In this document: one piece after another, positions 1 to 64,000 of the stretch
How the letters are laid out: each line of letters opens with the position of its first letter
How positions within the stretch are numbered: the first letter of the stretch is position 1
Source of the DNA: Benincasa hispida
Taxonomy: Eukaryota > Streptophyta > Magnoliopsida > Cucurbitales > Cucurbitaceae
Reading direction: 5' to 3'
DNA: 64,000 bases
Assembly (NCBI RefSeq): GCF_009727055.1
Contig: NC_052353.1
Location: 39,687,614 to 39,751,613, forward strand
Made by a program: the position numbers and the translations under genes
Notes under the pieces: generated by a model
What the model saw: the letters and a program-made list of their open reading frames with translations, nothing else
The model's database searches: none
Told to the model about the DNA's origin: nothing

Positions 1-6
1 ATCCTA

Positions 7-40
<34 letters not shown>

Positions 41-525
41 TCACACAAAAAACATATAATTTAATATTTAAATACATATAACCATATAATTTTAATATTT
101 AAATATTTTTTTATTATATATTCATTTATTGTATATTCAATTTTTTATTATATTTATTGTACATTCAATTTTTTTATAATAATTTATTGTATATTCAATT
201 TTTTATTGTAATCTATAAAGTTATACATTATTCTTTTAATTGAGAAAATAAATACTTCTTTTATCATGTTTATTTAATTAAGTGTAGATACTTTTATTGT
301 ATATTCAAATTTTTATATAATTTATAAAGTTGTACATTATTCTTTTAATTAAGTTGTACATTATTCTTTTAATTAAGTTGTACATTATTTTTTTAATTAA
401 GTTGTACATTATTCTTATTTATTAAGTGGTACATTATTTAATTAAGTTAATTAAGTTGTACATATTTCTTCTAATTGAGAAACAAAGATTTTTTTAATTA
501 AGACATAAAATATTTTTTTTTTTTC
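1..525. repeat. AT-rich tract with a 24-bp minisatellite
   Basis: The stretch opens with a poly-A run (8-37) and then carries loosely repeated 'attgtatattcaatttttt' segments. From 329 to about 460 a 24-bp unit beginning GTTGTACATTATTC recurs at 329, 353, 377 and 401, then decays. No coding signal is visible. Confidence 0.7.
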
Positions 526-530
526 AGATC

Positions 531-1550
531 ATGGCTTTAAACCCAAGACCTGTTGATCCCGATGTTTGTACGACAGTATCCATCAATCACGTGTATCGCA
601 TGATAGTCAACCTGATAATCTAGTCTTTGCTCGAGCTTCTCTCAGGTACATTACACTGAACCTAATTGATTATTTTATACACATTTTTATTGTATTTGTC
701 TTTAATATTCTCTAATATAATATTTTGTGTTTCAGGTTATTTGGGAGCCGTACAAAATTATTATGTATAATTTGCCTAATTTTTGTACGAATGGTCATAA
801 CATATGGCGGACGATGAGTCCTCTCATATGTTTTCACATTGGTGAGTGTCCCATCGCCTTGTAATACTGAACCCACGATATTGATTTAAGGATTGGAGAT
901 TGGTCCGAAAAAGTTGCATATTTGATAGTGCGATGGCACTATCGTGCAAGGTTTATTGCAGTGGGAGTTTCTCTTGAACAGTTTGACAGGGATGTCACTC
1001 AAGAATATATTCATTGGTATAATAATATCACAAGATGCTACGTCACTCGTCTGGGAGCAGCTGTGGGTCATCTGGTAAATGAATGAATATTATCTAATTA
1101 TTTTTAATTTAAATTTATTTTAAATATTATCTAATTGTTTTATAATTCACAGAGATCGAACAACCGTAGACTACGTGAGGTTGCAAATGATCCGAACCAG
1201 GTTCTTGCTATATGTAGTGACAACCAAAGCTATATGGAGGAAATACATTATATATGCGATATACCTATTGTTTCTCCACTAGCTCCTAGACGTAGAGGAC
1301 CTGTTTGGGAAGAGGATGAGTTTGATGAGGTTGCCCATAGTGTGGAAGAGTTGCCCCTATGATGCAGACGCAGAGTCAAACTGATTATGTTAGTCCGATG
1401 ATGATGATGCCAGCATTTGGTTCAAGATATTATGACTCAAAGGCTGGTCCTTCGTCTTCATACATGCATGGATATGGTCGGGGTCATGGAGAGCATAATG
1501 AATATTTATATTATGAAGCGCCTGCAGAGGTACCAGAGCAACATTAAGAA
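531..1550 (+). pseudogene. Plant mobile domain (PMD) protein fragment, 'phosphatase 7 long form-like'
   Basis: Conceptual exons read like the transposon-associated plant mobile domain family that is often auto-annotated as 'serine/threonine-protein phosphatase 7 long form homolog'. About 580-645 encodes a segment ending PDNLVFARASLR. About 736-840 encodes a WEPYKI...NLPNFCTNGHNIWRT block. About 885-1083 encodes the diagnostic YIHWYNNITRCYVTR and GAAVGHL motifs. About 1151-1362 encodes a charged tail, and 1359-1547 a Met/Gly/Tyr-rich tail typical of these proteins. Intron-like gaps with GT and AG borders separate the blocks. The start region (531 onward) is out of frame with the first block, and in-frame stops occur around 862-895, so I call it broken. 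The family has no demonstrated phosphatase activity; some members act in silencing and many are carried by transposons. Confidence 0.65.
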
Positions 1551-1659
1551 GAACCCGAGCAACTTCACGTTTGAAGTCGACGACGACAACCAGCTCGAAA
1601 TCGACAACGTCTGCCTTGTCGGACACATTGATTTTTGTAATTATTTTTATATAAATGAG

Positions 1660-2245
1660 ATATTTTAATTTACACTTTTTTTTATTTTTATGAGATATTA
1701 TTATTTTTTTAATTTATTCTTTTTAGAGTTTAAATAAAATAATATTTTTAGAAATTGTTTTTATAAAATGGAATTTTTTTTTAAAAAAAAAAAAAGAAAG
1801 AAAGAAAGAAGAATGTCGAATGTCTAAATAATTAAAAAGAAAAAAAATAATGGTAAGGTCGAGGGTTCAAAATTTGACCTACCCTCGACCTATTAAAAAA
1901 AACAACAATATTTTTCTAAATAGTTTGAAAAGTACCATATTTTTCTAAATTGTTTTTAAAAGTACAATATATTTTTAATTTTCTCGAAGGGATGTCTACC
2001 AATTAAATATATAACCATCTTGGCTGAATATTGCGTATTTGAATCGTATTCTATTAGCAAAAGTTGCACGTATTTAAGTTAACAATCAACAAGCCAAAAT
2101 AAAAATGTACTAAAATTATAGTAGTAAAAGAATTAAAAAATTCTTCTATGCATGGTATTACATTTCCATCCTTATATCGAAATTTTCATCGAAATTTACA
2201 CATTTTCATGAATTCGACATCGATAAAAGAGGTGAATCAACTCGA
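1660..2245. other. No gene seen; AT-rich spacer
   Basis: Long T- and A-rich runs with a short purine repeat near 1790-1812. I see no conserved coding block, RNA gene or terminal repeat. Confidence 0.5.
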
Positions 2246-2249
2246 CATC

Positions 2250-2740
2250 GTTGAGGTTCTGTGGAGGTCGTTCGTGTTGTTGGGGTGTTCATGACCGAGG
2301 CGATCGCTGAGGACGAGTGCGTGGTGTTCGTGCTATATAGCGATCGTGTTGGACGAACGTTCGAGGTTGCTGTGTTCGAGCGGTCGTGATCAAGGAGCAT
2401 TGGCGATGAGTCTACCAACGTGCGTAGAGTTTCTCCTTGATTCTTTGTTGTATNGTTGCTGTGTTCGAGCGGTCGTGATCAAGGAGCATTGGCGATGAGT
2501 CTACCAACGTGCGTAGAGTTTCTCCTTGATTCTTTGTTGTATCATGTTGTAATTTCTGTATTGATTGCATAACCGTTTGTTTCTGTTTACGAATGTAATT
2601 GTAATGTTCATACATGATTGTAATTTGGAATGATTTTTTCCGCTGCTCATGGAAATCCTCGTGATCGATTTTCTTCACTGAAGAACTTCCCTCTTTCTCC
2701 CCAACAATTATCGAGCTTTCACTCAAAATTCTCACCGAGA
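2250..2740 (+). mobile_element. LTR fragment (copia-type U5-like end)
   Basis: GC-richer patch with a TTGTTGTATCATGTTGTAAT...GCATAACCG...TTTGGAATGATTTTTTCCGC order. It resembles in order and wording the 3' part of the solo LTR at 10556-12714 (TGTTGTAATTTG...GCATAACTAG...TTTGGAACGATC). I infer a diverged LTR end of a related retrotransposon. No coding domain is attached. The copy is disturbed by the duplicated segment around the N at 2454. Confidence 0.4.
2366..2542. repeat. 88-bp direct duplication around a single N (assembly scar)
   Basis: Positions 2366-2453 and 2455-2542 are the same 88 bases, starting GTTGCTGTGTTCGAGCGG and ending TTCTTTGTTGTAT, separated only by N2454. Identical flanks on either side of one N are what gap closing or scaffold joining leaves when two contig ends overlap but are not merged. 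One copy is probably not in the real genome. Confidence 0.85.
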
Positions 2741-2744
2741 AGCT

Positions 2745-3378
2745 TGGAGGAACAGTGGTTATGGAAGATTAGGGCGGAATTTTGACATAACTTCTCCTCT
2801 CTCGATGGATGAAGCTACCTTCAACTTCTTGGGTGGACCATTTATAGGCATCAAAAGGTGAAGATCATCGCCTCTTTCTAGTGATGATTGAACGCCTCGC
2901 ATTAAATTTCATGCTCTACTACCACCTGCTACACGTCAAAGATCCACTAGTGGTGTAATGAACCTATCACATCGACTACCAACTTGTTCTGTTTACTTGA
3001 CTTCCATCGTTGACGCATTTTTCGTTTTTTTTTTTTTTTTTTTGTCGTGTTTTGTATCATCGCATGGCGCTATGTATTGCAAGTTGGTATCCATATATAC
3101 ATTTTCGGCTGTCGCTTTTTTTGCTCTTTTTCATTCATCCTGTGTTCAAAAGTGACATATTTCATACTTTTTCAAGGATTTTTAGTTTTGTAATCTCATG
3201 ATCGCAAAGTATAATTATTCACGATAATTCTTTGTCAACTTAACACATTTTCCTTTGATCTTTCTTATTCTTAATTGTTCTCAATAAAAGAGTAGAATAA
3301 CTTTTATTTCTACAAGTTATCACTATGACCATTAAAATTCTGTTTACACTTGCTTTATATCATGGTTGAAAACTGAGA
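2745..3378. other. No gene seen
   Basis: Unremarkable sequence with a poly-T run near 3027-3042. Open frames here are short and T-rich, with no recognisable family. Confidence 0.5.
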
Positions 3379-4610
3379 CAGGTGGATATCAATAATGCAT
3401 TCCTTCATGGATTGTTAGAAGATGAAGTGTGTATGACTCAACCACCAGGGATGGTTGATTCGTCTGCTTCTACAATGGTTTGTAAATTGAAGAAAGCATT
3501 GTATAGTTTGAAGCAAGCTCCACGAGCATAGTTTGTTAGATTGACCCCGTTTTTACATTCACTGGGGTTTGTCAACTCGAAAGCTTATCTATCTCTTCTG
3601 ATTTATCATAAAAATGACATGGTTTGTTATATTCTAGTCTATGTATATGATATTATCATCACTAGTAGTTCTTCACAGATGGTTGATAAGCTAATTGTTG
3701 ATTTAAATAATCAATTTTTTCTTAAAGATCTTGGATTGTTAAACTACTTCTTGGGTAATGAAGTTTCATACTTAGCTGATGGTTGTTTGTTTCTTTCACA
3801 AAAGAAGTATGTATCTGATCTGTTGTATAAGGCAAAAATGCAAGATGCTAAGTCTATCACTACTCCTATGGTTAACGGTTATGTTCTATCTACTTATCAT
3901 TGAAAAAAATTTGATGATGTTTGATTATACAGGAGTATAGTGGGAGCTTTATAGTATTTAACTCCAACAAGACCATAAATTGCATATAGTGTCAACAAAG
4001 TATGTCATTTATGCATTCTCCAAACAATTTTTATTGACAAACTGTAAAAAGAATTCTTAGATATTTGACAGGGACTCTTGATCATGGTTTGTTGTTTAAG
4101 AAGCCAAATGATCTAAATATTCATGGCTTTGCTGATGCGGATTAGGCTTCAGCCAAATGAAAAAAAATCAACCTCAGAAGTATGTGTCTTTTTAGAGGTA
4201 ATTTGATACAATGGGCATCAAATAAGCAATCTGTAATATTAAGATCTAGCACAAAAGCTGAGTACATAAGTTTAGCACTTGTGTCGTCAAAATTGATCTG
4301 GTTGCATTCCTTGTTCATTGAGTTACATATTCGATTATGTCAATCTCCTATACTATGGTGTGACAACTTAAATGATGTGCATTTAAGTGTTAATTCAATT
4401 CTTCACTCTCGTATGAAACATGTTGAAATCGATATTTACTTTGTGAGGGGTCTTGTACATCAGAAGCAAGTTCGAGTGCAACATCTTCCAGTCCATGCCA
4501 AATTGCAGATGTTCTTACAAAAATCCTTTCTACTGCAAAGTTTCTTCCTTTAAGGGACAAGCTCAATGTGTGTGCTTCTCACCATATAGGCTTGAAGGGG
4601 AGAGAGTGGT
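3379..4610 (+). mobile_element. Ty1/copia retrotransposon remnant (reverse transcriptase and RNase H)
   Basis: Begins inside the reverse transcriptase with [10 protein letters not shown], continues through a [13 protein letters not shown] block, then a stop at 3529-3531. The long middle piece (3541-3903) holds the palm region, but the catalytic YVDD motif reads YVYD (about 3640), so a catalytic aspartate is lost. After frameshifts near 3900-4180 an RNase H block follows (ADAD, then SSTKAEYISLA and CDN at about 4220-4380) and a C-terminal HVEIDIYFVR segment to about 4540. No gag, protease or integrase is present upstream, so it is 5' truncated as well as mutated. Other copia copies in the window are on the minus strand. 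Confidence 0.85.
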
Positions 4611-4805
4611 ATTAAGTGAGCTCATTAAGCTAGTTGTGTTTATTTAAATTTTGTTATCAACTGATTAATTTTCTGTTAGATTATTTGATAATCAATTGAA
4701 TAGTTTGTTTATTTGGCTTTACATAGTGTATCTTCTATAAAATGTTATTATGCTTGATCACTTGATTAATGAAATTAATGAAATTCCACTTCATTTGTGA
4801 TCATC
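4594..4805 (+). mobile_element. Polypurine tract and short 3' LTR of the preceding copia remnant
   Basis: GAAGGGGAGAGAGTGG at 4594-4609 is a polypurine tract in the expected place just after the RNase H. The following ~190 bp starts TATTAAGTGAGC, contains a TATA-like TCTATAAAATG (4732-4742) and looks like a short copia LTR. Its right border is not clear, and I see no second copy. Confidence 0.5.
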
Positions 4806-4809
4806 CTCA

Positions 4810-5175
4810 GCTAATTTTGAATCATTTTAAAGATTGTATCAGAGCAGGTGGTCAAACTCTTGCAATGTTATTTCCTCCCCAGTTAATATTTGATTTCCAC
4901 GAGGTCTTTGTCCCTAACAAGGGATATGAGAACGAACATGCGATGAAATTTTTTAGAAATTTATGCGTATTTAAACACCTTTTATAGAAACTATTTAAAA
5001 TAAAATTACAAATGCATTTGGTTATATTTTCTCAAAGGTAATTTTATTCACAAAGTTTGTTTGCTTTGACTATATGTTCAAAGTATTTTTATTAATGTTA
5101 AATTATTATATAAGACAACTAGTAAACATTATGAATTAATCATTTCAATATTGTATTTAAAAATACTTTCACCTG
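4810..5175. other. No gene seen; AT-rich
   Basis: A 70-codon open frame here has no recognisable features. No repeats were noted beyond simple AT-richness. Confidence 0.4.
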
Positions 5176-5179
5176 CCAA

Positions 5180-5760
5180 GTTTTTTTGTTTTTATTTTTT
5201 TGTTTGTATGAGTATATGATTGACTGAGTTGGTCATTAGTGTTAGTCATTGGAGATAATTGATGGAGTCGATGTTCGGAGTTGATTACCGTAAGTGATTG
5301 AAGAAGTTGACCGTTGAAGGTGGTAATTGTGCAGAGTTGGATGTCGGAGGTGATCCTCATTGAAGGTAGTCAATGGAGGTAGTTGTAAGAGTTGGACAGT
5401 CAAAGGTGATCATTGAAGCATGTCATCGAAGTGAGGCGGTTGTAGTCACCAACGATGGTTGTTTGCTAGAGTTGGGCATTGGAGGTGATCGTCGAAGCAT
5501 GTCACTAATGATGATTGTTTCCAGAGTTGGTCAATAGTGGTGGATGGCAAGTGGAATTATTAGACTCATTAGAGGGATGGAGAAAAAAAGAGAAGAAAAT
5601 GGAGTTCCTCCATAGATGTGCAAACTTTAATAGTGAACATTATTGAAGTCAATGGAATTTGAATTATTTCACACCAATGGCTAAACATTGAGTAGGGTTT
5701 TTAACTCAACTCAACGCAACCTAAGTCAATCCCCAAATACTCTTGTGAACTTTCCAACAC
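5180..5760 (-). repeat. GGAGGTGATC/GTCGGAG minisatellite element, inverted relative to 26470-27100
   Basis: Degenerate repetition of GGTGATCATTGAAG, GAGTTGGNC and GTCGGAGGTGATC words from about 5210 to 5540. The complement of these words (CCGACAACCACC, TCCGATGAC) makes up the repeat at 26520-27090. The right end (about 5690-5760) carries the complement of a GTTGAGTTGAGTT terminal motif also present at the start of the 26470 copy. I infer two copies, in opposite orientation, of one non-coding element that carries a minisatellite core. Confidence 0.5.
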
Positions 5761-5769
5761 ATTAATAGA

Positions 5770-6345
5770 TTACTAACTTTCAATTTCGCACTTAAAGGTC
5801 CTTGAACATTATAAATGTTAAGTAGGTCCTTGAACTTTCAATTTTATAATATATCTATATACATATGCACAGAATCTTATTTTTGTTGCCTTTAAATTTA
5901 ATAATTATCCCTTAAGAGCATATAAAAACAAGTGTTTATGAGTTTGATACTTTGAAATACGTACATTCTTAAATTATTTGATTAAGCATGTTGCCTTTTA
6001 ATCATCATCCCTTAAGAGCATATAAACGAGTCTTGTGAATTTGATACTTTGTAATACTTTCTACATTATTTGATGAAGCATGTCTATAATTTATAGTTTA
6101 CACTAATTTCAGGGTCACACTTTAATATAATCACTTCATTACCACACAACTGCCAAACAAAATACCAAACCATGAGAACCCCCTCTAAATGTAAACACAA
6201 AATAATCAAAGAGGGTAATACATACATTACATATATGATTACAAAAACACAAATATGATTCCAACAAAGAAACCACATCCACAAAAACAAGACAAACAAA
6301 CTGAGGGATAATCTTGGAGTAGAAAGGTGGCTGCATAAAAATACC
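5770..6345. other. 3' flank of the esterase gene; no gene seen
   Basis: AT-rich. A phrase 'cccttaagagcatataaa' occurs twice (about 5910 and 6009), indicating a small local duplication. The esterase 3' untranslated region may extend into it, since the gene runs leftward and ends at 6617. Confidence 0.4.
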
Positions 6346-6348
6346 GTT

Positions 6349-6625
6349 AATAACCATTTGATTTTTTATTTTTAGTTTTTTAGTTTTCGAAATTTGCATT
6401 TGTTTACTACCATTTGCGATGCTTTCTATTTTTTAAAAAAAAATATTTGAATTCTTAACCAAATCTTGTTTTATTTTTTAGTTTTCAAAACTTGGCTTGA
6501 ATTTTGAAAGCATCTATAAAAAGTAGAAAACAGAAAGAAGAGGAAAAACAATTCCAACGTGAAAGTAATATAAGCTTAACTTTTGAAAACACAAAAAAAT
6601 AAAAACCAAATAATTATTAAATGGA
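6349..6625. mobile_element. MITE with TTTGGTAACCATTTGG-type ends, abutting the esterase stop codon
   Basis: Left end ATAACCATTTGATTTTTTAT (6349) and right end AAAACCAAATAATTATTAAA (about 6603-6622) are inverted copies of one terminus, with the family's usual internal words (TTTTGAAAACTAAAAAA, GAATTTGG, AAGTAGATAAC) between them. It is one of about ten family members here. Its right terminus overlaps the last codons and the stop of the esterase read on the minus strand. Confidence 0.7.
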
Positions 6626-9600
6626 ACTAGGACATCCATTCGAAAGTGGTGCAGCAAAGTGGGTGAGATAGGCATCAGCCAGCATTTGACCTAGAATGAC
6701 CTGAGCATTTGTTGTGAGATGGAGGTTGTCTTCTTGGAGTTCCAATCCCTTTGCATCAACACACACCAAATTCTCCACTTTCATCCCCAATTGAGCCTCC
6801 CTCACTTTTTCAATGTACTTGAATCCTGATGCAAGTGCTACCTGTTTCCATTTTCACACTACACATTTTTAAAAATTGATATTTCTATGTCTATAATTAA
6901 ACATGTCTTTTGATGTCATATTTCAATTGACATTGATGAACTGTAGCATTTTTAGATTACAATTTGATTTGTTGTGACATTTATATTTTGGAAAAGAAAA
7001 ATCTATATCTACCATGACAGGAATAAAAAAAATGAGAAGTTAGAAGAAAACAATAAAAATATAAAACACAAGAATTTATGTGGCTAAATAATTAAAAAAA
7101 ACTACGATCCATTAGAAAAAACTCTTATATATATATAAAAAAAAGGGGGGGGTGGATTTCAGACGACTGAAAATCCAAATATAAATAGGTAACATCACAT
7201 GAATGGGTGAAAATCTAAATGTTTAGATCCTATTCGGTAACTATTTGGTTTTTGGTTTTCAATATTTGAAAATTAAGCTTATAAATACTTCATCCACCTC
7301 TAATTTCTTACTTTTGTTATCTCCTTTCTACCAATACTTTCAAAAACTAAATCAAGTTTTGATAACTAAAGTCCTCTTTGGTAACTATTTGATTTTTTTG
7401 TTTTTTTAGTTTTAGTTTTTGAAAACTAAACCTATAAACAATCTTTCTACCTCTAATTTTTTTTTGCTTTATCACCTACTTTTTACCGTTGTTTTAAAAA
7501 AACTAAGCCAAGTTTTGAACATTAAAAAAATTAGGTCCCATTTAGCAATCATTTATTTTTCTAAAAAAAAAACCTATGAACACCATTTCCACTTTAAAAT
7601 TTCTAACTTTGTTATTATATATATATATATATTGCCAATATTTTAAAAAACCAAGCTAAGTTATGAAAACTAAAAAAATATATATATTAAAATTGTTTTT
7701 GTTTTTGGAATTTGACTAAGAATTCAATCTTTTACTTAAAAAATATGCAAAGCATGATAAGAAATTGAAAGGAAATAGACTCGATTTTTAAAAACCAAAA
7801 ACCAAAAACCAAATAGTTATTAAACAGGCTGTAGTTTTTAAAAAGTTGTTTTTGTTTTTAGAATTTAACTAAAAATTCAACTTTTTTAATTAAGAAAAAT
7901 GTAAAACATTATGAGAAATTGGAAGAAAATAGACTTTATTTTCAAAAACTAAAAATTAAAAACAAAATTGTTAAGTAAATTTTAAAAATTTCTTTTTATT
8001 TTTTAAATTTGGCTAAGAATTCAACTCATACTTAAGAAAGATAAAAACCATTGTAAAAAATTTGAAAGAAATAAGTTCAATTTTAAAAAAACCAAATAGT
8101 TACTAAAAAGATGTTAAATATTCGAGAGTACAAGAAGAACATAGTATTTTAACTTTAAAGTGTGTAGTATCTTCAATTGTCGAAAAAGGAAGATGTGTAG
8201 CTACTTGGAAGAGTAGTAACTTAGATTTTTCTTCTTCTTCCTCCTTTCTTTTTTAGTAAAAAAAATTATGAATTCAACTAGGGCATATGAGAATTTGAAC
8301 TGGTAGGAAAATAACCCCAGTAGGTTAACCATCTCTTATAATGTGTTGGAGAAATTGATACAAAAGGAGGAGAAACGATCTCTTTTGAAGAAAGAAACTT
8401 TTATTTAGAAATACACAAGGATGAACACTTAGAAATTACTCTTTCACTCTCAAGACACTCACTCACTTTTCTACACTAGCTCTCTAGCTTTGCTTGGCTT
8501 ACAAATGGAGCTACACCTCTTATTTATAGGCATGAGATCCTTGGAGCCCAAGCAAAAAGATCTCTCTAGATTATTCTTGGATCCTAAATATCTAGATATT
8601 TCTTGGTTTATTCTTATCTAAAGTTGTTCTAGAATATTTCTAGATTTTTCCTTTGAGATATTTATTCATACTACAACATAGTCCTAGAAAAACTCATTTA
8701 CATATTTATGTCATATGGGAGATACTCCAACAACCTTGTAGACTAGTTAGTGTTGTTATATATTTTAATACTCCCCCTCAACACTAACTATTCTAGGTCG
8801 TTCAATCATCCCGAGCTACTGTCAAAACTTTGCATGTTTGTTTGCCGGTAGTCCTTTTGTGAAAATATATGCAATTTGATCTTCTATCTTTATTGGCTTC
8901 ATCTCAATTTCTTCTTGAAGTACCTTCTCTAATGAAGTGACAATGTACCTCCACATGCTTGGTCTTTACATGGAATACAGGATTCTCAGCTAAGCGAACT
9001 GCAAATTAGTTGTCGCAGTATAAAGTCACTGGTGTTAATCCTTCATTAGTTGCTTTATCCACATATTCTCTTGTGTTGCCATGGTTGTTGCTCTATACTC
9101 TACTTCTGTGGTAGACAATGCAATTGTTGCTTGCCTCTTGCTATACCAAGAAACTACTCCACGACCAAGTTTGAACAAGTAACCAGTAGTTGCTCGTCGT
9201 GTATCATGATCTCCTACATAATCAACATCACATAAGCCTTCTAACTTGCATTCCTCCCCTTTCTTATAAAAAAGACCATATTCACTTGTTCCTCTTAAAT
9301 ATCTTAAAATTCTTTGAACTACTTCAAGATGAGGCTTATTCGGATTCTATATATAACAACTTACAACTTCGACGGAATATGAGATATCAGGTCTTGTTAA
9401 GATAAGGTAGATTAAACTACCTACCAATTGACGATATATCGTTGAGTCTGCAAGATCTTTTCCTTCATATATGCAGAACGTTTTGTTAACCTCTATTGAT
9501 GTTACTTCTATAAAAGATCTTTTACATACTTTTTTTATTGAAGAAACAATCTTTTTTTTAGTGTCCCGCCTCTAGTCTAAGGAAATGTTTTAGTTCTCCA

Positions 9601-12600
9601 AGCTCTTTCATTTCAAATCGGATTATTAGATTTTTCTTTATTTGTCGAACTTCGTCTATGTGGTCTCCTATTATGATTAGATCATCCACATAGACTAATA
9701 TGATTGTGACATTTGAGCCTTGAGCTTTGACAAATAAGCTGGAATCTGTTGGAGCTAATGCAAAGCTACTTTCATCTAGAAACTCTGCAATTTTCCTATA
9801 CCAGGTTCTTGGAGCTTGCTTTAAACCATATAAAGCCTTTTTCAGTTTGCATACGTAGTCATGATAAGCTTCATCCTCAAAACCTTTTGGTTGCTCCATA
9901 TATATTTCTCAATCTAGCTCTCCATTTAAGAAAGCGTTCTTAACATCCATCTGTCACAACTTTCATCCCTTACTAGCAACAAGTGCTAATAAGACTCAAA
10001 CAGTGGTGAGCTTTGCTACAAGATTGAACGTCTCATCATAGTCCAAGTCATATTGTTGAGAAAGAGTTACCAATCGAGCTTTGTATTTCTCTACCGTCCC
10101 ATCTGCTCAAGTTTTAATTTTGTAGACCTATTTACAAAATATGGATTTAACATCTTTAGGCTTCCGCACCAAGTCCCATGTTCAATTCTTTCTTAATGTA
10201 TAAATTTCTTCTTCCATGGCTTTTCTCCAGTGGACATTCTTTTACGTTTCTTCATATGTTGTTGGCTCCTCAAATGTTGCTAATATTGCATTCATTTACC
10301 TGGAGTTAGGTTTTCTTAGTCTTGTTGATCTCCGTAATTGTGGCTCTTAATTATGTAGTCCACTTTGTCAAAGACTTTGTATTCTTAATTGCTCTTCTTT
10401 GTCTTCGTCGTTTTCTTCTTCTCTTTCTATTAGAGCTCGTTGAACTTCACTTATTTATTCTTTTGGTTCTTCTTTGAAAGACTTCTCATCTTTGGGTGTC
10501 TTTTCTAATTCGAGTGCCCCTTCAACAAATATGACATTCATTGATGTATATCATCTGTTGGGGATGATGTCCTAAACTCTCGTTGGGTCCTGTAGTTTGT
10601 AAACATAGTATTGAACAAACACTTGTGATGTAATAATATATGATATTTTCTTCACTTTTGTCTATGGAACATTGGATGTTTTAATTGTTTTACCACGAAC
10701 CAATAAACTAAGATCCCTGATTTTCGTTGTAACTTAAGCATTTATATGGAGACATACAGGTGGATCATGTCTTAAGTGATAACCAAAATGGTCTGTAGTA
10801 TATGGACATAAGAGAGAAACCTTATTCTGGTAACGCTACGGATACGACCCGCTTTGTAGAATAGTTACAAGTGTTGTGACTTGCTACAGATGGTCTAATC
10901 CTGATCATTCTTGTGGAGACATGCGAGCGGGGCATCCTATACAAAGGAGTTTGTATAAGACCGGACCACGAAGTGTTATAGTCTCGTTATATAACGCCGT
11001 TTATGACAGAGACTTCACTTCACTAGAATAACCATAGGTAACATGACCTCAATCTTGAGTGAGTTGGGAACTTCTGCCTTTGAGGGTGGTCTTTTGATTT
11101 GCATGAGTGCGAGTGGCCAGATCACTGACTTAAACCTACCACTTTGGGGATTCATCTGATTTGGGAGCTGGGAACTCAGCTACACAAGATGGAATGCACT
11201 CCTTCCTCGAAGCAGAGGTAAGTAGATAGATTGCTCCCTTAAGGGCTGATTCCGGGACTTGAACAGTGTGGCGCCACACACCTTCTCATGGCCCAAGAGG
11301 TGTCCACACATAGTAAGACTATGTTATATTGTTCATTAGAGGGATCATTAGTACTTAAAGAGTTAGATGTGATTATAGAGGCAAAACGATAAATTGGCTC
11401 AACTGTACTTACGAGCATCTGTGAAGGGTTATCATACTGTTAATTGGTTATATCCGATGGACACAGAAATATATCTGTGGTGAGAAGAGCGCAGCTGTCA
11501 GTCTTTAGTAGAATGTGTGGCAGTTAACGAATGGTGGATCTCGTGGCTAAAGAGTTTAGTCAGCTATTCACGTACCGTTGGAGCTTCGAGCCATAGGTCC
11601 ATAAGGTCCCTTTGGTAGCTCAATGGATTCAAGTTGAGAATCAGTTTTTGGGTCAGTTTGAAGTGTTCAAATTGATAAGAGAGTGTTCAATTATATATGA
11701 TATGATTAAACTAGTCAATTATATATGATATAGTTGACATAATTATGAGATACAATAATTAGAGAAAAATGATATAAATATGATTTATATCTAGTAAAGG
11801 AGAAAATGACTAGTTCATATATTGCATATGATGTGATATTAAACCATAGGTTATAAATATAATATGATTATATTTATTTTTTTAATTAAACGATTATGGG
11901 ATAATTGTTGCCCGATTTTTTCTCCGTAACCAAATAAGTTAATAGGAGGTTGCATTCATTTTTTGTAACTGAAGGATAAAATGAAAATTGTTTTCATTTT
12001 GCAAAGGATCAGACATTCGCTCACCGATTGAGTACACTACATATCGCATGGCAAACCGAGAGCATACACGATAGCTCAAAGTTTCTAAACGATCGTGTAC
12101 ACGCACACATTTCCTAAATGATCGCATAGAATTACCTAAACGATCGTCTAGCTTTTTCTACGCGATCGCGCGCACGAGCGTTTTACTAAATGATCGTCTA
12201 TACGATCAAGCCCGTTTTACTACACGATCACGTACCTTTACCTAAACGATCAAGCATCCGTCTATACGATAGACACCTGATATCTCCCACTTGCTTGGTC
12301 ATGGTAAACGATCGTTCCTTCCTCCTTCCCTCTATCAAATCCAACAGAACCCACACCTCCTGGATTCTCACTCTAAGAATACCAAGGGTTCCGAGTGGTG
12401 GTGTCTTCCCTGCTGCCTTGTTCGTGAGTAGTCCGTTCGTGGGTGGACGACAACAAGATTTGGTGGACGATAGCTTGGACGATCCCAGCGACAGCGAGAT
12501 TTGCTTCCTTGACGGGAGCAAGATTGAAAGGCGAAAAAGAGTTCTTCAACTGGTATGTATCTTGTTCTCTTTGTTGTTTAAAGTTTAAAGCATGTTGTAA

Positions 12601-15006
12601 TTTGTTGTTAAGTGCATAACTAGTCTGTTTGATTATGAATGTGATAATTCTGTCACAATGAGTTTGGAACGATCTTGCTTCAGCTCAAAGATTTTTTTGA
12701 TAAGTGTTCCTTCATCATCGTCCACTGATAGGATCAACGTATCTCCACCCTTTTATTTGGTTATCATATCCAACAAAGATACATTTGGTTGCTTTCTTGT
12801 CAAACTTCTTTCTTTGATGGTCTGATACAATGTAATGACTCGGCTCCTTAGGACTTATACTAGGTCGTTATTACATGCATGTATACCTTTCAAATCAACA
12901 TTTTTCCATGATTTGGTAAAAACCAAATAAATACTATGAAATAAATAATTTTAATAAAAGTAAATAATTGAATTTCATTTAACAAGGTACCCTTAAAACC
13001 ATGAAACAAAACTAAAAAAATCTTTTAAAAAGTCCAAAAGCACAAATACTAAAATTTCGAGTCCAAACATCAAGACTAAAAATTTTGAAATATAAAATCT
13101 TGAAAACATGAGCGAAAAAATATGACTGGTCCCACTGGCTTAATCACAGATTTCGCTTATCATTTGTCGACATGTTATTTCCTTACATGAGAAAGATTGA
13201 ATATAAGATACTCAGCAATTAACCCCACTACTGGGATCAGGCTAATCATTTATGTCCAATAAATGCAATTTGAACTGAAACTCTATACTAGTAGGACCTA
13301 AAGATTTCTCTTACTTGAGTGACGCTTTTACGTTTTACCTTTCTCCTAGACGTGTGTCACTTTCACACACATCAGGTCCAATGTATATCTCTTTCATATA
13401 CATTGAACTCTCTAAGAATGCATCACTTTCGTACACCCCAGGTCTTCTCTATAAAAGTAGGGATGTGTACCTTTTTCATGCACATGGTTATATATACACC
13501 TCCTTCATATATACATCACATTGAGTGTGCACCTCTTTCATACGCCCTAGTCCCCTCTAGGTATGCATCACTTTCATACATACTAGCCGTGTGAACAAAA
13601 GTAAAAGCTTTCACTTTTACCGTGTGAACAAAAAAAAGAAAGGAAAATAGGAAATACAAAAGTTTACGAATAATTATTTTAAATAATAAAATTGTTGAAA
13701 ATATTTTCAAATATAATAAAATGTCATTGTCTATCAATGATAGATCACGATAAAATGCTATAGATATTTATCACTTATACTGATAGATGGCTAATGTGGT
13801 CTATCACTGATAAATAATGACATTCGGTTATATTTATAAATAAGTTGATCATTCCAAAATTTACGTAAAATCTCTAAAATTGAAGAAAAACACTTTTAAA
13901 AAAATTATCGTTACGAGAATACACTAAGGGGGCGTTTGACGCGCTTGAATTGGGTTGGTAATTATTATAGGAGAAGAGTAATTGGAAGAATTGATGCGAA
14001 TAACGAAATGAGAAATGTGAATTAACACAAATAACGAGGTAATAAACCTTTTTAATAATTTGTGAACCAAAGGGTGAGTAGGTTTTCTTTACCCACCCAA
14101 CCTAACCCAAACTTGGGGGTCAAATGCCCCATAAATAACATGTATTAATTAATTTGATTTTTTTAAAAAAATTATGAGTTAAATTTTATTATATTGTACA
14201 TCACTATTTAAATTAATTTTAAATTTTATTTAATAACTTTTAATTAATCAATATACATTAATGCAAAAATTGAAATTTCAACGGAAAAACAAGGATAAAA
14301 ATATAAATTTTAAAATCAAACAACGTTTAAACAAAACTCAAACATTAAATATAAAATGGTAAAATATTAAAATTTGTTAAAATTTAAGGGGGGAAAACTA
14401 AAATGTAATATTTGAGTGTGATAAAAATGTGACCTGAATGATAGGGAGAGAAGGCAAAGCCAAATCCCGGCGCACATTAGCAACAAACTTTTCCATATTC
14501 CACTGATACGCATCAGCATCATGTTCAGTAGAGGTGTCACTTTCTCCTTGAAACCACAAAATCGCCCTAATTTCCCCGCCGTCCTTCACGCTATATCTCG
14601 CCCTCTTCACCATTTCCTCATACAGCTTCTCCCCACGCGCCCACTCTCTGATCGCCGTTCCTCCGACGGCGCACGGTACCACCGCCACCGCCACCGCCCC
14701 CACACTCTCTCTCACTCCGTTCGCAAACACCATCCCCGGCCCCACCCCGCACGTCTTCTTTGTGTCGATGTCCGCGTGGAGTGGCTCACGCGCCGCCTCC
14801 CAATGTTTCTTCGCGCTCAGCCGGAATATCGACGGGTGCGGCTTTGCTTCTGGTGGAACCACGCCGTCCCACCGGTGGAGCTTCTTTAAGACCCCGCCGC
14901 GTCCCGCCATGTTGCTCTGCCCGGAGAGGATGAAGATCTGCTTGTTTGGCGGTGGATTGAGAGTTGGATTTGTGTGGATCGGATCTGGATCGGTCGTAGT
15001 CGCCAT
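6617..15006 (-). CDS. SASA/SGNH-fold carbohydrate esterase, two exons
   Basis: Exons at 14434-15006 (573 nt, 191 codons) and 6617-6841 (225 nt with stop) join in phase 0 across a GT (CAG|GTCACA) to AG (AACAG|GTAGCA) intron of 7592 bp, giving 265 residues, about the usual size of the Arabidopsis At4g34215-type family (DUF303/SASA). Catalytic blocks are all present: GQSNM with the nucleophile at Ser31, a Gly block in [18 protein letters not shown] as the block III equivalent, and DNLH (Asp229, His232) in exon 2. No signal peptide is obvious; the N-terminus is Pro/Thr-rich and hydrophilic. The family is expected to remove acetyl groups from carbohydrates, but the substrate of plant members is not well defined. 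The intron is stuffed with MITEs, a copia element, a solo LTR and an LTR fragment. The last codons (Pro-Ser-Ser-Ile-stop) appear to lie in a MITE terminus. Both exons are intact, so the gene may work if the long intron is spliced. Confidence 0.85.
7225..8113. mobile_element. Self-nested MITE stack: three left halves then three right halves
   Basis: Left termini of the TTTGGTAACTATTTGG family occur at about 7227, 7369 and 7531, each followed by that family's left half up to 'gaaaactaaa'. Right termini then occur ending at about 7831 (CCAAATAGTTATTAAACAGG), 7975 and 8113. After each right terminus the sequence resumes at the central 'agtttttaaaaagttgtttttg' of the family. This L-L-L-R-R-R order is what three successive insertions at the same central site would leave. 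It lies in the esterase intron. Confidence 0.7.
8120..8343. other. Intron spacer; nothing recognised
   Basis: Short unremarkable segment of the esterase intron between the MITE stack and the copia LTR. Confidence 0.4.
8344..8732 (-). mobile_element. 3' LTR of the minus-strand copia element (389 bp)
   Basis: The segment is bounded by TGTTGGAG at 8344 and CTCCAACA ending at 8732, an 8-bp perfect inverted repeat with the TG...CA form of LTRs. A purine tract (complement of ACTCCCCCTCAACACT, about 8771-8786) lies just inside. A 38-bp gap separates tract and LTR, so the true LTR start could be nearer 8770. No matching 5' LTR was found. Confidence 0.65.
8733..12830 (-). mobile_element. Ty1/copia remnant A (integrase end, reverse transcriptase, RNase H), split by a solo LTR
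   Basis: Reading leftward: an integrase C-terminal region at 12720-12830, then (after the 10556-12714 insertion) the linker and start of the reverse transcriptase (10100-10555), the palm domain at 9558-9950 with [15 protein letters not shown] and an intact YVDD, and the RNase H region at about 8900-9300 ([13 protein letters not shown]). Stops and frameshifts occur, for example near 9900, 10300 and 9590. The gag, protease and most of the integrase are missing, cut off at 12831 where another LTR-like sequence starts. It sits in reverse orientation to the DNA but in the same orientation as the host esterase gene, within its intron. Confidence 0.8.
10556..12714 (+). mobile_element. Solo LTR (2159 bp) with TCATC target duplication
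   Basis: Starts TGTTGGGGATGATGTCC at 10556 and ends GTGTTCCTTCA at 12714. It is flanked by the perfect 5-bp duplication TCATC (10551-10555 and 12715-12719). The reading frame of copia A stops at the left border and resumes at the right border in the same frame once one TCATC is removed, which confirms the boundaries. There is no internal coding region, so this is a recombination-derived solo LTR. Strand is taken from the U3-to-U5 order: the C-terminal part resembles the LTR end at 54005-54375. It contains a GATCG-rich stretch (12000-12300) with repeated 'acgatcg' words. Confidence 0.85.
12831..13640 (+). mobile_element. LTR-like fragment, probably Ty3/gypsy type
   Basis: Begins TGTAATGACTCGGCTCCTTAG, with an internal inverted repeat (TGTAATGAC...GTCGTTATTACA, 12831-12876), a start typical of some plant gypsy LTRs. 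It truncates copia A at exactly 12830. The segment continues with a 'gggatcaggctaatca' phrase and a tandem repeat at 13310-13600. The right end is not defined, and no gag or pol is seen. Confidence 0.4.
13310..13605. repeat. Degenerate tandem repeat of TGCATCACTTTCATACAC
   Basis: Variants of 'tgcatcactttcatacac' and 'gtgtacctctttcatacac' alternate with 'ccaggtcttctctaag' about every 30-45 bp, for about 7 copies. Long open frames here are a by-product of the repeat. Confidence 0.6.
13720..13815. repeat. Palindromic CTATCANTGATAG repeat
   Basis: TCTATCAATGATAGA, ACTGATAGAT and TCTATCACTGATAAA occur within about 95 bp, and TGTCATT near one end is answered by AATGACA at the other (13721 and 13809), so the segment can fold as a hairpin. 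The same family recurs at 23980-24471. Confidence 0.6.
13928..14130. mobile_element. MITE, 203 bp, GGGGGCGTTTGAC ends
   Basis: Terminal inverted repeats GGGGGCGTTTGAC (13928) and GTCAAATGCCCC (ending 14130). The match continues inward through TTGGGTTGG / CCAACCTAACCCAA for about 30 bp. The left flank is TAA and the right flank ATAA, compatible with a TAA-type duplication of PIF/Harbinger-like MITEs, but the duplication is not clean. It lies about 300 bp inside the esterase intron from the exon 1 donor. Confidence 0.7.
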
Positions 15007-15045
15007 GATTTTGGGATGCGGATGGTTGTGGTGGTGGTGGTGGGT

Positions 15046-15052
15046 TTTTATA
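15046..15052 (-). promoter_or_regulatory. Candidate TATA box of the esterase gene
   Basis: On the minus strand a TATAAAAA-type hexamer lies 40 nt upstream of the ATG at 15006, followed by a CCACC-rich leader. If used, the 5' leader would be only about 10-15 nt. This is position and motif only. Confidence 0.4.
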
Positions 15053-15199
15053 TTCCGTCGTCACGGTGGTTGGGTGTTAAATGATGAATGGTTTGTTGAA
15101 AGGAAATACGTGTTTTGGCTTTTTCTGGTGGAGGAAAAAAGAAGCCGACTTATTAATCCCTTCTGTTATATTTTGTGTGCATGCGAAGCTAAGAACACC

Positions 15200-15715
15200 A
15201 CAATCCAAACAATTCGGACTATCCAATCCGTTAGATTGGTTTTGTTGAATTTTTCTATTTTTATTGGTTGTATTGGATCGTGGGTTGGCTAAAAAATATT
15301 TGGTTGATCCAACCCAATCCGAATTATATATATATATATATATATATTCCTATTTATATAAAGTTTTATTTCTTTGTATTGATTAATTTTTGAATTTATA
15401 ATATTTTTCTTTTAAAATTGTTATGATATTGTCTTTGTTTAAAGTTTACAATACATAGATATTTGATATTTAATATCTTAATTTTATGAGATTTTAGTTA
15501 TTAGTCACGTATTGTATATAAATTTATATATTTTTCATTAAAAATAAAAAATAAGTTATAACCCGACATATCCAACTCAATTCAACCCGAATTTTAAGGG
15601 TTAAGTTGGAAACTTTATTTGGGTGGGTTGCCAATCAAACCAATCCAAATTTTAGATTGGTCCAAAAAATACCCTCAATTCAACCCAATCCATGTACATC
15701 CTACGCCTAACACAC
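15200..15715. mobile_element. Degenerate hAT-like MITE with CCAACCCAATCC words
   Basis: Rich in ATTGGGTTGG / CCAACCCAATCC words with a (TA)n run at 15325-15347. The right end (CATCCTACGCCTAA) resembles the TAGGNGTNG termini of the elements at 16438 and 60666. A matching left end was not found, so this is either truncated or misread. Confidence 0.35.
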
Positions 15716-15789
15716 AAGAGATTTTATATTATTTTGTTTGGCTCATATTTATTTAAGTTAAATTATAAATTAGGTTGAGAAAATTAGAT

Positions 15790-16400
15790 TTTTTTTTAAG
15801 AGCCAATGATAATAAATTACAAAGACATTGAGGCTAGATCCACTTCAACCAAGCTACAAAGTCAATTAGGAAAGTCACCCAATCAACAATGAGCCTCTGC
15901 CCTATTTGTAAAACAAGTTATACCACCAATTACCAAATTTTTAGATCGACAAATGTACAAACCTTAAAATTTCGAACTGCATTCCTCTTCATTGTCCAAA
16001 ACTCACTCATATGATCTCGAAGCACTCAACCAATACCACCTTTACATCCTAAGAAGCATCACAAGACAAAGTCATCCACCAATCCGGGAGGGCAAACTCA
16101 CACACCTCGTTTGCTATCAGTTGCCTCCTCCCTTCTCACTAAGTCTCGCCAACCCACAATCACTTGTGTCTCTATACTAGTTGTGCTCTAATACTCCAAG
16201 AGGAACCTCATGATCAAATTAGTCAGGATCCCCGATGTACCACCATTCTCTCAAAAGACATCACGATTACGCACCTCCCAAATGTGCTACAACACCACTA
16301 AGTATGTCACCACTTCATCTTCGTACCATGCTCTCGAATCCATCCAAAATGATCCAGCGATGACCATCTGTTCCTACAACACAAAACTGACATAAACATT
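15790..16400 (-). mobile_element. Possible LINE 3' fragment
   Basis: On the minus strand about 16215-16330 encodes a WHIWEVRNRDVF-like phrase, the sort of segment found after the reverse transcriptase in plant LINEs (compare LWKEQSQRLF at 33690). The remainder is stop-ridden. Identification rests on this one block. Confidence 0.35.
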
Positions 16401-16437
16401 AGATTGGCACGCGACATTTTCAAAAGAGAGTCAGAAT

Positions 16438-16872
16438 TAGGGGTGGTCATTCAAATTGCAAAAATTGAACCGTTTCTAAGAACTGAACCGAAAACTTAGT
16501 GAAACCGAAACATATGGTTTGATCCGGTTTGAAGAAATTTTGAAATCGAATTAATTCGATTTGGTTCGGTTTCAATTTCGAAAATCAAATTTGAAACAGA
16601 ACAGAATTGTGTTTAACTAATATATATATTTATATATTTATAAAAATAGTAAAACCAAATCATTTTTAATTTAAAGAACAAAACCGAATTTAAAACTGAA
16701 CCGAACCGAACCGAACCGTTTTTTAATTAAAAAATATATAACATAGATTTTTTTTTTTTAAATGCCAAAACCTAATTTGTAACTATATGCGGTTCGATTC
16801 GGATCGATTTCACATATTAGAAAATTCGATTCTGTTCGGTTTGACCACCGAACCGAACCGTTTCCACCATTA
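16438..16872. mobile_element. hAT-type MITE, 435 bp, near-perfect 8-bp target duplication
   Basis: Ends TAGGGGTGG (16438) and CCACCATTA (ending 16872) are inverted relative to each other. Flanks GTCAGAAT (16430-16437) and GTTAGAAT (16873-16880) match at 7 of 8 bases, the target length of hAT elements. The interior carries GAACCGAACCGAACCG runs. No coding capacity. Confidence 0.75.
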
Positions 16873-16880
16873 GTTAGAAT

Positions 16881-17490
16881 TTAGTCTTATGGTTTGATAA
16901 AAGTTTTATAAATAGTCAATACAGGACTCTTAGTCTTAATATCCTCTTAATACCATATGAAATCAACCTTTCTCCCATACATTGCAGAGGAGTCCAGCTA
17001 CATGGTGTTGGCCCAAATAACATGTTGTGTTTGATTTAACTTTTCAAGTATTTAATTTTGAAAATAAGCTAATTTAGAAAAAAAAATGAAGTATTTTGAC
17101 AACCACTTAAAATAGAATTTGAAACACTTTCAAACTATTTTAAACATTTTTTAATCAAAATATTGGTTAAATAAAAATGACTTTTCTTTAAAAAAAGAAC
17201 ATTTTTTCCTATATTTAATTCAAGCAAATCCTCAAGGTGAAAGGGTAAAATCAGTGGAGAAGATGACAACATTGAAATTGAAAAAACAAGTTTAATTTGC
17301 CACTTTAAGAATTTTGCTCTATTAGTAAATAATTAGGCTTATTTTGTTATTTGTTACCATTGTTCTTAGATATATATTACTTTTCTTGGATCAAGACTTA
17401 ATATATTTATACAACACCTTTAATGTTCTACCAAAACTAATGATATAATTCTATAAGTCCGTCATCTTGTTAAAGACAAGTGAAAATAAA
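16881..17490. other. No gene seen
   Basis: AT-rich spacer without recognisable terminal repeats or coding blocks. Confidence 0.4.
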
Positions 17491-17496
17491 ATGGCT

Positions 17497-17760
17497 CACT
17501 ACAACAAAAATAGGTTTTCATAACTCTAAAAAATTGTCATGAAAAATTTATCATTAATTTCGAAAAATCTGTTTTTTCCTGTCAAATAGAGGTTTTCCAC
17601 GTTTAATGACTATTATTTTCAGTCATAAGTTAATGATACGAAAAAATTGTCATAAATTTCGAAAAATTTAAAAAACTCTGTTTTTTTCCAAAAAATAAAA
17701 ATACGTGATTTTGATTTTAATGACTATTTTTTCTCTCTCCTATCTATTTTTGTTAGTATG
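17497..17760. mobile_element. CACTA-type MITE, about 264 bp
   Basis: Left end CACTACAACAAAAATAGG (17497), right end CCTATCTATTTTTGTTAGTATG (to 17760). They are inverted copies with small indels. The interior repeats 'cataaatttcgaaaaat' and 'tttaatgactatt' words. CACTA is the signature terminus of the CACTA (En/Spm) superfamily. A 3-bp target duplication is not evident. Confidence 0.6.
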
Positions 17761-18144
17761 TCACTAAAAATCTATTTTATTGTATTGACTATATAATGCC
17801 ATTGGTTGGAAACCAAATTTATAATACAACTTTAGCTAGTTTTAACTATAATTTAACTTTGTTTATCATATTTTACACGAACTTTTTAATATTTTACTAA
17901 TTAGGATGATTTGAATTAACCAAGTCACAAACACTTTTACAATGTTTGGAGCTTATCATGTTCTTTCCTTTTAGATGTAGGGATCACTATTATTCTGATA
18001 TTTTATTAAAATTTTATACATTAATATGCTGACGTTATTTTTTACTCATCTTAATCTATCTACTTTTGAGTATAGTCATTTAACCATACATTACATAATT
18101 AATTAGGGAAGGAAATGATCTACTTAACCAAGGATGATTTGCCA

Positions 18145-18310
18145 ACAAGAGCGTAGCTCAACTGGCATAATATTCATTTTCCATCTGTACGAGACCTTTT
18201 GATTTTGTCCACTTTATGTCTAGAGTAAAGTAGATAATATTAGACCATTGTATAGATATCTTATTTTATATGATCGTTGAAACCTATGCAATACTTCCCC
18301 CTTCTTTTTT
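18145..18310 (+). mobile_element. Possible tRNA-derived SINE fragment
   Basis: GAGCGTAGCTCAACTGGCATAA contains a polymerase III A-box (TAGCTCAACTGG). The B-box region is degraded (CTGTACGAGACC), and the tail is not clear. Too damaged to be a tRNA gene. The flanks 17761-18144 and 18311-18979 are AT-rich with nothing recognised. Confidence 0.35.
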
Positions 18311-18987
18311 AGTTTTCTTTTGCATAAAAAATAAAGTAATTTGAATTAGACTATGCCTCTGTTTGAAATTGTTGTAGCTTCTAAAATAATTATTGTCATC
18401 TGTGCTTTTAGAAAAAACAGTTGTGAAAAAAAAAATAGTATTCAATAAATTTCATCTCAAACTTTAAAAAGTAGATTAGAGTGTTTAGTAAATAAATACA
18501 AAAGACATCTTATTTTAGATGTAATAACTAAAATAGACTTATAATCAATTTTTAAAAAATTTTAAATAATTGTTTGGCATGATAAATTTTGTTTCTAATC
18601 GATTAATTTTGAAATATTAAGGAAAATAGTTTTATTTAAAAAATAAATATGGTATACTCTTTTTTTTTTTTTTTTTAATGATGCACTTAACTCATGAAAA
18701 ATAGAAAATATAATTGATTAGGTGAGAAATAGATAAATATATAAAATAAATCTTTGTTTCAAAATATAAAATTGAAAATTAAATATTAATTAAAAATTTT
18801 ACTTGATTTTAGGAGAATCTAAAAAGAGTCAACATGAAATTAAAATGTATGTTAGAAGTGATTTTAACAAATTTAACTTAAATATGTTTTATCAAATGCA
18901 AAAAATAGTTAAGATTTTTTTTTTCTAATGACTTTTTGGCACAGCTAAGAAAATGTCAAACGTGCCTATCTAAATGGTTCTAAAGGG

Positions 18988-19665
18988 TAGGAGTGAATAG
19001 GGATGATCGAAAAACTGAGCTGAATGATCAAAACTAACCAAACGAAGGGTTGGAGGCTGGTTTTTTCAAAAAAACTAGTCGGGGATGGTTTTATTGAATT
19101 CTAGTTTTAAACCAACTCGACCCCGATCTGAAAATTTGACCAAACCGCCCGACCCCAATCAAATTAATTAAATATTATATAATTATTAGAATTTATTTTA
19201 TAACATCTATAATTTATTAATAATAATATACTTTTATTATAAATAATAAATTCAAATATCTTAAAATATTTGTTGATGTTATTAAATATTAATATATCAA
19301 ATCAAACTAAATAATCGTTATTACTTTTCACTTTTCCCAATTTCTCAACCTCGAAGTCCAAAGTCCAAAGGTCTTTCTTGTTTAGTTGTCTTTTCATTTT
19401 CTTCTTCTCTTCTTCTTCAATCTTCCTTTCTAGTTCTTCCTTCCTTGTTTGAATGTTTGATGTTCTTCTTCTTCACCTTCTTCACCTTCTTCAACAAGTG
19501 CACACATCTTCTTCTTCAATCTTCATAGGGGCCTCCCGCTCCAGACACGGACAGCAATCTTCATCGGCGCCTCCTCCGGCCACGCAGTTGCACACCACAC
19601 GCCGTCAGGTGTCGGCCACAACACATCAACTTTACTCCCATGGCAGCGGCAGCCACGATTTGTGT

Positions 19666-19705
<40 letters not shown>

Positions 19706-21985
19706 TAAGTTTTCATTTTTTTAATGTAGTTTTTTTTTAGTTTACATATTTTAATAATTGAAATATAATCCGCCTTTAATAGAATTTAAAAAGTTTTGAT
19801 ATATATATATATATTTATTGTAAGTTTTTGTTTGTTTTCCAATTTTTGATAATCTAAAGTGGGCACATGTATGTTTGTAACATTCAAGTGAATGTTAATA
19901 GATGAAATATAATCCGACCTTCAAGTTATAATTTAAAAAGTTTTCATTTTTTTTTTTTTTTGTAAGTTTTCAAAAAAAATTTTTCAATTTTTACTTTAAT
20001 TTTTGGTAATCTAATAGTTGACACATATATGTTTGTAACAATCAAGTGAATGTTAATAGTTGAAATATAATCCAACATTTCAATTAGAATTTAAAAAGTT
20101 ATGACTTTTTTTTTTCTTTCCAATTTTTACTTTAATTTTTTATAATCTAATAGTGGACACATGTATGTTTGTAATATTCAACTGAAAGTTAATAGTTGAA
20201 ATATAATCCGACCTTCAAGTTAGAACTTAAAAAGTTTATATTATGATTTTTTTGTAGGTTGAATATGGAAAAAGAAAAGAAAAAACCTATCAATGCAACG
20301 AAAAAGATAGACGATGAGACGATCGTCAATGTTGATGGAGATGAAGAAGTCACTGAGAATCCAACAAAAAGGCGTAAGAACAATAAAACATTCATAGTTT
20401 GGGAATATTTTGAGCGTTTGAAGGGTAATCCTAATAATCCTTATGCTAGGTACAAATATTGTGGAGTTACTTATGCATGTCATTCAAAGCGTAATAGTAA
20501 TGGGATGATGGAAAATCACTTAGATATTTGTAAGAAATCCCCATACCAAAGGAAGAAAGATCCGACACAAAATACCTTACCTTTCAAACCTAAAAGAAGA
20601 AGGTGTTGGGGATGGTCCTTCAGAACTTGTATGTGAATCATTTAGTTAGAAAGTTGTTGTGAAGCTTTGGCTAAAATGATAATCGTAGATGAATTATCTT
20701 TCAAGTTTGTAGAGAAGAAAGGTTTTAAGGGATTTATCAGTAAATTAACATGTTCCCAGCAACCTAAGTTTGTCATTCCATCTCGATTCACCATGGCTAG
20801 GGATATCCTGAAGATGTATGTTAATGAAAAATAGATATTGAAAGACATATTTATAAAAATGAAATATAACTGTTGAAACTGGAGCTATGCATGGAAGATG
20901 AAATGGAAGTGGTAATGGAAAAGGATTGGGGCTACACATGTGGATTTCGAATTGCTGAGACTATAAATTTTGATAGGGAGTCAGAGATTGATGTATATTT
21001 ATTGGAATCCCTCGTGGAGTGTGCTAATAGTAGTTTCGACATTCTTCATTGGTGGAAGCAGAATGAGCATCGATTTATGGTTCTTAGTCGTATTAGTAGA
21101 GATATTTTGGCCATTTCAATATCTATTGCAGCATTTAAGTCAGCTTTTAGTATTAGAGGATGTGTGGTTAATTTAAATTGTTGCTCAATGGCTCCAAGAG
21201 TGGTGGAAGCTCTTATATGCACTCAAAATTGGTTAAATTCAAACCCAATCAATCTTGACCTTCAAAATCAAGACATGGAAGAAGATTTAAGGTTTGAAGA
21301 AAGTATTCAAAATATTTTTTAATTCTTTGATTTTAATTTTTAATTTTCAATTCTTCTTTTTTTATTTCTAATTGTATGTTTTATAGGATTTCGAGCTGTC
21401 ATGGATGGAGAAAAAGACGTCGACAAGTTGAAAGAGAGATACTTTACCTAATTACGTTTGAATTTGGATGAATTAAGTTTATTTGTTTTGGAACTTTTAA
21501 ATTCAGTTTTATTGTATGGATAATGGATTGTGCATTGTTATCGGGATATTGATTGGATAGTATTATAACGTCAATGGATACAATAGTGGACTGGATATCA
21601 CTTACTAATTTTGTATTGAATAGTGGACACTACTTGATACTCAATAATTTTCTATTATTATTAATTATAAATTATGTTGAGATTTTGTAATTTACATGAC
21701 TAATTTATTATGTATTATTTAATGGATATTTGTATATATTAAAATAATTGGAACATGAAAATTATGAGTAGAGTGAAAAAAAAAAGGAAAAAAAGATAAT
21801 GAAACAAAAAATGGAAAAAAAAATAAGAATATAGAAAAAAAAAGTTGGTCGGTTAAACCTACCAGACTGGTTGGTTTATACAACCAAAATAAAGTGTGCG
21901 ATTTTGAGACTTTTCAAACCGAATATGGCGGTTTCGACGATGATTTTCATGGAAAACCAATCCGTTTTACCGACACTCACCCTTA
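18988..21985 (+). mobile_element. hAT transposon, 2998 bp, catalytic core deleted
   Basis: Ends TAGGAGTGAATA (18988) and CACTCACCCTTA (to 21985) are inverted, and flanks CTAAAGGG (18980-18987) and CTAAAAGA (21986-21993) match at 6 of 8. The plus strand encodes the two ends of a ricesleeper-like transposase. From an ATG at 20265 there is a basic region and a BED zinc finger (about 20420-20540: YCG...C, then H and C), in which the usual first cysteine reads tyrosine. A middle piece to about 20835 ends VNEK-stop. The C-terminal dimerisation domain follows at 20930-21265 (EIDVYLLE, DILHWWK, RISRDILAI, PRVVEALICTQ). Roughly 400 residues between them, including the DDE catalytic region, are missing and frames are broken, so it cannot make transposase, but its ends could still be mobilised by a relative. 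Confidence 0.85.
19755..20240. repeat. Tandem repeat, about 3.5 copies of a 137-155-bp unit, inside the hAT
   Basis: The phrase GAAATATAATCC...AATTTAAAAAGTT recurs at about 19762, 19907, 20063 and 20200. The spacers contain 'cacatgtatgtttgtaac' and 'gaatgttaatag'. The array lies between the GC-richer 5' part and the BED-finger exon, and ends at a TTTGTAG acceptor-like site before the ATG. Confidence 0.7.
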
Positions 21986-21993
21986 CTAAAAGA

Positions 21994-22750
21994 CATAAGT
22001 CAAGAACTTCATGCGTTCCTATTATATTTAATCGAAGGGATCCAATCCCTTAAAATATTAAAGCTCAAGAGTGCATTTTGTCCTACAATTTTTATTCAAT
22101 TATTTTTTTTTAACAAAATCATTATTATTATTATTTTTTGTGTACGCAACGGTGACAATAAATTTTAGAGAACGAGTTATATGCTTAACCTTCATTTTTG
22201 TATTTGTACTCTTAGCGCTAATTTAGTAATTTTAGATTAAAATTTATAAATTATTCTTGAACTTTGTATTTTGTTTCAAAATCACTTCAAAAGTTTCATT
22301 AATACTTTAAAACTAGAAAACAAAATTAAAAATTTTCTTATGGTTAGTTTTTTTACGAAAACCCCTAATTTCAAAATTTTTCATACGTACCCTCCAACTT
22401 TCAAGAAGAGTTGAAAAATATAATACCTCATTTCAAAAACACCATTGAACTATCAAATGTTGCATCAAAACCATTAACTTTTGAGACAATAAAAAGTTTT
22501 TTTTTTTTTTTTTTTTTTTATAAAAAAAATGCTTGTCATTAGTATATGAACGTAAACTCTTCATCTATACTCCAATCACACCTCCCTCTTTAATTCTCTC
22601 TCCTCTACTTCAATCTATGGTCTAACACTTTCTCGTTCCTCATCTTTTCCTCCTCATTTCTTTCAATACATTCTTAATCTCTTTCTTTCATTCCTCAATC
22701 TCTAAAACTTCCTCCATTTTTCTACTATTTTCCTATCTTCTTAAATGTTA
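21994..22750. other. No gene seen
   Basis: AT-rich, with poly-T at 22498-22519 and a CT-rich stretch at 22560-22735. Nothing coding. Confidence 0.45.
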
Positions 22751-22751
22751 G

Positions 22752-23386
22752 CACTCTAAATGAGGAGCTCTCTTATTTCCGAGCAAGCATAAACATAAGT
22801 ATAAGAAACTTTAATGCCCAAAGAGTTGAGTTCTTTAAAGTTATATTGAGTTAGGAAAAAACCAACTTTAAAATAACTCATATAGATACTAATTTTTTTT
22901 TTCGTATAGATACTCTTGTTTTCTCCCATTTATCCAATTCTTACATCAATTTTCTCAGCAATCAAACAAGAACCAAAAAGTTAAAATATAGATCTCACAA
23001 AATTCTTTAAAGACCGAAAACTCAAAAGCTCCCTTCAAAACATAGCAAAATGACAATTTCAAAAACACTCTAAATGAGGAGCTCTCTCATTTCCAAGCAA
23101 GCTTAAACATAAATATAAGAAACTTCAATGTCCAAAGAGTAGGTTCTTTAAAGTTATAATTGAGTTGGGAAAAACCAACTTTAAAATAACTCATATAGAT
23201 ACCTTTAATTTTTTTTTCCGTATAGATACTCTCGTTTTCTCCCATTTATCCAATTCTTACATCAATTTTCTCAACAATCAAACAAGAACCAAAACTTAAG
23301 TTAAAATATAGATTTCACAAAATTCCTCAAAGACTGAAAACTCGAAATCTTCCCTTAAAACATAGCAAATTGACAATTTCAACAAC
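22752..23386. repeat. Tandem duplication, two 314-320-bp copies
   Basis: Copy 1 (22752-23065) and copy 2 (23066-23386) both start CACTCTAAATGAGGAGCTCTC and run in parallel through 'cgtatagatactc' and 'acatagcaaa(a/t)tgacaatttc'. They differ by scattered substitutions. Right after copy 2, AACAACAAAAAGTAATTTTCATGACTC resembles the interior of the CACTA-type MITE at 17497. Confidence 0.85.
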
Positions 23387-23479
23387 AAAAAGTAATTTTC
23401 ATGACTCAAAAAAAATTGTCACAAGCACATTTTTTTACTCTTGTTTTAATCTTGGAATCGCTCGTCATGGAAAGTGTAT

Positions 23480-23975
23480 CAAAAACAAAAATGGATGATA
23501 AAGAAATATCATATTCTAACATAGGGGGCCTTCTTATCCAACAACAATAAAAAATAACTAAATTGAAATTAAAAAAGGGTCAACAGAATTTCCATTGCTT
23601 ACAAAATTGGTAACACACATGTTTTCTTTTTGTCAAAGTATTAATATAATATTAAATTTACCGTCAACTTAAATGGATAAAAGTCGGAGGGAGTGAAAAA
23701 GATAAAATATAAGGACAAAAGGATGTTAGATGATATAAGATTAAATTTACCTTTACCCATTAACTTAATTTTTTGGATCAATTGGTAATTTAAGATAACA
23801 TTAGAGTATAGATTAAAACGAAAAAAAGTAAAATGTCTAAAATATAGTTATAAAAAAAAAATAATGGTGGGATTATTATAAGTAGAGTAAATTTATTTTA
23901 AAAAATGATGTAGTCTTTATATATAGAGTAATTATTTTAAATGATAAAACTGCTGAAACTATTTTCATATATAGA
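23480..23975. other. No gene seen
   Basis: AT-rich spacer with no recognised features. Confidence 0.4.
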
Positions 23976-23979
23976 AGAA

Positions 23980-24471
23980 TGTCATTATCTATCAGTGATA
24001 TATAGATACTGATAAACATCTATCAATGTCAACTAGCACTGATAGATGTCAGTTATAAATTGGTTCATTATATCTAGAGATGGAGAGAGTTAAATTTATG
24101 CAAATTTTCAAAATCAATATAGAGAACTTGACCATTTTAAATATATGAAAATTTTCTTGTCATTATTGATGTATAATAAATTAACATGGTCAACTAATGG
24201 GAAACATCTTTTAACTTGAAAGTGTCATTATTGATGTCTATCAGTGATATATAGATATTGATAAACCTATCCGTGTCAAATAGCATTGGTAGATGTCAGT
24301 TATAAGTTGGATCATTATATATATATAGTTAAATTTAAATTAAATTTTATGCAAATTTTCAAAATCAATGTGGAGAACTTGACCTTTTTAAATATATGCA
24401 ATTTTTCTCATTTTTATTGATATATAATAAATTAACATGGTTAACTAATGGGAAACATTTTTGAACTTGAA
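23980..24471. repeat. Tandem duplication (about 243 bp) carrying the CTATCAGTGATA palindrome
   Basis: Copies 23980-24222 and 24223-24471 share, in order, TGTCATTAT, CTATCAGTGATATATAGATA, AGATGTCAGTTATAA, TTTTCAAAATCAAT and ACTAATGGGAAACAT. The palindromic part is related to 13720-13815. Confidence 0.8.
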
Positions 24472-24479
24472 AGTATAAA

Positions 24480-25635
24480 AGTGCAAGGTATCTTTAAAAT
24501 CAAATGGTCAAATAAAAGTTAAATGATGTAAATCAAGACAACTCTAGCATCAAAATAATATGAAATCAAAGCACCACTGGTATCAAAATGATAAGAAACA
24601 TCCAAGCATTGGATCTAGAACCATGTTGAACTACAAGACCAAAAGAACTTATCCCCAACCCCGAAACCATTTTGTTCTCAACCCCTAAAGTATGCTAGAT
24701 TACAGGTTATTCAAATGATCTAACTACCTCAATGATCAGACAAAACTTGAAACTTTCATCAACTTCTAGTATTCAAAACACTCCACAACAAGATAGATGA
24801 ATCCTCACTTGAATTTTCTGAATTACTACATTTCCAAAACCCACCATATCTATCATAAGAAAACACAAGACATAAAACTTAAAAGCTTTATAAGGTTTAA
24901 AACCCAAAATACTACATTTTCAAAACCCTCTCATATCTAATAAGCACAACTTACATAGCTTTATATTGCCTTGAAACAAGACCCTAGATATTTTATGAGG
25001 CATCTAAGGGTTGTAACTATCACAATTTATGACCATAATAAGTCATTATGTAAACATAACCTACAAAATATATGAAAAGTTTTCAGGCTAAAAATACATT
25101 TAATGGACTCCATGAATCCAAAATTCTTTGTTTTTAATCAGCCAAACATTAATTTGTGACCATCCAAGAGTCATGAAGCCACCACTCGAAGTCTATGTTC
25201 CTAATATGAAACTTGATTCTTCTTCAATTCCATTTGACTTCACTCAACCAACTTCTTTTGATTGAAAATTTTGGACAAGTAGGATTCATTATTGACATCT
25301 TTTCTGATGTTTATATGACATGATTGAGATTCCTCCATTCGTATCATTATCACAATGTAGATTCTAATATTACTATTTAAAAGTATCTCCTTTCATACTC
25401 CGTTGTGCACTGGTTGCTACTGGGTTGGGGTTCTTGTTGAGTTGAGCATGTCTTCATTTGTAGAAGACGATGATGCATTTTGGTCTACAAACTTTCTTGG
25501 TTGGTTGTCATTTTCTTTGAACGAGGACAACCTTATCTTATGCTTAGTTATTTGATTTGAGGTTTCTATATGTCATTATTTCATTTTTTAAAAAAGTGTT
25601 TTTTTTCCTATTAATTTCTTTTTTTTTTTCTTTTT
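24480..25635. other. No gene seen
   Basis: More than 1 kb of AT-rich sequence with stops in all frames. Only short T and A runs were noticed. Confidence 0.45.
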
Positions 25636-25639
25636 TTTT

Positions 25640-25735
25640 TTATTTTTTACAATATGATAGGGTGGATAATTAAACTTCTAACTTCGGGATTGATTATACA
25701 AGCTTTATGTCAAGTTGAGCTACTCTTCTGTTAGC
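25640..25735 (-). mobile_element. tRNA-derived SINE fragment
   Basis: On the minus strand GAGTAGCTCAACTTGACATAA gives an A-box-like TAGCTCAACTTG. This is followed by a degraded B-box region and a tail ending TATTGTAAAA, the order seen in tRNA-headed plant SINEs. The related phrase in the forward direction is at 18145. Confidence 0.45.
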
Positions 25736-26209
25736 TTCTTTCATACTAGTTAAATATAACAACAGAAACGTTATTTTGGAGAGAAAATGGAAGAGGAGAA
25801 AAAGGAGTGAATTAGGTGAATAAAATAGATTGGTTTTCTTAAAAAGAGAGGAAAGAACCATTGTAAAGGAGGAGAGAGTTATATTAAATATATTAAATTT
25901 TCATGTAAGCTATAAGTTATAATACTATAGTAATGACAAATTTCGATGGTGGAATTAAGTCTCTTTTATTATTTATTTTTATTTTTTAATTTTGTTCAGG
26001 CTATTTTGGAGATCTGCTTTTCTTGAATGGATGCACCCGTAAGATATTCTAAATGGTTACAGCCTACTATCATATAAATGGTTGTGATTCCTTGCATACT
26101 ATTATCGACAATGGCGCCATCAATCCATCAATTTATTTTTTTTTCTAAAAAATGACATAAATTAAACTAAAAAAACAAAAACAATATAAATTAAAATAGA
26201 TGTTAATTA

Positions 26210-26398
26210 TTAGCCAAATTTCAAAAACAAAAACAAATTTTTAAAAATTACTTTTTTTAGTTTTCAAAATTTGACTTGATTTTTAAATCGTTGATAAAAT
26301 GTAGATAACAAAGGAAGGAATTTGGAGGTGGACGTAATATTATAGGCTTAAATTTTCAAAAACTAAAAATAAAAAATAAATGATTACCAAACGGGGCC
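26210..26398. mobile_element. MITE right-half fragment (TTTGGTAACC family)
   Basis: Contains the family's central AGTTTTCAAAATTTGACTTG, then AGATAACAAAGGAAGGAATTTGG, and ends in TGATTACCAAACGGGGCC at 26398. The left end is missing. Confidence 0.6.
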
Positions 26399-26469
26399 AA
26401 AAATTTTTTGTCCTGTAATTCAACTTATTAAAGACATTTATAGGTGAGTATAACTAGATTTATACCTAA

Positions 26470-27100
26470 GGGGGTGTTTAGCTCACTAACATGAGTTGAG
26501 TCGAGTTGGTATAATATGTCCTCATGGTTTGGCCCACCAACATTAAATATTGATGGAGTTGTATTTTCAAGAACTAACTCTGGGCTCCGACAACCACATC
26601 CAATGAAAACACCGATGGCCAACTTCGGTCTCCGACAACCATCTCCGACAAAAATTCCGATGATGAAATCTGGACTCCGACAACCACCTTTGATGATAGC
26701 TTCCCAACTAACTCCGAGCTCCGACAACCTTCACGCGACCAACTTCGACAACCAATTCTGGCCTTCGACAACCATCTCCGATGACTTAACTCCGACGACC
26801 ACCTTTGTGCTACCAACTCCGACGACCAATTGGCTCCAACAACAAACTCCAATGTCCAACTCCGATAACCACCTTCGTAGGCTTTGACAACAACCTCCGA
26901 CTATAAACTCTGATGAAAATCACATTCGATGATCACCTTTGAGCGAGCAACTCTGACGACCAACTCGAGGCTTTGACAACCACTTTCGATGACAAACTCT
27001 GATAACCAACTCTAATACCACCTTCATGCAACTAACTTCGAACTCTGACAATCACCTCTGATTACAATATCTAGCGAAAATCATCTTCGATGATCAACAA
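26470..27100 (+). repeat. TCCGACAACCA minisatellite element
   Basis: Starts GGGGGTGTTTAGCTCAC with a GAGTTGAGTCGAGTTGG terminal motif, then about 550 bp built from CTCCGACAACCACC, TCCGATGAC and AACTCCGACGACCA words at irregular spacing. Open frames on both strands here are repeat artefacts. It is the inverted relative of 5180-5760. A possible far end with TCAACTCAGCGTCCAAACA lies at about 27820-27845, but I cannot confirm it. Confidence 0.55.
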
Positions 27101-28001
27101 GAATTAAAGTATGTTGAAAGGTTGTTGATTATATAAAAAATATTATTTTGTCTACATTAAGTGTAATATCTATACGTAATGAATTCACATATCAAATGAG
27201 TGTTAAAAATATTTAGACGAAAAGTATGTAAATACAATAAAAAAAACCACAAAATGAAAATTTTTTTCTAGAACATTTTCCAGCAGAATTAGTGAAAAGT
27301 AGAGATTTGTTCTCTGATACTCCTCCAAATTTAGAGGAAATGAAAGTGAAAGAAATGTAGTGACATTTCATTGGCTGTTAGGATAATAAGAGAAATTTAT
27401 TAAAAAATTCATAACATAGTAAAAATATAGAGCAACAATAAGAAGAAAAAAATATGATAATGAAATTCATGGAGAAAAATGAGCTACAATAAAAAGTTTT
27501 GATTTTGTTTTAGTTTCTCATTTTACTTAACCATATTTCTAATAGGTTAATTGTTGTTCGTTGCCAAAAAAGAAAGAAAGAAATAAAGAAAGAAAAGTTT
27601 TAAAAATTAAAAGAAAAAAATTGCAATCAATATTTTATTCAAACAAACTTAGATGGAATTATTGAATAAAAAAATTTCAAAATAAAAATAGTAATCATAA
27701 AAACATATTATTTAGAGTTCAAAAAATTCATTAGATACCAGATACATGAACTCAACCCTGCATCACAAATACACATATAAACTCAAACCAATCTGCACTT
27801 CATGAACTTCAGACATCCCATTTCAACTCAGCGTCCAAACAATCCTTAATGTCTGAGATAAATATAAAAATTGAGAAAAAAAAAAAAATGTAGAACCCAA
27901 CCCCAGGAGCCAAAAGCCTAAACCCAGCAAAACGCTAACTACAACATCCACTGTAGGCTCTCTGCCTGCAGCGCTATCACAATTGTATTTGATCGTCAAT
28001 C
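27101..28001. other. Upstream region of TIC21; no gene seen
   Basis: AT-rich to about 27890, then less so. The last 100 bp before the ATG (GGAGCCAAAAGCCTAAACCCAG onward) is probably promoter and 5' leader. No clear TATA box was identified. Confidence 0.4.
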
Positions 28002-31000
28002 ATGCAGTCGCTACTCTCGCCGGTAGCTCGCAGCGGTCCATTCCCGGCCGCCGCCGCAGTTTATTCATCGGATTTACATCTCAGCCGCTTCCATCGCCGG
28101 CCCTTCTCTGTCCGCCACTCGTCCAATCTCAATTCTCCTCCCAATTCCCTCTCTTCATTTAATGCCGTTCGATCCTCTTCTTCTTCTTCGTTGTTGCTTT
28201 TGAAGACTTTTGGTACTCTGGAGCATAGAAGAGGACAGTTTTTCTCGGAAACACACGCTTCTTCTAGTCCCATTTCCCCGGCGGTTCCCCCAAATGATGA
28301 GGCTGATAAGGCAAAACTGGCTCAGGTTCTCTTTCTTCTAATGCTTTTATTTATCCCTTTTGATGTGATGTTTAATTGACCAGGAAATGTAGCATTGAAA
28401 ACTAGGCTGACCTTGCTTTGAATTCTTTGGTTGAAATCGTGAGAGAATGTTGTGTTCGTTTAATCATAGATGAACCTTTGTGTTTACTAGTTTCATGAAT
28501 GACTATGGATGGTTTCTTAAATTCCCACTGAAGGTTTTAGCTGCATAACCATTTAGCTCTTCTCTCTCTCTCGTGTGGGCCTAGCCCTCCCACTCGTCCT
28601 TGTTCTCCTGGCTGTGAAGCTTTGAATCTCCAAGAAGGTCAGATATTTTTCCTGGCAGATCGCCAATGGGAGCAACACTATAGATTGTATTAAGTAATCT
28701 TCTGCTATGCTTGGTCCTTAGTGGTGTAGAGTATGGGTCTGGACCATGTTTGATGGGATCGTCGGTATGATACAGTGATTTGAGATAGATTCATGCAGTC
28801 TTTTGGGATTCAGATGGCTCCCAACAGGTCGTGTAGGGCTATGATGGAAGAGATGTTATTCCACCCCCTTTTCGTGATAGAGGAGCATGTCTTTGGTAGA
28901 CTGTTTCTTTCTGTCCTTATGGAATATTTGGCTTGAGAGAAATACTGGAACGTTTAAGGTATCAAGGCTTGGGAGAAGCGTGCGGTTGTGAAAAATCTCA
29001 TCTTAAAACAAAACCCGACAATGGTCATTCTTTAGGAAACCAAGCTGGAAGTTGTGGACCGTTTTACATTAAGTCTCTTTGGAGTTCTAGACATATCAAT
29101 TGCTCTGTGTTGGAGGCCTCGGGTTCGTCAGGGGGTATCATTCTCATGTGGAATGACCCATGTATCGTGGCTGGTGAGGTTTTTAAAGGTCTTTACTCTC
29201 TCACTACTCAGTTTTTCTTGGCTGATGGTTTCTCTTTTTGGCTATCTGGTATATATGGCCCTTCTCAGGCAAAAGACAGGCCTCACTTCTGGTAGGAGCT
29301 GTATGATCTTTAAGGTCTGTGCACACAAAATTGGATTTTGGGTGGTGACTTCAATGTTTCTAGATGGACCCATGAGAGATCCAGTGGTAAGCCACTCTCG
29401 GCTAGCATGAAATCCTTCAACGCCTTCATTGGTGGGGCTGATCTTATTGATATTCCTCTACAAATGGCTCCTATACCTGGTCAGGTTATAGACACTACCC
29501 GGTTTTCATACTCATTGACCGCTTTTTGATCACGGATACCGTCCAACAGAAATTTGCATACACTACCTCCAAGAGACTGGGGAGACCAACATCCGACCAC
29601 TTCCCTATCCTGCTATCCATTGGTGTTGACAAATGGGGCCCTACCTCTTTCCGCTTTGAAAATATGTGGCTGCATCATAAAGATTTTGGAGACCTTGTTG
29701 ATCATTGGTGGAGGAATACTTTGATCGGGCACCCAGGGCACGATTTTGTTAAAAAGCTTAAGGGTCTAAAAGAGGTCCTAAAAGCCTGGAACAAAGATAC
29801 CTTTGGCTGCATGCACACTCAAAAGAATCAGATTATTGTGGAAATCATGTTACTTGACGGTATGGAGGAGTCGTCTGATCATTCGCCTGTCTTGAGAGCT
29901 CAAAAGAAGAGCCTAAAGGCTCAACTTATCTCGGTGGTGGCTAAAGAGGAAACCCTTTGGAGGCAAAGATGCAAGCTCACTTCGCTTAGTGAAGGCGACC
30001 AAAACACCCGGTTTTTCCATCGTATAGTTGCCACTAGGAAAAGATTAAACACTGTTCTCGAAATCATATCCTCTGCCGGTATTAATCTTCTCTCTGAAAC
30101 AAGAAATTGTCGAGGAATTCCTGAGTTTTTTCACAAGACTGTACACAAAGAAGAATAGCCTTGCTGCCTTTCCCACTTGCAACCACCCTTCCCTCATGAT
30201 GCAGCAGTCTTTGCAGCTTGAATCTCCTTTCACTGAATAGGAAATTTGGGGGGCAGTTTGCGCTCTTGGTTCCAACAGATCTCCGGGCCCCAATGGATAT
30301 ACTTCCGAATTCTATAAAAAATCTTGGCACATCCTTAAGCCCGACATATTGAGGGTGTTTCAAGATTTTTTTAAGAAAGGTATCATCAATGCCAACATTA
30401 ATGAAACTTACATTTGTCTCATCCCAAAGTGTGTTGCTGCTAAAAGAGTTGGTTTTTAGCATCAATGCCAACAATGGATATATTATTTGGTTTTTTGTTT
30501 TTTAAATTGTCCTTGTTTTTTCACAATTTTCTTATCATGGTTTTCATCTTTCCTAAGTGAGCATTTGAATTCTTAATCAAATTTTAAAAAGAAAAACAAC
30601 CTTTATAGTTTTCAAAACTTAGCGTAGATTTTAAACTCCTAAAAAGTATACAATAAGACAAAGAAATCAATAAGTGGAAGTAATGTTTGTAAGCTTAATT
30701 TTCAAAAGCCAAAAATAAAAACCAAAAGTTATCAAACGAGACCTTAATATGTTGATTGCTTGCACATCCCTAGTTTGCTAGATAAGTATAAGTAGATGAT
30801 ATCCAAGATTTCTTTTTGAACCCATGAAGGCTACTACAAATTCTTTATAATACTATTTGGGCTCACTAATGCTCCAACCAGAACATTCTAGGTGATGAAC
30901 TCAGTACAAACTTTTTAAAGATATTCGTCTCTTTGACAACATTTTATCATAGGAAGATATTAAACACTTGTGAAATGAAATGTTATGGAGGTATTGAGAA

Positions 31001-34000
31001 AACAATGCCTGTTAGATCAATCATCAATGGTGCAATTTTGAGCAAGTGAAGTTGGAAATCTTGGCCATTCTTTTGAGGAAGAGGTATATGCAGATCTCAG
31101 CAAACTTAAATTCAAGCCATGCACTCTTGGTCTTGTTTTGAGAATAAGGATTGGACTTTTAGGACTTATGTGGCAGTGGCACATCCAAAAAATTTGTGGT
31201 TGGCTATAGTAACACTGAATGGGCCCAACTGATCAATTGGAAAGAGATAAATTTGGTTGGTACCCATAAATTGAAGCATATCTTGATCAACGCAAAACTC
31301 CCATGACCAGAATGTCCTTTTTGTAGGCTTTCCCTGATTTTCTAAAGTGATTGTGAAAGTCGACGCATTTGGTTATGGGGTGTTTGTGCTGCAAGTGAAG
31401 AGTCAAAGATTAACTTACTATTAACAGGTCCTTCTATGCCAAGCGAAATAGAAACCTATCCATGGGAAGAAATTCATGCAATTCTATCATTGCTTTAGAA
31501 CTGGCGGTCTACTTGATAAGATGGAGGTTTGTTACCCACATTGAATAAGACTCTAATACTTGATAGAACAAAGGCTAGCAAATATGGACCTCTCATGTGG
31601 TTGACAACGTTGTTGGATTATGATTTCTAAATTCAATACTGGCATAAACTAGAGAATAAAGCAGTGGGTGCTCCTTCATATTTACCTTTATAGGTAATTT
31701 TAATATCTTTCTCTATTGTGAAGAAGAGCATATTAAAGCAGTGAAGGAGCATGTAAAAGGAAACTTCTACCTAGCCCAAGACTGAGTCAAGTGGTCCATT
31801 ATGGAAGGCCAGCTCTCTCCCGCACACCTTATTATGGAGTTGGATAAATTATGGTTTAAAGGGCATTTGTATTTGGTAACTAAGGACCCCTTCTCATTTC
31901 TTTACTCCAAAACAATACTGTTGTAGTGTGATTGGGGGACTTTCAGGTGTGTTAATGAAAATCTCCTAATGTACTATTGTCTGTGGCCACAACTTATTTG
32001 ACTGTTGTCATGGGATAATTTTACTATGGACTTCGTCAAGAGTTGCCTAGTATGAGGGAATGAACTTAGCATGGAAATAGGCTCAACTCAATTCGATGGT
32101 CTCAATCATCCTTACACTGTATATGGAATTGGTATTTATCGAGGAAAGTATCATGCTCTGTGGAGACCTTACAAATACCACGACATGGGCCAGATAGCTG
32201 TCATTGGCTCAATATTAGTTCAATACCTTGTACCATATTACCGTGAAGGCTAGCTCTTATCAACTTCTGTTTGGTTAAGATTCACTTTTCATCTTCTGTA
32301 AACTTGATAAGTGTGGAAAGGTGTCTGTACATTTAACATATCGTAGGGCTAATTAGCGTTAATCTAAGTAGTGAAAGAGGAGTGATTTCGTACAAGGGAA
32401 GAGGATTACCATTTTTTTTTTTTGTTTTGATAGGTAAACAGCTTCATTAATGAATGAAATGGGGAGAAAAAAACTCTCAAAAACACCAAGAGGTATATCG
32501 CAATGAAGCTTTTCCATTGAAAATTATAGTAAGACTATAATCATAAAAAAGATGTATACTATTATACCAATGTAGAGCATAAAATAAAATTAAATCTAAA
32601 AAGCTATTGGGCAGAGTCCGTGGAAATTCTCCCATTTTGTTCACAACAAAGAGTCCAGCTGCCACAATGTTTTCTTCACACCATGGAAAGGATGATCCAC
32701 AAAGATGGAACCAAGAACATCATTTATATTACTAGGCATAGACAATGACCACCAAAAAGCGTCCAGCATCATGGACCAATAAGGAGAGGCAAATGAACAG
32801 TGGAGAAAAAGATGGCACGAATGTTCATCACTAGAAAGCACATCACACACCATGAAGGCGAGTGGCAAATATAAGGCATTCTCTTTTCAAGGCGATCAAC
32901 ATGGTTGATTATCTCATGACGAAGTTCCCATAGAAATATTTTAACTTTCTTTGGATAAGCGTCCTCTCAAATCACCGAATAAAGGTAGTTAGGAGATGAA
33001 TTCTTTGCATGTGTTAAATCCTCCATCAATGATCGCACTGTAGAGACCAAAACCATGAACTGTCAAAATTCCTTGGATTAACTAAGGAGAGAAAATGAGA
33101 GAGACTAGCCCATTTAGCAGCTTCATTGTCATTAAGGTTTGAGTGAAGACCAAAATGAAGCACGATGTTCGGCATTGCAGACTTGTGCTACAGAATCATT
33201 AGGCCTAGCAGTAGTTAAACAATCTCAGATAGGCTGTAGTGAGGATTCCACAAGTTAACCAATAATCATGCCAAAAGGATGCATGAAGACTATAGCCGAT
33301 AGTCCTTTGAATACAAAGTCAATCAAGCCAATGGTAGTACTACTGTAACGCCTAGAGAAGAAAAATTACTTGAGCAGAGAGCAGGTGAGAAAGTGATGGA
33401 AGTGAGTAGGCAAATGTGTAAACGTGAGCTCCAAATGAAGTTCCAAATTGGGCCTCACCTCCCTCAGTTTGCTGCCATTGTTTGAAGGATGAGGAAATGG
33501 TAGGCAGCCTTTTCCTCCATTGTTCTTGTGCCTTTAATGGTTGGATGTGTTTGATTAGGGAATTTGGGTTGTCTTTTTGCCCGCTTATGGTTGTTCATTT
33601 TGAATGAGACATGTTGCTTTCTCACAAGCAAAGCAAGGATTTTGTGGGACTATGCTATTAGAGCCTCTCTCTGGCTCTTATGGAAAGAACAAAGCCAGAG
33701 ATTGTTTAAATACAAGGGTGTTATGGACTTTTTTTTTTGGGAGGAATATAAAGCATATCCCTTCATGGTGGTGTTCAAATCATAAAAAATTCTTTTCCAA
33801 TTAGGTCCTCGTCTTCATTTTGCTTGAAGGCTTTTCTTTTGCTCTTTTGGGAGTGCCTTTCTGTGATTAATACAGCTGTTGATGTTTCTTAACCCAGAGA
33901 GTGGGGGGGNGGGGGGGGGGGGGTCGTCTAGACAAATGCGGTGTACATTATGGAAAAATTTTAAATGGTAAGAGAGGACAGCAATGATGACCATCACCAT

Positions 34001-36156
34001 AGAATATCATCGCATTTTGAATCAAATTCCTTCGTCTTATGTGTGTATTATGAAATGGGAGGCCATGATGGGATTTTATGATGCTTGAATTATTTCTGAA
34101 ACTGTCCCTCTGCATAGTCTCTTTAATATTGCAAATGGACAGGTCATTTAGGTCTTTAAAATACTTCTTTATTATGATCAAAGTAGACTGGAATAGAATA
34201 AACTGGACCACCAAGTTATAAATTTATTTAAATTTCAAAAATACCATGTTCTTTACAACTCTTACAAACATAAACTATCTGATCATGTCATTTAGGCTAA
34301 TATTGTATTTCCCATGTCGCATAGTTGGTTTGCCTTGCTTCTGACTGTTGCCTTGCTGATACTGTTAGTTGAGTTAGTTTGTGGTTTGTTAAGTAGTTCA
34401 CTATGTAATTGCTGGTTACTTGGCAGCACATATGGTTAAGTGCTATGTCTTTGTAGTCACTACTTTTGAATTGAATAATGATTTCTTGTGATTTTTCTCT
34501 AGAGGTTCCTAGACTACTGCATCACTGTCATTATTGCTAAATCATATAATGAACTAAGTTGCTTTGATGGTTTAGGTGGCAAAGAGATTAGAGAAGACAT
34601 CGAAGTATTTCAAGAGGTTGGGTAGTCTCGGATTTTGGGGACAGTTGGTGTGCACAATTGTCGCTGCCGTCATTCTTTCATTCTCTGTTGTCATCACCGG
34701 GAAAATTACATCACCTGCCACTTTTTATGCTACTGCTGGGGGTATTGTGGCAGCTTTCATTTCTGTATTTTGGTCCTTTGGTTACATTCGGCTTTCTGAT
34801 AAACTTCAACGGACTGCAAATCAACCGTCCAAGGTATTATAATTGCAGAGTTTCTAAATGTTAATTGATTTCTTGTGATTACTGTAAGGCTTTAGTGTGC
34901 AAGAAACCATTTACTGTAAGACTAAACTGCAAAACCATGTTCTTTCATCCAATTTAATCTGCTAATAAACAGGATTTCTTTGCTATAAAAAAGAGTTCTT
35001 ATTATTTGTTAGGACATTTATCTATTTGAAAAATGAAACAAAATCTGTACATTTACAACTTGGATTATTCCGTCTTTACTCTAAGCAAAGATTTCAAAAG
35101 GCTTAATCAGCTTTTTTATCATTTTTCTATCCAAACATAAACATCATGAACTTTAGGCTGACATTAACATTGGTGCCTTGCTGAGAGACCACTCTACAGG
35201 CACTTCAACTCTAGAAGATTTCTATTTATGTTACGATTCCTTTTTCTTTTCTTTCCCTTCTTGAGAAATGCAACTTGGTCAGACAGCCAGCTTTCGGCAT
35301 CCTTCTTTCTTTCCTCCATTTATTTTTGCACTATTATATTGTAACTGGAGTAGCTATTTTGACAGAATTTTCACTGCTAAATATAGAGGATGTATAAAAT
35401 AAATTAGCAATGTGACAGAACTCATGCTCCCTCTTCTTATTTATTGATCCTAATTTCAGGCTCCTCCCCGAGCCGATGTTGTGAATAGCCTAAGAAATGG
35501 GATAGTAGTGAACCTACTGGGCATGGGTGCTGCCATTCTGGGGATGCAAGCAACGGTGGGATTGTTAGTTGCCAAGGCTCTTACATCCTCAGCAATTCCA
35601 TATTACCAGGGAGCCTCCCCTGGGAATAGCCCTGTTCTTGCTTTGGATGTATTCCTAGTACAGGTATGTTTTTTGATTCCATCAATTGTTATTTTGTTGA
35701 ATAACATAAAAGCATGTTTCCAAACATACTATAAACGTGTAATAAATGTCATGTGAATTGGCAATTCCTTGCTGCCTTTTACCATAGTGGTTTAAACAAT
35801 GGCAACAGTGAATGTTATGTATGCTTTATTGATCACTAGAGCATATCATTCTTCTTCTCCTGTAACTAATAGCAGTCATGAGAGTATAAAGGAATATGTG
35901 TTTTTTGAAAAGAACCAAAAGAGCCTTATGCATAAAAGAACCAATGAACCAAACTTGTATGAGGCATACCAAAATATACATTGATTCTTGATGAGATACC
36001 CCTGCGCCATATAATGACTTCTTTTAACTTTCCTACTTGCAGGCTTCTGCGAACACTATTCTCTCTCATTTCCTGGGGCTCGTTTTCTCATTGGAGCTAC
36101 TGCGCTCGGTGACATTACCTGCTACAGATAGTATTCCTATTCCCCGAATAGCATAA
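28002..36156 (+). CDS. TIC21: Protein TIC21 / PIC1, chloroplast inner-envelope protein, four exons
   Basis: Exons 28002-28325, 34576-34833, 35460-35663 and 36043-36156 all join in phase 0 at canonical GT-AG borders and give 299 residues, about the length of the Arabidopsis protein. Residues 1 to about 100 are a Ser/Arg-rich transit peptide (MQSLLSPVARS...). Mature exon 2 opens VAKRLEKTSKYFKRLGSLGFWGQ. Four hydrophobic segments are visible at roughly 130-150, 157-180, 208-235 and 252-283, matching the DUF3611/TIC21 fold. The conserved APPRADVV and GASPGNSPVLALDVFLVQASANT motifs span exons 3 and 4. The protein has been described both as a translocon component and as an iron permease (PIC1) of the inner envelope; the sequence cannot decide between them. 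Intron 1 is 6250 bp and holds a LINE, a MITE, gypsy debris and two further LINE scraps. The UNC-50 homologue follows 1.8 kb downstream in the same direction. Confidence 0.95.
28590..30465 (+). mobile_element. LINE fragment (endonuclease plus start of reverse transcriptase)
   Basis: Plus-strand blocks in order: KNLILKQNPTMVIL (start of an APE-type endonuclease, about 28985-29030), GIILMWNDPC and SGIYGPSQ, GGDFNV (29340-29357), RPTSDHFPILLS (29585-29620), a long linker with WRQRCKLTSLSEGDQNTRFFH (29960-30020), and the reverse transcriptase start SNRSPGPNGYTSEFYKKSW (30270-30330). Frameshifts occur at about 29100-29350, 29530 and 30160, and a stop at 30238. The 3' part is cut off at about 30465, just before a MITE. 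It lies in TIC21 intron 1, same orientation. Confidence 0.85.
30475..30745. mobile_element. MITE (TTTGGTAACC family)
   Basis: Left end TTATTTGGTTTTTTGTTTTT (about 30482), right end AAAAACCAAAAGTTATCAAACGAGACC (to 30744), with the family's interior words between. It adjoins the 3' truncation of the LINE. Confidence 0.65.
30790..32330 (+). mobile_element. Ty3/gypsy retrotransposon remnant
   Basis: Very decayed, but successive blocks fit in order. Around 30850 is FGLTNAP, the reverse transcriptase motif. About 30985-31010 is VMEVLRKQCLL. At about 31355 is KVDAFGYGVFVLQ, the RNase H start in gypsy elements. About 31600-31690 gives LTTLLDYDF...IQYWHKLENKAVGA, and about 32020-32250 gives integrase-like text (FVKSCL...MEIGSTQFDGLNHPYT). 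Stops and frameshifts every 50-150 bp. In TIC21 intron 1. Confidence 0.7.
32400..33200 (-). mobile_element. LINE 3' fragment with zf-RVT domain
   Basis: On the minus strand 32641-32868 and the frames to its right encode a zf-RVT-like domain (DEHSCHLFLHCSFASPYWSMM, then FWWSLSMPSNINDVLGSIF), typical of the C-terminus of plant LINE pol. A KLKYFYGNFVMR-like segment precedes it at about 32900-32960. The left edge is a poly-T (32412-32424, poly-A tail on the minus strand) preceded by TTCATTAATGAATGAAA. The rest of the domain is broken. Confidence 0.75.
33201..33540. other. No gene seen (TIC21 intron 1)
   Basis: Nothing recognised. May be further decayed LINE sequence. Confidence 0.35.
33540..33890 (+). 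mobile_element. LINE 3' fragment
   Basis: Plus strand 33564-33785 encodes ARILWDYAIRASLWLLWKE followed by QSQRLFKYKG and a W-rich end, matching the C-terminal region of plant LINE pol proteins. Orientation is opposite to the neighbouring LINE scrap at 32400-33200. Confidence 0.65.
33903..33923. other. Poly-G run interrupted by an N
   Basis: GTGGGGGGG, N at 33910, then 13 G. A guanine homopolymer with an ambiguous base is a likely sequencing or gap-closure uncertainty, so the true length is unknown. Confidence 0.7.
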
Positions 36157-37750
36157 CCTCCATTGTTACCCTTCTAGTCAGTTAATCCATCAGCGGATTC
36201 GACATCGGAGGTGACACGGTACGAATTGCTTGTGAGTTTAATGTCTATTTTCAAGCGTAATCAAAGGCGTTTGTATTTTCATCTCACCCATCTGATCGGG
36301 GTACTCTCTTTTCTGGTGTGGGTAGAAATCAAAAGCGTTCTCTTGGTATGGGACTTGAATAGTTGCAGAGGTCCTTGAAAGTGTTTCCTGCGGGTAGCTT
36401 AAATGGAAGTTTCTTGTATTGTATTAGAAAAGACTGGCAAGCCATGTCAAACTCTTCTATTAAAGTGTAGATTCAATGATTGTTCTGTCTTGAGTTTTAA
36501 ATCCCTCATCCATTTTGATATTTACTTTGTTTTTTCTTCTTTAATAGAAAATAATTTACATGGTTGAAACTTTGGTCTTGGTTGTTTTATGTATTTGGTT
36601 TGTGCAATTTTTTAATGTTTGATAATGATTTTGTGATTTCGGTTTTAATTTTATGTTATTTAAAATTGTATATGTTCTCTGCTTTTCACATTACTTAAAG
36701 AACCACTGAACCATTTAGAAATCGTTTTTTGTCAAAAATTAAAAAAAACAAGTTTTTAATTACTCTTTTCATAACTCGACTTGGGTTTTTAATACATTTT
36801 AGAAAGTAATAACCAAACAAAAAACATAAGTTTAGTTCTCACTAATTTCAAATTAAAACACCAGAGGGTGTAATTTGGAATAGTTTTAAAAATTTGACCT
36901 TTGTGTTTTCTAACTTGGTGTATCAAACAAAATATCGTACTATGTGCAAGTTTTTCTCTAATTTTGTAAGTCAACTCTTCTATAAAAGTCATGTTGAGCA
37001 TGTGCAAATAAGACAAATTCTATTTGCACACCAACAAAAACAAGTTAAGGTGAGGATACGAAAAATAATCTGACCACAATTTTTTTTTTTTTTAATATTA
37101 CAACGGGATGAATGATTGAATCTTTAACCTCTAGGGAAGATTTTTTTACAATATATGAGGTGGGGGAATTGACCATTTGATTTTGAAATTGATAGTACAA
37201 GCATAATATTAAATTTCCATTGACATGTCTATATTTCTATTGATATTCTCATGTTTCCATGCATTCGATACCGACATGAAGGATGAATCGATATTACCAT
37301 CATATTATAGAAAAATCTATTAAGCACAAAAGAGTAAGCATCAAAATGTCATTAATAAAAATATAATAAAAATGATAGACATGTTTACTTGTTTGAAAAT
37401 AATAAAATGTTTATTTATTAATTTAAATTTACTTTTTTTATTTTTTTTTTTGTTTTTATAGTTTCCATAAATATGGATCGAAATCGACATTTTATCGATA
37501 TTTCTATTGAAATTAAGATCTCGATATTATTGTCGATATTAATACTTCAAACCTTGAATATAGGTATTATCGTTGAGTTAACTACTCCGACCAAAACTTA
37601 ATTAATTACTTAAGAATATGGTAAATTTTAATTGTTTTTTTTTTGTAAGAAAAGTTTAATTAATTAGATAAAGAATAATGTTGTGACTCGTAAGAGATGT
37701 AACAATTTTTAGAATATGCTTATAAGCTTTTGGGCCAAAATCATTTTTAA
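36157..37750. other. TIC21 3' flank and TIC21/UNC-50 spacer
   Basis: The TIC21 3' untranslated region probably reaches about 36470. A decayed MITE of the TTTGGTAACC family (about 36703-36850) and a SINE-like scrap (about 37095-37165, GGATGAATGATTGAATC...TTACAATATATGAG) follow. A GA microsatellite at 37758-37776 lies just before the UNC-50 leader. No other gene seen. Confidence 0.45.
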
Positions 37751-37932
37751 CATTTGAAGAGAGAGAGAGAGAGAGATCATTTCCACCTTCTTCGCCCGTT
37801 TTCTGAAACTCGTCGACGGAGAAGAGGAGATAGTTTGTTCGGAGAATTCTCAGATCTCAGAGCAAAGAAGTGGCTACAACAATTCAACTGTCGCCGGAGA
37901 AAGGAGGTCGCGCAATTTGAAGCAAGCGGAGA

Positions 37933-40900
37933 TGTTGCCCACAGCTTCCAGAGGACGCTCCTCGTCCTCTACATCTCGAGCTAATCCCATGTATCTGCAG
38001 TACCTTCGTCGAATCGTCAAGGTTCTCTCTCTCCCTCAGATTATGCCTATTTTCCATCTCTAGCAGATCCGTTCCATATCTTAATCAAACTGCTACTTTA
38101 CGCTTCCAATTTGTAGACGATTCATCTTCCCGAATATGCCTGATGAAGGCTGTATGAGATTATCTGATTTGGTGTTATCGTTGTTTGAGGAATTTTTATG
38201 CCATTATCATTTTTCTCAGTGTTGTTATTAGTTCGTTCTGAAATTTTCTTCTTATTTTGTATTTTAGCCGCGATTCTTTTTACCTGCTTATTTTTGGTTA
38301 GATCATTGCTTGTTCCGTTATTCGTTATTTACAGTACGCTTTTCAACTACTGTTTGATCTTCGATGTATTGAGTATGGTGCCACGTGGAGTCTTGGATCT
38401 TGTGAATTCAAGCAGTGAGTTGGATAGTTCAGAGCTTGGTCGTGTTTGAAGAGAACAAGTTTCAGTTGTTCTCTGGATTTGTAATATAATTTAGTGCTTC
38501 CTCAACATGCTTTGGCTAGTTCTGTTCTACTTGAAATCTTGTCATATTCTTGTTTACAAAATAAATTGTCGGAAATTGGGCTTAAAATGAAACTAATTTT
38601 CTTTCAATTGTCTTCTCACCTGACGTAGCTTGCTTGCTTCCATAAATTTAACAAGTTATCACTTTATCTCTCTGCTTGCAGTGGCAACAAATGGACATCG
38701 AATATACATTCTGGCAAATGCTTCATCTATGCACTTCACCAAAAGTTGTGTAAGTAATTAGTTCTTATTTGCCTGTTGTCACTCACTAAGAGCTTAAGCA
38801 AACTTTGTTTCAAGTTTAGTTTTAGCCCATTCCTAATCGTTGGTATTTGGATTTTTGTTGGAATTTTGCAATGGACGCAGCTATCAGCATACCAAGTATC
38901 ACAAACGTAAGTACAACTCACATCAAAGAGTTCTTTTCTGTTTTCTTTTGCTGATTGTAATGGTGCTGAAGAATCTGTTAGTGTACTCGTGATTTAAGCT
39001 TATTTATGTGTAGTCCAGTTTACAAGTTTTTTGGATCTTTTTCAATATCCACTGTACCCCTTAACTTTGTGGTGAGTTCCTCTTATAGATAATCACTAGA
39101 TTCACTACCAATGTAACATGCTACTAGGTGAAGGCAGTGAATATATACTTAAATTCAAAACAAAATATTTTCATAAAAAGATGCAGGGTTTTTATACTCA
39201 GGTTGATACATAGGGGAAGCTTATTGCTGTAGTTTAAATTTTTAGTTAAGATATTGGTGAAATAGGTGATGGAGCCTTGGAGGTGGACCATTAAATTTTC
39301 GGAGACTGATTCTTAGGTCTCTGACTCTTGATGGTTTGTGTGCTTCCCTTAGGTCTCAATTCTTGCTTGTTAGGATTCCCCTTTTTGTTGTGTTGGGATG
39401 TTTCTCATAATAATTTTCTGTTAATCTCAGAAGCTATAGGGTGGAGAAGTTATCATGAATCTTAAATCATAAGCTTTAAAAGTAGAATTTCAAGTCAAAA
39501 TTTAATATTTTCTAATCAACAGATTGGTTTCTAATTATTTTCTTATTCATATAGTGGTTTCCAGTTGTGTTGAAACTTGTTGAGAGGTATTGGTGTGGGC
39601 TTTGCAAGTGTTCTGTTAAATTGATGCTTTTTGAAAGAATCGGTGATTGAGCCTTGTGCATAAGAGATTGAAGTGTAAAGTGATAGAGATGGATCTTTTA
39701 TGTTGAGGATCTTATTCTTAGTTCCTATTTGTTTGTACGCCTTTCTTTTTCCCTTTGTGTTGGATATTTCTCATATCCTCTTTCTGTTTCGTTAGGATTT
39801 CGTTTGGTGTAAGCTAGATACTCTTTTTTGGAGGGGATTTTTGTAACACACATTAGCCTTGGTGGCCTTCCTCCCTTTCGCATATTTCATTGCATTAATG
39901 AAATTTGTTTCCCTTTCCAAAAGGAAAAAAGATAAAGAATATATATATATATTTGTAACAATAGATGTAATATGTATAGTATAAAGGTTTTCCGTATATT
40001 AAAACTAAAATGAAAAGTTCTTTGCTTTTTTCTTGTGTCAGAAACTAAGAATCAGTGGGCACGTGACGATCCTGCTTTTGTTGTGATCTGCAGTCTTCTT
40101 TTGGCAGTTGCGACTCTGGCTTACTGTGCTGCGTAAGTGTAGCCAATGCTTCTATGCCGTATCGCTTTGTTGATTTATTTTATTATGAAGCACACATCCG
40201 TTATGGTACGCCGTACCCAAGATATTTGTGTGTGTGTGAGGGAGAGAGCAAAAGTCTTGAGAAGGTCTTTCAGCCTCTCCCTCTTTCTCACCAAGAAAAA
40301 TATACATGCACTCACACCATTACCTAAACAAGAGGTACACGAAAGAAATATGTATACCTGTACGCTTCATGTGATAACCAATATCCTTTTTCTTGATGGG
40401 TACAATTGGACCTTTTCCCCCCATATATACTTCTTTGTATGAAGTTCCCTATTTAGAAATTAAGCTAACTTATCTCAGTTGTGTTTTCTGATTGTCAAAT
40501 TTTGTCAATAATTTCAGATATGATCATAGTGCTGCACATGCCTCTTTTGTAGTTATTTCTGTACTGCTCTTCCATTTGCTAATAACTGGGGCGATTTTGG
40601 CAACTTGTTGTTGGTAAGTTATTTCCCTGTTGTATGTGCATGTTACTACATGATTTTACCAACAAATTTTTTTTTCTATGTACGCAAGTACTATTCATCA
40701 TTTGCTATGATCTCGAATGCTTATGTACTACATATTGACTGATAGTTTGTTCTCTTGTCTGTCCTGATTTTCCCTTAGGACTTGAACGGTCCTTATAAGA
40801 TGTGCCTTTTCTAATGCTCCCCCGACTTTAATTTCAGCTGTTTGTTTCTGCACTCAGTGAAATAGGCATATGGACAACATGAATGAAAGTTATAAAGGGT

Positions 40901-43900
40901 GATCAGTTAGTTTGACTACACGATAAAAACATTCTCAGAAGGATTTATCTCTTTAATTTCAGCTGTTTGTTTCTGCACTCAGTGAAATAGGCATATGGAC
41001 AACATGAAGGAAAGTTATAAAGGGTGATCAGTTAATTCGACTACACGATAAAAACATTCTCAGAAGGATTTATCTCTTTTCGTGTATTTTGGTGGATCAT
41101 ATCTCTTAGACAATGGTTGACTGCACTGAGGATATGAACCATCCTAATTTGATGTAGTATAGTAAATCTATTACTTTCCTGTTATCGTATGTTGAGCATG
41201 CATTTGAATAATTATGCATTCTATTAGGGTGTGTGTGCTATTTTATGGGGGCTTTGAAGTGAGAGAAACTGTCTTCAGAGAGGGTATGGTAGTTCTTCTA
41301 ATGATGTTAGGTCCTTTGTTAGATTCTCTATTTCTCTCTAGGCTCCAGTTTCTAGGCTTTTTTGTAATTATTCGCTTGATCTTATTTCTCTTAACTAGAG
41401 TTTGTTCTTGTAATTTGGCTCCTTTTTGTGGACTTTTTTTGGGAGGTGTATTCTCTCATCTTTCCTTAATAAAAATCAAGTTTTCTCACAAAAACAAAAA
41501 TATAATAAAAAAAGAACTTGTGCATTTTTTTAAATCAGCTAAGAGATGTGGCTTAGAATAGGGAATCTAGCTGTTTCCCTTTTCCTTGTTGAGATCCTCT
41601 GTTCTCTGATTTAATTTTATTGTAGATATCTTCGTTAAATTAAATTATGTTGAAGTTGGTTCTTAGCCTTTATCAACCTTTCAATGCTGAATTATTACCA
41701 CAGTTGACCACTTGAGCATTTTTACGTAATCATTTCCAATCTTTATTGTTCAAGTAATTTTTCAGTATGCTGATATAACTCTTATTGGGAAAAGAGGTAT
41801 GCTGCTGTAATTTATAGTGATCAATTACATTACTTGAACGTATTTTCAGGTTGCTAACAAATGCTTACCTTCGGGAAGAGACACCAGGCAGTCATGTAGT
41901 TGAGCAACGGGTTGAATGGCAAGATCTACGACTCTCACCTCTAGCTTTATTCAAGATTGCTTATATCTTCAGTTAAACTTCTGTCGAGCATCAGTTTTTA
42001 GGACCAAACTACTATTTTTTGCAATTTCTAGGCCTTGTTGATAACCATTTGGTTTTTGGTTTTTAAAATTAAATTTATAAACACTACTTCCTCTCATGAG
42101 TTTCTATTTTTATTATCTATTCTCTACTCATGTTTTAAAAAACGAAGCAAACTTTTGAAAACTTAAAAAAAGTGGTTTTAAAAAAGTAGTATTTGTTTTA
42201 AGAATTTGACTAGGAATTCAAGTATTTCCAATAAAGGTAAAAATTAATAGAAAATTTGGGAGGAAACAAATAGAAATTTCAAAAATAGAAAACTAAAAAT
42301 GAAATCGTTATCAAATGGGAACTTAGAATTGCGTTTTTAGTGGCCTTTTGGGTTTTAGTATTCTTTTATGTTTACCCAATGTCTTTCCTTTGAGCCTTCT
42401 AAATTACTGGATGATATATCGTTTATTTATTTATTTATTTTCACTGGTTCTAGGCTCTATGCATTTGATGTGCACTGCAATTCTTTCTTCCCGATGTTTG
42501 TTTTGCTTTATGGTAAGTATGGTAAGGGCTTCCGTTTTTGTTCTGTTTTCCAGCCTCTATGATGCTAGTCTGAAGTCTTGGTTTCGTTGCAGTTATCCAT
42601 TACTTTATGTCACCGCTTCTGGTGGCCCATGGCTTCATTCCATTATTGCTGTCAAATTTGCTTTTCATGATTGGGACTTCGTATTACCATTATGTCAACT
42701 TTTTAGGCTATGACGGTAAGCTATATTTTCTTTCATGTTCCTATCTGGTCATACACCTTCTTTTTGTTGATTGCATAAATAACTCAAGCAATATTGAACC
42801 AGAGAGGACAAGCCTTTTTCTCTTCATGGCTAGAACTTTTGGTTCTCTAGAAATTTTAGGTGGGTGCCATTTAGGAAGTGCTTTGGATTTTAACCTATTG
42901 TATCTACCACGTTGAGGTGAGATTAAGTGTGGTTTAGGATGGCTTCTGAAGATTTTCTTTTCGACATAATGATAAGACATTTATACGCAAGTACTTATAG
43001 GAGAAGGATTAGTTATGTGCCTGTGCCTGTCCGAAGAGTAAAGTAAAAACTATATTTGTTCGAAAAGATACTTTTAATTAGTTAAAAAATACTTTCCAGC
43101 AAAGAAATTGGGTCAAACTCATTCAGTAATCTAATGAGTTAAGGGCGTGGTTGAAGGGTAGGACGGAGGGAGGGGGTAGTGGGGGGGAGTTAGCTGGTGA
43201 AATTAAGGCAGATTTTAATTAAGTAAAAAAATAATAAAATAAAGAAAAGACAGACTTTAATTCAACGGATGGCCTGTGAATGAGATGAATAGTGTTGGTT
43301 AAAACTTAATACGAGTTTGCCGTTCGTGGAGGTGAGAGGAAGTGCATGTCCCCAACTCCTAGCTCTTCTTAGTCCACAAACATAGTCTTCTTCAAATGAT
43401 ATCATTTATATTTTTCAAATTAATCAGTGTTGGTATGAGACAACCCAATGATATTAGATGTTACTGGAGGGAGGATTGATCAATGACACATCAGTGAAGG
43501 AAATCAATAACTAAGGCCTAGTTTGATGACAATTTGATTTCTTATGTTTGATTTTTGGCAATCAAAATTGTAAAATACTACTTTCACCCTTAAGTTTCTA
43601 GGTTTTGTTATCCATTTTCTATTAGTGTTTTCAAAAACTATGTCAAGTTTTGAAAACTAAAAAAAATGTAGTTTTTATTTTAAAATTTAACTATAAATCA
43701 AGTGTTTCTTTAACAAGGTGAAATCTATAATTGAAAAATTGGAAGAAACAAACATGTTATTTGCCGTTTCTTATGGGGAAAAAAAATCAAGTGGGCCTAA
43801 GTTCCTGTTTTCTAGTCAAATATGAATCCATAACTGAGACCACTGATATATTTGAGTTTGTCTTCCCAGTTTCCCATTAGCCGTAAGCTTGCATCCACGA

Positions 43901-44155
43901 AATTATTGACTTGACCGTGTGCCTTCATGCAGTATTGCCATTTTTGGAGAAAACTACATTCTTCCTCTATCCAATTGGTGTGGTCTTTGTCCTTACTCCA
44001 ATCTGTAAGTCATAATGAAACCTAGAACAACTCCCCTTTTCGTAGCTCTTGTGCTGAAAGTAAATTTCATTTTCCCTTTTTTGCCTGCAGTTATCTTGAT
44101 AGGCTTCAACCCTTCAAGATATTTCATGAATATCTACTTTAGTCAGAACTTATAA
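37933..44155 (+). CDS. UNC-50 family membrane protein, ten exons
   Basis: Exons 37933-38022, 38682-38749, 38881-38906, 40042-40132, 40518-40613, 41850-41918, 42454-42512, 42593-42715, 43933-44004 and 44091-44155 sum to 759 nt (252 residues and stop), with every phase matching. The protein starts MLPTASRGRSSSS and carries the hallmark text RRIVKWQQMDIEYTFWQML, LCTSPKVVYQHTKYHKQT, CAAYDHSAAHASFVVISV, VEWLYAFDVHCNSFFP and NPSRYFMNIYFSQNL. About five membrane spans are evident. UNC-50 proteins (yeast Gmh1) are Golgi/ER membrane proteins linked to Arf-GEF recruitment and, in animals, to receptor trafficking; the plant role is not established. Intron 6 uses a GC donor (AATG|GCAAGA, 41919-41920). 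Introns hold a 125-bp tandem duplication (intron 5) and MITEs (introns 6 and 8). Confidence 0.93.
40827..41079. repeat. Tandem duplication, 125-bp unit, in UNC-50 intron 5
   Basis: TTTAATTTCAGCTGTTTGTT starts at 40827 and again at 40952. Both copies run in near identity through ATAGGCATATGGACAACATGAA and CACGATAAAAACATTCTCAG. Each copy opens with a plausible splice acceptor (TTTAATTTCAG), so decoy acceptors are duplicated. Confidence 0.85.
42031..42322. mobile_element. MITE (TTTGGTAACC family) in UNC-50 intron 6
   Basis: Left end GGCCTTGTTGATAACCATTTGG (42031), right end AATCGTTATCAAATGGGAAC (to 42322). Flanks CTA and TTA fit a TWA-type target. The interior is complete, so this is the best reference copy for the family here. 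Confidence 0.75.
43515..43760. mobile_element. MITE (TTTGGTAACC family), right end eroded, in UNC-50 intron 8
   Basis: Left end GGCCTAGTTTGATGACAATTTG (43515), interior AGTTTTGAAAACTAAAAAAAATG (about 43650). The right terminus is not recognisable. Confidence 0.6.
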
Positions 44156-44159
44156 TCTC

Positions 44160-45600
44160 AACTTACGGATTCGGCTACAGCTTGCTTATCTCGAGGCAGG
44201 ACGATTGATAAATCAAATGATTTCATTGACACAAGTCACTGCATCTTGAAAGAAATGAGGAAGTCCACGTCGTTAGAGCCTCAGCTGCTAATTTTTCAGG
44301 CTTTTCACGAGCAATATCAAGAATTGTAGGGGGTAGGATCTTGGTATCTTGTGCATCACGGCTACAAATGAGGTGATGCGGCTAAATTTTTGATGAAATA
44401 GATGTGTTGAATGTAATGATTTTTACCTTATACGTTTTATTTTTGCAGTTTACACATACACTTGAAAAGAAATTTAATTCCATTAGGCTTTCTGAATATG
44501 TTGTATCTGCAGATTTGTTTGTTTGATGTGCAGAGACCATTTCATTGTTGCTTAACATTGCTTTCCAGTTGACAAGAAACAGGTGTATTCCCTTTCCCAT
44601 TTTGTTCAACGTAGGAAAAATGTATGTCTTATGAAATGCAAATGACAAACAGGTCAACGATGAGATAATGGTACAGTCGACCTAAATTTTGGGTCCAAAG
44701 TGGAATCCATCCCACGTTTTAACCTCATTTTTTTGACCCATTTTTGTGTCATTAATAGCAGGTGTTACATAAACGATCTTATTGTGGACTTGTGCTCTTG
44801 CTCTTGCTGTGATTCATTCTCGCTTTTAATTCTTATTTTTTACTCTCTTGACTTTCGTTCCTTCCTCTTGATACTCCCGTATCTTGCTCTCATTAATGTA
44901 CATCATCACTTTCGTTCCTTACTCTTGATCCTTGCTATTTTTACTATTCACTCTCTTTTAATGAAAACTTTGAGACCAAGGAGCAAAGAGCAAGAACGAG
45001 TAGCAAGAGAAGATAGAGAGAAAGAAGAGTGGGAAAATTTAAAACTCTAAAGAATGAAAGTGAGATCTTAACCTAATGTTCCATTTTGAAAATGGATCAT
45101 CCATTCGAAAGTCCCATAAACGTGTGACAAATTGAAGTGGATCCAACAGTATTTTTCAATGCAATATGATAATGTCTCAAATTTGTCCACCAGTTTTGAA
45201 TCACATGGACCCACTAGTAAAAGAGTCAGTTATTTGGTTTGACGTTGTTCTGATTCTTACTGGGGATGGCAGTGGGATTCGGAATATTGTCCTTGACTCC
45301 TCTCTTTATGTGTTTGTTTATTTTTTTGCAGATAATTTTATGACTAAAATTGAATCAAAGGTATTAAATAATATATAAGCCGACATTATATAAAAAAAAA
45401 GTTAGATATCATTTAATACATAGTTAATTATATTTGAGTATTTGATATTACTTTTGAGATAGCATTAAGGTATGAAGATACCCAATCAATTGAGAGAATT
45501 CCTTATAAATTGTAGCTTATAGAACAATGCTAACATCAACTATGGTCCATCTCAACATAGTTTGGTAGATATGATATCGATTACCATTTTGAAGGTTAAT
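44160..45600. other. UNC-50 3' flank; no further gene seen
   Basis: Contains a CT-rich block at 44790-44955 ('ctcttgctcttgctg', 'tttcgttcctt' repeated) answered by 'gagcaagaacgagtagcaag' (44985-45010), so part could form a long imperfect hairpin. Open frames here have no recognisable domains. Confidence 0.45.
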
Positions 45601-45606
45601 TATTTA

Positions 45607-46360
45607 GGTCCTATTTGATAACCATTTCGTTTTTTTTAAAAAAAATTTAAATCAAGTCTTTTTTGTCAATTTCTTACAATGATTTGCATTTTTCTTGAGT
45701 ATAATGATTGAATTTTCAACCAAATTCTAAAAACAAAAATAAGTTTTTAAAAGTTACTTTTTTAGTTTTCAAAATTTGGCTTGGTTTTTTAAACTATGAG
45801 TAAAAAGTAGATAACAAAGGAAGAAATTTGGAGGTAAAAGTAATGTCTATAGGTTTAATTTTTAAAAACAAAAAAATAAAAAGCTAAAACTCCATTTGGT
45901 AACCATTTTGTTTTTAGAAATTAAGTATGTGTACACTATTTTTACCTCCCAATTTCTTCAATTGTTATCTACTTTTTACCATAGTTTAAAAAACCAAGCC
46001 AAATTTTGAAAACTAAAAAAGTAACTCTTAAAAACTTGTTTTTGTTTTTAAAATTTGATTGAGAATTCAATCATTGTACTCAAGAAAAATGCAAATTATT
46101 GTAAGAAATTGGCAAGAAATAGACTTGATTTAAATTTTTCACTAATGATTTAAAAAACTAAGCCAAATTTTGAGAACTAAAAAGGTAGCTTTCAAAAAGT
46201 TGTTTTGTTTTTGGAATTTGGCTAAGAATTCAACCATTATACTTACAAAAAATGTAAATCATTGTAACAGATGTTGATGAAATAGACTTAACTTTTCAAA
46301 AACAGTTATAAAAATTCAAACGATTATCAAATAGGACCTAAATTATTATCAAACGGAGTC
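45607..46360. mobile_element. Compound MITE cluster (TTTGGTAACC family)
   Basis: A perfect 15-bp inverted terminus GGTCCTATTTGATAA occurs at 45607-45621 and, as its complement, at 46324-46338. A second left end (CTCCATTTGGTAACCATTTTG, about 45890) and a second right end (TTATCAAACGGAGTC, to about 46360) also occur, as do two central 'gaaaactaaaaa' motifs (about 46010 and 46170). The cluster must contain at least two interleaved or nested copies. Confidence 0.65.
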
Positions 46361-47148
46361 TTAGTCTTCCACGACCATGTGTGGTTTACATGACCATTTG
46401 GCCTACTAGCTTACAACTTTATTGCTTTATTGATTTCCATGTTACTGTTTGATTATTCATGATATAATTGACCAACTACTACCATTCATATTCTGCTGTC
46501 ATCTAAGCTACTGTTTTAGCAAGTCTCCACATTACTTTTAATTATTTATATAAATTGAATTTGAGTACCAAAAGCTGTCATTCATATTTGTATACGATCA
46601 CTCGAGTTATTATTTTATGGAGTCCACAAATCACTTTTAATTTATTATCAAGTTAAATTACAAGTTTACTGTATGAATTTTGATGTTCATGTCTATTTTA
46701 TCTCCAAACTTTTAAAAGTATCTAATATGTCTTTAAATAAAATTAAAGTTCAAGAACTTTTGACATTTTTGAAAGTGCAGAAACCAAATTTATACATTAA
46801 ATTTATATTTTAACTTGTTTATTATGTGAATCAATGTAGATGATTGTCGCATGAACTGTTGTATTGAAACTATTTTGTAGCTTTTCTTTCAAATCCTACT
46901 ACTTATGTTGCTTCAAATTATTCTTTCACGATTAAATTATAGAAAATACTCTTAAACTTTGTGCTTTTTGTAAAAAACATTTTCGAATTTTCAAAAATTT
47001 CATAAATACCTTTAAAGTTTTAAGAAAAGTTAAAAAAAAAATCATTACAGTTAGTTTTAAGTCTCTTAGTTCTCAAACTTTCAAGTTTTTATAAGATAGG
47101 TTCATAACTTTTAGACGTATAATAAAAACTTTCCAATAAATTCTTAAC
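46361..47148. other. No gene seen
   Basis: AT-rich spacer without recognised repeats. Confidence 0.4.
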
Positions 47149-47439
47149 GTTCCTATTTGATTTTTTATTTTTTGTTTTTGAAAATTAAGTCTATAAATAC
47201 TACTTCTACCTTTAAATTTCTTCCTTTGTTATCTAGTTTTTACCAATATTTTAAAAACCAAGCCAAATTTTAAAAGCTAAAAAAATAGCTTTTAAAAACT
47301 TGTTTTTGTTTTTGGAATTTGACCAAGAATTCAACCATTATACTTAAGAAAGATGTAAATGATTATAAGAAATGGAAAAAAAACAGGCTTAATTTTTTTT
47401 AAAAAAAACAAAAAATGAAATGATTATCAAACGGAGCCT
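47149..47439. mobile_element. MITE (TTTGGTAACC family)
   Basis: Left end GTTCCTATTTGATTTTTTAT, right end GATTATCAAACGGAGCCT (to about 47440), full interior between them. Lies about 230 bp upstream of the Helitron start. Confidence 0.65.
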
Positions 47440-47665
47440 AAATATTTGATTTTTATTTAATAAGTTTAGAGTTTTGAATTTTTGTATCTAATAAGTTTTT
47501 AACTATTTGACATTTGTTTTCTTCAAATTCAAGTATTTATTTGAATACAAACATGAAAGTTTCATATCCTAAATGCATGGCAACTGCCTTTGAGTCCGCC
47601 TCGAGGGTTAGACCGCTTGAGGTTAGATTTTGGAATTTGGAAAGTATCATTTATATTAATCTATA

Positions 47666-49954
47666 TCTATACTATATTAAAAGAAGCTATAAATGATAAT
47701 TTTCTCCTCCCCTTTTTGTCCTTATGTATTTTAAAAATTCTCTTCTTGCCCTCCTAACTAATTAGGTTGCCCTTCAACAAACATTGTATCTCTTAAGTTT
47801 CAAACGCATTTAATGTGTTGGTTAATGTGGAAGAGTCATGACTATTTGAGTTTGATGATGATGAGACACAACTCTTCCATTGAAAGTATATGGGTGTGTG
47901 ATGTACCTTTAAAAATAAAGAACTTGATGGCCAACACATTACATTATCATTGCAAAATTTCAATATCCTAAATATCGAGATGCCACAAAACCTTTCTTTT
48001 ATCGGAGAAGTAAAATCTTTCAAGAAATTATGGAGACTAAAAATGAGGGCTTGAAACTCATTTTAGAGGTATTGTTATCAATCTAACGACTAAATTTGTA
48101 GTATGGTTTGAGAAATCTTTTGAAGTGAAAGATTTGCCTTGAAGATGTTTTTTTTGTTAAAAAAAGAAAAAGAAATAGAAGAATTAATATGAGATTTAAG
48201 TTTGAATGTAGAGTAGAGTAAATTCGTAGTGTGTTTTGAGAAAACTTTTTTGAAGTGAAAGGTTTGTCTTGAAGATGTTCTTTTGTTATAAAAGGAAAAA
48301 AAAAATAGAAGAATTAAAATGAGATTTACGTTTGAATGTGAAATAGAAAAATAGATTAGATGTAGTGTTTCATCTCATGAGTCACATGTTCCTTCCCAAT
48401 GACCATCAAATGCGAAGTAGAAAAATAGATTGGATGTAGTGTTTCATCTCATGAGTTACATGTTCCTTCCTAATGACCATTTCTTCTATTACCACTAGAA
48501 TAACAAAGAGAAAGAGTAACATATTTGTAAATACTTAGAAAAAGATAGTATCGAACCAACTTGTGATGGTGCAATTTTGGCCAATTACCGATGACTTTAA
48601 AGTTCGATCGTGATTTTATGTTTATTTTATTTTATTGGAAGATATTCATATAAAAGAATTTTTTTAGAGGTTAGGGAGATATGAAGAGAAGAGATGAAAA
48701 TTTTAGGAAAAATCTTCCATAAAAATAATTTAATATTTTTTAATTTGAAAATCCCAACCAACTATTTTCTTCCCTCTCTTTCCATATCTAATTTCATTAT
48801 ATTTATTCTCTTTTATTGTATGCTAATGGTGAATGTTTAATTTGCTTAATACTTTTTTTTTTTTTAACTAAATACTTATTGAATTATTTAAAAAATGTCA
48901 ATGTCGGTAATTCTTATATAAAATACTTATTTATTTATTTTTCATTTTTTTCTCCATAAGCTAATTCATTAGAAGAAATCACACAACAATTACTCATGAG
49001 GTAAGATATCTAATTACGCCACATTTATTTATATGAGTTAATATATAATTTTTTACTTGATTACATCATCCTTATGTATTTTCACAAAACTCATATAGAT
49101 TTTCATTCTTTTTCATTTTTAATGACCATTTCTTCTATTCCGCTAGAATGACGGAGAGAAGAGTAACATATGTGCAAATACTTAGAGAAAGAGTGAATTG
49201 ACTTATGCTTGGTGCAATTTTGACTAATTAGAGATACTTCAAAATTCAATCATATTTTTATATTTATTTTGTTTTTTATATAAAAGAATTTCTTAGATAT
49301 TAGGGAGATATGGACAGAGAAGTTGAAAATTTTAGGAAATCTTCTATAAAAAAAATAGTTTAATACTTTTTTAATTTGAAAATCCCAACTATTTTTTTCC
49401 TCTTGTAATTCTTATATAAAGTATTTATTTATTTTTTTTTTCTTTGTAAGTTAGTTCTTTAGAAGAAATCATACCATAATTACTCATGAAATAAGATATC
49501 TTATTATGTCACAATTATTTATACAAGCTAATATATAATTTTTAGTTTAATTACATCATCTTTATGTATTTTTACTAAACTCATCTATTTTTTATTTTTT
49601 TTCCATTTCGATCTCATTTTCCTTTTAAATTTAATGTCAAATATTTAAATTTATATTTAATAAAATGTATGTTCATTCATGATTTATATTTCACTACACA
49701 ATTATGTTCTAGTGATTTTCAACTACGTTCAACACATTTCATATTCGGTTTTTAATCATTGTGAGTTTTTTCCCCTAATTTGTGTGGTAGGAGAATTGAT
49801 CCTCTGACCTTGAGACCAATAATATTCAAATTTCACTTATTTTTTTCATTATTTTATAAATCATGTTAAATATTTAAAAGAAAAATATTTCATTTAGTAA
49901 AATTTATATTTAAATTTTTTTTTACCATGTGCATCCCACGAGCTTTTTAACTAG
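47666..49954 (+). mobile_element. Non-autonomous Helitron, about 2.3 kb
   Basis: The 5' end TCTATACTATATTAAAAGAAGC follows an A, as expected for Helitron insertion. The 3' end is ATGTGCATCCCACGAGCTTTTTAACTAG, a hairpin-like segment (a mutated GTGC...GCAC stem) a few bases before the terminal CTAG. The base after CTAG is C, not the expected T, a small deviation. No Rep/helicase frame is present, so it is non-autonomous. The interior consists largely of tandemly duplicated AT-rich blocks. Confidence 0.7.
48160..49573. repeat. Internal duplications of the Helitron
   Basis: A block at 48473-49083 (TGACCATTTCTTCTATT, TTTTAGGAAAAATCTTCC, TAATTCTTATATAAA, AATTACTCATGAGGTAAG) is repeated in the same order at 49122-49573, with about 80 percent similarity by eye. 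A smaller pair at 48120-48330 repeats GAAGTGAAAG(A/G)TTTG(C/T)CTTGAAG. Another pair at 48340-48480 repeats AGAAAAATAGATT(A/G)GATG. Confidence 0.75.
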
Positions 49955-50720
49955 CTCTTTCAAAAGGTCAGCCATTTTCTCCTATCAGATTTATGTCGTT
50001 AATCCTTTAATTTTTTTCCTTCTCTCCAAGTTCTCTCCAGCCTAGACTAGGATTTCACAAGGGCAAAGTTCAATAACAAGAAGAAAGTATCAAAATTCCA
50101 ATGGTTTGAGCTTGGAAGCAATACAAATGCACACAATTCAATTTTTATGTTTAATAGATTCATTAATTTTAAACGTATTAAATATGTTAGATATATATTA
50201 GTGACATTTATAAAGTAGAAGCTTGTTAGGTACAAATTTTAAAGTTCAAGGACTATTTAATTCAAAAACAAGGAAAATTGAACGAAATAGCAAGATTTCG
50301 GGTTTATTTGGATTTTTGAAAAAAATAATAATAATAATAAGATTTTTGGCAAAACAATATGCCACTTGTGCGAGACCAGTTTTTTTTTATAATACCCGGT
50401 GTGCCCTTCTTGTAGTCTTTTATAAAAGATATTGAATACAGTGTTATTGCTATAACGGGAATCAATTTGGAATGGAAATACAGTGTAATTGAGTCGGTGT
50501 TAGGCTCAATAGAGTGTGATCAACCAATAGAATAAAAAAAGATTCAACCCAACTTTCAATCTATGGATAAAAGATAGCCACACAGCTTCATAGTGGCCTT
50601 ATACATGGTAGAATAATTTTGCTGAAGTTGTCTTTTAGCTAGGCTTATCGATTTTGAACATGCAAATTTCAGATCTTTCACTTCTTTCTTCTCTGTTTTG
50701 TTCTCTCAGGGCAAAAATTA
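49955..50720. other. No gene seen
   Basis: Contains an AAT microsatellite at 50322-50340. The right part (about 50450-50720) may be outer LTR sequence of the adjoining copia, but I cannot define a border. Confidence 0.4.
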
Positions 50721-50878
50721 TGGTTTCTTGCAGAGTTAGCTCGATTTTTTAAGTTTTCTCACAATTTCATGAAGGACCAAAGATGATTAAGAAGTAGAAG
50801 AAGGGAATTGAAGAAGAAACACAAAAATTTAAGTGATTCAGCCAAGATACCTACATCTACTATGCAAAAGGAAGGGTA
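50721..50878 (-). repeat. Direct repeat copy 1 (LTR part of copia B)
   Basis: About 158 bp starting TGGTTTCTTGCAGAGTTAG and ending at the AAGGGTA near 50878 is repeated, about 90 percent alike, at 58829-58986 in the same orientation. Copy 1 lies 3' of the copia B pol on the minus strand, where a 3' LTR belongs. Confidence 0.7.
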
Positions 50879-53800
50879 TTTTCATTATTTTTGTTTAGTA
50901 GAGATTTTACAAGAATGAGTTCTCTCTTTTTCTCACTTTTGTTCCTATTTTATATGTAGATATACAAAAAGATTAAGGAGCTGCTTTAAGCTTAGGTAGT
51001 TACAACAGGAAAAACTATAAGACTTTCTTTCTTCTTGAACAATATCCAACTTTGTAAGTACTAAGCAGGACTCTCCAATTTTTCTGGGCTGACTATCTAC
51101 CTTCTTTCGGGTAGCTCAAACCTGAGGAGCTCAAGTCAATGATTGAGTTTGATTTGAGGCACGGATTTAGTCAACATGTCAACTACGTTATCTGAGGTAT
51201 ATATCTTGATTATCTCGATCTCTCCATTTTCAATTTCTTGTTTGATAAAGTGAAATTTTATGTCAATGTATTTTGTTCTACTATGAAATTGCTTATTTTT
51301 AGATAGGTATATAGTACTTTGGTTATCGCAATAGATTCTCACAGTAGACTAATTGACCCCAAAATCACTAAGTAACCCTTTTAACCACAAGCCTTCTTTT
51401 ACACCTTCGGACAGAGCTATAAACTCTACTTCTGTTGTGGATAGGGCCACAACAAATTGTAGGCTAGCCTTCTAACTCACCAGGTTATTTCCCCATAGGA
51501 ATATATATCCTGATAGAGAGTGTCTTTTGTCTAGATGTCCAGCATAGTTTGCATCCACATAGCCATAGATTTCATCATTTGAAGGATCATTCTGTTTATA
51601 TAAGATCTTGGCTTCTTTAGATGAGCATAGATACCTCAATATCCATTTGATTACTTCCCAATATCGCTTGCTTGGATTAGATATATACTTACTAACCAGG
51701 CTTGTAGCATAGGATAGATCCAGTCTAGTGGATGTCATTAGGTATATTAGAGACCCCACTATCTGAGAGTAAGGTATGGTTTTCATTTAGTTTATGTGCT
51801 TTTTATCAGTAGACTTAGGGTTGTTTGCTGCTAAGAGTTTAAAATGATGTGCTAGAGAGGTTATTATTGGCTTGGCATCACTCATTTTAAATCTCTGAAG
51901 GACTTTGTTACAATAGTCTGACTGGCTTACATAGAGTTTGGATTTATTTCTGTCTTTAATGATCTGAACCCCTCGGATTCTTATTGATTCCCTTAGATAT
52001 TTCGTGTCAAACTCATTCTTTAGAAGAATCTTGACTTGTTTAAGAACTTTCTGAGAGCTCTCTACAAGTAACATGTCATCATAGGAGCAGATACACAACA
52101 TCTTCAAAACTTTTGGTATTTGTATAAACACACCAATCATAAGAGCTTCTTTTGAATCCTATTTTGGAGACCACCTCGCCAAATCTGTCATGTCAGCACC
52201 TAAAAGACTTCTTAAACCCATATATTTATTTATTTAATAAACAAACTAGATCTTCTTCTTTTTTTTTTTACATACCCCTGAGGTTACTTCATATAGATGG
52301 TTTCACACAAATAACCATGTAGGAAAGCAGTCTTCACATTCAATTGGTCTAACTCCAAATCCTTCTGTACAACTAAGGAGAGGAGTAGCCTAATTGATAT
52401 TTGTTTCACAACAGGATGGAACACTTCATCGTATTCTATGCCTTCTTTCTGTGTGAACTTTTTAGCAACAAGTCTTACCTTGAACCTAGACTTTTGGACT
52501 CTAGGAATCTCTTCCTTAAATTTGTAGATCCACTTACATGAGATCGATTTGTACCCTTTTGGTAAGGGTACTAACCTCCACGTATCATTTAGATTGAGTG
52601 ACCTCATCCCATCATTCATGGCCTAAATCCATTGTCTAGCATCAGGACTATTAGTGGCTTATTCAAAACTTGTAGGTTCATTGTTGCTTAGTGAAATGGC
52701 AGCACTCAAAGTAACATTGGCAAAATCTGATTATGCATATCTAGTAGGGGGCACAATAGTTCTTCTTGTCCTGTCTCTTGCTATGGAATAGTTCTGAAGG
52801 TCTTCTTGTGTCGCTTTTTATTCACTAGACATATTTTCCCCAGCCTCCACAATGTCTTCACTTTTAAATTCTAAGTTCTGTTGTGAAGTAGAGGTTTTAG
52901 AGACATTTTGTGACTCCACCTCAAACCTTGTGCTACTAATTTTGGGCATAGCTGCAGGTTGCTACTATGTTAGCATATACATCTCAATTTCTCTGAACAC
53001 CACATCCTTGCTATTAATACATCTCTTCTCAATAGGACGCCACAACCTGTACCCTTTAACTCCTAGTATGAAACCTAAAAACATACACTTTACAACCCTA
53101 AGTTTCAACTTTCCTTGGCTTTAGTACACATACCCCACACCCCTAAATATCTTCAAGTTTTCCAACTTGAGAGGATGTCCAGTCCACTTCTCCTCAGGTG
53201 TTTTTAACTCAATAGAGTGGTGTGGACACCTGATTAGGGTATAGATTGTATAGAAAACAACTTCTGCCTAGTATTTCTTAGGTAAGAGTGTATTTGAAAG
53301 TTGACATCTTACACTTTCAAAAACTATTCTGTTAAGCATTTCAGCCACTCCATTTTGCTGAGGTGTATACCTCACTGTCTTATGTCTCACAATTCCATTT
53401 TCCCTGCAAAACAAGTTAAATTCCTCTCCACAAAACTCTCCATCATCAGTCCTCAAATGTTTAATATGTTTAGAAGTTTGTTTTTCAATTAAGGTTTTCC
53501 ATTATTTAAATTTCTCAAAAATATCATCTATAGTTTTTAAGAAATATACTCAGTTTTTTCTTGAAAAATCATCAACAAAATAAAGGAAATACTTTGCTCC
53601 ACTTAGAGAGAGAAAATGAGTTGGACCCCATAGGTCTGAATGCACATACTCAAGAGTTTCCTTAATGGTGTGCTGCCCCTTTGGAAAACTCTGTTTCGTT
53701 GTCTTTCCAAGTATGCAATGCTCACAAAAGTGCAAGTTATTTCCAATCCCTTTAGAAAGTATGCCCTGTTTTGATAGGACTTGCAGCCCCTTCACACTAA

Positions 53801-54004
53801 TATGAGACAATCTCTTGTGCCAAAGTTCATCTTCTATAAGATCTCCATTTGAAGCTATTAAAGCTGATTATGTCATCTGAACATATTTGATGACATACAA
53901 GCCATCAATTTTTGTAGCCACTAGAACCACTTTTGAGTCTTTAATTATCTCGAAAGTCCCTCCAACTCCTCTATACTCACACCCAATGGAGTCAAACATC
54001 CCTA
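50879..54004 (-). mobile_element. Ty1/copia remnant B (gag-pre-integrase, integrase, reverse transcriptase, RNase H)
   Basis: Reading leftward from 54004: an integrase zinc-binding block (HCILGKTTKQSFPKG, about 53690; HSDLWGP, about 53640), an integrase core piece (VRYTPQQNGVAEMLNR, about 53370), the reverse transcriptase N-terminal part (WIYKFKEE..., 52284-52619, with LDQLNVKTAFLHG), and the palm. In the palm the YVDD site reads CSYDDML (about 52075), so the first part of the motif is changed while both aspartates remain. RNase H pieces follow at 51472-51786 and 51136-51342 (YCDNQST). Stops and frameshifts separate the pieces. The 5' part (gag, protease) is absent: at 54005 the element is interrupted by an LTR of another copia. 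Confidence 0.85.
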
Positions 54005-54375
54005 TGAAGGATCTCATACCGAAGAGTTCCATGAGCGCGTTCGGATCGCTCCGATCTCACAGTGACTGAAATACAACAATATACATTCAAACGCACAGTT
54101 ATGCAAACAAATCTTAATTAACGACATGTTATGAACAAGATATAACAAGGGAGAGAGTGCCATACCAGTTGATGATAATCTTCAATCTTCGGAACTCAAC
54201 ACAACGAAACCCTCCACTCGATCAACCACGCCCAGCAGCAGTGTCGACTACAACAGCACGAACAACCGCACGAACACAAAAGTCGGGGGGACGACATCAC
54301 CAGAAAAGAGCCCCGGGTATTCTCGGAGTGAGAATCCAAAGCATGGTCTTTGTTGAATTTGGTAGAGGTCGGAGG
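54005..54375 (-). mobile_element. 3' end (U5 side) of the LTR of copia C
   Basis: On the minus strand this ends GAGATCCTTCA at 54005, like the GTGTTCCTTCA end of the solo LTR at 12714. It also shares GGATTCTCACTC, TCAACTGGTATG and ATCTTGTT in the same order. Only about 370 bp of an expected ~2.1-kb LTR is present; the rest is cut at the adapter at 54376. CCCTA (54000-54004) would be the 5-bp target sequence, but the second copy is not visible. Confidence 0.65.
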
Positions 54376-54413
54376 CTGTCTCTTATACACATCTAGATGT
54401 GTATAAGAGACAG
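54376..54413. other. Nextera mate-pair junction adapter (Tn5 mosaic end palindrome), sequencing artefact
   Basis: CTGTCTCTTATACACATCT (54376-54394) is followed immediately by its exact reverse complement AGATGTGTATAAGAGACAG (54395-54413). Each half is the 19-bp hyperactive Tn5 mosaic end used in Nextera libraries. The two halves back to back are the junction produced when mate-pair fragments are circularised. It has no place in a plant genome. It marks a chimeric join: an LTR end on the left is spliced to the RNase H region of a copia on the right, with the intervening LTR and 3' untranslated region missing. Confidence 0.97.
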
Positions 54414-57400
54414 GTAATAGGCCTAGACATATCTAGAACAGCTTCCAGTTCTGTCAAGAACTTCTTGAGCCAAACGACCTTCTTACAGCTTCGCAAGCCG
54501 CTATGTACTTCGCCTCCATAGTGGAGTCAGCGATGCACCCCGTTTTAATGCTTCGCCACATTACAGCTCCTCCGCTAAGAGTAAAGACTGACCCTGATGT
54601 GGACTTGCGAGAGTCCTTATCAGTCTAAAAGTCAGAATCCGTATATCTTGTAAGGATCAAATCCCTAGAACCATATACGAGCATGTAGTCTCTTGTTCTC
54701 CGAAGATACTTGAGGATGTTTTTCACTGCAATCCAGTTACCCTGGCTTGGGTTAGACTGATACCTACTGATTATGCCCACAACGTAGCAGATGTTTGGAC
54801 GAGTACAAAGCATCACGTACATCAAACTACCAATGACAGATGCATATGAGACCCGTCTCATCTCCTCAACCTCTTGATGGGTCTAAAGACACATGTCCTT
54901 AGAAAAAGTGAATCCATGCCTGAACAGCAGTAGGCCCCTCTTGGAGTTCTGCATCGAGTACTTGAGTAAAATCTTGTCAATGTACGATGCCTAGGACAGT
55001 TCTAGCACTTTGTTCTTATGATCTCGAAAGATCTGTATACCTAGAAGAAACTGAGCCTCTCCCAAATCTTTCATTTGGAGTTGGGTCACTAGCAAGTTCT
55101 TAACTGCAGTCAGTAGACTTACATCATTCCCAATGAGTAGTATATCGTCTACGTACAACACTAAGAAGATTACTGAAATGTTGATGATCTTCTTACAGAC
55201 ACAAGATTCATCAACATTTTGGTCAAAGCCATACGACTTGATCGTAGTATAAAACCGTATGTTCTAAGATCGAGACGCCTGTTTCAGCCCATAAATGAAT
55301 CGATTCAGCTTGCGAACCTTTTGCTCTTGACCTTGGACTATGAATCCCTCGGGTTACACCATCTAAATGGTCTCCTCAAAATTGTCATTCAGAAAGACCG
55401 TTTTGACGTCAATTTGTCAGATCTCATAATTATAATAAGGTGCAATGGACAGGAGGATGCGGATCGACTTTAACATGGCAACAGGCGAGAAAGTCTCCTC
55501 ATAGTTGACTTCCTCTACCTAGGTATAACCCTTTGCCACAAGTTGAGCCTTGAAGGTCTGTACCTTCCCATCAGCACCCCGTTTGCGCTTGTAGATCCAT
55601 TTATAACCTATAGGTCTTACCCCATCAGGCTGATCTAGAAGATCCCATACTGAGTTGAAGTACACCAACTTCATCTCGAGATCCATGGCCTTGATCCATT
55701 CATCCCGGTCAACATCCTCCATTTCCTTCTTATAAGACAATGGATCTTCAACATCGCCATTTGCTACCATAGCAAGGATTTTCGTGAAATCCAAATAGCG
55801 AACGGGTGGGTTCGCAACCCTCCAACTATGTGGAGGTTCCCTCAATACTTGAGGTGGTATCGACCTACTGGACAAACTCCCATCAACAACCCTTGCTGAT
55901 GTAGTAGGCTTTTAAACAACTCTTGTTGAAGTTTCAGTAGTTTCATTGGAAAGTTCACGCAACACGACTTTACTTCGTGGATTATGCTCCCTTATATGAT
56001 ACTCCTCCAGAAAAGTAGCGTTTGTTGAAACAAATACCCTATTTTCCATCGGATCATAAAAATAACCCCCTCGTGTACCTTTGGGGTAGCTTACAGAGAG
56101 GCATAACCTCGACCGTGGTTCCAACTTCTTGGGATTAGCCTCAAGCACATGTGTAGGGCAACCCCATGCGGAAGTGGACGTTAAACTAGCTTTACGCCCG
56201 TTCCACAAACTCCAGAGGTTTTTCTTGCAAAACACCTTGGAGGGAAACACTAACATACATTTATATAGTATCGCGCGTCTCATTGCGAAGAAACCCTAAA
56301 ACGGATCTGGATTAAGGAAGCGTAACTTCCTCATCGAGCGAACAATGGTCTACAAGGTCCTTATTTCCTCCTTCTCCGCTACACCCATTCTGCTGAGGTG
56401 TACGGCGTGAGAGTTGGAGAACTAAGGATTCATTCTCTGATCGCGCGACGTAATCATTCTATTCAAAAAATAGGGTCCTGGGAAAAGTCGAATCCAAAAT
56501 CTCCACTCGATCCGATTGGAAGTGTTTTAAAATCATCTATCCAATGGCATTTTGTTCAAACTTCAGCCTTTGAATCTCTTTGAAACTTTTCAAAGGATTC
56601 AGGACTTCCGTGCATAAATTTAAACCCATACCCGTACTTGGAGTAAATAAATCCAATAAAACTGATACAATAACTCAATAACCACCTCGGGCTCGGGCAC
56701 ATTCATAGGACCACAAAGGTTAGGGAAGTACTTAACTCAAGAGGGCCCCTTTGCTCTATAATCTTTTCCGTAAAAGGTTTCGTTTAAGTCATCCTACCCA
56801 AGGCAAATTCGCACACTGGTTAAAAGAATTTTCTCTAACTCATTTAGAAGTTTTTTTAGTTTTGGAACCAATATATACATTATTTAAAGTAAGAAATCTA
56901 TTCTGTAAGCTAACTGAAGTCCTCCCACTGCCACAGTTGAGACGACGTGCCCGGTGTCTACTCGCATCGTCATCTCACTAGTCTCCAACTGTCGCCAAGA
57001 TCTAATCCTCTGAAAAAAAAAGAACAAATATGGTTAGTGATGCCTGAATCAATCTAGGCAGAATCATCATTCTCCACTAAACAAGTTTCAAGAATAAGTA
57101 AATCACATTTACATTTATTAGCCTTGTCCTTAGCCTTGGCTGCTTTCTTCTCTTTTAGATACTGAGGACAGTTCCACTTCCAGTGTCTATCTTGGTTGCA
57201 GTGGAAACAATTTCCCTTAGCAACCTGTGGACGCCTTCTTGGGGCGACGACGTGGATTAGCAGGTGCCTTCCCTTTTCCCTTACCACTATTCTTCTTCTT
57301 TCCTTTTACAGAGTTAGAAGCAAAAGGTGCAGACTTCGTTCCTGAGGTTGAACCTCTATGGAACGTCCTGGAGGATGAAGCAACATTTACCTCACCCTTG

Positions 57401-58030
57401 TTCCTCTTCTTACTTTTCAGTAAAAATTGGTAGGTCTGCAACTCGTTGAGGAGAGTTGTAAGGTTATATTTCACTTTGTTAAGAATCACATTGCTAACAA
57501 AGTGCAGGAAGCTCTCCAGCAAAGAATGCAGGATTATGTTAACCTGGCTGCCCTTATCGATGGTAGACCCATTCAACTCCATCACATTAAAGTGGACCAT
57601 CATGTTTAGCACATGTTCACGAACAGAGGTGTCTTCTTCCATTTTGGAGTTGAATATGTATTTAAGAGCTTCACACATAAGTTGTTCAAACGGTTGTCCA
57701 AACATCCTCCACAGGGACTCCATGATCTCACACGTTGAGACCATAGGCTCATGTTTCTTGGTCAAGACTTCAGAAAGACTTGCTAAGATATAGGTTTGGG
57801 CCTTTCTCATTTGCCCTTGTCCATCGTTCGTATGCCTCCCGAATATTTCGAGTGGCATTTGGAGCTGGAATAGGAGGACAAGCCTCCGTGAGAGAGAACA
57901 TGAGATTTTCGATGATCAGGATCGTCGTGATCATGTGTTTCCATATTGTGAAATTATCGCCAGTAAGTTTTTCGGCGCTTAGTAATACTAACGTGGCTAT
58001 TGCTATTTTGAAAATGTTGCTGAAAATGCG
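54414..58030 (-). mobile_element. Ty1/copia remnant C (gag, integrase, reverse transcriptase, part of RNase H)
   Basis: Reading leftward: gag start with LTEACPPIPAPNATR (about 57850-57890), a gag body at 57217-57858 ending in a Lys/Gly-rich linker, a CCHC zinc knuckle (CFHCNQDRHWKWNC, about 57180-57215) in another frame, a poorly kept protease and integrase zone (56290-57050), and an integrase C-terminal/linker segment (55912-56283, SAWGCPTHVLE). The reverse transcriptase start is at 55519-55875 (WIYKRKRGADGK) and the palm at about 55130-55170. RNase H follows at 54414-54861 ([26 protein letters not shown]). The RNase H is cut short by the adapter. Several stops and frameshifts mean no full polyprotein. 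It is inserted in copia B. Confidence 0.85.
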
Positions 58031-58828
58031 AACAAAACTTTATTAGATTTTACTAAACCACTTTTAAACCAATCAGTTTTGCAAAACAGTTTCAAGTGCC
58101 CTAAGATATAGACTTCTATTTTGCAATGATGCCCCAGTGAGGCAGGACAAACGTCACCGGTGGGGTGATTAGTTGCCCCTTCGCTGAGATGAGGCATTCT
58201 CAACCATTAGGCAGAACAAACTCTTGGAACTGAACCTAACAGCTTCCATTTTTTGGTCCAGAATCGTTAACCTTTAATTATTCCGCGTAAGTGTAATCCC
58301 TCGCTTTCCGTGCCAGAGTCCAACCCTAATGAGCCAATTGTAGGGAAGAAGCAGATCAGGACAAAAGACTAAGTTGCCTTATCCTTTTACAGGAGATCAA
58401 ATAAAGAAACGCGCAAAACTGCCATCCTTTAGGGGGACACTCCCAGGGTGCCTCGAGGTGATGTGCAGTAACTTTATTCAACCTAACGAGGGAGACCGAG
58501 GGATATGCTGTCGCACTTCCCGCTTCCACTTACTATGAACACTCTCTACATCCACCTTGATATGACTTACCCAAACACTATCTGTTAGGGGGACATGCCA
58601 AAAGTTCCACGAGGTCAAGGGTAGATCTCACGGTATGGACTATTTAGGAGAAACGTGAAAGGTTTAAGTGAAGTATCTCATGCCCCAAGTACCTCCCACT
58701 GAATTTTCTACCTAGGGGTTAATTAACCTAGACAATCCGACTACTGATTTTAGTCTAAGTCGTCTTTTTAATCTCTGTTCATAAACAACGTTTGTCTATG
58801 ATATATTAACAAGTTCAAGGGCAACAAA
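58031..58828 (-). mobile_element. Untranslated leader of copia C
   Basis: About 800 bp between the gag start and the start of the copia B LTR copy. It is relatively GC-rich with repeated TTAGGGGGACA (58428, 58586) and GAGGT(G/C)A words, and no coding capacity. The expected 5' LTR of copia C (about 2.1 kb, by comparison with 10556-12714) is absent to its right, so it was deleted or lost in assembly. Confidence 0.45.
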
Positions 58829-58986
58829 TGGTTTCTTGCAGAGTTAGTTCGATTTATGAAGTTTTCTTACAATTTCATGAAGGACCAAAGATAATTAAGA
58901 AGTAGAAGAAGGGAATTGAAGAAGAAACACAAAAAATTAAGTGGTTCGGCCAAGATGCTGACATCCACTGTGCAAAAGAGAGGGTA
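58829..58986 (-). repeat. Direct repeat copy 2 (LTR part of copia B)
   Basis: Matches 50721-50878. Immediately after it the sequence CTTCTTTCTTCTTGAATA (58987) resembles 51022-51039 of copy 1, so about 140 bp present in the left copy is deleted here. Confidence 0.65.
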
Positions 58987-58989
58987 CTT

Positions 58990-60660
58990 CTTTCTTCTTG
59001 AATAGTCGGTTATTAATTTCGAATCAGGCGAAAAATGTCCACTTCTGAGTTCTATAACTATTTTTCGGATCTATTAAAAAAAATCAATCTATCATTTTAT
59101 CTCTCCATTTAAATTTCAATTTATTGTAAATCTTTAAAATTTATATTATCTTTTTATTTTTTTTTATTAATTTATTAGTTTTTTATTAATATATTTAATT
59201 CCAACTGATTGATTTGTCTTGATTCTTCGATTTTTTTTTATCCGTTTTAGCACTTATCATAATGTTATAGTTATGTTTATATCAGTTTTCACCGATTAAC
59301 TAACATATAGTTACACATATAGTGTAATAGTAATATGAAGCTATGAGATTTAACTAATCTACATTTACACATACAATGTAATTGTAACGTAGATTTATGA
59401 GTTTTTAACCATCATTTTTTTTCGTGATTAGTTATTATAATAGAATCTTTTATCTTCCTGATTTTGCTCCATGAATATGTATCCAAATCTATCTTTTGTT
59501 ATAATACTCGATTTATTATTATTATTATTATTATTATTTATACATTTTCTTATCAAATTTGGTTTCCTCTTATTCTTTTTCGATTTATTTATACATTTTG
59601 TTATTAAATTCAATTTTTTATAACATTTTTTTGAATTGATTCAATTTTATCTAATTCTTTTTAATTTTTTTATACATTTAGAGATTTGTATTCTATCACA
59701 GTTTATCTATTTTTTTTTATTTCATGCATTTTTTCGTTTATATTATTACTATTTATATAATTTTATATTTTTAATAATATAATATAATAATATATCATTG
59801 TCATATATAAAAACTATAATATTTGTGTATCTTGTAAATTTAAATAAATTATAATAAATTATTGGATTTTTTTTCCTTTTAATTTTATGTTTTAGTGCCA
59901 AACTAATATAATTGAGAAGATAACTAACTTATGTTTGACACGAGATTTGAAAATTCTGTATTTAAGTTGATAAAAAGAATTAAAATTTTGTAAATTTTAA
60001 ATTTAAGAGGGAAAAGTATCAACCTTAATTGAAATTATATATATATATATTTCACTTTTTTGGAAACCCAATAAATTTCTATCAAATTTGAAATGTTTAG
60101 ATTTTGTTTCAGAATCCAATTTTAATATAATTAAATAAATAAAAAGTAAATAAAAAAATAAAAAGGAAAAAGAAAATGTAACCGTAGGTGAACTTTTTTT
60201 CTCTTTCCCACTTTTGTTGTTCTACCATATTCCACAATCGCATACCATATCAAGTGTGCTTTTTTTTTTTTTTTCTTTTCTTTTCCTTTCCTTTTCCTCA
60301 CTTTTTTGTTTGTGTATGAATCATACCATCAATAGGTTCAGGTGTGTTTTTTTTCCTTTTTCTCACTTTTTTTTTGTTCATCAGTTTCTAATCGATAGCC
60401 ATTCAACTTCCATCTATGATTTTCTTTTCTTCAATCGTTTCTTCTTCTCTATGATAGTGTGTATTGTGGTAGCATGACGAAAAGGAAAAAAAAGGAAGAG
60501 ACATTGTGGTTGTGTGAAGAATGTTTTCAAATCCCTAAGTTCTTTTTGGGAGGGAAACCGAAGGGAGAGGAGAAAATTTTTAAATCCCTAGTTTCTTTTT
60601 GTTTTTTATTTGAGTTTTGGTGGTTTTAGTTTTAATTATTTTTTATTTTCTATGAATGCC
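58990..60660. other. AT-rich spacer; no gene seen
   Basis: Very AT-rich. Contains an ATT microsatellite (59513-59537) and a poly-T/CT stretch (60256-60300). No domain is recognisable in any open frame. Confidence 0.5.
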
Positions 60661-60665
60661 TAGAG

Positions 60666-61270
60666 TAGGGGTGTTCAAAAAACCCGATGATCTGAAAAAA
60701 TTGATCAACCCAACCCAACCCAACCCATGCAACTACGATTTGGTTATCAATTCATTTGGGTTGGTTTGGGTTTAAATAAATGAAAATTTTATGGATTGAG
60801 TTTAAATAAATGAAAATTTTATGGGTTGAGTTGGTTTATGGTCACACTTAATATAACCCAAACTAATCCGAACTTATTATTAACTTTAAACTATATATTT
60901 TTTTGTTACTTATAATACAATTATTTATACATATATTGCTTTAATTTCATTATTTTTTTGAATTATTTTTTCTCCAACAACTCTTAAAAATAGTTTCTTA
61001 ACATTTTGAAAAGAAAATATTTATTATATAAATTGAAATTGAATTGTTAATTGTAATATAATATATGAAAATAATTAAATTAGATTTTTACTATTTACAT
61101 TTTACTTCTTTTTGAAACAACAACCCAACCCAAATATTTCATGGTTGGGTTGGATTGGATTATTCATTTTCTAATAAGGATTATTTTGGGCCGAAGAAAT
61201 TTACAATCCAAACAATTAGGTTGGGTCTAGAATATTCTTTAGCCTAACCAAACCCAGCTGAACACCTCTA
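60666..61270. mobile_element. hAT-type MITE, 605 bp, CCCAACC-rich
   Basis: Ends TAGGGGTGTTCA (60666) and TGAACACCTCTA (to 61270) are inverted copies. The interior has CAACCCAACCCAACCC near the left and GGTTGGGTTGGATTGG near the right, and an AT-rich middle. GCCTAGAG lies to the left; the matching right-hand copy is not adjacent but after the next element (ACCTAGAG, 61859-61866). Confidence 0.75.
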
Positions 61271-61272
61271 GG

Positions 61273-61852
61273 TAGAGGTGAGCATTCGGGCGGGGTTGGT
61301 TTTCCATAAAAACCATTACCGAAACCGTCATAGTTGGTTTGAAAAGTCCCAAAACCGCACACGTTCTATAAACCGACCAGTCGGGGTCAGTCTGGGACTG
61401 ATTGGGGACGACACATTTTCTGTTTATTTTTTTCCTTTTTCTGTTTCGTTATCTTTTTTCCCATTATTTATTTATTTATTTTTTGCACTCTACTCATGAT
61501 TTTCATGTTCCAATCATTTTAACATATACAAATATCCATTAAATAATACCTAATAAACTAGTCATGCAAATTACAAAATCCCAACATAATTTTAAGATAT
61601 TTGAATTTTATTATTTATAATAAAAGTATATTATTATTAATAAATTATAAATGTTATAAAATAAATTATAATACAATAATACTTATATAATATTTAATTA
61701 ATTCGGTCAGGGTTGGGCGGTTCGGTCAAATTTTTGGTCGGGGTCGGGTTGGTTTAAAACTATAATTCAATAAAACCGCCCCCATCAGTTTTTTTTTTAA
61801 AAAAAAACTGGCCTCCTCGACTCAGTTTTTCGACCATCCTTACTCACCCCTA
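61273..61852 (-). mobile_element. Deletion derivative (MITE) of the 18988-21985 hAT family
   Basis: Ends TAGAGGTGAGCA (61273) and TACTCACCCCTA (to 61852) match the termini of the 3-kb hAT. Its left part (about 61460-61570: GCACTCTACTCATGATTTTC, CAAATATCCATTAAATA) is the complement of 21705-21775, and its right part (CGGTCAAATTTT, GGGTTGGTTTAAAACTA) is the complement of 19095-19150. The whole coding middle is missing. It lies in opposite orientation to the longer copy. Confidence 0.8.
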
Positions 61853-61866
61853 CCCCTAACCTAGAG

Positions 61867-62890
61867 CAGTGTAGTAATCATATCATGTAAATGTTGATTG
61901 GATGTTTGACAAGTTCCATTGGTTATTGTGCTAATTGTTTAGTTATTGTGCATTTGAAGTTTATTTTGAATGTTTTTGCAATTTTTCAGCTTCAACTTAT
62001 GAATGTAGGTATTTATATTTGTAAGTGAAGGCAGTTTTGACAATTCGTCACTGTTATTTTTAATTATTTAATTTGATTTTTCCATTTTCAATATTTTGAA
62101 ATATTTTTACTATTTTTTCAAATGAAACCTCTAAATTTTCTTTTTATCTGGTAAGCGCTTCAAACAGTTGTTAAATACAGACATAAAACTTCAGTGGTAG
62201 AACTTGTAATTTAACCTACATTTTTACCTTCACTTGAAGCCTATTTCAAACAATTTTACCATATAAATAATAGCTACACTCTCAATAGCTGTTAAGCTAA
62301 GCAAATCATATACTTAAAATTTTGCCATTTTTCACTTGAATTACATTGCAACCAAATTTTATCTTAGGCTAATGCAAAGGGTTAATGTATATAGGCAAGA
62401 ATACCAAAGGGTTTTTGGATTGGTCAAAGGGACCAAAAATTATTCTTTTGTATGTTAAATAGATATCAATTGCCTATGAACCCTTTTCAAGATTAGATTG
62501 AAGATTCCTGTACCTTTCATATTATATTGTTCTTTTCTTCTCAAAATAAAGGGGAAAGAAACACTCATTACTTTTTATCTTTTTAGTTTATTAAAAAAAC
62601 AAAAATTTAGTCCCTTTTTGACCATTCATGTGATGTGATTATGTTCATTATCCATCCAAGGTTGAGAACCAATAGCCTCAAAAGTTGGCTAACCAAAAAG
62701 AGATGTATTTCATAACTTTAAACTTAAAAGAACACATTTTTTTTAACACTATATATATTCAAACTTTCCCACGTTAAATTCATACATCAATTAATAAAGT
62801 CCAAATTTCTCATAATATATTCCCCAAAAGTAGAGATAATTAATTATAATCAGCAGCCCAAGGACAAAATGGTAGCCTAATTAATTCTCT
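61867..62890. other. Spacer and 3' flank of the CAD gene
   Basis: AT-rich with nothing recognised. The last few hundred bases before 62891 presumably include the CAD 3' untranslated region. Confidence 0.45.
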
Positions 62891-64000
62891 TTAAAACTTG
62901 CTTCCTTCAACATCCACCACAAACCTATATCTAACATCATTCTTCTCCAACCTTTCAATGGCTTTGTTTATGTAATCCATCTTCACCACTTCCACCATTG
63001 AACTCAATTCCTTCTCCTTGAAGAAATCTAGAATCTCCTGTGTCTCCTTCATGCTCCCTATGAAGCTCCCTGTAATCGTCTTCCTCCCTATTCAAATGAT
63101 AGGTATACGTGTTAAGTGCATATGGATAAAATATTAAATTTATTAGCCAATTCGAAAATAACTAAATGGACATTTGGATAATAGACACCAATCACTAATA
63201 TCGCAAAAGTCGATGGTTCATCACTCTCGTAATCGACCATTGAACTAAAAATAAGATTAAATTTATTTGTAACCCTTCATAACCTAATCTCTTTGACACA
63301 TAAGTAGTGTACTTTTATCTAATTATTTATTTTTAATATAAATAAATGATTAAATTTATTTGTTACCAAGTTAGTTGACCCGATATATCTATTACACACA
63401 TAGGGATGTGATTAACTTATTAAAAAATCTATATGCACTCTATTATTTGGAGGGTCGTCACGTGACTGACAATTTTACACCGTTAGATGTATGAGATAGA
63501 AACAGTATAAGTATTTCAAATTCATAACAAGTGGTTATTAGAACACATACAATTTTCGGTCTATATTGATGAGATTCGTTATTTCTATCTTAATTAATAT
63601 TTGATAACCACACAAGTTGAATTTAGACAACAAAAAAAAAAATTCGAAACCCAAATATGAAATTTAGAGTTAAACCTATGGAGTGTAGTGAGGATTGAAG
63701 ATAATTAACAAAAGAGACTTACCTAGGATGACCATGGGAGAGACGAATTGGAGAGGGTTATTAATAACACCTAACAAGATCAACTTGCCATCAAGCTTGA
63801 GGAGCGAAAGATAAGGCTCGAGAGGGTGAAATGCTGGCACAGTGTCGATAATGTAATCGAGGGAGTCGACGGCTTGTTGCATCCGAGCCTCGTCGGAGCT
63901 AATGAGGTAGTCATCGGCGCCGAGATGGTCGAGAGCTTCTTCTCTCTTCTTGTTGGAGGAGCTTATGACTGTGACATGATGGCCCAATGCCTTTGCCAGT
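62891..64000 (-). CDS. CAD: Cinnamyl alcohol dehydrogenase, class I, 3' two exons (partial)
   Basis: Exons 63723-64000 (continuing past the window) and 62891-63087 join at CTAG|GTAAGT and ATAG|GGAGG in matching phase. The last ~155 residues of a zinc-dependent medium-chain dehydrogenase are encoded. They comprise the cofactor domain from [19 protein letters not shown] (the serine-rich stretch that selects NADP in this family), [38 protein letters not shown] and GVINNPLQF, then [15 protein letters not shown] in the last exon and a C-terminus [16 protein letters not shown]. This wording is that of the lignin-type CAD4/CAD5 class, which reduces hydroxycinnamaldehydes to monolignols in the cytosol, more than the divergent CAD-like/mannitol dehydrogenase class. 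The catalytic zinc ligands lie outside the window. Confidence 0.92.

Follow-up and report, generated by a model that had tools for sequence, protein, structure and literature searches.

We found that 38 bp within a plant genome assembly, almost certainly that of wax gourd (Benincasa hispida), have with near certainty the sequence of a mate-pair junction adapter. They lie in a window of 64 kb, by which we mean the whole stretch of DNA that was analysed, and they are a known assembly artefact and no biological feature. Very probably, an adapter of the Nextera type went untrimmed and became part of the assembly, where it links two repeat contigs. The sequences on its two sides are probably not true neighbours, and their adjacency should not be relied on.

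The 38 bp at 54376-54413 (CTGTCTCTTATACACATCTAGATGTGTATAAGAGACAG) consist of the reverse complement of the 19-bp Tn5 mosaic end followed by the mosaic end itself (CTGTCTCTTATACACATCT and AGATGTGTATAAGAGACAG, respectively), and the whole is exactly self-complementary. The two halves adjoin and match without a single mismatch (Table 1), which bears out the preliminary description of a perfect palindrome made of the mosaic end and its reverse complement. No further match to the 19-mer was found in the 64-kb window with up to three mismatches allowed, a threshold at which 0.01 matches are expected, and none of 100 shuffles held two matches at that threshold. The 19-bp sequence derives from the ends of the transposon Tn5/IS50, and we take it to be the engineered form that is called the 'mosaic end' and that belongs to the Nextera kit. 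The TruSeq, Nextera read 1, Nextera read 2 and SMRTbell sequences had no exact match in the window.

The same letters, or the same arrangement, have been described in published protocols. The exact 38-mer turned up in a single paper by full-text search; according to its accessible part, it was used as a biotin-labelled 'ring adapter' to circularise sonicated fragments of ~4 kb by ligation (PMC7357533). In Nextera mate-pair libraries, as the accessible text on NextClip explains, the transposase puts a 19-bp adaptor on both ends of a fragment and circularisation unites them; by default, NextClip seeks 34 of the 38 bases of the adaptor pair, one forward and one reverse-complemented (PMC3928519). 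The same kind of junction adapter, together with its trimming, appears in the available passages of two further papers (PMC6298255 and PMC4074385). The Nextera kit itself is the likely source of the adapter, yet it is unproved as such because the same 38-mer also served the ligation-based circularisation protocol (PMC7357533).

By exact scan, at least 120 stretches of genome_contigs, a collection of bacterial and archaeal genomes, and seven stretches of viral_contigs contained the 38-mer. Among the 80 genome_contigs matches listed, the titles named 17 organisms and, except for one stretch (L025), said whole genome shotgun. The 38-mer was found in none of 20,395 records of complete E. coli genomes. 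It mostly accompanies draft assembly, and it is not restricted to draft genomes because five of 72,556 plasmid records carry it. Two to four copies of the adapter per 8-kb bacterial stretch were seen in L025, L041, L044, L057, L061 and L075, which represent heavily contaminated public assemblies.

The 2019 draft genome of wax gourd B227 was built with ALLPATHS-LG and PBJelly from three paired-end libraries and another five of the mate-pair kind ('2 and 8 kb'), as stated in the accessible text of the paper, where the word Nextera does not occur and the kit is unnamed (PMC6856369). Since mate-pair libraries were used for the B227 draft, we infer that the window comes from that assembly. A 2023 paper on pf3 treats B227 as a previous draft by the same authors and describes that draft as incomplete and highly fragmented; the accessible part of this paper lists PacBio, short-read and Hi-C libraries for the pf3 genome (GCA_027475165.1) and no mate-pair library (PMC9905507). 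The term 'mate-pair' is also absent from the accessible part of the paper on chieh-qua A36 (PMC11186066). In the window, an esterase reading (14398-15060, minus strand) was identical to a Benincasa hispida protein in 193 of 196 aligned residues, with no difference over residues 1-192; the three differences fall past the end of the exon, in a part of the frame that enters an intron, and the next cucurbit matches were at 88%. On this basis, the window is almost certainly from wax gourd. Together, the letters, the length, the palindrome, the recurrence in draft assemblies, the printed adapter descriptions and the mate-pair libraries of wax gourd support the earlier proposal that a mate-pair junction adapter lies within the assembly.

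We then turned to the sequences that border the adapter. The left flank is the tail of a repeat, because its alignment with a copy near 12.3 kb (Table 1) was well above shuffles, with 230 of 364 columns identical and a score of 139.5, where the highest of 60 shuffles reached 36. This alignment took in 332 of the 366 bases compared, and the similarity extended right up to the adapter. Upstream of the cut, the 12.3-kb copy (11820-12320) had no similarity to the right flank, the score of 22 being matched by 151 of 200 shuffles. A weaker match to the left flank was detected at 2-3 kb (score 59, compared with a shuffle maximum of 35). The flank had been described as the last ~370 bp of an LTR; the repeat tail stood, and the end of an LTR is one reading of it. 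A candidate primer-binding site at 54059 was at shuffle level, its best match of 9 of 12 bases being equalled by 162 of 1,000 shuffles, and was not used.

On the right, a 55-residue piece (54460-54624, minus strand) matched 35 proteins, of which the best four are named melon gag/pol and were 71-76% identical. In the three-frame translation, the reading runs on in another frame up to the adapter. The ORF at 54625-54882 had no Pfam match, and no profile match covers the putative RNase H stretch. Where the preliminary description had placed the middle of an RNase H domain, a cucurbit gag/pol reaching the adapter was confirmed, and the part beside the adapter is probably copia RNase H. Five of the 35 matched proteins were inspected for pol beyond the break, and all five were short or truncated near the same point. 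A single intact element cut by the adapter was also considered and was not supported: against the stretch that precedes the right-hand gag (57.9-59.1 kb), the left tail scored 28 on both strands, within the range of shuffles. A ~190-bp repeat occurs in the same orientation on either side of the adapter region (50708-50899 and 58818-59006, 87% identical), and the pair may represent LTR tails of a copia family.

Table 1. Features in and around the junction adapter, with positions in the window.
Feature	Position	Strand	Basis
Second copia-type pol, RVT_2 and gag_pre-integrs, left of the adapter	51787..53867	-	Pfam matches
LTR-like repeat tail that stops at the adapter	54044..54375	-	Alignment with 12321-12674 (+)
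Junction adapter, first 19 bp (Tn5 mosaic end)	54376..54394	-	Exact match
Junction adapter, second 19 bp (Tn5 mosaic end)	54395..54413	+	Exact match
Degenerate copia pol, presumably the RNase H region, cut at the adapter border	54414..54882	-	Melon gag/pol match, three-frame translation
Copia-type gag-pol, RVT_2, SH3_retrovirus and Retrotran_gag_2, further right of the adapter	54991..57915	-	Pfam matches

When a read crosses a mate-pair junction, its left flank is where a fragment ends and its right flank where that fragment starts, so that in the genome the right flank should precede the left. We examined this order at bacterial junctions, 101 of 147 being tested and 46 left out for lying too near the end of the locus, for too many N or for a further adapter in the flanking sequence. 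At 30 of the 101 junctions, the locus held a flank in duplicate; the two sets of control points, displaced by 1 kb, gave 9 of 106 and 6 of 107. Of the left-flank copies, 14 of 18 were downstream (both controls combined: 5 of 10), and of the right-flank copies, 17 of 22 were upstream (both controls combined: 7 of 12), in loci that come from few genomes and in which one duplication may count on both sides. For these reasons, and because 16 of the 40 second copies lay within 400 bp of the adapter, too close for a multi-kb insert, the flank order is a tendency and no proof, and the adapter can also occupy locally repeated, otherwise continuous sequence. The raw tally of flank duplications (88 of 143 versus 18 of 140) includes matches via neighbouring adapters and hence is not our main figure. 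Identical 9 bp on both sides were found at one of the 143 tested junctions of the fetched loci.

The route by which the adapter may have entered the assembly can be outlined as follows. During library making, a 19-bp sequence would have been attached at either end of a multi-kb fragment before circularisation united the two. A read across the joint would run from the fragment end through the 38-bp adapter to the fragment start, and an assembler or gap filler would have taken in such a read and linked two repeat contigs through it. The library route for the adapter is established, whereas we infer which read was involved, at what step of the assembly it was taken in and that the join is false. 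We are surer of the identity of the adapter than of the false join, since 16 of the 40 duplicated flanks in the bacterial loci lie so close by. Counting for it, the left repeat ends at the adapter while its 12.3-kb paralogue continues as sequence unlike the right flank. Both flanks are cut at arbitrary places with no shared 9-bp target duplication, as at a junction adapter, the right-hand cut presumably falling inside a domain. A chimeric read had been named as the source, and an adapter junction was indeed taken up as genome sequence, but an ordinary untrimmed mate-pair junction read also looks like this. With an ordinary junction read, the right flank is expected one insert upstream of the left on the plus strand, so that a missing 3' end of pol with more LTR is not the sole picture of the gap. 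On the plus strand, the circularisation rule would have RNase H precede the LTR tail, as is usual for an element on the minus strand when it is followed from pol to its 5' LTR.

Alternatively, the adapter might have dropped into otherwise correct sequence, with flanks that are true neighbours, for example in an old nested or deleted retrotransposon. A retrotransposon-like repeat on the left and a copia pol on the right, both on the same strand, are plausible in a repeat-rich region, and the bacterial flank copies found close to the adapter suggest that it is often in local sequence. However, a mate-pair junction by construction unites fragment ends that are kilobases apart, as the accessible NextClip text indicates (PMC3928519). 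The left repeat is also cut exactly at the adapter, where its paralogue continues differently, and no short flank duplication was seen at the window junction. We therefore give true neighbours a small chance, well below that of a false join.

A real insertion derived from Tn5, whether natural IS50/Tn5 or a transposon engineered with mosaic ends that had integrated or excised in the plant, was rejected, and we consider it exceedingly improbable. The mosaic end is a working substrate of the Tn5 transposase, but the natural outside and inside ends of Tn5 differ from it. The two ends in the window abut with no transposon body between them, and the sequences on either side of the 38 bp, GGTCGGAGG and GTAATAGGC, differ, so that there is no 9-bp target duplication. 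The presence of the same 38-mer in many unrelated draft assemblies further argues against an insertion. That the palindrome truly belongs to the plant DNA, through an engineered Tn5 end integrated in a cucurbit retrotransposon region, is somewhat harder still to credit. Hardest of all to credit is a chance palindrome, a plant satellite or a transposable-element motif, which was refuted by the two exact adjoining 19-mer matches, set against the small number expected at three mismatches, by the recurrence of the 38-mer elsewhere and by its letters, which equal those of the adapter printed in the accessible part of the ring-adapter paper (PMC7357533). An untrimmed junction adapter that falsely joins two repeat contigs is thus the explanation that we prefer.

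The window has other marks of assembly. An 88-bp perfect direct duplication around a single N (2454) at 2366-2542 probably represents two overlapping contig ends scaffolded side by side, and a single N at 33910, within a run of G (7 G before and 13 after), is probably another unresolved assembly gap. Both would fit a scaffolded short-read assembly. A 125-bp tandem duplication at 40826-41075 (98% identical) is either real or an effect of assembly.

The false join matters for data quality only, in that repeat nesting, element ages and distances across 54.4 kb are unsafe. The earlier warning that distances and nesting across 54 kb are unreliable is upheld, given the left repeat that is cut at the adapter and the different continuation of its paralogue. 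The wax gourd assembly merits screening for the 38-mer. With at least 120 affected stretches in a single microbial genome collection, such contamination is widespread, and a screen for it is simple; the order of duplicated flanks, where these are present, provides a further test.

Finally, we compared the window with known systems. Relative to Tn5/IS50 ends, those in the window stand head to head, without a transposon body and without a target duplication. Draft assemblies of bacteria (L001-L120) and viruses (L121-L127) contain the same exact 38-mer inside their contigs. In the draft bacterial loci the duplicated flanks are mostly in the order predicted by circularisation, whereas neither flank in the window has a close second copy; the nearest second copy is a diverged repeat at ~12.3 kb, unlike the duplicated bacterial flanks. 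The ring adapter is identical to the window 38-mer letter for letter, as printed in the accessible part of its paper, and was made by ligation, not by transposase (PMC7357533). With the 38-bp Illumina Nextera mate-pair junction adapter, which the accessible NextClip text describes without printing its letters, the window shares the length and the arrangement of 19 bp and their reverse complement. The two do not differ within the 38 bp; what sets the window copy apart is its misplacement inside assembled sequence.
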